A stretch of 64,000 nt of DNA from NCBI RefSeq assembly GCF_026151205.1, contig NC_087080.1, positions 3,761,096-3,825,095 on the forward strand, written 5' to 3'. Position 1 is the first letter of the stretch, and every line of letters begins with the position of its first letter. Under the pieces are notes generated by a model. That model made no database searches. It was given only the letters and a program-made list of their open reading frames with translations, and had not been told where the DNA came from. Made by a program: the position numbers and the translations under genes. This document shows, one piece after another, positions 1 through 64,000 of this stretch. This DNA is from Bolinopsis microptera (taxonomy: Eukaryota > Ctenophora > Tentaculata > Lobata > Bolinopsidae).

Positions 1-2008
1 GAACACGTGGAGTTCACACAGGACGGTAAAACGTACATTCTGAAATCTCACGGGTTGCTGGCCACAATCATTGACTTCACTTTCTCCAGGCTCGAAACTG
101 GTTAGTTCTAAATGTAATGCAGCCTTAAAATAACGCATTTAATGATTTACGTAACGTCGGATGACGTTTGTCTGGTTCTGTCGAATAATGGAAATATAAA
201 AGTGGTAGAAACAGGATAGATTATTTGAAAATCACTTTTGAAAAGTTCGTTTTGTGAGTTAACCTCATACGGATTACTTTATTAAATCCTGCTATTAATG
301 GCGAGCCTAGGGCATGGGCAGCTTTTAAAAGCCTTTATAAATAAACGTGTCTGAACTTTAAATCTTGCGCAAGGTAATATAGCCTAATGGAACAGCTCAT
401 TCTTAAAATTTAATTTGATCTAAGTCTTCTGCACAGAGGGATGTCTAAATTACGTGGATCTGGAGCACGAGGATTGGTTGTTCCAAGGCGATGTTAAAGC
501 TGACATACAATATCGGGTCTACCGAGATATGAGATCTGCCTGTAGAAAAAACTGGGCTAAATTCACTCCAAAGGTATGTTTATTTTATCGAGGTTATAAT
601 TATCCTTAATATGTCTCAGTCGATCATAATTTACTCCACTTACGTTAAAACTCAAGCTGTATGTGTGCCTCCCCAGCCCTCCGGCCCTATTCTATATTCC
701 CTGGTCGTGGTAAGTTGGGCCCACGCCCCACGGGGCTTTCAAATTCATAAATAAAGCGAACGTTGACAATCATACCATATTAAAATACCATTAGAATGTA
801 CGGTCAGCCATTAGCTAATAACGAACCATGGCGAAGTAACAAGTCACTAGGTTCCTTACTCTGTACTGAGAAGGACATTCAAAGAAGGAGAATCCTAGCT
901 GAGATTGCTTTTAAGAACTTTGGAAAAGTATGGTTGTCCGGTAAGAAAATTTCCCTTGAAAGAAAGCTGAGGTTATATGATGCTCAAGTTGTATCTGTAT
1001 TGATTTACAACTCAAATAGTTGGAGTCCTAAGAAAGCAACCATGGAGAAAATGGACACACTCCATCGTAGACACCTCAGGTCCATTTTAAACATCAAATG
1101 GCCTAAAGGTATGATAAGCAACAAAGCATTGTATGAAAGGTGCAAAGTTGAAAAGTTATCCAAGCGTATTGAACACCAGCGGTGGAAGATGTTTTGACAC
1201 ATTCTCAGGAGTATGGAGAACACCCCAGCCCAAACGGCTCTCTCTTTTGCTATTGAATCAGATAATTTATTCATTGGTAGATTGGGGAGACCTAGAATGA
1301 ACTTGTTATCGGTTTTAAGAAGTGATTTAAGTAGTAGAAATTTGCAAATGGACAACTTGCATGAATTGAACGAAATTAGAGATATAGCTGCATGCAACAG
1401 ATGTTGGGAAAATCTTTTTCAAGGGTACAGTTTACCGCATTAAGGTATTTTTAAGAATCATTTTTGTCGGTAAGATCCTGTTTTATAATAATAATAATAG
1501 AATGTAAGTACTGAAAGCACCACTTTTATACGCTAATCTATTGCCTTTTTAACTCACTGGAGACATGATGCGAACTATTTTAAGCAGCTCTTTTGAGATT
1601 GGCTCTGGTGTGAATTGAGAACTCTCTGCTAACTCTAAATATTTCCTCCGCAAGCATTAGCTGGGCAGTCGAAACATTGTCGCTTTTTAGCCTGCCAGAT
1701 TTAACTTCGGATTTAAAATCTTAAATGATGTCGCAATTTTGCGACAGTATTTGGTCCATTCTTTAACGACATAATATATATTTCATACATTTCTGCTGTG
1801 GTTAAATGGATCTTTTATATTAAAAAATTAGATGATACCATGATATTTCATATCATTTATTTTTCAGACCAATCTCCTGTGGCTGCTGTATTTGATCGAC
1901 AAAATGAACATAAAGATCCGTTCATCAAAGTTGCGGCATTTAAGGCAAGCGTTACAAAGTTGTAAAAGCTCCTCTGCTGCGCTTCCAATTGCGTTTAGAT
2001 CTCTGTAA
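1..2008 (+). CDS. HASPIN: Haspin-type histone H3 kinase, 3' end only
   Basis: Three terminal exons are visible: 1-100 (enters from outside the window), 437-573 and 1868-2008, with phases 1 and 0 joining cleanly and a TAA stop at 2006-2008. The first exon encodes ATIIDFTFSRLE, the haspin replacement for the kinase DFG motif (vertebrate haspin has IIDYTLSRLE). Exon two has the DEDLF-like region read here as HEDWLFQGDV followed by IQYRVYRDMR, matching the haspin alpha-helical C-lobe. Exon three (TNLLWLLYLIDKM) matches the conserved VLWLHYLTDKM segment near the C-terminus. Haspin phosphorylates histone H3 threonine 3 at mitotic and meiotic centromeres. The 5' part, including the ATP-binding lobe, lies outside the window. 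A LINE relic sits in the last intron. Confidence 0.9.
796..1490 (+). mobile_element. Broken 3' fragment of an RTE-like LINE reverse transcriptase
   Basis: Reading frame 796-1443 encodes about 215 residues similar, segment by segment, to the C-terminal quarter of the intact LINE at 34717-37809: compare IQRRRILAEIAFKNFGKVW with [19 protein letters not shown]. One in-frame TGA at 1195-1197 interrupts it where the intact copy has a glycine codon. The 5' part of the element, including endonuclease and RT catalytic motifs, is absent, as expected for a 5'-truncated LINE insertion. The frame is followed by a short ATA/TAA microsatellite near 1486-1500, resembling the tail of the intact element. It lies in the last haspin intron, sense to the host gene. 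It is non-functional on its own. Confidence 0.85.
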
Positions 2009-2691
2009 GCCTAGGTTTAGCCATAAGTATGAAACTTTATTCAATCATGTCTGAATAAGATGATTCTCCTTTTGCCGTCCCATCTCAACCCAGAGATCAG
2101 ATAAGCTTGGACGCCTATTATCTCAATGCGATGTTAGGCAAAGTAAAAGGACATCAGTTGAGAAGAAGCTGCATCCGTTCGAGAGGGCTCATACTTGTTT
2201 AAAAAGCTTGCATGCAATGACCCAACCCACTGATTTTCTATCAACGCCAAACATTTGTTTGCTAAGTTGGAGAGTAACATACCTGGACTCATGCCAACTT
2301 CCTCAAATACCAAATTGAGAACGAGGACAAGCTAAATAGCAGTGCTGTCAACAATGAAAATGTGGACTTGACTAGGGTGCTACAGTCTGTTTTGACTGTT
2401 TCGGCTTTTGTTAGTAGTATTTAAGTGGAACGGTCTTCTGTGTCTTCATTGGGACGATGATAATCTTCTTGTGATTTTTTCTAATTGTATATATAATTGT
2501 AATTACCGATTTTTTCTAATTATTTTAATATTGATCAATGGTAAATTGAAGATATTTGGAACATTTTAGATACTGTAAACTGTGTAGTAGATTTAAAAGA
2601 ATAAGATATCAGTCGACTGACTCTATTTACTTAATCAATATTGTCACTTACAATTCACCTCTAACACCTCTATATTTGAAGTAGTGGTAGT
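2009..2691. other. Intergenic, haspin 3' side to SR-protein 5' side
   Basis: No supportable gene. It should contain the haspin 3' UTR and the promoter/5' UTR of the RRM/SR-rich gene. I saw no clear TATA box or repeat. Confidence 0.5.
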
Positions 2692-5600
2692 ATGGGTCGA
2701 GACAGAAGGGACAGCTCACGTGACAGGCGCGGCAGTCGCTACGGAGGAGGAGGCGGCGGTGGCGGCGGCGGCGGAGGGTACGGTTCCTACTCCAGCAGCT
2801 ATATGGAGACACGGTTCAATGAAGAGCGGGTAAGTGTAATTTGAAAGTACCATTATCTCGGTTAAGCTCAATTTTACATTACAAATTAAATTAAATTGAC
2901 GTAACGTGACATAACGTTGACGTGACCTACTTTGACAACTTATACAGATTGTGTGGATTGGTGGTTTGAGACGCGACACCGAAGTGAGGGCAGTCTACGA
3001 CATCTTCAAGAGATACGGAACTATTGATAACATCCTCATTGACTCTGCTACAACTGCAGCCTGGATTTTCTACTCTAACTCCAGAGACGGTATTAATATT
3101 ATGATATTTGATAGTTCACTGTAATCGATAGGATGACGTGATATGAATGTGAATGTTGTGTTCATGCAATATGTTGTTGTTGTTGCTCAAATGACTGTGT
3201 CAAATTTCATATCATGTCCCAACAAATCACTCGTGTCTCGTAATATCATGTTTCTAACAATAAATGTTAAAATTTCAGCTCGCGAGGCTGTCAGGTGCAT
3301 GGACCGACGAGAATTCAACCGTTACACCATCGCTGTTGCTTTCTCCCAGTGGAAACCCAATAAAACCCCCAAATTTCTAGAGTTGACTGATAAGTAAGAA
3401 CTTTCACATTTTAAAACATGTCACGTGTCTTTTGTCGCATGTTTTTTATCGAGAGAGGCGTGTCACTTTTGTGCAGGGTCGTGTTGTATTTCCGCGGGTA
3501 AATTCCTCTTTAAACATTTTTTGCTCTTATCTCAACGTTTACTGATAATGCCCAGTTTACTGATAATGAAGTACCCGTACAAAAGTGACCGCTTACTCAG
3601 CAGATAATCCGTTATATATATGGGAGCGTGGGGACGTATTATGGTAACATTGGTAAAAGTTGAAGCCTCCAAATAACTAAACACCAGATATATGTCGAGA
3701 AAACACCTCACCCCTCCGGGCTCTGACAGAGACAACCGAACAACAGTTTTGGCGGGATAAAACTACTAGAACGGCCGCGTCTTCTACTTCCTGCTTGCTT
3801 CGTGTACCGGTTGGGTAATTAGGACGGCTTCAATTTCAACCAAATGCCACCTTGGTTAGGTTTATCGTGTGGGTGTATGGTTTCCTTTAATCCAATTTCC
3901 TTGATAAATTATCTAACTAAGATATGGGCACCGGTGATGAGACGTGCGACATGTCAAGTGAAATTTGAACAGATAGTCGAGTGGGACATTTCCGTGAACA
4001 CACCCAAATACTAGCAAAGTAACGCGTTGCTCGCGTGATACTAGGCTGTTGTGAGCAATAAATGTGCGGGATGGTGTGCTTTAATTGAGCACGCGGCGCG
4101 GTATTTAAATTCGCCACCTCACGCAGACTGCGCCATTTCTTTGTTTGAACTCTTTGTTTGGCCCGAAACGTGTGACTCTGTCTGAATGTCTGATCTAACT
4201 GAAATGTAACCTGTTGATTTGTAACTTATCTGATACCTGTTGATTTGTGGCGTGAAGCACTACAAGGCTGGATTGCATGGTTAATGTTAAAAGGTTTTCC
4301 TTCCAGTTGAGAATTCTCAACGCTACCAACTTAAATTCATAAGCCCCTTACATTAAATCACTGAACGTTGCTTTGCTGTTGTTTGCATGGTATTTAAAAG
4401 GTACAAAAAGTTGAGTGTTCTCAACAAATTATCTCGCTGTGTTTTAACATGATTCTAGTGTGGAACGTAGCATCGTTTGACATTAAAACGTCTCTCGGGC
4501 ACCGTAAATTCGCTGGTCCCCCCGCTATTTAACCTACTATGGTTTGCTGTGTTCCCGTTAAACAATATAACATGCTATCTGTCGGATCAATCATTGCATT
4601 TTACACAACCCCGCCTGTCTATCTGTTTTGTGGTGATTTCGTAGATTTTGTAGCTCACCTTGTCTTGTGTGGAAGATAACAGTTTCAGGTACCAGGAACA
4701 CGAGAATGGAGGTCCTTCTGTCTTATCTGCCCAATCCTGACATTGCATTCTGCTCTTCACTAAAAACTTGTAATTTTGCGTGAAACTTCTCCGACGGACA
4801 CGGACTACGACGGTGTCGCGCTTCTCTCAATGAAACAACCCAGGACTTGCACGCTGGAAAGCTAGAAGAAGTCGCATAAAATGCAAGTTTTTGGTGAAGG
4901 GTCGTTCGTTTTGTCAGGTTTGGGTTGGATTTAGGCTGAAGACCACCTCCCCGTTCATGTATCCTTTAAGCCAGCAAATTAGATAGATTTAAACCACACA
5001 CTGCACGATATAACCTGCCCGTCCCTCACGCTCTCATTCTACGTTGCAAACCAAACAGCATGTAGCCAGTAGCATTGTAAATTTAAAAACTCTGCAAACC
5101 TGTAAAATACAACGAGTTAACGCAAGATTCAGACTCGTTGTGATGGGAGATATTGCGGATATCATGAGAGCGAGAAAGGGGATCTCAGCACTTCTTTTAC
5201 TTGCGGACTGACCTTCACACTCTGAAGTCCTACTCTTCTAAACTTAGCGCACTCCCTCCCACCTCATAGCAATGCCAGCAAGGTTTGGTAAGTCAGAAGA
5301 CCTCTGACCCAGTCACCAATAACGCTCCTAGCCGTGTGCTTGTGCATGTGATTGTGGCATGTAACTGTTCCACTGCAAAGACAAGTGTTGCGAACGAGGA
5401 ACAAAGCTGGACCGATAGCAAGAAGGAGTTTAAAACAACACCGAGCTGAGGGAAAAACAACACTTCATCTCAGATTGTGCGGGAGCAGTCCTGTACTCAC
5501 AGTTACATGCCACATCACTTGTCACTGTCAAGCTAGGCTTTCTCTTGACTTCCTTCTTCTGAAGCAGCAGTCCAGAAATCTCTAGAGTTAGTTCAATGAC

Positions 5601-7580
5601 CTTTTCGACCATTCGGATTTCAAATGATTAAATTCACTGACACAACTTTTGTTTTAGAGACCGAAGAAGAAGACGGCATTCCACATCTTCCTCTGAAGAT
5701 AGGTAAATACCACCTTTATCACTACTTTCACTCACGTACAACCTTTGTTCTGGAATTTTACAAGTCTGTGTTGGAAAACCCTTGCGGGGCATGCGGTTAG
5801 AAACAACAATGAAATAGCTTCCGGGCCAGGATGTCACATTGTTATTTTAAATATTTTTTGAACCACAGTACTCAAAGTATGAATTAGGGCAGTTAAATGT
5901 TATTTTTCAGGTCACGAGGAAGGAAGAAGAAGGCTCGCAACGATTCGTCGTCATCATCAGAGTAATTATTTTAGCATTGAAAGTGTATTTTTTAATAAAC
6001 ATTAAGTTTTTAATTAAATACTTAGTACTATCGGAAAGTGTTGACAAGCAGGGCTCGCATGAACAAATAGTCATAGTGTGTAAAAACTTGCATCAGGATA
6101 TATGTGTGTATTATAAATCTGGATTGTTCTTTAAATGCTCATTAATCAATTTTTAACAAACTGCCTTTCAGTGGGTCTTCATCGGACGGAAGTAAGAAGA
6201 GGAAATCAAAGAAGACCAAAAGGACGAAGAGACATTCTTCCTCATCCGACAGTTCCGCCTCCCCTGTAAAACGGAAGAATTTGGCAAAGAAGGAAGATTC
6301 GCCAGACAAAACAGTTGAATCTCCGAAGAAGAAAGAAGAGAAATCTGGGTCGGAGTCTGATCGTTCAGCTTCACCCGCCAAATCTCCTGAACCAAAAAAG
6401 GAATCACCAAAAAAGAAATCGAGGAGTAGATCAGGAAGTGCGAGTAGTGCAGCAAGTGCAAAGTCAGCTTCTCCACCACCAAAGAAGGCTTCCAAATCTC
6501 GGGATTCGAGCTCTGCTTCTGAAAAATCCCCTGAACGACCAGCTAAAAGAGAAAGCAAGTCCAGCTCAAGATCACCGTCTCCTAAAAAATCGCCCGTGAA
6601 CGAAAAATCGCCAACTCCTGAACCACCCAAAGAAAGCGAAAGGTACTCCCCTGGCAACAGTGAATCTGAAACAGAAGCTCCTCCTCCCCCTTCCAAAAAG
6701 GAACAAACTCCAGAGCATTCAGATGGATCAGAAGGTGACTTCAGAACCATGAAGCACATCAAGAGTAAGAAAGACAAAGGAAAGAAAGAAAGCAAGAAGG
6801 ATAAAGAGGAAGAGAAAGCTAAGTCTGAGTCCGAGAAGGAGGAAGAGGAAAGAAGCTCGCCCAAACAAGAGAGGAAGTACAGGAAGAAGTCAACCTCCCC
6901 AGACCCTGTGAAGCACAAGAAGGATAAGAAGAAGAAGAAGAAAAACAAGAAGGATAAACACCGATCAAGATCCATAACACCACAAAAAGAGCCAGAACCC
7001 GACAAGTCGACTCCAAAAATGAGTCCCGAAAAGGGCGATACTACACCGAAAGTTCACAGTCCATCACAGTCCCCTACAAAATCGGATATGGATGACAACT
7101 CTGCACATAAAGGAGAAGATACCAAGGGAGCAGATTCTCGAAGATCACGCAGTGCTGAATCAGGCTCTCCCAAGAAACGTGCGGGTTCCGACAGCAGGTC
7201 CAAGTCCCCGAAGAGATCTGCTTCTCCAAAAAGGTCTGCATCTCCCAAGAGAAAGAGTTCACCTTCCCCAAGAAGAAGGTCCTCTCCAAAGAAGAGATCC
7301 AGGAGCCCCGATCGTAAACGAAGAGATTCTAGGTGGGTTAATACTAGAATATATGTATATTTTACAAGCCAACATTTCGCATTGATTGGTACCCAATCCT
7401 TATCTTTCAATCTCTTCATCCAAAACGATTCTGTAATATAGGTTTAATCTAAAATTGTCTCTCCACAGGGAAAGATACGGCCGAAGATCAGGAAGATCCG
7501 GAAGGAGTAGATCCGGTGGACGAAGAAGTCGATCCCGTGGTAGATCCAGCACCTCTCCTCGACGACGGTCCAGACGTTAA
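2692..7580 (+). CDS. RRM-domain protein with long serine/arginine/lysine-rich tail
   Basis: Seven exons: 2692-2829, 2948-3089, 3279-3393, 5658-5702, 5911-5961, 6172-7332, 7469-7580; 1764 nt, 587 aa, all phases compatible. The N-terminus is Arg/Ser/Asp-rich, then eleven glycines. Residues about 47-132 form one RRM: IVWIGGLRRDTEVRAVYDIF is the first strand and helix (RNP2-like IVWIGGL), TTAAWIFYSNSRDA is a divergent RNP1 region with aromatic residues, and YTIAVAFSQW is the last strand. The remaining 450 residues are low complexity with many SP, RS, KK and SR dipeptides and an RS-rich end (RSRSGGRRSRSR-like). This architecture is that of SR-related splicing or mRNA-processing factors, acting in nuclear speckles. 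I cannot assign a named orthologue. The alternative of two separate genes is unlikely because the exons are phase-matched throughout. Confidence 0.85.
3394..5657. other. Long intron 3 of the RRM/SR gene
   Basis: About 2.3 kb between the RRM exons and the first SR exon. The open frames in it are short and lack protein-like composition. No transposon or array was recognised. Confidence 0.6.
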
Positions 7581-7684
7581 ATGTGCTTAGTTCAATATAA
7601 ATCCGGACTGTTATTTTAATCGGCTAGTAGTCTAAGCAAACGGACGATGACCCTCATCTGCTGAAAGCATTCTGTGTCTGCATA

Positions 7685-7690
7685 AATAAA
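7685..7690 (+). terminator. Polyadenylation signal of the RRM/SR gene
   Basis: AATAAA 105 nt after the TAA stop, the first canonical signal downstream. Confidence 0.6.
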
Positions 7691-8415
7691 TACTCCATAG
7701 TTTCCCTATTTATTTTTACGTTTGACCGTTAAATATTTTTAACCAATGATTGTATTCGTTGGTAGGTGTTTTTTGGGCTAGACTTAGTGTTTTTGACCAA
7801 GAGAAAAAATTTTACAAGTATTTTGTCAGGCCCGTGGACACCTTAGTTTTGGCGACCGCCGAGATATTTATTAAATTTTACAACCCTTTGCCACATCCCC
7901 CATATTTTCTTTACATGTATTTTTAGACCAGCGTTTCATTTTGTTATTTTAATTCCTCCAACCCTGATCCTACATCCTACCAAAATTGAATATTCTTCTG
8001 TCCTCGCACATACACTGTTCTACTAAGCCCAGCGCTCTATCGTGGGAATGTGTTACGGGTGATATAATATGTAGTTGTTCCCAAATACCGATATTCAAGT
8101 TTGATTTAGCCCTGAAGTACCACCCGTGATGGAAAATCTTTATTCCCGTAATACAGTGTCATACAATTTTGCTCAATTTAAATTGATACCGATAATATAT
8201 AATAATAATACTAATAGGCTCAAGGAGTATTGTACCCGCCACCTGGAAACAATGCTGAAAACAAAGATCAGGTAATCTAGAGCAGATCTAAATTTTTAAT
8301 TTGGTGCAGAAATCACTGTATTATTCTGTATAGTTAGCATTTTAAAACGTCATTGTGACCACTTGTTGAACCTGTAGTATCGTCACGGTGGAAATTATCT
8401 TCAAGACCAGTATTA

Positions 8416-8562
8416 TAGCTGTAGTTGATTCACGATGTCAATTCTTCGCAGCTCGGTGAGGCACAGTGGTGCATTTCGCCGATCTACCGAAGTGTGGTTG
8501 CGAGAAGAATTATTTGATGCGCGGCTGCGACCCAGTAGTGCATCGCGCTGCAATAGCTGTAG
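8416..8562 (+). mobile_element. MITE family A, copy 1, with 9-bp target duplication
   Basis: The element runs 8425-8553, begins TTGATTCACGATGTCAAT and ends CATCGCGCTGCAA. It is flanked by a 9-bp direct repeat TAGCTGTAG (8416-8424 and 8554-8562). It is closely similar to elements at 61061-61173 and 63216-63329, each also flanked by 9-bp repeats. Ends are imperfectly inverted (TTG...C.CGATG). It has no coding capacity, so it must be mobilised in trans. A 9-bp duplication fits Mutator-like elements, but no transposase is seen. Confidence 0.8.
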
Positions 8563-8939
8563 ATGTCATATAATACCTCTCTCGTCACTCGTGCACTCCG
8601 GTCGGCCGGCCGGAGAGAGCATCACTGCATGTTAGAATTGTCTGTCAAAACTTTCAAAATCTGTTCCCCTTCTGAATCTTTACTTGCCTCAATTAGTCAA
8701 TTATAGTAGGGCTTACATTTAGTTTTACAAAAGGTGCGACTGCGAAGAGTTGTTCATTAATTGTTACACAAAAATTGGGGTGCTCATTGCTTGTGTTAGT
8801 TTTAATAGCTGGTTGACCAGACTCCTCGTTCCAGCGTTGAATTAGGTGCTTAAGATCAAGGAAGCAGGACCAAACATTCCTTGCTCAGTTAGCATGACTC
8901 AAGGGTTGGAACTTTTGTTACTGGCACTTGTTAACTTCG

Positions 8940-9330
8940 CAGGTATTCCCTCTTTACTCCTTACGCACTTGATAAAAGACAAGATTGGATTCCGTAAACT
9001 GCATGGACTTTTGTAATGATGCTCACACAACAAAACTTTGCGGTAGCGATTTTAACCAACTTCATAACAAAGTTCTTGGGCGGGATAGCTTCTTTGGGCT
9101 ACAGTTAATAGTATTAGTTATGTCCTCTACGACGTGAATTACTTCGGAACATCAAATTTTGAAGTAGGAGCTTGTATTGCAGCCGCAAATGGCTTGATTG
9201 GTGGGATGGCTGGGTCGGGCATGGCCGCATTTGCCTCCACATCATCTGTTATAATCACTGCTTTGGTGGTCAGTGTGGTTCAGGTGATGGTTCTATGGCA
9301 GAGGTTCAGTAGCAATATCAAGCTGAATAG
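8940..9330 (+). pseudogene. Possible relic of a multi-pass membrane protein exon
   Basis: A frame in 9105-9330, bounded by TACAG before and GTGAGC after, encodes a Gly/Ala/Ser-rich hydrophobic stretch with two likely membrane segments (GLIGGMAGSGMAAF and VIITALVVSVVQVMVLW). Just upstream, short hydrophobic frames (IPSLLLTHLIKDK; FAVAILTNFITKFLGGIAS) are broken by stops and frame changes. This may be a decayed gene or a single exon whose partners I could not find. No family was recognised. Confidence 0.25.
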
Positions 9331-10799
9331 GTGAGCAGGTTAAATAGACACGGATAGGAGGTTAGATAGAAAAGTGCTCAACACATGAGGCCAGGTTTCA
9401 AAATGAGGAAGTGGTCTGAAAGTCCTTTCCGAAACTTTCTTTAGTTAGAGCTGAGGAATAATCTCAAACTCTTTATCTTAGATTCCGTATCAACCCTGAC
9501 AGCTTGGAATTCTAGACTTACAATAATGAGTTACATCACTACAAACTTTCGACCTTTCATGATTATAACACCATTAGACACTCTCACTGCAAGGAGACAC
9601 AAACATTGTCCACTCTAAGCAGCACCCCCCAGATTACCTGCGTGAAAGCAAAAGTGATAGGAAAATATGGAGACTAAAAACACAGAGGACTGGAGAATAA
9701 AAATCGGAGGGTCTACTAGTCAACCCATGTGGGGACCATCCCGGTTTAATCCCTCTGTCATATTTCCAACCAATTCTAATTTAGAATTATTATTATTCTA
9801 TATTTACATGTATAATATTTACATATAAATACGTCTGAGTAACAAGATTTGAACTTTATTTAATTGTTTCAAATATGTAATATTTCTTGAACTAAATTTG
9901 CGTAATTCCTTCAGTCTATGTGATTAATTTCTCATTCATGATACAAGTTTGATTGTGGGCTGTTTTACTGAGAAACATGAGAATCGTGACCAAACTGTGC
10001 ATCATTAAACGACGGTCTTCACCTTTGCGAATTGAAAATACTGTAAGATGTAATTTATAGTTTGCTTGACTTTCAAATACTGATAATTCCAAATAACTTC
10101 TCTTATAAAAAGGAAATGAAAGGTACCGTTTAAAGTTGGTACCATTGTTAAGACTTGGGAACCTCATTCTAGGGACCCTGTAAGAAGCCCTTCAGTTTTT
10201 AGGCCCGAAACAGGCGACTGTAAGTTTAATAAAAGAAAAATTATTAGTACAGTTTCTACTAGTGACGTTAAGTGACGCAATCAGCCCCACTTCTTGTAGA
10301 ATTAGCTTTTAAATAACAACCCAAACATGAACTAAACACTATAACCTGTAGTTTAACGGGTTTACTAAAGTCGTTAAATCGGACAGAACACGAAGTGAGA
10401 GTTGTAAGTTTGGGTCAAAGAGCCCTGCTCCGCGTGAGATGCATGGTAGAACAGATTTGAATTTTTAATTTGGTGCAGTAATCACTATTTAGTTAGCAAC
10501 TTCCTCCCCCAGGCTGGAGCCTGGATTATGTAATCCCTCCATGGATTCAACAAATTATTCAACCTATATCATACACCGTAGGGCTAGGACACGTCACTAA
10601 TATCACTGTCTCTCGCCCTGTTAAATAAGTAAGAATTTGGGTGCAGCGTTACAATTACCACTTTCACGACCTTCAAGTAGATAAGGGGCCTCCAAAAGAC
10701 GACTCACATGACAATGCCGCAGTGGTGACAGTCAAACCTGAAGTTAAATTATTTGCAGGTCAGTACACAGTGGAAAATATCTGGATTTTATTCTTGCAT

Positions 10800-10945
10800 A
10801 AAAGCGATAATGCAATTATCGCGTGTTTATCGCCCAATATGCGATTATCGCGTGTTTATCGCCTAACATGCGATTATTGCGCACGATTATCGCCTAACAT
10901 TGGCGATTATCGCTAAATGCACGATAATCGCCATTAAATAGTGAT
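10800..10945. repeat. Cluster of GCGATAATCGC-type palindromes
   Basis: GCGATTATCGC, GCGATAAT and close variants occur about ten times within 150 bp in both orientations. The core is self-complementary. Confidence 0.65.
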
Positions 10946-11919
10946 AATCGCTAAAATCTGCGATGATAATGCAATAGTGAAATGATGAGTTAATTTTGAC
11001 ATACTGTGAGTCATATACTGCATCAACATTCAACACTGCACTGAATCAAAATTATGGTTGAACAGCAATAAAAAATATTATATTTGATATATATATTAAA
11101 CCTTGTGCCTGACGCCGCGCGCAGCGGATCCTGCATTTTCATTTTGAGTTTGACCCTGGCCTCACAATTACATTTTACAATCAAACTATAACCTTCAAAG
11201 GCGAAAGTAAACACAAGCATCAACATTTCCAATTTCATTCCTCTTCCCCCTGTTTAACGGACGCAAACGCTATTTACGAATGACCCCTGGGCCCCTACGA
11301 CAAACCCGAAACCATAAACATAAACTTCTATTCAATTTGTAATTCGAAAATTATCTCATAATTCCGTTATGGAAATAAATCTTATACATGAATAAGAATC
11401 TGAATCAATACATATTGTTCATTCTGTCTGCCGATGGCAATTATATCAATATTATATTCAAATAGTACACGGAGTTCATTACTGCATTTCAAGTTTGACA
11501 CGCGCGGTGAGCCGCGCACTTTTGTTGGATTTGAACTATACGAAAATCAAATTATGAATCGAGCGCTACTAGGGCGCTCACTTAGCGCTTAGTTACCAGC
11601 CAACTTTACTTGTTATGATTTGTACCTCTTAGTGTGACCTGGATCAGAATATTTTCTTCGACTTCAGTTTTCAAAAGTGAGAGTGCTTGGATCGAATATA
11701 GATATATCTCTGTAAGAGTGTATAAGATGTTACAACTTACACACGTGCGGTAATCGGTATCATGTCACCAAGTGACTTGTCTATTGTCGTTACCAATGGC
11801 CACACTATTCACCTAATACCGTAATCTGCTTGACAGCTCGATCGAATTAAATGATTGCATTTGTTGTTATAAAGAACGAAATTAAGCACGTTCATATCGA
11901 TTATCACATTAGTGAGAAC

Positions 11920-13655
11920 ATGAGTGGAAGCAGGACAGAAATGTTCGCAGGGTTAACTGTAACACGACAGTTAAGACCACTTGGTTCCGATGGCTTCCGC
12001 AGGAGATGTTGGTTGTAAGTTATTATACATCGAACTTGTTTGTTTCCTCTTACCTACATTTTTGCTGACTCGACCTGCAATCTGCACGAGTTGTAAGTGA
12101 AATTATATAAATCTTCTAATTGTAGGTATATTAAAGTATATTAAAATGTAGGATTTTTTCCGATTTTGACCCGGGGATATACTTTAATATACTTTAATAT
12201 GGTTGGCCCCCCCCCCCCCCAAATTTTACTCTTCAGGCACATGAGAGCCAGGTTCCCTACTCTCGAAGCGGTTCCCGAAATAAAACGAGCTGTGGCACGT
12301 TTCTGCCATATCGAGGGTAAATAAGTTTTTATCACTTGCCATTGCCTCACTTCTTATTAGGAACTAGAGAAGTTCTCGCAAAACATCATGGCTTAACAAA
12401 TGACAACTCTGATCGATATATCTTTTGTAAAAATCGTTCTTTAATCATTAAGGAGATGAATACATTTCAGAAAGTGGCGTACACTCTGATTGGGTGAGGG
12501 AGGTCCAGCTACGATATAAGAAATATGCTGTTGACAAGAAATGCAAGAGGAAGGGGGCAGCAGTGAAGCAGAGAGCAGCATCGGATCATCCCCCAGTTAC
12601 TGCTGCTGGTACCCAGACAGATCCACTGCACGCATTGCACTGCAAGGTAAGCTGCACCTGTATCACATATGAACAATCAAATTTCATCTGTCATGATATG
12701 AGATCCACTGAATCCCTGTTGAAACAAAGCTGTTAAAATAGTGATATTCAGGATTGTGTGACCAATGCCATGCGGCATGTCCTGGACGAAAAGGCGGCGG
12801 AAATTGCGGAGATGAGGACCAATCTCCTCCTCCACCAAGCACCCTCTCCGACCCCAGCACCCGTCAGGTAGCATAGCAGAATAAATATGACCCGGTGTCC
12901 AATGTTTTTGAAATGGTTGAAAATCGTCATTTAGTATGCAGTTTAATTCCATTGTAATGTTATTGCCAGGGTTATGTAATATGTTTGTACCCAGGCTAAC
13001 AATATTTAGTCAAATTTAAAACTGATATATAACACATCTAAATATTGCAGCAGTATCCTGATCAGAACCCCTGACCCCATCCGCTCTCGCTCGCGAACTC
13101 CCTCCGTCAGTTCAAATGGGCCAGGGTAAATTTTTAAGCCATAAAAGTAAATGAGTTAATGTATGTGGTGTTTTGGTAAGTCAACTAGTTATTTTATTGA
13201 TAAGAAAGGACTCTTATGAAGATTGGCGATGCGTTATATCATTTGTGATGAAATCTTAACACCATATTTATTTCAGACCGTCCCGTTCCAGTCACGGTAC
13301 ACCAGTCTGTGCTGTGCAACCACGATCACGGATTAATTCAGCAGCATCCAGGTATTAGGCAGTGAACCCCCCTCCTGGCTCTCCCTCCCTGGCCCTCCCT
13401 CCCTGGCTCTCCCTCCCTGGCTCTCCCTCCCTGGCCCTCCCTCCCTGGCTCTCCCTCCCTGGCCCTCCCTCCCTGGCCCTCCCTCCCTGTCCCTGCCTCA
13501 CTCATTCTAATTTCAGTATTAGTGCGGACAACTGGGGGCCCGAATCTGTCATAGAAGCCAGAGTCCGCATGGCTGCTGAGAGGAAAAAAAAGGCCTCTCA
13601 AAAGAAGCTCACTGCGACTGAGATTTTCCGACAGCGTTGGGGAGGTTCAGTTTAA
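11920..13655 (+). CDS. Unrecognised 251-aa protein, basic and Ser/Pro-rich middle
   Basis: Seven small exons: 11920-12014, 12237-12316, 12471-12646, 12752-12867, 13051-13125, 13277-13351, 13517-13655; 756 nt with every phase matching and consensus splice sites, so a real gene is very likely. The start is the first ATG (MSGSRTEMF); a second in-frame ATG follows seven codons later. Residues 20-60 are Arg-rich and helical (FPTLEAVPEIKRAVARFCHI), residues 60-95 are Lys/Arg-rich, and there is a TQTD motif near 105. A predicted helix is DEKAAEIAEMRTNLLLHQ. Residues about 155-205 are Ser/Arg/Pro-rich and probably disordered. The C-terminus is a charged helix ending TATEIFRQRWGGSV. No signal peptide or membrane segment is present. 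I do not recognise a family; a nuclear or cytoskeletal adaptor is only a guess. Confidence 0.8.
13364..13498 (+). repeat. CT-rich minisatellite filling intron 6
   Basis: Tandem copies of a CCCTCCCTGG(C)TCT-like unit of 14 bp occupy most of the 165-nt intron 13352-13516. On the transcribed strand they form a very long pyrimidine tract before the exon 7 acceptor. Confidence 0.85.
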
Positions 13656-14232
13656 CTATAAAACTTGTAAATACACTGAATTTATTATTAATTTTTGAAA
13701 AATTATGTGATGTTTGTTCCGTGATACTAACTTTTTTTTGTGACACTAATTCATTAACTCTATTTGTGATACTAATTTATTAACTAATTTTATGATACCA
13801 ATTTTGTGACACTAATTTTGATAGACTGTGGGATACTGAAGGGAAAAGAAGCAGTTCTAACGAGCTCTTCTCAAACACAAGGATATATCTTGTGAACTTG
13901 GCTGGTATATATGAAACATTTGACACGGAGTTGTAGAGTGAGCTATGTGCCTCGCCAGGGCTAAAGTAGTGAATGACCTTGCTGTACGGCAAGTTAAACA
14001 AGGATCTGAAACTACTAGGTTCCGTACAGGCTCAACTCTACACCCGTGCCAATATGTTCATATGAAAGCCTCTTGATTTATACTAATAATTCTTTAATTC
14101 TTTTTGCTCGCTTTCTTTTCACCCTTCCCCCTCTCTCGATATTTCATCAATTATCACATCCCAACATTTGAAATGTTTTCAAGTAAAGTTTAGCCTCAAG
14201 AACTTAACCTTCACGGACATTATAGTAACAAA

Positions 14233-14943
14233 ATGCTTTGCCCGTGTGTTCTCTGTCAACAAGAGAATGAATTGTCCGACCGTACGGTAAAGGAACATCT
14301 GCTCTCATTCGGTCACATGAAGAAAACACTGTTGGCTGATTTTATCAAACATACCGATCCGGGAGACAAACTTTTTCACCACGTGCTGAGGTAATTTACT
14401 AATAAGACACAGGCTGTCTGCATCTTTGACTATAAAACATCATCAGTCGTAACTTGAGTAGGATCAGAGTGGGTTGAGTGTAGCACTTTAAAAGGATATT
14501 TAAGAGCTGAACTTGTGAATATTAAACATCTGAAGGTGATCATCCGTGTAATCCTGCAGGTCGTTACTAGATAAGTGCTTTGAAGAGGGAGCAACCTTTG
14601 AGGTGAAGGGTTCACAGGGAAAACCCCTCCTCATCACCACTATCATTAAGCCGCACAAGGAAATAAAAACTCCTGCTGACAGTGTTAAAAGGAAGCACAC
14701 TCATGTCTTCAAGGATATAGTAGAGAGCCAGGTATCCTGAATAACGTTATCGGTAATAAGTTAAACTGTATATCACTTCCGCAGTTTGCCATCATAGCCA
14801 TACTGAAACTGAACGAATCCCTACAGGCAATTTAGTTCAATCAACATGAATATTTGCAGGCTGAGTCAAGCTGTTCAAAATCTAATGACTCTGATATCGA
14901 ATCAGTGACCAAACGGATCCGAACTGTAGCGCGCGTCACGTAG
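14233..14943 (+). CDS. Small U1/matrin-like zinc-finger protein, 137 aa
   Basis: Three exons: 14233-14390, 14560-14731, 14860-14943; phases 2 and 0 match, total 414 nt. The N-terminus carries CVLC, then 13 residues, then HLLSFGH, giving C-x2-C-x13-H-x5-H, the spacing of U1-type/matrin-type C2H2 fingers that bind RNA or structured nucleic acid. After it come a helical segment (KTLLADFIKHTDPGDKLFHH), a possible small beta region (FEVKGSQGKPLLITTIIKP) and a Ser/Asp-rich tail ending in basic residues (TKRIRTVARVT). No signal peptide. It is tandem to the unrecognised gene upstream (578 bp from its stop) and convergent with the Argonaute gene. I do not recognise the orthologue. Confidence 0.8.
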
Positions 14944-15925
14944 CTTAGCTAGCGAGGCAGGCGCGGCGCTCCTATTTCTAAAACTATATACCTGCGTGTT
15001 ACATTTCATCATCTATCTTGTCAAAGTTGCCACTGTCACAAAGTGGAAAACTCTTCATCTGATGTGGCATGCTTTAAGAAAATAAAACCCAGTATTGATC
15101 TTGAAATAGTGATTGCAGGAGATGAACCTTTACAATTGAACATTTAGCAAAATATATTTCTTGCCTTAACAAAATGTACAGTTTAACCCAGACATAATTT
15201 TTGACGACAGCTTAAATAATATAGCATAGATCAATGATCTCTTAAATCAAATGTCAATTTGCTGACGATAAACCCAATTCTTTAATTCTGACAACCAGCT
15301 TTAAGTAACAGAAATAACAATAGTTAAATATACCTTAAGTTACATTATTATACCCGAGACCAAAAATGGCTGATTTGGTAAAATTCTGCTATTTCAATGT
15401 CTACAGTCAAACCGATATACAAATCAATCGATATCAAATTGCAGTAAATCGTATAAAGTGTAGTTATAATAATGTAACTTAAGTTACGCATTCTATAAAA
15501 AATATAGTCAGAATTTGAACAAGAATCCTCATCAGGGTGAAATAATGCCCTTCAATTTCATCTGAATAAAGGTAATACACACACGCTTATAAGGCCGAAA
15601 TTAACTTGGGATTTAATATTTGCTTTATCGGGTTTGAAAAAATATTTTCAACGTCAAGTTAATTTTGGCCCACCCTTTATAACAAGAAAAATCCAAATAA
15701 TGAAATACACCACGGTCTGAGGGCATAAAGAAAATGATAAAAATCTGATTGATGAGTAAAATCGAAGAGAGCATCATTAAAAATAGTATGAATAGTATGG
15801 CAAAAATATATATTCTAAGGCAGGAATGTATAATTTCATTATATTATAGAAGAGAGATTGCTCTAAAAACTTATCTTCTTGGTCTAATTATTTTTAGTCC
15901 TGCCTTACGATGAAAAAAAAGAGAC
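14944..15925. other. 3' ends of convergent genes
   Basis: Contains the 3' UTR of the zinc-finger gene (AATAAA at 15081-15086) and of Argonaute. AT-rich; no other gene seen. Confidence 0.5.
15081..15086 (+). terminator. Polyadenylation signal of the zinc-finger gene
   Basis: AATAAA about 140 nt after the TAG stop. Confidence 0.5.
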
Positions 15926-18900
15926 TCACACAAAATAGCTTATGTTTTTCAAGTTCTTGTGCTGAGCCAGTTTGTATTCAATCTGACTAAGGTTGGGGGG
16001 TTTAGCTGCGTCAAACCAGTTGAGGCGCATTGCAGAGAGCATTGTGCGCGCACGTGCGCAGAGCAAGTGCGCGTAGTAGGTGGGTGCTGGGTAGGACACA
16101 CTCCTGAGTGATTTTAAGTGTCAGGAAGATAATATTAATAAATATCAGCTGATACTCTGATAATTAATTTAGAATATATCAGAAAATTAAAGTAGCTAAT
16201 AGCTATGAAACTGGAGCAACTGATATAATAATTAATTAACCGATAATTAATTTAGGAATATAAGATTCTACAATGAATTAAAATGGAAGTAGCTACTTGG
16301 GGCAACGAGCGTAAGTTAAAATGAAAGTAGCTACCTGGAGCAACGAGCGTAAGTTAAAATGGAAGTAGCTACCTGGAGCAACGAGCGTAAGTTAAAATGG
16401 AAGTAGCTACCTGGAGCAACGAGCGTAAGTGTGGCAGAGGTAGAAGGTGAGGAGTTGTACCATATCAGGGGACATGTCACTGTCGTCATACAGCACTGTG
16501 TAGTGGCAAGGTCTGTTTGTACCTGCACAACATGTATTTTATAACGGTGTAGTGGCAAGGTCTGTTTGTACCTGCACAACATGTATTTTATAACACGGTG
16601 TAGTGGCAAGGTCTGTTTGTACCTGCACAACATATTTTATAACGGTGTAGTGGCAAGGTCTGTTTGTACCTGCACAACATATTTTATAGCGGTGTAGTGG
16701 CAAGGTCTGTTTGTACCAGCACAACATATTTTATAACACGGTGTAGTGGCAAGGTCTGTTTGTACCTGCACAACATATTTTATAACACGGTGTAGTGGCA
16801 AGGTCTGTTTGTACCTGCACAACATATTTTATAACACGGTGTAGTGGCAAGGTCTGTTTGTACCTGCACAACATATTTTATAGCGGTGTAGTGGCAAGGT
16901 CTGTTTGTACCAGCACAACATATTTTATAACACGGTGTAGTGGCAAGGTCTGTTTGTACCTGCACAACATATTTTATAACACGGTGTAGTGGCAAGGTCT
17001 GTTTGTACCTGCACAACATATTTTATAACACGGTGTAGTGGCAAGGTCTGTTTGTACCTGCACAACATGTATTTTATAACACGGTGTAGTGGCAAGGTCT
17101 GTTTGTACCTGCACAACATGTATTTTATAACACGGTGTAGTGGCAAGGTCTGTTTGTACCTGCACAACATGTATTTTATAACACGGTGTAGTGGCAAGGT
17201 CTGTTTGTACCTGCACAACATATTTTATAAGGGTGTAGTGGCAAGGTCTGTTTGTACCTGCACAACATATTTTATAACACGGTGTAGTGGCAAGGTCTGT
17301 TTGTACCTGCACAACATATTTTATAGCGGTGTAGTGGCAAGGTCTGTTTGTACCTGCACAACATGTATTTTATAAAGGTGTAGTGGCAAGGTCTGTTTGT
17401 ACCTGCACAACATATTTTATAGCGGTGTAGTGGCAAGGTCTGTTTGTACCTGCACAACATGTATTTTATAGCGGTGTAGTGGCAAGGTCTGTTTGTACCT
17501 GCACAACATATTTTATAAAGGTGTAGTGGCAAGGTCTGTTTGTACCTGCACAACATGTATTTTATAACGGTGTAGTGGCATGGTCTGTTTGTACCTGCAC
17601 AACATGTATTTTATAACGGTGTAGTGGCAAGGTCTGTTTGTACCTGCACAACATGTATTTTATAGCGGTGTAGTGGCAAGGTCTGTTTGTACCTGCACAA
17701 CATATTTTATAAAGGTGTAGTGGCAAGGTCTGTTTGTACCTGCACAACATATTTTATAAAGGTGTAGTGGCAAGGTCTGTTTGTACCTGCACAACATGTA
17801 TTTTATAACGGTGTAGTGGCATGGTCTGTTTGTACCTGCACAACATGTATTTTATAAAGGTGTAGTGGCAAGGTCTGTTTGTACCTGCACAACATGTATT
17901 TTATAACGGTGTAGTGGCATGGTCTGTTTGTACCTGCACAACATGTATTTTATAGCGGTGTAGTGGCAAGGTCTGTTTGTACCTGCACAACATGTATTTT
18001 ATAGCGGTGTAGTGGCAAGGTCTGTTTGTACCTGCACAACATGTATTTTATAACACGGTGTAGTGGCAAGGTCTGTTTGTACCTGCACAACATGTATTTT
18101 ATAACACGGTGTAGTGGCAAGGTCTGTTTGTACCTGCACAACATGTATTTTATAACACGGTGTAGTGGCAAGGTCTGTTTGTACCTGCACAACATGTATT
18201 TTATAGCGGTGTAGTGGCAAGGTCTGTTTGTACCTGCACAACATGTATTTTATAACACGGTGTAGTGGCAAGGTCTGTTTGTACCTGCACAACATATTTT
18301 ATAACGGTGTAGTGGCAAGGTCTGTTTGTACCTGCACAACATGTATTTTATAACACGGTGTAGTGGCAAGGTCTGTTTGTACCTGCACAACATATTTTAT
18401 AACACGGTGTAGTGGCAAGGTCTGTTTGTACCTGCACAACATGTATTTTATAACACGGTGTAGTGGCAAGGTCTGTTTGTACCTGCACAACATGTATTTT
18501 ATAACACGGTGTAGTGGCAAGGTCTGTTTGTACCTGCACAACATATTTTATAATGGTGTAGTGGCAAGGTCTGTTTGTACATGCACAACATGAACATGTA
18601 TTTTATAATGGTGTAGTGGCAAGGTCTGTTTGTACCTGCACAACATATTTTATAACACGGTGTAGTGGCAAGGTCTGTTTGTACCTGCACATTTTATAAC
18701 TTTTGTTATTTGTTACCTAGCTTTGGTATCAAAATAGTTTTTGCCTCAAAGTAGATCAAGAGATCGTACCTAATTCCCTTGATGCACTGGATAGTTCAAT
18801 AGTGTTATTATAAAAGGCATAATTTTGAGGAGCTACTCTGTATTGGGGCTGTATTGTACAATGTTGTGTTGTACCTTTGTACGTAAAAGCTGTTGCGATA

Positions 18901-21900
18901 GGTTACGGACTGTCGTGACACAAATCTTAAATATGTCAAATCTTAAATATTCTGTGTCTACTGTATTATTACATTAAACTTATTAAGTAAGCTCATCACG
19001 ATACGTGATTTCTTAAATAGGGCTCATTTCAGTTGAAATTAAGACCAATAATTTGTTAAAGCATGTTTAAAATCAAATACAAATAATAAAAACATTATTC
19101 CAATCGCTATCTCCTAAAAGAGAATCCCTTGATAAGAGGAGGACAGGGTCGAATAAGTGTCCGAGAATGTAGAGTCATGCGAAGAGTAGGCACTTGAACT
19201 CTCCTCTTCTTGTTGGAGTTGGATAACAGGTTCTCCAAAGTAAGATCTCCGATAACTTCATCCAGCTCAGCAAAGTTCTTGTCGTTCTCTGCGTATCTCC
19301 GGTGTTGTAATGTCTTGAAATGGGCGTCCAGATCGCTGACAGAAACTCTGCAGTTCTCACAGAAGATCTTGCGTTGGGTGGGTAGGGGGCGAGGTGGGGA
19401 TTGAGTTGTGGGGGATCTGTAACATGCTGGTTTGGAGTGGGGTGTAGGAGAGGGTTTGTCTCCAGGACTCATCTGTTTAGCCCAGGGTGATCCAGAGCAG
19501 GGGTGGTCTGGGTAACATGGTACTTGAGTCTTTGTCAGGAACTGAGGCTTGTAGATCTTATCTTCATCCTGAATTACAAGAGCTGCTCGCTGGGTGATGA
19601 CAGGAGTAAGAACAGGCAGGTTTAGGTTTGGGAGGGGAGGAGTTGTGTTTTTTAACAATGTTGTAGTCTTCAAGCCACGTTTTGACAGCCACAGAAGAGA
19701 TCAGCTTGGCTCCGAGAGTATGGATCTTGGTGAGAAGTTTGGGACAGATTTTAGCCTTGTTGAACACCACTACATGAGTAACAGTAGAGCAGAAAAAGGG
19801 TTCCACAGGAATGCCAGCTATCTTGCACCGAGACTCCAGAGCGGGGAGATTGTTGAAGTAGAGGTTGTAGTTTCCAAACATTTTTAAAGGTATTGATTCG
19901 GTAGATCTAGATGTTGAAATTGATGATAGTTGAAACGTTGATATCCAGTAAGAATCATGGTCAGGCTATATAGTTTCTCTCAGGAGGTTGGTCAGCGGTG
20001 TCAAGGTTGGGTTCGCTATGTGCGACTCCCGGGGTGCTTGCTCTTCGTTCGTGTGTTGGTTGACACTACTAGTAACTAATTCGACGAAGAAAAGTGAGAG
20101 TACTGTTAAGTTAATTGTGATCTGATCCAACCAATGACAATGATACCAACAAATTTAGGATATTGCTTTATAAATTATATATGCTACAACAATTACTGAC
20201 GAACAAATTCACCCAATTTAACACGTTTACTTGACAAGCTGAACTGGGAAAATGATTGGAAACCCAATCAGCATACCTTTTTAACAGTCAAATCTCATTT
20301 AGTCACTTAACTAGGGCACCATATTAAGCTGATTGGGCAATGGGCACCTTGTTAACCGTGGGAGACCTGGGTCTAATTGGGTGAAGTGGTTGATCAACTG
20401 CAAAAGATAACATGATCATAAACATATGAACAAGCTCAAGAAAGTTTGAACAATTTACCTTGAATACCACTGTGACTGTTGAGGTAAAAGTCGAAGTGTA
20501 TTGGATTTGTTATCTCCCTGTCAACTACTGTACCGGCAGGAACATTGCCTGACCTAATAGAAAACGAAAGTTAACAAACTTTCAAAAATACAAGAACAAT
20601 AAATTTATACACATTACCTGACCTAGTAGAAAACGAAAGTTAATAAACTTTCAAAAATACAAGAACAATAAATTTATACACATTACCTGACCTAATAGAA
20701 AACGAAAGTTAACAAACTTTCAAAAATACAAGAACAATAAATTTATACACCACTTATTAGCTTCGGTCGTGACTAAATACTATACTTTATTCATAAAGTA
20801 AACAATAAATTGAAGAGGACAACTTGCATTTTATCAACTTGTAAATACAGACCTGTACAGACAAGTACAGAACATTAATAAGATAAACATTGCACAGACC
20901 TGTCAGTGTCACGTGGTTCTGCACAGTACAGTCTGGTATGATGCCGCTTCTGAGCGTTAATGTAGGTTATCTTAGGTTGGTAGTCTGGTTCTAGCTCCTG
21001 AAGGAATGTAAGGAATTTAAGGAATAAGGATGAAACAAGTAGAGAAGTGAAATACACTCTTGTTATAACACCAGGTTAAACATAGGTTAGGAGATTAGGT
21101 TTAACCACTATAGCTCTATAGGGTCGGTATACGGCCACTATACGGTCTCTATACGGCCTATAAACGGCTCGATACGGTTAACAGACCACCCCTCCCCCCC
21201 CACAATTAGTCTCACCTAACTGTAGCTCTGAGTGGACAGTTTATTACCTATACTCTACACTCTACACTCTACACTCTACACTCTACACTCTACACTCTAC
21301 ACTCTACACTCTACACTCTGCACTCTACACTCTACACTCTACAGTGTAGGATATATTATTTAAACTGTTATACTTTATAGTGAGCCACGTGTATTTGTAT
21401 CATGTAAAAAGCACGTGTTGTTTTATAACCTCATCGGAATGTCACGTTTGACAGTAAAACTACCAACACACTACAATCACAAGATGTACCGTGTCCTGTG
21501 ACTGCCAGTCAAACCAACCTGCCAGTCTACCTTAGAACGTGATGTTACATACATGTTACTATGGTTTACTAGTTGTAGACTTTGGAACGGGGGCTCAATG
21601 TGCAATGCTGTAACAATGAGATGTTACAGCATTCACATGCACAGGTGTGAGCATTTGGTCACATATGGTAAAATTATCATGGCCCTAGGGCGTATAAATT
21701 GATCAGTAACGACACTTGAGATGCTGGCCGATCAGAGGATTTGTACAAATAATTACTGTCTAGGTGTGCAATTTTACAAGATACAAAATTAGAGCACTTG
21801 GATATCAGATGTCAAAACTTGAATTTAAGCTCCTTTGTCATTGAGTTTAGAGCGATAATGAATAATTTTAGGAACTTTAAGCCCCGGTAGATGAAATATG

Positions 21901-24900
21901 ACCTCCCCACATGACACAGTAAATTATATTTACACACGTCAAACGCACCACATCAAGACAGTTAAACCCAAGCAAGCATCAATACCATCCGGGTATACAC
22001 GATATTTCCAACTAATGAATAAAGATAACACGATAACATATCCTCTAAAGCCCTCTAAATGTCCCCTAAAAGCTACCTTGCAAGCTGCCTGGATCCCAGC
22101 AATCTCCTCAGTCAGTGTCTGGATAAACTGTCCCTGTGAAACACCGTCTCTGTAGTATAATATCTTGGAGGGTTTGCGCTTTGAGGTGATGCGGAACTCT
22201 ATCAACAGTTCCTTCATTATTTCCTGAAAATTGATCAGTTAAATTGGAGGACGTTGTTTAATGGAATTGACGGAGGAAAGCTGATATTTTATCACAAATT
22301 TGACTGTGTCATAATCGAATTTATGATATAAAAATTACTAAATTTTAGCGTCATCCATAAAAACAGCACCAGAAATAACCTTGAAATCACCTACCTTGAA
22401 ATCACCCTACCCTCACCCTAACTTGAAATCACCCTACCCTCACCCTACCTTGAAATCACCCTACCCTCACCCTACCTTGAAATCGCGGATAATCTCATCT
22501 GAAGTTCTGTTCCGTTTGTGGTGTTGAAGTCGGATTCTACTGGCGTACTTACTGCACGCTCGGTCTAGCGTACACACTACACCTGCTATTGAGGGCTTGT
22601 TCCCTTCGTCTGGAAGTTATTGGTGGTTTAGTGTCACGCGATAAATTCGTTTGGAAACCTGCCAGAATCTTTAGTTTCAGTGTATTGAATAAGTTATGTA
22701 GCGTTAATTAAGGCTCTCACTGTACAATGTACATTGTACTTTGAAGTACAGAATACAATGGTGAAATAAAGTTTGGTTCCTATGCCATGGTAATTTGAAA
22801 TTCAAACCCCGACGATAAACCAACTGTAGATGCTCCATTTCAAACATACCTCTAGCCCAATGGGTGACATCTGCTCCAACTATCATTACCGGTTCGCTGA
22901 ACACAAACTTTCCCATCTGGTTTGCTAGCGGTGACATGTTGTACGCCAACTGAGATCAAGGTTAAGATTTAGAAGAAGAAAAATTATAAATAGTAAATAA
23001 AAATGAATACTAATAGATTCTATTAAATTGACCGATTTTATTAAGTTATTTAGCATTGTATCATGACTGGGTTGCAGGTTGCAGGTTGCAGGTTGCAGGT
23101 TGCTGGTTGTGATATCAAACATAAACCTATAATTCCAGTACTAACCTCCCAGTTGACTCCTCCTAGTTTGGTGTTTGTTTTTAGTAGAATGTTACCCAAC
23201 GTTTGGGGTTTGAACTTCTTCTGATACGTGTCTGATTGAAGGAGATTTTAATCGAATATTTGTGAAGTTGTGTAGCGTATATTGAATCTGGGTGAATTAG
23301 AGTTCACTCAGATTGCAGGGGAAATCACTGTGTTTAACTTACGTGGACCAATTGGCTGCTTTCCCCAGATATTTGATTGTAACCAAGCCGGGATGGAAAT
23401 ATGTATAATCTTTTGGACGGATGTAACATATATCTTAATTTAGCGGCCAGGAATAACATTACATTGTGATCTTAAGCGACGTGTCCTAAGGATAACTATT
23501 CTAGCCACATCACTAATGTGGCAAGTCATGGTGATACTTACACAAAACATATATAATCATTTCAATGTTTTAAATTCTTGATGTAAACTTACTCATACTT
23601 ACAGATATTTAACTTAATTATAAATTTATTTGCACAAATTAAAATTTTCATGGCATCATTGGTGCTTGATAACTATCAAGTTATTACCAGCTATTGATAT
23701 GGCTTGAACTTGCCCGTGTTTTCACTAGATTTGAGAGCACTTTCCAACTATTTAATTAAGTAAGTTATCAAGTGATTAACAAAAACTAATTAATTAAGTA
23801 ACTGACCTAATCTGATACACTGAGTAAGGACCCCGGAGGAGACCTCCATCTCTTTAACCATGCTGTATGTGTTGTTGTTTGTGTTAGGTGGTAGGATCAC
23901 GAACATGTACTGTAGGTTCTTGTGTTGTTCTATTATCTCTTCTCCTATTCGCAGGAAATCTGGGCAAATAGATTGGTGATTAGTAAATAGTTAATTAACT
24001 GTGATTGATTAATTTGGTTTGGGTGGATGAGGATTTAGAATATTACAAATTGATAAAGCAAATTATAATTTAATTAAGATTATCAGCTTTAACTGTTGTA
24101 AATGTTTTATCTCATCTATGACTCAAACCATGAGGAATTAAATTTCAATACACAGAGAAAGAGTCAACTCACTTCGTTCCTCGACGTATCTAACAACCAC
24201 AGGATCACTAAAGATGATCCCCATATTGGATCCCTCCTTTGCAAGATCATTCTTGAACTTTCTTGGGTCGAACCGGTCTTTAGAGGCCATGCTCATGAGG
24301 CCCCAATTAGTAAGGGATCTAGAGGTCTTCATCCTGATAATTATTATCAGTATTTCATCTGTAACAAGCTAACTTATGTTTTCTTGGGTAAATTTCTATT
24401 GATCCTGTTTGATGTGACAAGGAAAAGGCTCTTATCAGGAAAGGAATTATTCAACGTTTCAATGTGACTCGAACATAAGCAAACTTATGTTTGATATCCA
24501 CTAGGCTTAATTTTATAATTCGCCAAAATATGGCAGATAGCAATATTTCAGGGGCAGATAATTTATTGTTAAAAGAAATTTTTGACTACGAGACAACATA
24601 TAATTGTGATGGAAAACATTAAACATGAGAGCTGAAAAGTTATGACGTGAGAAAGTACCTTTTTCCCCGCCACTGTCCAGCACTTGCCGTAACGCTGCCG
24701 TTACCGTAGGTTAGGTTGGGAGCCTGCAACACTCTTCCCTTCACCTTCATAGGTCTGTCACTCAACTCTAGTCCGTAGCTCTGAAATATTAAACGTTAAA
24801 TTCCAGTTGCAGTATTGAGTACTATGTTTGGTAGATTGTTTTCTAAGGATTTTATTGTTTGAAATTTATTATATACGTAATTTATTATATACCGTAATTG

Positions 24901-27900
24901 TAAAATTATCGTTTGAGAGTGGACCACTCGAGCAGTCCATAACCCATGGGACATGGGTCGATTACAAACAAAATTACTATTTGAAATCTGTCATTTATTA
25001 ATAATGTGATATTTATTGTAAATGAAATAATACGGCTATTTTTTTGCTCTGACAACCTTCATTTGTTAAATACAAACGTTATTGTATACATATAATAATA
25101 TCTCAAAATATAAATATTATTATTGTATACATATAATATCTCAAAATAGAAATACTCGCTCCAAACCAGTATCTACAATTGAAAATGTTGAATCAAAATC
25201 AACTAAAACAAGGCAAACGGGCCACGTTCACTCAAAACTTTCTATTTGGTAACGGATTCCTGGGCTTCCCATGATAAGTAGAAGAAACAATGTGACTATC
25301 AGTATCAGAAGGTTTGCTGATAACAGGGCATCCCCTGAGAGAAAACTGTCTGAGTGTTCTTTTGTAGGACCGGACCAAACAAAGAACCACAAGTAACAAC
25401 ACTATTATAACCACTACTAACACCAACATTATTACGTATGCCCCACTCTCGATCATTCAGTGTTAACTCTCTGAATGATTTAGTTAATAATAGGTATTCT
25501 CAAGTCCCTTTATTCAGTGAGACGTTAGGTTCTGCTGTTGTTTTATCTTGTAACTTTGTAAGCTATTCCCAGCTGCTACTCCTTTTGGTAAGATGATCGC
25601 AAGTTCTTATTTAAGTATTAAGTTCTCTAGTCCTTATTCTGAGTTATTATATCCAGTTTGAAGATACGGAAGAACAATGTTAAAGTGAAATCGCACAAGA
25701 TACAAAAAGATTGGTGAACATGTAACTGTAGAAAGAGCACACTCGAAAATAACATCTTAAGATTGACTGCCATGCTAACTGCCATGCTAATTGCTAAATG
25801 TATCACCTGATGAAACACGATCATCTTAACTTGCTGAAATTCACTATTCGTATTAAATTGTTAATACTGTATCCGATGGGCACATTGGAAAATTTCAGGT
25901 ATTAAGACAGCTGCAGGACATCGAGAAATTAAGCAAGCTTCAAAAGATACTTCTTACAATCCGGACCAGCATGGGAGCTTGAAAGCTGTGCTTGATTGTA
26001 ACTCTTTATTAGACTCTTTTCATAAATCTCTTCATGAAGCTCTTTACAAAGCTCTTTACAAAGCTCTTTATAAAGCTCTTTACAAAGCTCTTTACAAAGC
26101 TCTTTACAAAGCTCTTTATAAAGCTCTTTATAAAGCTCTTTACAAAGCTCTTTATAAAGCTCTTTACAAAGCTCTTTACAAAGCTCTTTACAAAGCTCTT
26201 TATAAAGCTCTTTATAAAGCTCTTTATAAAGCTCTTCGCAAAGTTCTTTATATAGTTTTATATATAGCTCTGTACAGCAGAACCCCGATTTGCCGCAAAC
26301 TCTGATTCACAGCGGCTGTTTACTTTCTCTAAACTCCGCGGAAAATCGGGTTTTTTTTACTGTATTTAGGATAGTTTATAATTGCAATATATACGTGAAG
26401 TTTAGCTTTTCATAATCATCGCCACTTATTTCAACTCCTTGAGTTTCTGTGGTAGAGCTGTTCAAGATTACACCAAAATTGACTGGCGACAATACGATAA
26501 CAGTCTGAAGTAATGACGAGAAATGCAAGCAGATCCTAAGTTTGATTAATAGTTAAATGCTAACTGAGCTGAGGTATACTGTCTCACAGTATAAGTAGAC
26601 TATTAGTATATTATATATCATAACTATCTTCCGATGATATTTGTTTGTTTGTGCAATTGATGATCAGGCAACATATTTCGCTACGGCTGACGAATGAGGA
26701 TGGACGACAGGATACCATTAGCTTCTTAAATACGGTGATTGTCCGATACAGTCCGTTACTTTTGTTAAGGTCCATAATAAAACTTAAATGAAATTATGAA
26801 CTCATGAAAATTTCTTACCGTCAAAATGAGTATTAGTTACAAGAGTGGAGCCACAAAGTAGGCCAAAATAATCGAAATTTAAACTGGTACTAATTATTTA
26901 CAAGAACATAAGTAAGTAAGCACTAATAGGGTACTTGCAAATTGAAAACTATCCCGTCACGAGACAACGAAATTCCGATAGAAAATCAAGCCTCAACCAA
27001 AGCCTCCCTCACTTCAGATATTCGTCTCTGAATATGTTGTTACATTTTTTGGCGCTTTTATGCACGGTCCGCGCTGGTTTATACCGGTTCAGTACAGCGA
27101 CCACACCCTGGGAGTTTAGGCTTGAGACCGCACAGCCCGATACAACGTGGTTTCCTGTTGAGTTTTTTCAGGAGTATGAGCTTGGAGCTCCCGATGAAAC
27201 TGGTGCCATGCCCATACTAATTGATAATTCTAACGGTACGTTAAGATCGGGCTATTATTTGAGATAATTTGGAAAATTTTTGGCATCGATTAATATTTTA
27301 TAGTATTACAATGTTTGCGCAGTGTTGTGTCTCTTTCACTTATCATTCCTTCAGTTGTGCAGAAGCAGTTAGGTATTAAAAAAATGAGTCCTATTTGCGA
27401 CGACTACTGGTACGACCTGGAAGCTTCAGAATTCTGCAAAATGAACGGATATCGTCGGGGGCGTCGCGCGAGTTTTACGACTAAAGACGAATTCGCAAGA
27501 ACAATGTTGAACTGTTTTGACTTTGTTGCACTCACTAACGACGAGCTTGGAGCTACGTCGGTCGGTTACTTTTTTTTGTTGGTTACTGTTGCTGTATTGT
27601 TTACTTCACCACTAATCAAGTAGTTATAATTAGCATAATTAACGTTATTTTAATTAATTAGATTTAATTAGCATAATTAACGTTATTAAACTTGATCAAA
27701 CCAAGAGTATTTCTACAGACGTGTACGGTAACGGACTACAAGGACGCCACGATGCCATGTAATATGGACCAGGCTGCGGCTGTGTACTGTTGGGAACACA
27801 ACTATATCCCTATTAAAGTCGTCTTCTTGTCAGTCACAAACACCGTGTAAGTCACAGTTGTCAGTTTCACAGTCTGTAAGTATTAGCGCCACTATTACCT

Positions 27901-30900
27901 CTTCCGGGGCCTTCCGCAGTTAAGATACAATGAAACTGTGATACCAAGATAGTTCTTATAATGGTGAAACGGCAGAGTAGTAGTAGAGGTAGCAGAGTTA
28001 ATATATATAATCATCCTCAATCCTGCAGCCACATATCGGCAATACAACAAATTTCATGCCAATTGACACCTATTAACACCTAAATCATGATGGATAATTA
28101 CAATATGTTTCAGGAAGAAATTCAAGATAAAGGTCATGGTAGGATCAGAGAAATACGGTCGGTTCTACAACTCACTCCTCAAAGACGAAGCCTTAGGCAC
28201 GGAACCAACGAACGCAGACTTCAAGTTCCTCACTAGTGGAGCTCAGAAAGAACTGAAACTGAAGGTTAAGATCCAGAAGAAGGCGGGAGCGGTGACCTTG
28301 TCTGGCAAGTTCCCGGACAGTAAGAAGTGTTATGAGCTGTATTTCAAGGGGAAGAGATTCGTGCAGTGCATGCAGAGTGGGAAACTGAAGATCAAAGATT
28401 TCAACGTTATCAGCGAGGAGAATGTGGATGTGGTGAAGGAGAAGTTTGTGGTGGATAAGGAATCACCAAAAAGGAGTCGTTAAGTTTCCGACTGTTTCTC
28501 ACAACTGACCCGTAACAGTAACTTACCAATCAGTTCCCCACATGTATCCAGATCTATTACTTATTAATATAGCACGGTGTTATGGACTTTAGCCTTAGTG
28601 TGACAATATAATACAGACTCGTACATCTTTAATCAATTCGAATGTGCTGCATGTTCATAGATACGAAAACAAATAGATGCAAAAGATTATAAATTATGAA
28701 CAATAATCCAGCAGGATGGAAGAATTTGTTTTAGTTTGTGCATCCGTATTTCTTTCTTTTTCTGGCTACTTAAATGTTCATTTATTTCTTTTTTATTTGA
28801 ATAAAGTTATTACAATATAATGAAATAAAACCAATCCTCACCTTAGCTAACTCGTAACTAGAATCGATGAGTTTCTTTGCTGCAGAATCGATGTTTCGTT
28901 TTTTCACATCCGGTCTTTTAGCGGATGTTCTGATGATATCTGCAATCTGCTTTTCTGATAGCGACCTAGTAAAAAGTTTCTATTTACATGGTATTCAGAT
29001 CACATTTCCAAGAATCCACATAATTGAAGCAATTTCCTAAAAATTTTCGTAAATTTGTGTGGTAATTGGTAAATAGTAATTCTTTGCAGTTAATTAAGTA
29101 AGTTTTATGCAGTTGAAAATGACAGAAAGCATATCATAATAATCATATTAATCAAATTATACGCCCCTTTAATGTTATTCTAAGACCCCGACTAAATTCA
29201 AATTTGCCATGACCAGAAGTTAAAAGTACACACTGTGATCTAATCAGACCAAACAAGGAGCTATTAAAGGGCCATTAGGTAATTATTAATTAAAGCACAG
29301 TTACTTATAGACTACGGATTCAACGTATCAACCCCACGAAGAAATTTCAAAGTATATGTATATTGTATAAAGTGTGGTACCTGATACAACGCTGCCCCTC
29401 CACAATAGTGCAGAGCTCAACAGGAAGGTAGATATCTCTGTTCTTCGGCTCAACCTGAACACAGTCCCAGTTATTGTAGGAGGTTGTTTGGAGTTATGCG
29501 GAATAAACCCAATAAAGTTAACAGTAACATATTCAAACAATACTAAAATACCATGTTTCAAAAATTGCCTTTTACTACTTAATTACCTTTTACTACTTAA
29601 CTATACCTAAGACTATTTTTGATGGGCGGAACAAAATTGAGGATAATTACTGTTAAATTAAAAGTCATACCTGAACACAAGGCAGCTGAGGGAACTGTAA
29701 AGTGATATCCTTGTTTTTCTTGAAGTAAGATTCTATCGTCATCTTCAGACCCGTGTTGTTGTCTGAAGTAAACACACGTGTAACACACATGTAACACACA
29801 TGTAACACACATGTAACACACATGTAACACACATGTAACACACATGTAACACACATGTAACACACATGTAACCCACATGTAAAACACGTGTAACATACAT
29901 GTAACACACATGTAACATACATGTAACACACATGTAACACACGTGTAACACACATGTAACACACATGTAACACACATGTAACACACGTGTAACACACGTG
30001 TAACACACATGTAACACACGTGTAACACACATGTAACACACATGTAACACACGTGTAACACACATGTAACACACATGTAACACACATGTAACACACATGT
30101 AACCCACATGTAAAACACATGTAACATACATGTAACACACATGTAACACACTGCACATGTAACACATATGTAACACACATGTAACACACATGTAACACAC
30201 ATGTAACACACATGTAACACACATGTAACAAGATATTGTAAAAAGTAAACAGAGTAACCTGGAATTTGGAAAACAAACAACAGAAGATTTTAATAAATTA
30301 TATACAGAAATATACAAATCGTCATATTAAATTGTGAGCTTTAATTAATACTTAATTAATACTTAATTATTACTTAATTAATACTTAATTAATACTTAAT
30401 TAATACTTAATTAATACTTAATTAATATTTTAACTGTAAGATATTTTACCAGTCATTAGATGTTTGTTAGCAGGCTCCTCTTTTAAGGCAACTACACGAT
30501 GTTTTCTGGGATGTCCGTTGTGTGTTACTTGTACTTGTAACCCTTTCAAGTGATCGTTTATCTAAAAATTATATTAATTAATCTATTATCATAATCAATC
30601 TATTATAAATTAATTAACCAACAGTTTAACTTCACCCATGAACAAACGAAGCTCTGGAGTGGAAGTTGGGACTTTACGAACCCCGGAAACTTAAGCAAGT
30701 TGTTCAGAAAAGCTAACACGTGTAAATTAGAATGTGCGAACAATTATATCTCAGATAATCATGATGTATCTCCCCAGCTCAGGGAGTTTAAATTAGTTTA
30801 CATTTGAAATAAAGAAGACACTTTACCAATAGTCAAGCAGTATTTATAAGACATTGCTGTTTATTGTCCGTTCAAATAAGGTCCGATAAGGTATTATTAT

Positions 30901-33900
30901 TGACCAACCTTACTAATTTCAAATGACTTGAAGCTCTGTCTGTTCGGATAAATACTGGTGAGAAAATCTTTTAAACTCTGCTCCTTGTAAAATGCAGTGT
31001 GCTTCTCGTCGATATTCACCAGTAACTTCCACTGCCCTGAAAAGAATTTTAATAAATTTCCAACTAACTAAACAAACTGTATTTAAGACAACAAATTAAA
31101 TTTAAAGTTTATTTAACAAATTAAGACGTAAACGTGAAGAGACAAAGTTAAACAGGCAGTTTGCCCTACTGTAAATCAGTTACTGGCACTTATACTCGAC
31201 ACTGAGGAGTAAAGTTTAACAATGGCTTGTTTGTGATAAAGCAGCTATAAAGCATAATTGCCAGATCCTGAGATCCCCTCAAACGTCGGCAGCTGCAGGT
31301 TTCAGTTATAATGTAACTCATTGTAACTGGTTTCAGTAAAAATGTAACTCATTGTAACTGGTTTCAGTTACAATATAACTCATTGTAACTTGTTTCAGTA
31401 ACAATGTAACTCATTGTAACTGGTTTCAGTAAAAATGTAACTCATTGTAACTGGTTTCAGTTACAATATAACTCATTGTAACTTGTTTCAGTAACAATGT
31501 AACTCATTGTAACTGGTTTCAGTAACAATGTAACTCATTGTAACTGGTTTCATTAACAATGTAACTCATTGTAACTGGTTTCAGTAACAATGTAACTCAT
31601 TGTAACTGGTTTCAGTAACAATGTAACTCATTGTAACTGGTTTCAGTAACAATGTAACTCATTGTAACTTGTTTCAGTAACAATGTAACTCATTGTAACT
31701 GGTTTCAGTTACAATGTAACTCATTGTAACTGGTTTCAGTAACAATGTAACTCATTGTAACTAGTTTCAGTAACAATGTAACTCATTGTAACTGGTTTCA
31801 GTAACAATGTAACTCATTGTAACTGGTTTCAGTAACAATACATAACTCATTGTAACTGGTTTCAGTAACAATGTAACTCATTGTAACTGGTTTCAGTAAC
31901 AATGTAACTCATTGTAACTTGTTTCAGTAACAATGTAACTCATTGTAACTTGTTTCAGTAACAATGTAACTCATTGTAACTTGTTTCAGTAACAATGTAA
32001 CTCATTGTGACTGGTTTCAGTAACAATGTAACTCATTGTAACTGGTTTCAGTAACAATGTAACTCATTGTAACTGGTTTCAGTAACAATGTAACTCATTG
32101 TAACTGGTTTCAGTAACAATGTAACTCATTGTAACTGGTTTCAGTTACAATGTAACTCATTGTAACTGGTTTCAGTTACAATGTAACTCATTGTAACTGG
32201 TTTCAGTAACAATGTAACTCATTGTAACTGGTTTCAGTTACAATGTAACTCATTGTAACTTGTTTCAGTAACAATGTAACTCATTGTAACTGGTTTCAGT
32301 AACAATACATAACTCATTGTAACTGGTTTCAGTAACAATGTAACTCATTGTAACTGGTTTCAGTAACAATGTAACTCATTGTTACTGGTTTCAGTAACAA
32401 TGTAACTCATTGTAACTGGTTTCAGTAACAATGTAACTCATTGTAAATGGTTTCAGTAACAATGTAACTCATTGTAACTTGTTTCAGTAACAATTTAACT
32501 CATTGTTATATGGTTCATTAAAATGTACACATCGAGCTTTATCTTAGGTGAATGGGTCTAATTACATACAACACTGAGGACATCTCTGGGGATTCAATGT
32601 GTTGGTTCAGTACAATAAACAATTTAACGAGTACAGCAACATGTGTATGGTAATAAACTACGCAATGGGTGGGGACTGTATGACATAACGTCATTATTCC
32701 AGAGCCCAGAGTAACAGGTGTGAGATTAGTAAATAGTAACACGTGAGTAACACGTGTGGAATTAAACATTCCTAACCTGGTTTAACTGCCATAACAGAAC
32801 CGGACCAGAGTTGAATACCATTCCCTAGATCAGCAACGGTTTGACCACGTGGGAAATAGTTCCTTCCGTAGCTCACGTAGCTCATTTTTGGCATGAAGCC
32901 AAGGATTATGTCGGCGCACGAGAATAGGTTGTAAGGTAAATCTTTGGTCTCGTTTTTGTACACTTTCTGCGGAATAGGTTGCTGTGTGTTAGTACACGGG
33001 GTTCAAAGTTCATGAATAAAAATATTTCAAGACATAATTATTAATTATTATAGTATAGAGTGAAGAACACCATGTGATTTTCCATATACAATATATTATA
33101 TAACTGTTATACATTTTATTTAGCAAAGGAGAAAGATTACAACTATAAATGTGTAATTTAATGTAAACATATTCGATCAATTGTAGATTATTATATTTAT
33201 CCAGTCAGCAGATGAAAGGCCAACTGAACATGTTAATTGTGTGCACAGTTTTTTATATAAGTGTTGAAGTGTACACGTACCTCTATTTCAGAGAATTCTA
33301 TTACACCCTGAGTGGGCCGTATCTGAATGTTGATTGCTTCAAGCCGCGTAATGTTACTTTGGAACTTTACTGGCAGTTGAATCTGCAAATTATCATTCAT
33401 CAGGTGTTAGATTCGTGTGAAAAAACTCATTTGAATATTTCCATACAAAAAATTCAAGATAAAAATTGAAATGTAATGACCACAAATTTCTTATCGTTAA
33501 ACGGTCAATATTAAATATACCGACATTTCATTATGGATTAGCATGATAGCATTATGGTTCCCATATATATGCTCTTAGATGGTATAATAAGGAACCATGA
33601 GGCAAACAGCTTACCATCTTATCAAGGTTTGGAATACGTTTATTAGTGTACATGATCCGACTACCATCAAACACCGGATGAATACCTGAAAAAATTGTAA
33701 ATAAAATTAGCCGAATAATGAATTTGCCAGAGTGAATCCTGATGATTAGTAAGTATACACTATACAACGATGATAAGCAATTAGTATAAAACGTAAATTC
33801 CTAATTAACATTAGTTACGAACCTGTGAAGTACACGTCTCTGTAGTCGGAGACCATTCTGTTAAAAATATCTACTGCTAAACTTTTGTTGGATTTCAGTA

Positions 33901-36900
33901 TTTTCTCTGGAATCTGCAACAGTATTTACTATCAAACTTTTAATCATCAAACGTTTTCTTAGTTAGATGTGCTTAAAAAGCCGAACTCACCTTTTTGACG
34001 CAAACATTTTCCTATCTAAATCTGTGCATCTGTGTTTCGGATTTTTTAATCATATGACAAGCGGATGCTTTTTAATGTAGAAAATGTGTGAGCATTGCTA
34101 CGTAAGTTTAAAATGTGTCATTAAAAAGATTGAAACGAGACTAAGAGGTTAACAGGGTTTATATCCAAACTAAAATTAAATCTAATTTTATTTCTATTAA
34201 ACGATGTAACTTTACCTCAATTGTTATTTCGTACTGATGTATCTTCATAGTAGGTTTGTGATTAATCTCGTAAAAATTAGTATATAAGTCGATAGGTTTC
34301 CCTTCCACTCCATAGTCCTTCCTGGCAGATATCGAAAATTAATAAGTTCCAGATAAAAACGCTTGACTGAATGTTTTAGAACACAGCCATTCTGTAGAAA
34401 ATCAGTACAAATTTTAGAGCCGAAAATAGAACAATCTGAACTGGCAGAATTTTCGAGCAGATTACCCACACCTCTCACAAACCTGTGCATCAATTCCAAG
34501 GTTTTATTTTTTGATGTCCAGGGGTTTATTATCTTTCCATTTGCGTCATATTTTGGTGCTATCTGTAGCTCTGCAACTTGGTTTGCCTGTACAGTTTTAA
34601 ATTAGTCTTTTATTTAGATAATTATTATTATATAACTTTATTCAAATCAAAAATAGAACATAAAGAACATCTTGATGACCTGATAAGTCACCAAGAGAAA
34701 AATAACACAGAATAAACTAAATCATGCTTAACTCTCTCCATGCTTTTCTATCTGTTGCAAAAAGTCTTAAATGGTATAAATCGTCTGTATTTACAAGTCT
34801 AAAGTTTCTGTCACTTAAATCGTTCAAAATAGTTTTTAACAAGTTTGACTGGTGTCGTCCGACTCTACCTCTCATCAAACTCTGACTCTCTACAGCAAAA
34901 TGTAAGGCAAGCTGGGCAGGTGAGTTATTATCACTGCGGAGGATGTGACCGAGCATTCTCCACCGTGCACGAGCAACACGCTCACTTAGTGGAACAACTT
35001 CGCAGCGTTTGTATAGAGTCACATTTCGTATGACATTAGGGTAGGTCATGCCGATGATCGTACGGAGATGATTCCTGTGGCAGACATCAAGTTTTTGAAG
35101 GAGTTGTTTAGATGTTGCCCAACTGTTGCAATTATACATCAGTATTGAAACAACTTGTGCTTCATATATCTTGAGTCGAATCTTCAAGGGTATACGTCTA
35201 CCTTGTTCCCAGACTTTTTTGTAGTTCTGAAAAGCAATGTTAGCAAGTATACATCGTCTCTTGACATCTTCGATGCTACACAACTTAGAGCCTAAAGAGA
35301 TAGATGACCTCCAAGATTCTCTACCTCTGAGTGTCTCTCCTTTGTCATCAACCTCGTTCTTTCCGGCCAGATAGAAGTGGGTGAATTCGGTTTTTGACTC
35401 ATTGACAAAAAGATTCCACTCTTCCAATATCTCTTTACATATTGGCAACAAAGACTCCAAGTTGCTTTTATCCTCATCAGTAAAATCAGCATCATCTGCA
35501 TACTCCCACTCGAGGGGTAACAGATTCTCAGCTATGGGAGGGTTAGGTCTTAGATAGGACATAACAGCACGCAGGTGGTAAAGTGCTGCTGCCAGATATA
35601 GAGTGAACAAGTTTCCAGACAAACTGTCGCCTTGAAAAGCTCCAATTGTGACAATAAACTCTCCCGATATTGTTGAGTTCACTTTGATCTTCAGTTTAGT
35701 ATTTGCGAGCAAATACCTTACCAGTCGAATGTCGTCCTCACTACAACCAGCATCAGCTAAAATGTCAAGTAATACCGACCTCTTTATGGTATCAAAAGCA
35801 GAGGACATGTCAATGCCCATCTTATGAAAAGACCAGCGTTTTTCTTTGACAACTGACACTAGTATTCGCTGGGTCCAAACGATATTTGCACAACTATGGC
35901 CAGGTTTATAGGCATTCTGCCAAGGACCAGTGTATTGAGATACTTGCCTTTGGATGCGCTTTAAGACTATCATGGACAATATCTTTCTAGTACCGTTTAG
36001 TAGGCAAAGTGGGCGCAAACTCTTAGGGGGGCCTAGTGGCTTTCCAGGTTTTTGGAGCGGAGTAAGGTATCCCTCTGTGAAAGAAGGTACATGTTCATGG
36101 AGCTCAAAGGATCGATTAGTAAGTTGTGCAAATGTGGAAAAAAATATTTCAGGAGAGTGTTTGAGAAATTCGTTTGGGATCCCATCTGGTCCAACAGCTT
36201 TACCGTTCTTGAGTTTCTTGGCCGCAAGCTCAACTTCAAACGCTGTAATGGGGTTTTGAAGGGGCCTAGGGTTACCTGTGAACGGTTCTAGTGGTGGTTC
36301 ACTGTCAGGTCCAGTGTAGTGTTCTTCGAAGTACTGGCGAATGATTTCAGCCTTGTCTCGTTCATTATCTACCAGTTGGTTGTCACTGTTGAAAACAGAC
36401 ACAGAGCCTGCACCCGTTTTCTGTTTGCCTGATAGTTGACGAGCAGCTTCAAACATTCTCCGTCCTTCGTCTATGGTGGCTATAGAGTTAGCTAGGCTGT
36501 TTGCTAACTCAACTCTCAATGTTTTCAACCGTTTAGTAATGTCGTTTGAGAGCCTGTTGATTTTAGCTCTGAGAGCTGTCCTGTCTCTGTATTCGTTGTT
36601 GTTCAGTTGTTGTAAAAGTTGTTTCCTTTCTTCAGACATGCTAACAACTTGACTGTCAGAGGAATGATTCCTCTTTCGCTGTGGCTCGCGAAAACCCACA
36701 GTGGAAACAGCAGCTTCTTTAACTTCACCAAAAAGCATATCAAATTGCTGTTCCGTGTTGTTGGAGGTAAAGTCAGGATCTGATACAGTTTGCTCGAGTT
36801 TCTGACGAAGTTCTTGCTGATATTGTTGTTGAGCCTGTTTGCTTCCAATCAAGGTTGTTGTGTTATAAGTCTTCTGAAAAGCTCTGCTCTCCCTGTACAA

Positions 36901-39225
36901 AATGAAGCGCTGCGAAAAATCTGCCTTGGCAACAACAAGTTTGTGGTCACTGCGGTGCTTTGTACCTGCATATGACCTGGCATCAGTTAGCAGTGCCTTG
37001 CTTCTGGACTTGCAGAGTATGAAGTCAATCTGTTGGAAATAAGGTTTACTTTTCCTGGTTGCTCGATCCCGAATCCAACCAGTCCGTGTGGTAATGTGTC
37101 TGCTGTTATGGGAGAATGAAGTGTTGGCAGCAAACAGGCCATTAGCAGTGAGAAAGTGTAGCAACCTTTCACCGTTTTCATTCCTCCTCCCAACACCATG
37201 TCTACCAATATTCACATGTAAACCATTTTCTACATCAACAGGGCTTCTTTTGCCAAGTTTGGCATTAAAGTCGCCTAACATCCATACTTCAAATCTAGCA
37301 GGTACACTGATAGCCTCGAGTAGCTCATCGTAAAATTGGGTTGCTAATCGGGGATTCTGAACTGACTTGGGATTCGTAGGGCTGTAACAATTAACAATTC
37401 TGATATGACAAGGTGGTTGATCCACCCTTTTAGCACTTAATTTAAAGTCCATATAAACAACTCTGTCACTGATCTGATGATGCGATACTATACATTCCAA
37501 AAAACGCTTGTTAACAATAAACCCAAGTCCACCGTGTCTATCGTGTCTCTGATCAAACAAAAACAATCGATGATGTCCAGGGAGTGTTGTTTCCAAGTAT
37601 TCACGTGTCTTGGTCTCCTGAAGTGCTAAAATGTCTAAGTTATATCTGTCAATGTCCTCTGCAACGAAGTGTTGCCTGTATGTGGTCGATAGACCGCAAA
37701 CATTCCATGTCCCAAAATTGAGTGTCGTAGCCATGATGAAAAGAGTAGCGTAGACTAGGAATCCTGCGATCTTCCTCGAGGCGTTAAACGTACTGACTTT
37801 TGCAGTCATGCGGACCCGTTACAGTCACACACCATCCTATCAGATAGATAATTAGATAATGCATTAATAATGGCCAGCTTGGAGGCACTTATTCAATCAA
37901 TAACCATATGATTCCGTATATCATACGAGTGAAAATATCGAAATATTTCAAACCAGAGGTTCTTTTTCAGGAGAAGGTGTTTGTTGTGCTGGTTCATCAG
38001 CTCCGGGTTTTTTATGTTGAGCTCGTCCCCTTCCCCTGCCGGTAGGTACATTTCGTTGTGGTGACTTCTGTTCGTTTTGGTTCTGTGGTGAGTTGATAGG
38101 AGTAGGATTCTGTTGGGGTGTTGCTGGAGTTGATCCTACTGGACCTGGTTAAGATTTGCTATTCACTAGTTATGTAATATAATTGTTATTTATTTTTTCT
38201 ATATAAGATATGTTTTTTGGGAAAACTTAATTTTGTTGCTAGATAATAAAATTGCTAATGATTGTAATAATAACCATTAAGATATCTTCGTGCAGACATT
38301 AATATCACTGCAATAATATCTGCTAATAAAGAGCAACACCTTCGAAGTTACATAGTTACTACTAGAGTTAAATGAAAATGACCCAACATGTACTCTGAGC
38401 ACTGGCTTGTCCCTCTGAAAAATAGATGGACAATGGGCATTGCAAATATGGCACAGTACATGCAAGTAAGTAATGACTAATGAAATAACATGCCATGTAC
38501 ATGAATGCAAAATAATGTCATATTATGTAGCTAACCTTTTAGATGCAATATTAAGACTTGGAGGATAAAACATTCTTAACTAAGGAAAAAGGGTTAAAAC
38601 CTAAACTGTAAAAACCTAAACTGTAAAAACTGCTCATGCAGAAAACACAATAAGGTATCAGTGGGTAGTGAATACTGACTCAGTTGTGGACTAAGGTTTT
38701 TCACAACAACCAATTCAAGATTGCTCATATGCAGACTTAACAAAGCATTAAAAAACATCTACAATGCAGTTCAACCATCCAATCTACACACGTTTGGCTG
38801 AACGTCTAGGCATTGTCCAAGTTGAGCTTCAGTTGACAGAAAGTAGAAATTGCTAGAAAGTAAATCAAAAGTGAGACGATTGTTCTTTGTGTACCACTGG
38901 TACAGAAACCATAGCAGGAATAGATTGAATTAAAGAGTCCATCTTGGCAAGCCAAGAGAACTGTAACCATAGCATAGGAGCTATGAGTTACATTGACGGC
39001 ATTTTGAAATAGGTAGAGGTTTGGTGCTTACCACAAGCAGTGCAATCGATTACACTAAACCTTTACTGCCCGGAGAGACCTACTATAGATGTAAGTCGTT
39101 AAAGCTATAAAAATTGATTTTAATCAGCACTTGAAAATGTTTAAAGGATAATAACCTGTTGTTTGGGTAGGCTTTCCTCTGCCTCTCCCCCTTCCGCGGG
39201 GTGTATTTGGGTTACTATTATTCAT
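15926..39225 (-). CDS. AGO: Argonaute (Ago clade), full length, 24 coding exons
   Basis: Exons (5' to 3'): 39225-39156, 38144-37954, 34586-34483, 34321-34216, 33913-33823, 33685-33615, 33382-33281, 32966-32777, 31036-30909, 30561-30450, 29762-29671, 29454-29381, 28965-28842, 24780-24659, 24333-24173, 23959-23807, 23231-23146, 22949-22850, 22609-22476, 22223-22077, 20997-20900, 20553-20459, 16522-16411, 16103-15926. This gives 2841 nt, 946 aa, all phases matching. The N-terminus has RGRGRGRG and TGRGRGRA stretches in Pro/Gln-rich sequence. The N domain starts near [16 protein letters not shown] covers about 310-445, MID about 525-660 and PIWI about 660-946. The slicer tetrad is intact: D686 (GADVTH), E731 (DEII), D763 ([11 protein letters not shown]), H900 (TYYAHL). 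The 5'-phosphate pocket is kept: Y611, K615, Q626, K652. It should therefore be a small-RNA-guided nuclease. Seven of 23 introns start GTT. Introns host DBF4, an SRCR gene, a LINE and many arrays. Piwi is excluded by the Ago-type RHHTRLYC and [11 protein letters not shown] motifs. Confidence 0.96.
16285..16432 (-). repeat. Tandem copies of the Argonaute exon 23 donor junction
   Basis: A 38-bp unit is repeated four times, the last copy being the true exon 23/intron junction at 16411. On the minus strand each unit carries CTTACGCTCGTTGCTCCAG, the last codons of the exon, followed by GTAGCTAC, the donor. Confidence 0.9.
16493..18700 (-). repeat. About 45 tandem copies of the Argonaute exon 23 acceptor junction
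   Basis: Units of roughly 46-51 bp fill the 3' end of intron 22. On the minus strand each unit has TTGTGCAG followed by ACAAACAGACCTTGCCACTA, i.e. the acceptor and the first codons (TNRPCHYT) of exon 23, then a short AT-rich part. The exon-proximal copy is the functional exon (16522-16411). Variants differ by loss of AC or GT dinucleotides. Many copies have a stop soon after the copied codons. Apparent open frames across this array are repeat artefacts. Confidence 0.95.
18701..19106. other. Intron 22 of Argonaute between array and DBF4
   Basis: No feature recognised. It presumably includes the DBF4 3' UTR. Confidence 0.5.
19107..19881 (-). CDS. DBF4: Compact DBF4, regulatory subunit of CDC7 kinase, nested in Argonaute intron 22
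   Basis: All three DBF4 landmarks are present in order. The BRCT-like motif N begins [13 protein letters not shown] and includes [12 protein letters not shown] motif M-like stretch reads [11 protein letters not shown]. The motif C zinc finger is CENC...HFKTLQH (C-x2-C-x9-H-x5-H) followed by [20 protein letters not shown]4 activates CDC7 to phosphorylate MCM at replication origins and in meiosis. The N part and the M/C part are in different frames. Best model: two exons, 19881-19657 and 19568-19107, with an 88-nt GT-AG intron (donor GTTAAA, acceptor AATTCAG), giving 687 nt, 228 aa. The alternative is a single-exon copy with a frameshift, perhaps at the A-run near 19650. At 228 aa it is far shorter than typical DBF4 proteins (500-700 aa). 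Same strand as the host Argonaute gene. Confidence 0.8.
19882..20458. other. Intron 22 of Argonaute upstream of DBF4
   Basis: Presumed DBF4 promoter region. A GT-AG bounded pseudo-exon is visible near 20390-20355 on the minus strand, but its translation is not Argonaute-like. Nothing else is supportable. Confidence 0.4.
20541..20757 (-). repeat. Three tandem copies of the Argonaute exon 22 acceptor junction
   Basis: A 68-70-bp unit occurs three times. On the minus strand each copy contains CTATTAG (or CTACTAG) followed by GTCAGG, the exon 22 acceptor and its first bases. The copy at 20553 is the true junction. Confidence 0.9.
21243..21347. repeat. 7-bp satellite (CACTCTA)n
   Basis: About 14 near-perfect copies in Argonaute intron 20. 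Confidence 0.95.
22376..22488 (-). repeat. Five copies of the Argonaute exon 19 donor junction
   Basis: On the minus strand GATTTCAAG followed by GTAGGGTGA, the true end of exon 19 and its donor, recurs downstream about four more times (one copy has TTAGGG instead of GTAGGG), interleaved with a GTAGGGTGAGG spacer. Confidence 0.9.
23072..23106. repeat. (GGTTGCA)n short tandem repeat
   Basis: Five copies of a 7-bp unit in Argonaute intron 17. Confidence 0.9.
25232..25456 (-). CDS. Possible small single-pass membrane protein (74 aa) in Argonaute intron 13
   Basis: An ATG-initiated frame with one long hydrophobic segment (about residues 8-29, Val/Leu/Ile-rich) followed by RSYKRTLRQ, which by the positive-inside rule puts the C-terminus in the cytosol. 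The 45-residue tail is polar. No family is recognised, no splice partner was found, and no clear polyadenylation signal was seen. It could be a genuine microprotein, one exon of an unseen gene, or chance. Confidence 0.3.
   Translation of the reverse strand: MIESGAYVIMLVLVVVIIVLLLVVLCLVRSYKRTLRQFSLRGCPVISKPSDTDSHIVSSTYHGKPRNPLPNRKF
26030..26255 (+). repeat. 12-bp minisatellite GCTCTTTACAAA, about 18 copies
   Basis: Perfect to near-perfect 12-bp units (TTTACAAA/TTTATAAA alternation). Because the unit is a multiple of three it creates open frames (KALY or KLFT repeats). They start within the array and have no conserved flanks, so I do not call a gene. Confidence 0.95.
27034..28483 (+). CDS. Secreted SRCR-domain protein with novel C-terminal domain, nested in Argonaute intron 13
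   Basis: Four exons: 27034-27235, 27355-27560, 27719-27846, 28114-28483; 906 nt, 301 aa, phases 1, 0 and 2 all match. The first 15 residues ([15 protein letters not shown]) are a signal peptide. Residues about 67-160 resemble a scavenger receptor cysteine-rich domain: [20 protein letters not shown] corresponds to the CDDxWxxxDAxVVCRQLGY signature, followed by cysteines in NCFDF, TCTV, MPCN and VYCW. The last 125 residues form a Lys-rich globular region of no family I know ([40 protein letters not shown]), ending SPKRSR without a membrane anchor. It is antisense to the host gene; AATAAA follows at 28800-28805. SRCR proteins commonly bind ligands or microbes, but the ligand here is unknown. The exon 2 donor (27560) could alternatively lie 36 bp upstream. 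Confidence 0.75.
28800..28805 (+). terminator. Polyadenylation signal of the SRCR gene
   Basis: AATAAA, 317 nt after the stop and 36 bp before the antisense Argonaute exon 13. Confidence 0.55.
29770..30232. repeat. 10-bp array ACACATGTAA abutting the exon 11 acceptor
   Basis: About 45 copies of a 10-bp unit with CATGT/CGTGT variation. It starts only some 8 bp from the Argonaute exon 11 acceptor at 29762. Long open frames ([10 protein letters not shown] repeats) in all minus-strand frames are artefacts of the array. Confidence 0.95.
30348..30428. repeat. 11-bp array TACTTAATTAA
   Basis: Seven near-perfect copies in Argonaute intron 10, close to the exon 10 donor. Confidence 0.9.
31298..32515. 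repeat. 31-bp array with internal dyad symmetry, about 39 copies
   Basis: The unit contains AACAATGTAACTCATTGTAA, whose CAATG and CATTG halves pair. Some copies (GTTACAATG...CATTGTAAC) are perfect 9-bp inverted repeats. It lies in Argonaute intron 8 and is transcribed with the gene. Confidence 0.95.
34623..37851 (-). mobile_element. Full-length-looking RTE-like LINE with 9-bp target duplication
   Basis: Flanked by the direct repeat TTAGATAAT (34614-34622 and 37852-37860). The 3' end on the minus strand finishes in an ATA/TAA microsatellite, the tail type of several LINE clades. It carries one uninterrupted ORF. It lies in intron 2 of the Argonaute gene, in the sense orientation. Confidence 0.85.
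34717..37809 (-). CDS. LINE polyprotein: APE endonuclease plus reverse transcriptase, 1030 aa
   Basis: Single uninterrupted ORF. The N-terminal third is an apurinic-endonuclease-like nuclease: [25 protein letters not shown] and KHRSDHKLV contain the expected Asn, Glu, Asp/Asn and final Asp-His residues. The central third is a reverse transcriptase: [26 protein letters not shown] (first catalytic Asp), [13 protein letters not shown], and WEYADDADF (the YADD catalytic pair). The C-terminal part, with a CHRNHLR segment and [11 protein letters not shown], is typical of RTE-related elements. All catalytic motifs look intact, so this copy may be competent or recently inserted. No separate ORF1 is seen. 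A second, decayed member is in the haspin intron (796-1443). Confidence 0.95.
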   Translation of the reverse strand: MTAKVSTFNASRKIAGFLVYATLFIMATTLNFGTWNVCGLSTTYRQHFVAEDIDRYNLDILALQETKTREYLETTLPGHHRLFLFDQRHDRHGGLGFIVNKRFLECIVSHHQISDRVVYMDFKLSAKRVDQPPCHIRIVNCYSPTNPKSVQNPRLATQFYDELLEAISVPARFEVWMLGDFNAKLGKRSPVDVENGLHVNIGRHGVGRRNENGERLLHFLTANGLFAANTSFSHNSRHITTRTGWIRDRATRKSKPYFQQIDFILCKSRSKALLTDARSYAGTKHRSDHKLVVAKADFSQRFILYRESRAFQKTYNTTTLIGSKQAQQQYQQELRQKLEQTVSDPDFTSNNTEQQFDMLFGEVKEAAVSTVGFREPQRKRNHSSDSQVVSMSEERKQLLQQLNNNEYRDRTALRAKINRLSNDITKRLKTLRVELANSLANSIATIDEGRRMFEAARQLSGKQKTGAGSVSVFNSDNQLVDNERDKAEIIRQYFEEHYTGPDSEPPLEPFTGNPRPLQNPITAFEVELAAKKLKNGKAVGPDGIPNEFLKHSPEIFFSTFAQLTNRSFELHEHVPSFTEGYLTPLQKPGKPLGPPKSLRPLCLLNGTRKILSMIVLKRIQRQVSQYTGPWQNAYKPGHSCANIVWTQRILVSVVKEKRWSFHKMGIDMSSAFDTIKRSVLLDILADAGCSEDDIRLVRYLLANTKLKIKVNSTISGEFIVTIGAFQGDSLSGNLFTLYLAAALYHLRAVMSYLRPNPPIAENLLPLEWEYADDADFTDEDKSNLESLLPICKEILEEWNLFVNESKTEFTHFYLAGKNEVDDKGETLRGRESWRSSISLGSKLCSIEDVKRRCILANIAFQNYKKVWEQGRRIPLKIRLKIYEAQVVSILMYNCNSWATSKQLLQKLDVCHRNHLRTIIGMTYPNVIRNVTLYKRCEVVPLSERVARARWRMLGHILRSDNNSPAQLALHFAVESQSLMRGRVGRHQSNLLKTILNDLSDRNFRLVNTDDLYHLRLFATDRKAWRELSMI

Positions 39226-39353
39226 GCAAGGACATATTCCTAAAAAGTGAAAGTTTACGAGATATTGTGAATCTTGCACTTTTGTTCACAATGGTAAATT
39301 GAACAGCCTGGCAAAAAATTCAAAGATATCACTGTAGTCAGATTAATAGCATT

Positions 39354-39656
39354 CTATTGGGCAGTGGCGTAACAAAGGGCCCCGCTGACCCCGCTGTGCA
39401 GGGGGGCGCCGTCTTAGGGGGGCGCCAAATCGTCGTTTGAATGTGGGACAATTTCGAAAACTTAACTAAAGTACTAGCAAAACTGCGCGTTTTGCTCTAG
39501 ATACACACTTTTTTAGAGATTTTACCGGCTCATCCTCTAAAATCACCTAATTTGTTCAATTTTAGGGAGGGGCACCAAAAGGGGAGGGGGCGCCAACAGG
39601 GGGGCGCCTTTTCGGCGGGGGGCGCCAACAGGCAACGTTACGCCACTGCTATTGGG
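39354..39656. mobile_element. hAT-like MITE with CAGTGGCGTAAC ends
   Basis: The element, 39362-39648 (287 bp), starts CAGTGGCGTAAC and ends GTTACGCCACTG, perfect 12-bp inverted termini. It is flanked by the 8-bp direct repeat CTATTGGG (39354-39361 and 39649-39656). An 8-bp duplication is the hAT hallmark. It is internally G-rich (GGGGCGCC motifs) and non-coding. Confidence 0.9.
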
Positions 39657-40038
39657 TACATCTTATCAGCTCAGTCCTTGGAATCTGAGAAGCATGAATT
39701 ATAGAATATTTTGATGTTAATATTTAATTATAACATTTAATGGCAACTTCTCTGGGATCCAACACATCCTAAAGCAGCCCAACACTATGGCCCAACGCCC
39801 TGGTGTTGGGATGTCTATCCCGGCCCCGGTTCCTACCCGGGTCAATAAAGCAGTCAAGTTTCATGTATGTTATGTTGGACATTCTCAACCAAAAAATCTC
39901 GGAACTCTTACAATGAAAGACCGAAAATAGATCTTACAAGAATCAAATAAACGGACACAAATTGAGAAAAGACAATTTTTTAAAGATAGAAAACTCAGTA
40001 CTTCAAACGGTAGGGATTGGGTTTTATTCCTTATCAGC

Positions 40039-41533
40039 TTTACTGAACATCTCCGAAGTGAGGGCCAAGGAGAGTGGAATATTAGGTGCAGTATGTTCAT
40101 GATGCGACAAGAGCCTGGTCTACATATATATTAAATTATTAACCATTCATTCTGTATGTGCACGAAAATTTATTTCAATCAACAAAAAAAACAAGACTAC
40201 TATGTTTGATCGAAGAGTTACTGTGAAAGTTCGACAATTCACGATAGCGCTCGATTCCTGTAAATATAATATAAAGTTGTGGTAACTGAAAGTCGAGTGC
40301 GCGGCGTTTTTATTATCTATAACTGTTACGTTTTATATTTACTATCAGGACCAGTTTAACCTACAATTGGTGTCAAGAGACAAAAACATGTATTTTTAAT
40401 TCCTTCATACTGATCAAAAGGCCATAAAAGCATTTAGTCTAACTAAAAGTGTATATTAAAATTGACGTTGTCGAGTCAGTAAAATTGAAAATGGCTTTTA
40501 CTAATTCGCTCGCCCAAAAATTTCACGTGACTTTGGTTTTTATGGTTTTGCAGCCGTACAAAACGGTATTATATAAACCATAATCCCAACCCTAACCCTA
40601 ACCATAACTCCGAAGCTAACCATAACCCTTACCACAACCCTAACCCTAACCCGAGCCATAAACAATCGAATTCGTATTTTACTAGCCTGTCACGTGACCA
40701 AAACGGTTTTTTGCCCATAACTCTCCAAGTAAGCATTTTTACCCTACGTCATGGGGGGGTGATTCGGAATTTCACATAGCCATGTGTCTACGCGTACTGC
40801 GTGACGCCTACGGCGGTCGCGCGCTACTGCAAGCGAGAGGGCTCTGGTTAGAGCAAATTCGGAATCAGCGTCCAAAAATACATCGATTCCGACCCATTTT
40901 ATACCCAAAGGGCCTTTTCACAAGAATTTTCTTAAAATTTGGGCGAGCGATTTAGTAGTAGCGCAGTAAAATGGCAACAAATATTTTAATCGTTTAATTG
41001 CTTAATATATAATAAAATATTAGTGATCACATCTTTTGAGCGTGTTTAGCAAAATCGAAATTAAATTATAAATATGATATATATGATTAAGATTATATTA
41101 TTAATACGATATGATTATTGCAATTGATCATATTATAGTACTAATATGATTTCAATAATAATGAATACATATTTAATTTCATAAAACATTAAAATTAAAA
41201 GTATGTATCATCATGATATATGCTTAAAAACTATTCAAATGTGAAAACTGAAAGAGTAAACAAAACTTTTGCTAAATTAGTATATACTTGCTGGTGCAGT
41301 CAAAAAATCTAATCAATATTATAAATTGTGAATATAAAATGTTACGAATAAATAAAAACGCCGCGCACTCCACTTTCAGTTACCACAAATGTAAGAAGAA
41401 TCGAGCGCTAGAGTGAATTTTCTGAACTTTCACAGTAACTCTTCGATCAAACATAGTAGTCTTGTCGCATCACGAACATACTGCACCTAATATTCCACTC
41501 TCCTTGGCCCTCACTTCGGAGATGTTCAGTAAA
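40039..41533. repeat. Large inverted repeat (arms about 190 bp) in the divergent promoter region
   Basis: Left arm 40039-40314 and right arm 41351-41533 are inverted copies: TTTACTGAACATCTCCGAAG at 40039 matches the reverse complement ending at 41533, and GCGCGGCGTTTTTATT marks the inner ends. The left arm has an extra block of about 84 bp (near 40113-40197) bounded by ACAAG repeats. The loop is about 1 kb. Confidence 0.9.
40587..40655. repeat. Degenerate interstitial telomere-like CCCTAA repeat
   Basis: Around ten CCCTAA or one-mismatch units (AACCCTAACC, AACCATAACC) inside the loop of the large inverted repeat. Confidence 0.85.
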
Positions 41534-41926
41534 ACGTCTGCTCTGTTACATTTTTTCTAGTTTTTAAGAAAGCTTTTCCAGTGACAATTAACTTAAATAT
41601 CGTTGTCAAGCCTCCAGTTGATCCTTTTGTTGTTAATTTATCCACCATTGTATTCCCACTTTCGAAGTCAACCAGTATTCCTTTATAGTATTGTGAGATC
41701 TGTGAACCAGTTCTTTCGTTAGAGGCACTATTCCTGGTTCCTAGATCATTCCTGTCCTGTACTTTCTCTCTTCACTAAGTTTCAGGAGTCATTGCTGCTT
41801 TTAAGAAAGTGATCTTGAGACTTAAATTTACGTTAAATTTAATCCAAGTCTTAACCTCTTAACGATTCAATAAATCTGATAATTTTGTGTAATACAAATT
41901 TACATTAATTATTATGATAGTTCACG

Positions 41927-44900
41927 ATGTCTGATATTGAATCCGATTCGGTTGTCGTGAAAGAGGAGCCCAAAGATGACGATAAAGACATTGTCATGAC
42001 AAACAGTGAGATGGTTTTGGATGACATTCTAGGCGACGACATCATTGGGGAATCATCTGGTAATTATACACCATTACTGACAAATCACGGAAGATTTTTA
42101 ACCAGATAGTTTTTAAAACTACTTAACATAACCTGTCGGATTTTTACTGAGATGAAATTTACTCGTTTTATCGTATCTTTCTTGCGTTCAGATCAAGAGA
42201 TAACAGAGAGAGGATTGAAAAAGATCACAGCTCCTGATTCAGACTCTAAGGACGAAAATTCTCCTAAGAGATCAAGTAAGTTTCATGTTTGTTAGTTTGG
42301 ATATCTGGTGGAATTACTTGCCTTTCAAACTTGATATGCTTTAATTACCAATATAAATACTTTGCAACCAAGCCTACATCCTAAATGTTAAACATTAGTA
42401 GTAAAAAATAGTGTTTCTAGTTTTTGTAGCCGTTTAATACTTGCTCTCTCTGCAGGGAACAACAGCTATGCTAGTGATCTCTCCAGTGCTGGCTCTATCT
42501 CTAAACGTAGTAAGTTTGAGTGTTCTTTTGTTACTCTATAGAATGTTGAATCTCTTATAGTTCAGCTTTTATAATATTGAAATTTGTTTTGTCTTTAAGG
42601 CATTTTTTATGTTCAGCTGGATGGTCAGAATTATCAGACTACAAAAGTCAGAATTTAAATTTGTGTTGTCTTCCTCACGTCAGCTCGAATTAACGATGCT
42701 TCACGCAACTACAGCTATATCGCAATTGATACTCAGTATACATAATCGTTAATTTGATTAATTATAGTTCAGTGATGCCTTATACCACAGGTTCAAAAGC
42801 TGACTGGCACAGTTTTGATGCCCGATATTTTGTCATCAAGAGCAATAACATGGACAACGTAGAGATCTCAATGGAAAAGGTTTGTCTTCTTTAATTTAAT
42901 TAATATTATTTTAGTAGACTTTCGTCGACCTAATGTCGTTTAAAATTTTCTAAATCATTAACGTATACCGTTTATCCTTTTTGAAAGATACGTTTCACTT
43001 TCATTCACTCACACATCGCTCATTACGTAGAATGGCAATATCAGAATGGGAATTCAAGACTATGAAACTAGCCGTTGCCATAGCAATACTCGGGCGAAAA
43101 CCACGTGACGTAAAATGTGAGATTTATGTTGAAAATATGGCCACCAGCTGGCACAACCGGAACAACCATGATGTGAAATATATTCGCTGGTTGGAACTTG
43201 AGAGACTTCAGCTCTTACACAAAGCTGCCTTGAGAGATGCTGAAGATTCACAAGATTCACAAAGGTCTTGTTCGCCAGTACAACCTTCTCAAATTGACGT
43301 TAATGACTCATGTGTCCGGTTCATGAAATCGACAGTTAGTTTTCTGCAGTTACCTCCGACCTCAGTTCCTAATTATGAGGAGGTTTTGTCAGTTAGCACA
43401 GATGATATCGTGCGGAACATTCGGGAAATAATGAAGGAGAGTGAACTGTTTGTTGATACGTTTTCGCCGCTTTTAGAAAAGTGTTGTGCCAACTTTTTGC
43501 ACGTGCAGTTAAGTCCGAGAAGTGTTCAGAATCTGGTTGGGATGTGCGAGTTGTTAGCTAACTTTGTCAGCACAATGAAAACCAATGAACCATGTGACAC
43601 TAAGGATATTGAAGAACTGGAAGAAATGGAAACTGAATCTAATAAAACCAACGACATTAATATCGACGATATCAACCCATTTGCGACACTGAAACCTAAA
43701 TCAGAAAACGAGGAAATAAAATTGCTTCCCTCTCGTAGAACTCAAAAACAAGTCCTGGTGAACTGCATCGTAGAACTTTCTAGGAATACCCTGCTCAAAA
43801 CGTCCGTCCAGCAGGTTCTTGTTAACAAAATACTGGAGATATGTGAGAGCCTATCTGCTATCCTGATCGCTAGGAAACCAGGGGTTTTAGATAGTCTGTA
43901 TTACCTTATTGAGGGCTTGTACCGAACTGGTTCTATTTCAGTTGAAAACATTAAACTTATTAAGAAGTGCATTGATTTGACGATTGTGAAGTTTCCTATA
44001 GCTACCAGATTTTTGTTGGTTTGCAGCGCCGGTAAGTTAGATAATAATAATTGAAATTGACATAAAATTTGACGAATTTCGTTAGCATAATTATTTCGTT
44101 TGCATTTGAAACAGTTGAACATATAACCGTTGTTTTAAGTTATTTACCATCATGCCAGTCAAATTTATATTTTCACTGTTTTATTTTGATTCCATTCTTT
44201 TACATAGACCTGAGTAGACAAATCGTTGATAAGTCGTCAATTTTTGTAATGAAAATAATTACAACACCCATTAGAATCATAACGCATTTTTATTGTCAGC
44301 CCAAAATTCATCTTTATATTACATGTACACGCCTTGAATAGAAAATCGAAGCTAAACGAGCGGCCTAATCCATTTAAACTTTTCAAGCGGTTTAATTACA
44401 GCGATTATATAATTTGATAATAAGTTTATTAACCCTTGAAGTGTCTCGCTTCTAGATTTCATAAATTATCTCTTGTCCAAATTTTGTTGCAAATCCGTAT
44501 GTAGTAAGATAATGAATAACCTCTGCAGGGAGTGTGGGCTACACCCAGACGAAACGAAGATATGCTGGTTGAGGCTTTCAGGCACACTAAACACGTCATT
44601 CTGATATTTAGTGTTCGGGAGAGCGGTGCTTTTCAAGGTGAGATAGAGACAATAGAGATAGAAACTGTTTAGTTTGTGCATCTGGTTGATTTTACTAACT
44701 TAGCAAACATTTTCATAAAAAATCTTGAATCGCCGATTGGTTTTTACTAGGAAACCAAAATTGTTAGACTCAAAGTGTTAAGTTTCAAAGTTACTCAACT
44801 TCCAAAATTGTTAGACTCTGTGTTAAGTTTCAAGTTACTCAACTCATACTTTAACATTGTATAGTGCATAATATGATAATTTTGTCTTTCAAAATCCTGG

Positions 44901-47900
44901 CCCGAAATTATTTTGTATCCATCCCGAAATTGTACACCTGAGCAAACTGCTCAAATTAACATTTCATAAGCTTGCAATAGCAGGCCTAGATCGTGTGTAA
45001 TCTACTGTTCAATGTAGTTCCCTACTGTTCAATGTAGTTCCCTACTGTTCAATGTAGTTCCCTACTGTTCAGTGTAGTTCCCTACTGTTCAGTGTAGTTC
45101 CCTACTGTTCAGTGTAGTTCTCTACTGTTCAATGTAGTTCCCTACTGTTCAATGTAGTTCCCTACTGTCCAGTGTAGTTCTCTACTGTTCAATGTAGTTC
45201 CCTACTGTTCAGTGTAGTTCCCTACTGTTCAGTGTAGTTCCCTACTGTTCAGTGTAGTTCCCTACTGTTCAGTGTAGTTCCCTACTGTTCAGTGTAGTTC
45301 CCTACTGTTCAGTGTAGTTCCCTACTGTTCAGTGTAGTTCCCTACTGTTCAATGTAGTTCCCTACTGTTCAGTGTAGTTCCCTACTGTTCAGTGTAGTTC
45401 CCTACTGTTCAGTGTAGTTCCCTACTGTTCAATGTAGTTCCCTACTGTTCAGTGTAGTTCCCTACTGTTCAGTGTAGTTCCCTACTGTTCAGTGTAGTTC
45501 CCTACTGTTCAGTGTAGTTCCCTACTGTTCAATGTAGTTCCCTACTGTTCAATGTAGTTCCCTACTGTTCAGTGTAGTTCCCTACTGTTCAGTGTAGTTC
45601 CCTACTGTTCAGTGTAGTTCCCTACTGTTCAGTGTAGTTCCCTACTGTTCAGTGTAGTTCCCTACTGTTCAGTGTAGTTCCCTACTGTTCAGTGTAGTTC
45701 CCTACTGTTCAGTGTAGTTCCCTACTGTTCAGTGTAGTTCCCTACTGTTCAGTGTAGTTCCCTACTGTTCAATGTAGTTCCCTACTGTTCAATTTAGTTC
45801 CCTACTGTTCAGTGTAGTTCCCTGTTCAGTGTAGTTCCCTACTGTTCAGTGTAGTTCCCTACTGTTCAGTGTAGTTCCCTACTGTTCAGTGTAGTTCCCT
45901 ACTGTCCAGTGTAGTTCCCTACTGTTCAGTGTAGTTCCCTACTGTTCAGTGTAATTCCCTACTGTTCAGTGTAATTCCCTACTGTTCAGTGTAGTTCCCT
46001 ACTGTTCAGTGTAGTTCCCTACTGTTCAGTGTAGTTCCCTACTGTTCAGTGTAGTTCCCTACTGTTCAGTGTAGTTCCCTACTGTTCAGTGTAGTTCCCT
46101 ACTGTTCAGTGTAGTTCCCTACTGTTCAGTGTAGTTCTCTACTGTTCAATGTAGTTCCCTACTGTTCAGTGTAGTTCCCTACTGTTCAGTGTAGTTCCCT
46201 ACTGTTCAGTGTAGTTCCCTACTGTTCAGTGTAGTTCCCTACTGTTCAGTGTAGTTCCCTACTGTTCAGTGTAGTTCCCTACTGTTCAGTGTAGTTCCCT
46301 ACTGTTCAGTGTAGTTCCCTACTGTTCAGTGTAGTTCCCTACTGTTCAGTGTAGTTCCCTACTGTTCAGTGTAGTTCCCTACTGTTCAGTGTAGTTCCCT
46401 ACTGTTCAATGTAGTTCCCTACTGTTCAGTGTAGTTCCCTACTGTTCAATGTAGTTCCTACTGTTCAGTGTAGTATCTTCAGTTCACTCGAGAGAGTGTG
46501 GTTAACATCCGAGTAGTTTCATCTTCAAAAGATATGATAAACGTTACTAAAACCAAAATTATTTGAGTTGTTAAGAAAATGATAATTTTTAGTGATATGT
46601 TTAACCTTTATATTATTTCTCATTCCTTAATATTAAAAAATGCTCTAGACCGTGAAAGTTTGCAGATGGCCGAATCTTATTTTCTGCTAAATTTATTAAT
46701 TTTATTGTTAGCACTCAACACTCAACAGCTGCGGTAATTTAAATAAGTTTTTTTTCTCATTTTCGTGGCGTTTATTCACGGAGGCTCATTCAAATGGAAA
46801 AATTTAATTTTAGTTAAAAATGATACATAGACCGTGAAAGTTTGCAGATGGCCCCATCATATTAGTTTAAGCTGAATTATTTATTTCCATCGTTAGTTCT
46901 CAACAAACTGGGGCACATGTGGTAACTTTCCCAAGTTATCTGTTAGTCCGGGTGCACTGGTCATAACCGCATATTTCCATAACTAACCTACCAAAGTTAC
47001 ACTACTGTTACAAACTAAAAACATGATACCTTGTTGATCCAGTATTTTGGATTTTACATGTAAATTATCATACGGTAGATTTATATACCATCATACTGAG
47101 TATTTATCCGTATTTAACACCTATCCGAAACATGGCAGCGACTGTTTGAACTGAAAAAACCTCCAAATTTTATCATTTAAAAATTCACTGGCGCAGGCGC
47201 ACAGTTTAAGCTTTAAGTTATAAGGGTCTCGACGAATGGTAAAGACTAATGCCCAGAAATGGCAAGATAAGAAAGTATTAAGGACCTGAGACAGTACATC
47301 TTATTAATTAAGGTAAAATAAATAACCTTTGTTAGCCTGCCTAACCTTGCTGTTCCCCAGGAGTGGCACGGATGATGTCGATGCCGCGTCCTAATAACGG
47401 TGATGTACACTGGATAGTTGGGTCCACCCCTATCCTCAGGCTTCTTCCTAACGTCTTCAAGGTTCAGTGGCTGGACAAGTAAGTTGCTATTTCTCAGGTT
47501 CACAAAATAAAGTTGCAAAAATATATTATTGTTTCTTTTAGGGGGTTTATTCCATCCGATAGCTTTTCATAGTTCTGATTTCCCTGAATTCCACTTGGTC
47601 ACTGTTAGTAAATAAATAAATAAATAAATTCAAACATTTATTCGTCTGAAATGAGGGGCAGGAGTATATAATTGAACATATTTACAGGAGCCCTCTGGAT
47701 TTCACAAAGACTTCTCATCTAAAGAACCGGTGGAACGAGTGGAAACAAGTTAAAATCAGTCGAGATGGAACGGTTTGTCTGGACTGTATTATATGAAAAA
47801 TATGTGTATTCTATATATTATTATGTCTGTATTGTGTGTTACATACTTTCCATCCACAGCTCCATATTTTACCCTACATCTTAAACATGATTTAATAATT

Positions 47901-50900
47901 GAAAAACAAATGGGCTTTGTTGAGTTAAAACAAAAGCAATAATTCCGGCGGTGATGTATCTCAAGGAGGAATCTCTTCCTTTTTGAAGTTTGTTTGATTG
48001 ATGTGCATTAGAACATTGGATACGCATTACTGATTACAATGTATTTAACTGTACGTGTTATAACATCATTCTCTCTCAGGAAATAGAGCCCACCTGTGCT
48101 GCAGATCTCTGCACTCTCTGGCAAAACTGCGAAAACCCCGAGGATCACACACCCGTCATCACATCTCGTCGTCGCAAGAATTCCGAAAACGCTGCAAGGT
48201 ACCCCCCTCCGACGTCATCACACCCTCGCGTGACGTCATCACACCTCCGCGTGACTTCGTGTCCATCGTTCCATTCAGGACTTGCCTCCAAAATTATCAG
48301 ATGGCTCTATTCATATTTGTCGTTCTCAATAATGCGAACTTATAGTATTATGTCGCAGGGACAATCGTGCAAAGCACGAACGATTATCATCAAACATAGC
48401 TATAAACACTTGCTAAAAATAGGAACAATCTTCATAAAATAAACAATTGTCAATAGAATGGTTGCTAAGATAGTAACCAATGCCAAAATATAGACTTTAT
48501 TAAAGACCCACACATTGGACTTAAACCAATCAAACCGGACATTACTTGGACAGTCGTGGTTTTTGGTAAGTACTTCGTAGCTAAAGCTGAATCCAAACGC
48601 GAAATTCGTAGTAAGTTAGAATATAGGTTAATAGAAACAAAATTAAGAGCTGTATACAACAAATTTCGGATGGAATTAGTCTGAAAACTGTTAAAGGAAG
48701 TTGGCGGATGAGTTTCTGGAACAAGAAGTGTTCCTAGGAATAAGAATTATTCCAATGTTTGTATCCTGAGGAATTATCTGATGTTACGAAAATTTTGGCC
48801 CAAAATTTTTAGACAAACTTATAGAAAGCACATAACTTCTTTGCGCGTCGTCAAATATATTGATTTCAAGACGCGCGCAGCAGCTATCTCGCCGTATATA
48901 TGTACATTATATTATATCTGGAAAACGTCTAAAATAGCAACACGTGGTTCGTGTATTCAAAAAATACTTTTAAGTCGATCCGTTCATACTTGTCAATAGC
49001 AAGGGAAAACAATTTGGAAATAATATTCCTCATTACAATCTCATATTTGTTTATTGAATGCTTGGGGATATTTATGTGAGAATGATATTTAATGTTTTGT
49101 GTTATTTTTTACTATTCTACGCAATTTAGCCATGCTGGCAACAATATTCGCCATCAGGGTAGGTCAGATTATTTCAGTTCATTCCGGCACGCATCGCCGA
49201 TGCCAAATCAAGGCCTTTTAATACTGTGTGCGATTATTTCCCGCTCTAAAATATACCAGTTTCTTAGAATCCATAATCCTCTCCAGAATAAGATTCAAGT
49301 GCATATAATGTTAAGATAATCTTCAGCATAATTTCACTTTGAGCCCGAACACTTTTCCTTCATCGTGCTTGGATCAAGACCACCCGATATATGATGGCAT
49401 TTTGGCGTGAAATTTACATTGGCCTCTAAGTCACTATTGATGTGCCGAATTCCAGAAGTAATCGAGGAGCCTCCAACTACCACATTTTGTAATTAACACA
49501 TGATATCAGCGTTTGTTTCAGAATTCAGAAGCGTGCTAGCTTAGGTATTTTAATGTTGAGGTCTGTTTGTACCACTCCAATCGACTTGTGCGTTAATGAC
49601 AATCCCATGACAATCCTGCCATTTCTGACCCTACTTATAGTTTGACGACCACATTTGATTTTCAGCAATTTTATAATTAAATCCGATTCCTTAAGTGATA
49701 GCAAAAATGTTAACTAATAATTGACTTAACGTGATAGTTTTCCAATTTGTACAAACCGTTTGAATATCCTCCCCTTTCCAGAGCTTCGCGATCGGACGAG
49801 CCTGTATCACCCTCAGCTGTTAAAACAACCTACAGTTCGTACAAAGATAGTTCCTACAGAAAATCCTCTCCTGAACCGTGAGTAACTCCCCTTATCATAA
49901 TCTCACCTCTACTTCTATCTTCCACAAATACTGATGACTCCACTAACTGCCCCCCAGTCCATGTGAAACTGATACCATTTCAGTATGTCGGACGGAGAGC
50001 CAGCACCACCTGGACTGAGTTCTAGAATGAAAGATAGACTTGGTGGAGGAGGAAGCAGTAGCCGAGGGGATGAGGAGAAGAAGCCTCAGAGTCAGAGGAA
50101 GAAAAGAGACGAACCTGCCTCCAGACCGCCTCGCAGGGATTATAGACCTAGAAATGACAACAACAGATATAACTCTCATCGGGGTTCTAACCGTAATAAT
50201 AGTAAGTTAAATCCAGAATCATTTTTGAAATAATCCAAATCGTAACTTTGGTCTTTTGCTGTCACATTTACTATTTTATTTCGCTATAAAAATTCCTTAA
50301 AGCCGACCCTCAAAATCTCCAGACAGTGTCTCTTGCAAAGTATGGTTAATTCTCGTGTAACGTGTTTGTTCCTCCTTCAACAGAGTACTGCTTTCCATCA
50401 TACCCGAGAACCTTAAACCTCTCTCCCTCAGGTTCCCGAGAGGACAGATCAGACCGGAGACCAGATCGTCGTGAGAGAGACACCCGGCCAGCGCGCAGCT
50501 CCCGTCCATCACATCGCTCCAGATCCAGGTCTCCTGTCGCTTCCTCCTCAAAAAGGAGGTCTCCTCCAAAAGAGAGCAGTGCCAAGGATATTCTACTACA
50601 CGGGGTGAGGCTTACATATTGTAGTATCTTTTTACAAAATTAGCTGATCATTAATTATTGAAAGAGGTCCTTAACACGAATCAAGTTGTTGTTTTCTTCC
50701 AGTTTAGCTAAACCCGCCGAGTCGTGCAATGATCACATGTACACCTAACGGCTGACTAACTTTCCCCGCAGTCGTATCTAGACTACGTCAGAGAGTACCA
50801 AAGTAAGCACTCCCGACTAGCCGCTTTACTACAAGACCCAGTTTTACGACAAGATATCTTCAATGCTGCTCAGGTTGCTGCCAGTGCTGGTACCTCTTCT

Positions 50901-51225
50901 TCCTCCTCTTCCAGAACTTCTCGACGGGTACGTTTTTTTAATTTTCGGGATGCAGATTTTAAATTTAAGTTACAGTTACAGTTGATATTATTTTTCTGAG
51001 AGATTTTATATGTGAGGATAGGTCTTTTCGCATACAAGGACTTCATTATCATTAATTGATTGAATTTAATTCTTTAAATAATAAATGAAGCATAGATTTT
51101 GGGGTTGTCCATAGCGAACGTTATTCAAATATGTATACGATATACATCAATGATTCTATACAATCAGTCAATTTTAATCTTTAATTTTTCAGAGAAAAGA
51201 TGAAAAATACGTAAGTTATCGTTAG
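41927..51225 (+). CDS. YTHDC1: YTHDC1-type nuclear m6A reader, 13 coding exons
   Basis: Exons: 41927-42059, 42192-42275, 42456-42509, 42791-42879, 44529-44637, 47361-47478, 47688-47772, 48080-48198, 49782-49877, 49984-50201, 50432-50604, 50772-50927, 51193-51225; 1467 nt, 488 aa, all phases matching. An acidic N-terminus precedes the YTH domain, about residues 93-230: [61 protein letters not shown]. Cage tryptophans W123 and W174 align with W377 and W428 of human YTHDC1, and the IKSNN methyladenine contacts are kept. The C-terminal half is Arg/Ser/Asp-rich with GGGG, then a short helix ([20 protein letters not shown]). IKSNNxxNV plus the RE/RS tails point to the nuclear DC1 subfamily rather than YTHDF. 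Expected role: reading m6A in splicing and nuclear RNA fate. Intron 4 holds MEI4; intron 5 holds a 20-bp satellite. Confidence 0.95.
43032..44054 (+). CDS. MEI4: MEI4 meiotic double-strand-break protein, intronless, nested in YTHDC1 intron 4
   Basis: One uninterrupted frame of 340 aa from ATG 43032. The N-terminus [20 protein letters not shown] followed by GRKP and a Tyr/Met-rich helix aligns with vertebrate MEI4 (W-x4-T-x-KLA-x-A-x-AI...KP), the segment that binds REC114 and starts a coiled coil ([14 protein letters not shown]). The C-terminal half is all-helical, ending [15 protein letters not shown] and [19 protein letters not shown], comparable with the MEI4 helical repeat region. MEI4 with REC114 and IHO1 forms condensates that activate SPO11 for meiotic recombination. 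Length is close to vertebrate MEI4 (385-390 aa). Vertebrate MEI4 genes are spliced; this one has no intron. An in-frame upstream extension to about 42981 lacks an ATG. Assignment is by remembered motif pattern, not by alignment. Confidence 0.75.
   Translation: MAISEWEFKTMKLAVAIAILGRKPRDVKCEIYVENMATSWHNRNNHDVKYIRWLELERLQLLHKAALRDAEDSQDSQRSCSPVQPSQIDVNDSCVRFMKSTVSFLQLPPTSVPNYEEVLSVSTDDIVRNIREIMKESELFVDTFSPLLEKCCANFLHVQLSPRSVQNLVGMCELLANFVSTMKTNEPCDTKDIEELEEMETESNKTNDINIDDINPFATLKPKSENEEIKLLPSRRTQKQVLVNCIVELSRNTLLKTSVQQVLVNKILEICESLSAILIARKPGVLDSLYYLIEGLYRTGSISVENIKLIKKCIDLTIVKFPIATRFLLVCSAGKLDNNN
44055..44528. other. YTHDC1 intron 4 downstream of MEI4
   Basis: AT-rich, no further gene. No clear AATAAA for MEI4 close to its stop. 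Confidence 0.5.
45003..46472. repeat. 20-bp satellite, about 73 copies, in YTHDC1 intron 5
   Basis: Unit CTACTGTTCAGTGTAGTTCC, nearly perfect with a recurrent A/G variant (TTCAATGTAG) and a few single-base or partial units. CTACTGTTCAGTGTAG contains the inverted halves CTAC and GTAG. Confidence 0.98.
46473..47360. other. YTHDC1 intron 5, 3' part
   Basis: Contains two similar blocks with the shared phrase AGACCGTGAAAGTTTGCAGA (near 46648 and 46830), about 180 bp apart. No gene. Confidence 0.55.
48199..49781. other. YTHDC1 intron 8
   Basis: Begins with two copies of a GACGTCATCACACC-like motif containing the CRE-like TGACGTCA. Otherwise AT-rich without a supportable gene. Confidence 0.5.
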
Positions 51226-51230
51226 AGTAC

Positions 51231-51236
51231 TTTATT
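51231..51236 (-). terminator. Polyadenylation signal of the GPCR gene
   Basis: AATAAA on the minus strand, 58 nt past the GPCR stop and 5 bp from the YTHDC1 stop codon. Cleavage would fall inside the last YTHDC1 exon. Confidence 0.6.
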
Positions 51237-51293
51237 TTACGATTTTCGCTATATTTTAATTTATACAAGCTAAGATACCATACATCTCGCGGC

Positions 51294-53269
51294 TCAAAAG
51301 TATATCGGTAAACGAAAATATTTAAAAATTTTACGCAAATAGATCAAAAGGAAATTTCTAAACGCCTTCATTCTAGCTAGATAGACTAACGGATTGACGG
51401 TCGAGTTCAGAGGAATCGATAAATTTAAAACAAAATTATTAAAGTAATAGCCAGGCCGATCAAACTTAAAATATCCGCTCTTCTGTGGCATCTCGACTAG
51501 GTGAAAAACATAACAAATTGCTGTCGGTATATTGAAAACAGCGTACACTGCCGTGAATATAAGGATTGTAAGGCTTGCATCTCTCTTGACTTTCAGTCCA
51601 TATCCCTGATTATTGTCCTTTCTAAGCCATCTTTCAAAAGGCTGATACACGGAGTAAAGTTTGGCTTTCTCCTTGTGCCGAAGAGAACGTCTCAGCTCTT
51701 GGATACTCCCCAGTTGTTTGATAGTCAGGACGCTGCTAACCAGGATAGGTATTATTGGTGCAACGTACGTTATCATTCCCACCACGTGCTCTACTGTGTG
51801 ATATCTGCTGCGAGGAGATATTATTCAGTCAAGATAGTAAAAGTCATATGATTAGTCTGAAATTAAGATATTAAGATAAGTCGCCGCTTTTGAGAAAAGT
51901 TGCTAAAATGTTCCTCCGTGATTCATGATTGATCGAATAGGCCGGATTAACACACTTCAAGGAAGATATGATATTCAAGGACCAAATTTATATCAGTATC
52001 AGTAGATTGATAAAACCAGCTGACATAACTAGTCACGTGTCAAATATAACTAGTCACGTGTCAAATATAACTAGTCACGTGTCAAATATAACTAGTCACG
52101 TGTCAAATATAACTAGTCACGTGTCAAATATAACTAGTCACGTGTCAAATATAACTAGTCACGTGTCAAATATAACTAGTCACGTGTCAAGTATAACTAG
52201 TCACGTGTCAAATATAACTAGTCACGTGTCGAATATAACTTGTCACGTGTCAAATATAACGTCACACGTACCGGCTCCCATTAGGAGTGTGAGCACTGCA
52301 CTCAACAAAGTCAGCACTGTACTTGTAGCGGCCACCATCCCAAAATAGCAGTGAGGAGAGGATACTCTGGACAAAGAAATGCAGCAGGGATATACCGCCG
52401 ATAGTTGACTTTTGAACCTGAGGACTAGCTGTTAATTTGCTGGCAAAGTCAAGAAATCTGGAGTAATGAGCTGGAGTAATTAGTTATAGGATATATTATT
52501 TTCTATTTATCGATTGAACATTTTTCCATCGAGAATTATCCAGCCGTGACGTCACATTAGATAAATACTTAATCGGCATTAAAAGTTGTGCATAACATTG
52601 AATAGAATAGCATAGATTATTTATTAATATGCCACAACGATTAAGATAAGAAATCTGCGATAGAATTATTTTAGTCGATCTCGTACCTTTCTAAGAGGGT
52701 AAAGAAGTACGTACGCCCTTGTCATGCTCAAGAAGCACACGTAGAACACACTGTACAGGGTCAGAGCGTGGAAAGCGTACCCCCAAACGTTGCACAACAA
52801 GTACATGTCAAATAAAAGTCCTTTTCTTCCGCCCAAATAACTTACACCTGTGGTGCATCTGGTTGGTTATAATATCTGATTTTAACGACCAGCTATAAAT
52901 TTTGTGAAATGTACAAAGGAAAATCACGAGTTATATAATCTGAATGACGTGGAGGTTTCTAAAAAGAGTTATAATCCTCAGATCTTCTGACCCCCCAGAT
53001 TCATTTACAATCCAACGAATAATGCTGCTTTTAATTAAGTAAGTGAGCATACCCATAGGAAGTACAGTGATACATATGGCGAGATCAATCCATGAGATAC
53101 AGGTGTAGAGAAAAGAAGCGAGGTCTTGTCTTTGTGAGAAGAAGAGGAGAGAGAGGGTGTTGCCGAAGGTGCCGAACAGGAAGCACACGGTACAAAAGGT
53201 ACCGTACAGGGTGTCTAGTTCAGGGCTGTACCGTGGGGGAGGGATCGGTACTGACATGTTCATTAACAT
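51294..53269 (-). CDS. Rhodopsin-class G-protein-coupled receptor, 356 aa, orphan
   Basis: Four exons: 53269-53017, 52847-52687, 52417-52272, 51804-51294; 1071 nt, phases 1, 0 and 2 match. TM1 is CFLFGTFGNTLSLLFF with the conserved GN. TM2 is TCISWIDLAICITVLPMG, with Asp in the 2.50 region. TM3 ends LSMTRAYVLLYPLRK, a variant of the DRY box (MTR) with the usual Y-P-L second loop. TM4 is GGISLLHFFVQSILSSLLFW. TM5 is ITYVAPIIPILVSSVL. TM6 is LTILIFTAVYAVFNIPTAIC, which lacks the usual CWxP. TM7 has NSTVNPLVYLARMKAFRNF with an intact NPxxY. Cysteines near TM3 and in the second extracellular loop (VECSAH) can form the family disulphide. The ligand is unknown; peptide or orphan receptors are nearest in style. 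Methionines 1, 3 and 5 are all possible starts. Confidence 0.9.
52018..52262. repeat. 18-bp array with CACGTG in GPCR intron 3
   Basis: About 13 copies of ATAACTAGTCACGTGTCA, starting about 10 bp past the exon 3 donor at 52272 (minus strand). The donor-side sequence (GTACGTGTGACGTTATATT) resembles the unit. Each unit carries an E-box palindrome CACGTG. Confidence 0.95.
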
Positions 53270-54418
53270 CCTGATGGGTGTCCTACAATTCCTGGTTGGT
53301 TGGTTTGTGTCACGTGGTGTGAATACTGTGTCCCGATTGGTTAGTTGTCATACTGTGTCCTGATGGGTGTCTTATGATGACATATTATAGTCGGATGTTT
53401 AGACCGTGGTCCTAGGTTTCCCGTATAAGCTGGGAATTTTAAGACGCTAGGTTATAAAATGTATAGTATAAACACTAATAGGTTTACTGGCTAAAGACAC
53501 TACATGGGTTTCAACAAGTTGCCTTTTGAACTTTTAAGTTTAGTAAATAATAACACTATAACAGTTGTAACGATTCAGTAAAGCGGATAGAAATCGTAAA
53601 ATGTTAACATATCAAAATTGTGTCACTGTCATGAAACGAGCACAAATCCTGGAAAATAATCTTTGCGCGGATTTAAATCGGTGCTAAATTAGTCAAATTA
53701 AAACGAAGCAAAACGAGAACAAATTAGAATGCGTCAAAGTACAGTATATATATATGAATGTCTCAAATATATATATATATATATTTATATGCGTTGTGGT
53801 GAATTGTGAATTGAAATTCCTAAATTCCTTCGTCAGATTAGCGTTACTTAATGTAGTGCGTCAATATCGTTTCACGCTACACAAAACAAGTCGATAGTCT
53901 CTTACAGTGAGGTCGGAACAGAGATTCTTTATTTGTAGTTGTCAACAGAATATATGTACAATTATATCGAGTGAAGGGTAAACTGCACTGAGGCGACTGC
54001 TTCGTAACCTTAATCGTGCCAACTTGTGGCAAATAACCGGGCCTGCGAACAATTAGCGAGGCTTAATCAGATTAAATCCAACTTGTGCAAATTAAAAAAG
54101 ATGGTACACTTAAATATTTGCCCTCGTTAGAAAAAGTAAGCATGAAACGGTGCCAGCAACAGTATTAAAGATAAGTATAAATTGGCCGGCCGTGGCCGAA
54201 GCAATTAATCGCAGTGTGTGGTTTTACTAGAATGATATGGCTATTATTGTAAATAAGCTGATGGTTTAGAGCACGTACACTATACAAGAGATTAACAAGT
54301 TATATTATGGTAACCGGAAATTATAGCAATCAGGTTCAGCAATGAAGCTCTGGTTGAGATGCCCGGCGTTTGTCAAGCCTTGCAAATGATCTTTCCTGAA
54401 TTGATATAATATCTGACA
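53270..54418. other. GPCR upstream region
   Basis: No gene seen. A short (TA)n run lies at about 53745-53790. Confidence 0.5.
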
Positions 54419-55573
54419 ATCACAGTGCTGGCAAGCACGAGCGGTGTCTTTATTGGGGGTATACTATGTACCCCCTTTACTATTGTACCCCCTTTACTAT
54501 TATACCCCCTTTACTATTATAACCCCTTTGGTACTCGTCGGAAGCCTCTTTCGTGCACGCGAAGCGTGCACTCCGGCCGGAGGCGGCGGCCGAAGGCCGC
54601 CGCCTCCGGCAGGAGTTTTTCAGGCATTAAGACTCATCGGAAGTCGTTCAGCAGATTTATTTTTAGTTCAAAACATTCTAATTTGATGTCAAAGATGACA
54701 GGAATAAAAATAGTTATGTTGAGATTTTTAAGAAATTGGCATAAAATAGTAAAAATACTCGCCAGCACTGTTATACGAAATTCGGTAAAAAACCCAAAAT
54801 CGCCATATTCAGGTGCCTTAAAAACCATGTTAAAATTGAGTTAGAGATCTGAAATTTTTCAGGGCGTCTAGACGTTGACCAAATCGACTGCAAAAAAAGT
54901 TTCAGGTTTCAGGAGCATCGGGAAGTGGGTTTTCTAGAACCCCTGTTTTACGATAGATTGTCGTGATCACAGTGCTGGCAAGCACGAGCGGTGTCTTTAT
55001 TGGGGGTATACTATGTACCCCCTTTACTATTGTACCCCCTTTACTATTATACCCCCTTTACTATTATAACCCCTTTGGTACTCGTCGGAACCTCTTTCGT
55101 GCACGCGAAGCGTGCACTCCGGCCGGAGGCGGCGGCCGAAGGCCGCCGCCTCCGGCAGGAGTTTTTCAGGCATTAAGACTCATCGGAAGTCGTTCAGCAG
55201 ATTTATTTTTAGTTCAAAACATTTTAATTTGATGTCAAAGATGACAGGAATAAAAATAGTTATGTTGAGATTTTTAAGAAATTTGCATAAAATAGTAAAA
55301 ATACTCGCCAGCACTGTTATACGAAATTGAGATTTTTAAGAAATTTGCATAAAATAGTAAAAATACTCGCCAGCACTGTTATACGAAATTCGGTAAAAAA
55401 CCCAAAATCGCCATATTCAGGTGCCTTAAAAACCATGTTAAAATTGAGTTAGAGATCTGAAATTTTTCAGGGCGTCTAGACGTTGACCAAATCGACTGCA
55501 AAAAAAGTTTCAGGTTTCAGGAGCATCGGGAAGTGGGTTTTCTAGAACCCCTGTTTTACGATAGATTGTCGTG
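54419..55573. repeat. Tandem duplication of a 547-bp unit with twin GAA-loop hairpins
   Basis: Copy 1 is 54419-54965, copy 2 54966-55573, nearly identical; copy 2 has an additional internal duplication of about 60 bp (near 55267-55387). Each copy contains a short CCCCTTTACTATT repeat and two adjacent perfect hairpins with the same GAA loop: GTGCACGC-GAA-GCGTGCAC (54553-54571; 55099-55117) and a 16-bp-arm GC-rich stem (54576-54610; 55122-55156). Open frames across it encode low-complexity sequence and are not called. Confidence 0.95.
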
Positions 55574-56612
55574 ATACATATATACATATATTCAGGGATA
55601 GACGCTTTGCCAGTCAATTGTAGCCTGTATTTAATTGTCCATAGATTCAAAAGTATAAAAGATACAGCCATTTCCGACCACAGGTCTTGCAAATAATTGT
55701 TTATACTTTAGTTTACATTGTATAAAAAAATTATATGACGTCATAAACACCCCTTGATGACGTCATCAAGTTAACCGTTTTTAAAACTTGATTTTTGACA
55801 AAGTAATAACTTTTAAAATTAATTTTAAACCATTAAGGAGTAATTTTATTCAAAATCTGAGGAAATTTTTATCTTAGATAATTGTTCAAGCATTCTGAAA
55901 ATCTACCGGAAAATTTTTCTAGCTTGCTCCTTCATAAAGATATTCGTCATTGAAGTTTGTGCTTTTTGAAGAATTATTTTATAAAAACGTCAATTTTGCG
56001 ATTTAGTATTCTCTGGTGTTGGGCCATGCCTTGGGTTGTGGAGCTCAGTTCTGCTTCCTATAGGTATAAATTGTGTATTAGGCTAGTTTTAAAGTTGAAA
56101 ATCGAAAAGTTGCACACGTGGGGACACGCCCAAATTGATAGAAAATTGCTAAAATCACTGAAAATTGCTGTTTTCGTCATTTTCTGTCAACTTTAGAGTG
56201 CCGTTGTGATTACAGTTCTTCTTAAAATACTTTGAAACTTTGCATGCTTATCAAACTATATATAAAACAATTACATGCAAAAATTTACGGCGATTCAATA
56301 TTGGATGCGCACGCAACGTCTGCTCAAAGTTTGCACGTGCGAAAGGTGAGAATTTTGCTCATTCGTGATTTCCAACAAATTCTGCTTTGCCACGACAGTT
56401 TAATGTCATTATATATGAATTTAATGCCAACTTGAATGAGTATTAAGTGGCATATTCAGTCAGTGATCGACCGATATGCTTCCCTAAACACAAGGAAATG
56501 TTTTTAAAGGATAGATTTCGAAATCGTTAAAACTTCCTCCTTATTAATGAAGACATCAGTTTATATTTCGACTTTATAAAGTACCCTGACATTATAATCA
56601 AAAAGAGATGAT

Positions 56613-57125
56613 ATTTGACCAAAACCCATAATCATGGGTAGAGTGGACCGCTGCCAGTGTCTCTCTTTCCCAAACAAAAGGAAATGATATTAATTTGATT
56701 GACCGTTCTCAAATGCAAAATGATACCGAGAATGAAATCGGTCGCTCGCTTTTCCCATTCATTTACAATTGTAATATATTAAGAAAAACTACCCAAAGGC
56801 AGCTGTACTCGGCAATGAAGATGCAATAAACTTCAGCTAATTCAATAAGTAATACTAATAACTACCACCCTTACCCCGAAATACTAGGTATCGACCCGAA
56901 CGCAACCCAAAGAGATTTTTACAGCATCTGATTGATGTAATCAATCGAAACTTATTACAATTCGTAAGCCGTGAATGAATGGGAAAAGCGAGCGACCGAT
57001 TTCATTCTCGGTATCATTTTGCATTTGAGAACGGTCAATCAAATTAATATCATTTCCTTTTGTTTGGGAAAGAGAGACACTGGCAGCGGTCCACTCTACC
57101 CATGATTATGGGTTTTGGTCAAATA
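56613..57125. mobile_element. MITE family B with about 150-bp terminal inverted repeats, copy A
   Basis: Starts ATTTGACCAAAACCCATAAT and ends with the reverse complement; inverted similarity extends about 150 bp inward (to AATGAATGGGAAAAGCGAGC). The middle is about 200 bp. Target duplication not resolved. Confidence 0.85.
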
Positions 57126-58170
57126 CATATATACATATATATATATATTCAGGGATAGACGCTTTGCCAGTCAATTGTAGCCTGTATTTAATTGTCCATA
57201 GATTTAAAAGTATAAAAGATACAGCCATTTCCGACCACAGGTCTTGCAAATAATTGTTTATACTTTAGTTTACATTGTATAAAAAAATTATATGACGTCA
57301 TAAACACCCCTTGATGACGTCATCAAGTTAACCGTTTTTAAAACTTGATTTTTGACAAAGTAATAACTTTTAAAATTAATTTTAAACCATTAAGGAGTAA
57401 TTTTATTCAAAATCTGAGGAAATTTTTATCTTAGATAATTGTTCAAGCATTCTGAAAATCTACCGGAAAGTTTTTCTAGCTTGCTCCTTCATAAAGATAT
57501 TCGTCATTGAAGTTTGTGCTTTTTTGAAGAATTATTTTATAAAAACGTTAATTTTGCGATTTAGTATTCTCTGGTGTTGGGCCATGCCTTGGGTTGTGGA
57601 GCTCAGTTCTGCTTCCTATAGGTATAAATTGTGTCATAGGCTAGTTTTAAAGTTGAAAATCGAAAAGTTGCACACGTTGGGACACGCCCAAATTGATAGA
57701 AAATCGCTAAAATCACTGAAAATTGCTGTTTTCGTCATTTTCTGTCAACTTTAGAGTGCCGTTGTGATTACAGTTCTTCTTAAAATACTTTGAAACTTTG
57801 CATGCTTATCAAGCTATATATAAAACAATTACATGCAAAAATTTACGGCGATTCAATATTGGATGCGCACGCAACGTCTGCTCAAAGTTTGCACGTGCGA
57901 AAGGTGAGAATTTTGCTCATTCGTGATTTCCAACAAATTCTGCTTTGCCACGACAGTTTAATGTCATTATATATGAATTTAATGCCAACTTGAATGAGTA
58001 TTAAGTGGCATATTCAGTCAGTGATCGACCGATATGCTTCCCTAAACACAAGGAAATGTTTTTAAAGGATAGATTTCGAAATCGTTGAAACTTCCTCCTT
58101 ATTAATGAAGATATCAGTTTATATTTCGACTTTATAAAGTACCCTGACATTATAATCAAAAAGAGATGAT

Positions 58171-58682
58171 ATTTTACCAAAACCCATAATCATGGGTAGA
58201 GTGGACCGCTGTCAGTGTCTCTCTTTCCCAAACAAAAGGAAATGATATTACTTTGATTGACCGTTCTCAAATGCAAAATGATACCGAGAATGAAATCGGT
58301 CGCTCGCTTTTCCCATTCATTTACAATTGTAATATATTAAGAAAAACTACCCAAAGGCAGCTGTACTCGGCAATGAAGATGCAATAAACTTCAGCTAATT
58401 CAATAAGTAATACTAATAACTACCACCCTTACCCCGAAATACTAGGTATCGACCCGAACGCAACCCAAAGAGATTTTTACAGCATCTGATTGATGTAATC
58501 AATCGAAACTTATTACAATTCGTAAGCCGTGAATGAATGGGAAAAGCGAGCGACCGATTTCATTCTCGGTATCATTTTGCATTTGAGAACGGTCAATCAA
58601 AGTAATATCATTTCCTTTTGTTTGGGAAAGAGAGACACTGACAGCGGTCCACTCTACCCATGATTATGGGTTTTGGTAAAAT
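58171..58682. mobile_element. MITE family B, copy B
   Basis: Same structure as the 56613-57125 copy, with ends ATTTTACC...GGTAAAAT; the compensated C/T differences in both arms are notable. Flanks show GAT on each side, a possible short target duplication. Confidence 0.85.
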
Positions 58683-61051
58683 GATTTATACCAAAATTAG
58701 AAATACCTACACGGCACTACCATAATTCCACTCTTCAAAATTGTACACACAATCGGTAATTGTTATCAATACAAATGAGAAACATGTCTTGTACTGTTGT
58801 CAAAAAATGTTCCGTCATCATGATGCAGAGAAAAGGACGAAGGTAAGAATAACTGGCCATGCACCACCGATTGTTATAATAACGAACGAAATCATCTAAT
58901 TGCTGCAATTCGATAATTATCTTGTCTTCCTAAAACACTACGAAATCAGCCGGTGACGGACAACGTCTGAAAATTCTTCCGTAAGACAAACGAAATATTC
59001 TCGCACCTACCACTATATACTAACTAAATGAAATCGATAGTATTTTAGAGCTGCGAATGAATTCAGATAATTACGGTCATTACCAGAAATTTTGAGCAAT
59101 TTCGATACAAAGGCGTTAGCAAGCTGTCTGAACAAACAGAGTGTTCTGCAAACTTCACCATTTTTCTCTCGGATATCTTGCACAATTATACGATTAGTCA
59201 TCTATAATGTTATCGATATTGCTTTCTGGACAAAGAATTTCAGTTGTAACTGGAGGAAATTAAGGAATTTCAGGCTAACTTATTATGGAAGCAGCTGCAA
59301 TTTTAAATAAAAATTACCTGAACATTGGATCATACAAAGAATAATATGTTTAATTTGTCTGTAATGCTCGCTGTAATGCTCACGATATGGCTCGTTATTT
59401 TAAAACGTGATATAGAGAAAAATATGTTTTATGGCGTGGGGGAAAGTAAAATTATAGAGCTAACAGTAACTCTCTGTATAAATTATAAGTAGACTAGCAG
59501 ACTCAAAGAAGAGGAATGTTTTTAAAGCGTAGTAAGTTTGCTAAAATCAAAGTCACGCCAAATTCAGGTCGTCTCGAAAATGAAAGTATTTCGCGTTTGC
59601 CAAAAGAAGCGTTGACGTCATTTTGGCTATTTTGCACCACTATACTGAGCTCCTTTCCAAATAAACTGAGAAATTTCCACTAATGACGGACGGGTATTGC
59701 GCGTCTAAAATTTCTTAGACTCCGGCTACGAACCAGCTCAAAGCACGCGTCAATGGGTTGTAAATCTACAAATCTTAAATTTCTGGACAACAACGTTATT
59801 TATCATCACGTTATTGCCACAAAGGAATTTAACAAAAAGTTCCATTACGTGATAGTTGATTATATGTCGCATACCTTTCTTCTTCAGTAAACAGTATATT
59901 TGAATTTAGACGTTGAAAAAATGTGTATTATTTTTAATCTTCTGTCAACTTCAGTTAGACTCACGAGCACACTCAGCGCTGGTGGACGAGTTTTTATCTA
60001 CCCACAACAGACGGTAGAAGGAAACGGAGACGCTCATTATTGCTTGAAAACTATTTGACACTTACTGACTAACTCAGACACTTCCGTCAAATAATAAAAG
60101 AAAATTGTGCCGCACATGTTATTTTATTTGATTATTCATTAATTTTACAAGAAAATTCTCGTTGGGAATCTTTAAACTAAAGGATTCCTTGATTTCAAAA
60201 CTGTGATTCGTTCGCCTCGTTAATGCTAAATTTGGGTTAATCCTATTTTAGCTCTTATCCGCTTTATTTGGCTATAATAGTATGCTGCATTTAATCAACT
60301 TTCTTTTGCTGTTCTGACCCTAACATTGATATGGTGATATAATGATACATGGTGATTTTTTCTATTCGAAGATATCGTGAAAGTAGACCTATTTTAAAGT
60401 AGACCTTCTAGTTCTAGAAAGTGTGTGAATTGATTTATTTTGGTTATTTTAAAGTTTAGATGTAAGATATTAACATGGGTATCATTGAGCTCTTTGCGAT
60501 ATATTTACACGTAAAGCTGAGAGAGCTGAACACTATTACAAAGCATATGATTGATGGTTGTTTGAACAATATATCAATCGGAAGCTAATCGGCCCTAATG
60601 GATTCTAGGCCGTTTTCAAATAATATTACGCGCAGATAGGATGTATTTGCGATGGACTCTTGGCTGGCCATCACGCTAGCTTTACCTACGCTATTGCTTG
60701 TTTAACAATTTGATAGGCTATATTGATTGTGAAGTTGATCAACAATACTGTTTTCACTCTGTGAATAACTTTGTTTTATTTGAAGTTAAAAATTGTTTGT
60801 CTGCCATCAATTGCTGATCAAACATAACTTGAACCGAAAACCAAACTCCGAAACTACCTGGCTGCCAATAACGTTTACGCAGAATTTACGAAAACGTGAG
60901 TAGATTCTGTCAGCTCCTCTACACTCCAAAGTGATTTTACCATTTTCACCATGGCGATTACCGCACGTTACGTGTCCTTTTTTCGCACCAGCGCGCGCGA
61001 AAATGGACAAGGGCCATGTCAGATATCACCGAGATACTGTTTCGATCACGT
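58683..61051. other. Gene-free stretch
   Basis: AT-rich sequence with only short random frames. No gene, array or transposon end recognised. Confidence 0.5.
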
Positions 61052-61182
61052 GATATGACCTTGATTCACGATGTCAATCCTTAGCAGTTCGGCGAGGCCC
61101 AATGGTGCATCTCGCCGATTAATTACCGAAGGTTGCGAGAAGATGCGCGGCCCAGTAGTGCATCGCGCTACAAGATATGACC
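61052..61182 (+). mobile_element. MITE family A, copy 2, with 9-bp target duplication
   Basis: Element 61061-61173 (113 bp), TTGATTCACGATGTCAATCC...CATCGCGCTACAA, flanked by perfect 9-bp repeats GATATGACC (61052-61060, 61174-61182). Confidence 0.9.
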
Positions 61183-61606
61183 GTAATATAATATAATTAT
61201 AATTATATTACGAAGTTGCTCTAATTTCTTGTTCATGTTAGTGTAATACAGTTTTAGTTGTATCACGTCGTGACCCCCATTGTCATTTCACTTAGAATCG
61301 GGGCGAAAGCCGCGCGGCGGGCCTGCGCCTACAACGTAAGGCTAGGTTTTACATTTTAGCATATGCCATATTTACCTGGGGACCTCAGGCTATCATGTTC
61401 ATAAACATAGAGATTCGGCGGAATGACAGGCTGAGCGCGGCCCAGTAAATGCCATATTTGATATCACATATGTGTAGTCGTTTTACATTTGGTTGCAAAT
61501 AGCGAGCTCTGTTATCAGCTGTTGTAACTTGCGATAAGAAGTGCTTGTCTTTTAGTGTGATCGTTGTGTAGCCTGTATACAAGAACTGTACATTGGAATA
61601 TACACG

Positions 61607-62518
61607 ATGCAGTACTCATACCATGAACATACGAAGCATTTGGTCGATGACCCCGATAATGATGATCTGTTTAGTGCCAGACATGCAGATCAGGTAGCGA
61701 GAGCTACAAACAGTGTTTTTAATGAAATGTGCCATGAACTGGATGTTAAGGAATACGGAGATCTAGTATTGAAAAACCTGAACAAGCGATCAGTTTCGAA
61801 AGAAAAACTGTGTGATTGGCTGCAAACTGTTTGTTTCATTTTGAATCGTTATGCGGCTCCTCATTTGCAAATGGCTGCGGAGAGAGTAGATAAACAAAAC
61901 ATTTCAGTAATCGCGGAGCAGAAAACTGTCATTGATTTGCAGAAGCAGCTCATTGAAAAGAAGGACGAAGAACTCAAGTCTGTTCAAACAACTGTGCAGA
62001 CAGAAATGAAATCATATTCTTCTGCCCTGAAAAAGACTTGTGCAGCTGCTCTTACGCCAAAGAAGATCTGTACTGCAGTTAAGACAATAGCTGAAAAGGA
62101 TGAAAGAAGCAGAAACGTCGTAATCTACGGAATAAGTGAATCCGACGGCGAGAAGTTAGAAAACAAAGTTGCTGAAGTTCTTGGTGAGATAAACGAGAAA
62201 CCTTCTTTTCGTGACTGTTGTAGAGTTGGTCTGAAGAGAGTGGACACATTAATACGACCAACTAAACTATCTCTAAATAGCTCTGACATGGTTACTCAGG
62301 TGCTGCGAAAAGCGAAACTACTACGCACAAAAGAGGGCTATAAAAGTATCTACATTTGCCCAGACAGATCAGTGGAAGAAAGGAGAGCTTACAAGAAGCT
62401 CTGGGAGGAATTGAAAGAGAAGAGGAAAGCAGAGCCTAACAGAGTTCATTTCATAAGGAACAATAAGATTGTCAGCTCTGATAAGAACAGTGTATCAGCC
62501 TCGTCTGAAGAAATTTGA
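61607..62518 (+). CDS. LINE ORF1p-like coiled-coil/RRM protein, 303 aa
   Basis: Single uninterrupted frame from ATG 61607 to TGA 62518. Residues about 105-150 form a coiled coil (IDLQKQLIEKKDEELKSVQT). Residues about 165-290 begin RSRNVVIYGISESDGEKL and continue CCRVG, RPTKLSLNSSDMVTQVLRKA, GYKSIYICPDRSVEERRAYK and VHFIRNNKIV. This is the non-canonical RRM plus C-terminal domain pattern of LINE ORF1p (Transposase_22-like), which binds RNA as a trimer. The N-terminal 100 residues (ELDVKEYGDLVLKNLNKRS) are unknown. There is no reverse transcriptase or transposase nearby. It could be a captured or domesticated ORF1p, or the remaining half of a LINE. Confidence 0.75.
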   Translation: MQYSYHEHTKHLVDDPDNDDLFSARHADQVARATNSVFNEMCHELDVKEYGDLVLKNLNKRSVSKEKLCDWLQTVCFILNRYAAPHLQMAAERVDKQNISVIAEQKTVIDLQKQLIEKKDEELKSVQTTVQTEMKSYSSALKKTCAAALTPKKICTAVKTIAEKDERSRNVVIYGISESDGEKLENKVAEVLGEINEKPSFRDCCRVGLKRVDTLIRPTKLSLNSSDMVTQVLRKAKLLRTKEGYKSIYICPDRSVEERRAYKKLWEELKEKRKAEPNRVHFIRNNKIVSSDKNSVSASSEEI

Positions 62519-62889
62519 ACTGTTTCACATTCTTCACCACACATTTATTTTATCACAATTTTGTTTCACATTTTAAAAAATCATATCGGGGCCATGTAAT
62601 TGCGGGCACGTTTTACTGTGCAGTACCGTGTTTGGTCTCCCGACAGATTTTACAGACGGGGGCAATATTTTATTCGAGTTTATTTCATTCGTTGTAATTG
62701 CTGTACTCTGTAAAGTTTGAAAAGTATTTAATAAAAAATATGCTTCCTTTCAGTAAGAGTTAGGGCTGAGGGTAATTGGAGTCAGTCAGTCAGTGTGGAA
62801 GGTTAGTTATAATTTCGAATTCTACAGCATGCAGTAGTCATTCACTTTAGCTATTCAGGGTTACTACACCCAGAGAACGTGTTTAAAAG

Positions 62890-63205
62890 TTTTTTAATTG
62901 ACGATGTCAATTATTCGCAGCGCGATGCGTTACTGGTTACTGTGTACTGGGCTGCGTTGACTTACTGGGCCGCGCTCAGCCTGTCATTCCGCCGAATCTC
63001 TATTTAATGAACATAATAGCCTGAGCTCCCCAGGTAAGCGTTGACATACGTTGCATGCCACTTTTCGCGCCACTAGTTGGATACGAAACATGTATCTGCA
63101 AAAGCCGCGTCGCGCATCCAATAATCATTAATGAATAATGCTTCTCGTTAGATCGGCGAGATGCGTTACTGGGCAAAGCTGCGAAGAATTGACATCGCAG
63201 TGGCC
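62890..63205. repeat. Fold-back region related to MITE family A
   Basis: A direct partial copy (GACGATGTCAATTATTCGCA near 62901) and an inverted partial copy ending GCGAAGAATTGACATCG (about 63181-63197) of the family A 5' end face each other and adjoin the complete copy at 63216. Confidence 0.75.
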
Positions 63206-63206
63206 A

Positions 63207-63338
63207 CGATACTAATTGATTGATCACGATGTCAATCCTTCGCATCTCGCCGATCTGCATAAAATCGGGTGTGGTTGCGAGAAGCATTATTAAATGCGCG
63301 GCACGGCCCAGTAGTGCATCGCGCTACAACGATACTAG
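63207..63338 (+). mobile_element. MITE family A, copy 3, with 9-bp target duplication
   Basis: Element 63216-63329 (114 bp), TTGATTGATCACGATGTCAA...CATCGCGCTACAA, flanked by CGATACTAA and CGATACTAG (8 of 9 match). Confidence 0.85.
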
Positions 63339-63674
63339 TGAAACTACAATTCACAATTATTATATGGGGGTCACGACGTAATATAGGAGTGAGTAATACA
63401 TACAATATAATAATTACATTCCGGTTGATATTTCGAAAAGAAGACGTACTTTGTACTTTTATTTGAAAAATGTTGCATCATCAATAAATCACGTGACTTA
63501 CTCAAACAAGCTTTTAATTTTATAATACGAACGATATGATATATGCAATCGACTTTAAAGCGCTACATTATGACTTGACGACTTGTCCATTGTTAATATA
63601 ATGGATTAGCCCGGCGCGCGCGCGGTACTTTGAAGAAATTTAGACGAGTAACATACCACATCCGTCAATGGTAA

Positions 63675-63850
63675 GGGGTCGTTCACATATTACGTAATCA
63701 ATATTTTGGCAATTTTTACCCCCCCTCTGTAATCAACCGTAATCAAGACCGAACCCCCTCCATATTACGTAATCAAGGTTTGAACCCCGGCCCCCCCCCG
63801 TAATCAAGACCAAACCCCCCGACTATATTACGTAATCAAGATTAGACAGT
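63675..63850. repeat. TTACGTAATCAA-rich repeat
   Basis: TATTACGTAATCAA occurs three times and the shorter GTAATCAA several more, separated by C-rich runs. TTACGTAA is palindromic. It may be the end of a transposon that continues past the window. Confidence 0.7.
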
Positions 63851-64000
63851 AGACACCCCCCATTTTGAGTTAAATTTTGATGTAGAGATACAAGAAATAC
63901 ACATTATTCATTGCTGTCTGAGACTTGAGAAGATTTTGATTACATAATTAACGAAAATTGTCCAATTGGTATTTCGAAAATCGGTAAAAAATTAAAATTT

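Follow-up and report, generated by a model that had tools for sequence, protein, structure and literature searches.

Tandem copies of an Argonaute splice acceptor in the ctenophore Bolinopsis microptera: a probable mirage, with comparable arrays in kinesin genes

Alternative splicing coupled to nonsense-mediated decay (NMD), for instance through poison exons, is a known regulatory mode. Repeats that include splice signals have also been met in another context, that of the "mirages" described in the Adh3 and globin genes of amphioxus (PMC3087553). According to the available text of that paper, two haplotypes of BflGb6 carry 6 and 3 units; its authors see in the Adh3 data, as in their own RT-PCR, an indication that regular splicing goes on undisturbed, and they propose mirages as an origin of new introns. 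Intron gain by tandem genomic duplication is proposed as well in the accessible portions of PMC4974935 and PMC2891723. As for ctenophores, the part of the Hormiphora genome paper at hand gives 13% of tandem repeats and describes numerous genes nested in introns, and n = 13 is reported in excerpts of PMC8527503 and PMC11797021. A search mostly of the freely accessible literature gave, among the matches listed, no ctenophore example of a mirage or of a minisatellite at a splice site. The array described here, at the edge of an Argonaute exon of B. microptera, is very probably a mirage, i.e. a minisatellite issued from a local duplication spanning an intron-exon boundary.

The window, by which we mean the whole stretch of 64,000 nucleotides analysed, corresponds to C9:3761096-3825095 in a genome of 264.65 Mb and 232 contigs. 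Twelve of the contigs C1-C13, all but C4, are 15-26 Mb long and together make 241.7 Mb, which agrees with the n = 13 given for ctenophores. A glutamate-receptor segment has its best match in ML032222a of Mnemiopsis, with 129 bits against 88 for the next other molecule. The Argonaute gene occupies its minus strand from about 34.3 to 15.9 kb. Its exons were placed by comparing the window with a paralog on contig C7 (locus L001), then by reading the splice sites. The model holds 20 exons and is incomplete at its 5' end: exons 2-20 form a single open frame of 759 aa, and the join between exons 1 and 2 breaks the frame, so that a missing exon is probable there and the first intron call, still included in the 38 junctions considered below, is provisional. 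Piwi, PAZ and ArgoL1 are above their Pfam cutoffs; ArgoL2 scores 30.1 bits, below its cutoff of 33.3. The top PDB match is argonaute-2 (491 bits, aligned over residues 3-723 of the 759), and the alignment, read by eye, retains the D, E, D and H positions, which we take to be the slicer catalytic tetrad of Argonaute. On these domains and this tetrad, with ArgoL2 below its cutoff, the gene is, as judged from sequence, an AGO-clade Argonaute. A preliminary description of this DNA had called the exon next to the array "exon 23" and the last slicer residue H900. Neither number was reproduced with the present 20-exon model and its incomplete 5' end; in this model the last catalytic His lies in the following exon and would be lost on decoy use.

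Table 1. Coordinates in the window of the Argonaute exons, intron and splice-site arrays discussed in the text.
Feature	Position	Strand	Basis
Last Argonaute exon, with catalytic His (YYAHL) and stop	15926..16103	-	exon model, argonaute-2 alignment
38-bp x4 array with the donor of the 16411..16522 exon, 20 nt of exon inside	16278..16430	-	TRF, exon model
Argonaute exon after the array, terminal copy	16411..16522	-	open frame across joins, argonaute-2 alignment
44 tandem decoys: intron 3' end plus first 25 nt of exon, units of 47-55 nt	16523..18691	-	TRF, unit splitting
3,936-nt intron, site of the 49-bp array and of a DBF4-like coding region nested in it	16523..20458	-	exon model, profile match
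Upstream Argonaute exon, ends ...NSHSGIQ	20459..20553	-	exon model
69-bp x3 array with the acceptor of the upstream exon (20459..20553), 12 nt of exon inside	20542..20750	-	TRF, exon model
27-bp x3.5 array with the donor of the ...IIRDFK exon, 9 nt of exon inside	22378..22484	-	TRF, exon model
Argonaute exon ending ...IIRDFK	22476..22609	-	exon model

The nested region inside the 3,936-nt intron (19107-19965, minus, the same strand as the gene) matches zf-DBF with 52.6 bits, one of four such matches in the genome. It is read in two overlapping frames, the shift between them lying perhaps in a run of A around 19650, and it is either a retrocopy, a pseudogene or an assembly indel. Directly upstream of the Argonaute gene a frame of 1,033 aa (34717-37818, minus), with endonuclease and reverse transcriptase domains, is probably a non-LTR retrotransposon. 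Further on, a frame of 366 aa (42954-44054, plus) weakly matches the meiosis protein Mei4, with 26.8 bits for a cutoff of 25, and a minisatellite of 74 copies of 20 bp (TRF, 45002-46474) lies in DNA without called gene.

TRF finds in the array a period of 49 bp repeated 44.7 times between 16498 and 18691, and splitting it into units gives 45 copies, that is 44 decoys and the true exon as the terminal copy. The decoys measure 49 nt (21 of them), 47 nt (11), 51 nt (11) or 55 nt (one). As in a mirage, the 49-nt unit spans a real exon-intron junction, joining the end of the intron to 25 nt of the exon, and carries a splice signal, AG being kept in 41 of the 44 decoys. The exon-derived part is almost invariant: TNRPCHYT is encoded by all 44 decoys, the sole change in these 25 nt being a synonymous CCT to CCA in three of them. 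Variation resides mostly in the intron-derived part. The sequence TTGTGCAG, read by eye from the list of units, is exact in 40 decoys; decoy 1 has ATGTGCAG, decoy 3 has CAT for CAG, and decoys 37 and 41 have CTG for CAG. Altogether 13 unit types are distinguished among the decoys, two of which end without AG (CAT once, CTG twice), and AG is thus absent from three decoys. A block of four units, A-A-M-K (194 bp), occurs twice consecutively, in agreement with a second TRF period of 194 bp spanning 16494-18691.

The array is also of local origin. A 22-mer of the unit, searched with up to two mismatches in the genome outside N stretches, gave 45 matches, every one of them inside the array, and the reversed pattern used as a control gave none. 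A dispersed repeat or transposon as the source of the unit was ruled out, no further copy being found in the 264.65 Mb of the genome.

The decoys resemble the true site in strength. Acceptor scores range from 6.3 to 8.0 in the 41 that bear an AG, the true site having 8.0; among 92 sampled acceptors, the true site falls at the 33rd percentile. When splicing to each decoy is simulated, a premature stop is predicted in 44 cases out of 44, within the inserted repeats for 43 of them and in the exon for the last one; all these stops fall at least 78 nt ahead of the last junction, as splicing coupled to NMD would call for. The preliminary description, which saw in the array not an arbitrary satellite but the acceptor and the first eight codons of the exon repeated some 45 times, with the exon itself as the last copy, was thus right in its anatomy, and right as well in that decoy use would truncate the protein. 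Some of its statements have to be narrowed: the exact acceptor is found in most units rather than in each, the 44 decoys preceding the real site provide 41 acceptors with AG, and the early stop after ten residues that it foresaw applies to 20 of the 44 decoys.

This acceptor is not the only duplicated junction of the gene. Four of its 38 called junctions are duplicated, three arrays adding to the one first described (Table 1), and the letters at the junction are AG|GT in all four. The intron that holds the 49-bp array also exists in the C7 paralog, where it measures 261 nt and lies at the same place and, reading the phase by eye, in the same phase (GIQ|GTN), with no array. In this one paralog checked at this intron, the conservation between paralogs that regulatory splicing would call for is therefore not seen. 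Elsewhere in the paralog locus (4493-4764), 18 copies of 15 bp begin at an apparent donor GT and fill most of an intron with no exon bases included. In the Argonaute gene of the window, one intron houses a minisatellite of 39 copies of 31 bp (31298-32506), clear of the junctions.

Genes of four other families—CCT, myosin head, kinesin and SNF2—were surveyed, chosen by protein family and blind to repeats. The matches used, those lying in exon clusters, were 27 of 35 for CCT, 57 of 73 for myosin, 88 of 109 for kinesin and 31 of 40 for SNF2, and introns were called from HMM order, phase and GT-AG. For CCT, myosin and kinesin, 138 neighbouring exon pairs yielded 129 called introns and 9 uncalled; three of the 129, scoring below 2, were excluded, leaving 126. 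This calling supersedes an earlier and stricter one of 36 introns (35 from CCT and myosin, one from L001). For SNF2, 20 introns were called from 22 pairs and three were excluded on the same score; this family stayed outside the founder and edge tests given below. Loci L001, L002, L008, L018, L019 and L049 contributed no junctions to the count. A junction was considered duplicated when its 16-nt word (7 nt of exon and 9 of intron) had, with at most one mismatch, an extra same-strand copy in its own intron. In myosin locus L012 (2613-3086), two differing copies of one exon (HMM 105-167 and 102-167), starting 243 bp apart, are possibly mutually exclusive exons.

Outside Argonaute, 7 of 286 junctions are duplicated and all belong to kinesin genes (7 of 126); by this 16-nt word test none was found in CCT (0/38), myosin (0/88) or SNF2 (0/34), and inverted words used as controls gave 0 of 324, Argonaute included. 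As kinesin differs in this from the three other families the rate is uneven, and we would give no single figure for the genome. In the seven cases, read by eye, a junction word of 13-18 nt occurs 2 to 50 times, true site counted: the donor word has 50 copies in L035, 24 in L036, 8 in L039 and 2 in each of L031 and L032, the acceptor word 31 in L031 and 5 in L036. Two other kinesin acceptors fall outside the count, one in L022 with 4.7 units by TRF, whose array runs past the end of the stretch, and one in L035 with 111 copies, the unit including just 3 nt of exon. L035 is rich in repeats: 112 copies of 26 bp at an acceptor (2687-5597) and 52 copies of 33 bp at a donor (472-2217), tandem repeats making up 72% of its 7.8-kb stretch. 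In six of the seven counted kinesin cases, those called jointly with the neighbouring exon, HMM order and phase agree with a true site at the terminal copy, which is the first among donors or the last among acceptors. The junction letters of the seven counted cases are AG|GT once only, the others being CG|GT, TG|GT, GG|GT, CA|GT, AG|GA and AG|TT.

Is the edge of introns preferred by these arrays, or simply not spared? A model in which arrays are founded uniformly across the intron and its edges predicts 3.7 spanning arrays for the introns of the CCT, myosin and kinesin genes, where 7 were observed (P 0.05); a restriction to units of 10 bp or more brings the expectation to 3.8 (P 0.06), and for kinesin alone it is 3.2 for the same 7 arrays (P 0.018). 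The Argonaute gene, which was not blindly chosen, has 4 against 1.2 expected. Arrays that do not span a junction also lie close to it: in the 126 introns, 14 of 76 are found 20 nt or less from an edge for 5.9 expected (P 0.0006), in the jointly called introns 9 of 38 for 4.8 (P 0.02), and among units of 10 bp or more 12 of 67 for 5.5 (P 0.002), these three tests being post hoc. This hints at a non-uniform placement near the edges, i.e. at more than blind tolerance. By the 16-mer measure, on the other hand, duplication is no more frequent at junctions than in the interior of introns, since 11 of 324 junction words but 52 of 648 random intronic 16-mers have another copy in their own intron. A strong targeting of splice sites is rejected on this comparison, together with the 7 spanning arrays against 3.7 of the founder model and the edge bias of about twofold in the non-spanning arrays. 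A fair reading is that minisatellites grow in general, intron edges included, and that these edges are possibly preferred twofold.

The idea put forward in the preliminary description, that decoys act as a brake by sending a tunable share of transcripts to NMD and thus limit the level of Argonaute, is consistent with the near-equal scores of the AG-bearing decoys and with the uniformly early stops. We nevertheless find it very unlikely, and its Argonaute-specific form is not supported: kinesin genes carry similar or larger arrays (words with 50, 31, 24 and 111 copies), the paralog keeps the intron in a short form devoid of array, and two of the 13 unit types end without AG. The amphioxus mirages, besides, are reported in the available text of PMC3087553 to leave splicing undisturbed. 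When two units are folded as RNA, the structure is no more stable than those of shuffled sequences (z 0.93, 165 of 200 shuffles being at least equally stable), which also goes against the brake; by the same comparison, a hairpin concealing the decoys was ruled out. The arrays could alternatively serve recursive splicing. Each unit being a GT...AG segment, splicing to a decoy would rebuild a 5' site (AAG|GTACAA), and the remainder would be removed in later steps. The AG|GT of the four Argonaute arrays and the frequency of exons starting with GT (30 of 92 sampled acceptors) speak for it; but the score of the rebuilt donor is low, at the 8th percentile of the donors sampled, and the single AG|GT among the seven counted kinesin arrays makes recursive splicing highly improbable here. 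As a general rule, self-correction by AG|GT phantom introns or recursive splicing is rejected by the six kinesin arrays with other letters.

Duplications spanning AG/GT are proposed as a substrate of intron gain (PMC3087553, PMC4974935 and PMC2891723, in their available parts), so that the array might be taken for a new intron under way, made from an AG|GT segment duplicated in tandem. This is extremely improbable, and a new intron is rejected, since the paralog shares the intron at equal place and phase: the intron is older than the array. Long tandem arrays are, lastly, prone to mis-assembly, which could have raised the copy number; yet the 13 distinct decoy sequences do not follow a strictly periodic order, and the array sits inside a gene whose exons 2-20 keep one frame, on a contig of 17.4 Mb. 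Such an error is hardly credible.

The presence of the same kind of arrays at other junctions of the gene and in kinesin genes argues against a switch specific to Argonaute; what we see looks like an ordinary growth of repeats at intron edges. To form the mirage, some two dozen nucleotides of the intron end would have been duplicated in tandem along with 25 nt from the start of the Argonaute exon, and the array would have grown into the intron, away from the exon, by slippage or unequal exchange, the duplication of a four-unit block being presumably one of the steps. The exon would stay fixed as the 3' terminal copy, the decoys being spliced away as intron and the mis-spliced transcripts bearing an early stop. 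The true site, as the terminal copy, might be chosen through exon definition, and births at intron edges might be tolerated because the true site—the last acceptor or the first donor—gives the shortest exon. Against the mirage explanation speak the non-uniform placement of arrays near intron edges and the confinement of the non-Argonaute cases to kinesins, a pattern that it does not predict.

A broader proposal, which we consider doubtful, is that splice-site arrays form in this lineage a genome-wide class arising by preference at the edges of introns, perhaps through splicing-coupled R-loops or slippage that start there, with the used site chosen by position and an occasional use of decoys acting as a length-tuned brake. 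If this were true, the spliceosome would pick by position one site among tens to more than 100 nearly equal ones. With acceptors nearly identical in tandem (45 here, 111 in a kinesin gene) the strength of the site is largely removed, so that position must decide; such arrays would offer a natural test of exon definition, and exon definition and scanning become testable in natural genes. They also stand as a warning, as gene models and the mapping of RNA-seq reads can be led astray in such genomes.

How does the locus compare, finally, with the systems evoked at the outset? With splicing coupled to NMD through poison exons it shares the premature stops predicted upon decoy use, but it differs by the C7 paralog, which does without the array. 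Like the intron gains by tandem duplication proposed in the available parts of PMC4974935 and PMC2891723, it involves a segment with splice signals duplicated in tandem; unlike them, the intron pre-existed and only its edge was amplified. The likeness is closest with the amphioxus mirages, as far as the accessible text of PMC3087553 describes them: tandem units across an acceptor or a donor, splice signals in many units, and the exon as the edge copy. The differences are in the host, a ctenophore, in the genes, Argonaute and kinesin, in the four junctions affected within one gene, and in the copy number, 44 decoys here and 111 acceptor words in a kinesin gene against the 6 and 3 units of the BflGb6 haplotypes. 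The amphioxus cases, besides, rest on RT-PCR and haplotype data in that text, whereas the ctenophore arrays are read from one assembly. The array belongs to a known kind, the mirage, at a higher copy number than in the amphioxus examples available, and would extend this kind from cephalochordates to a ctenophore.
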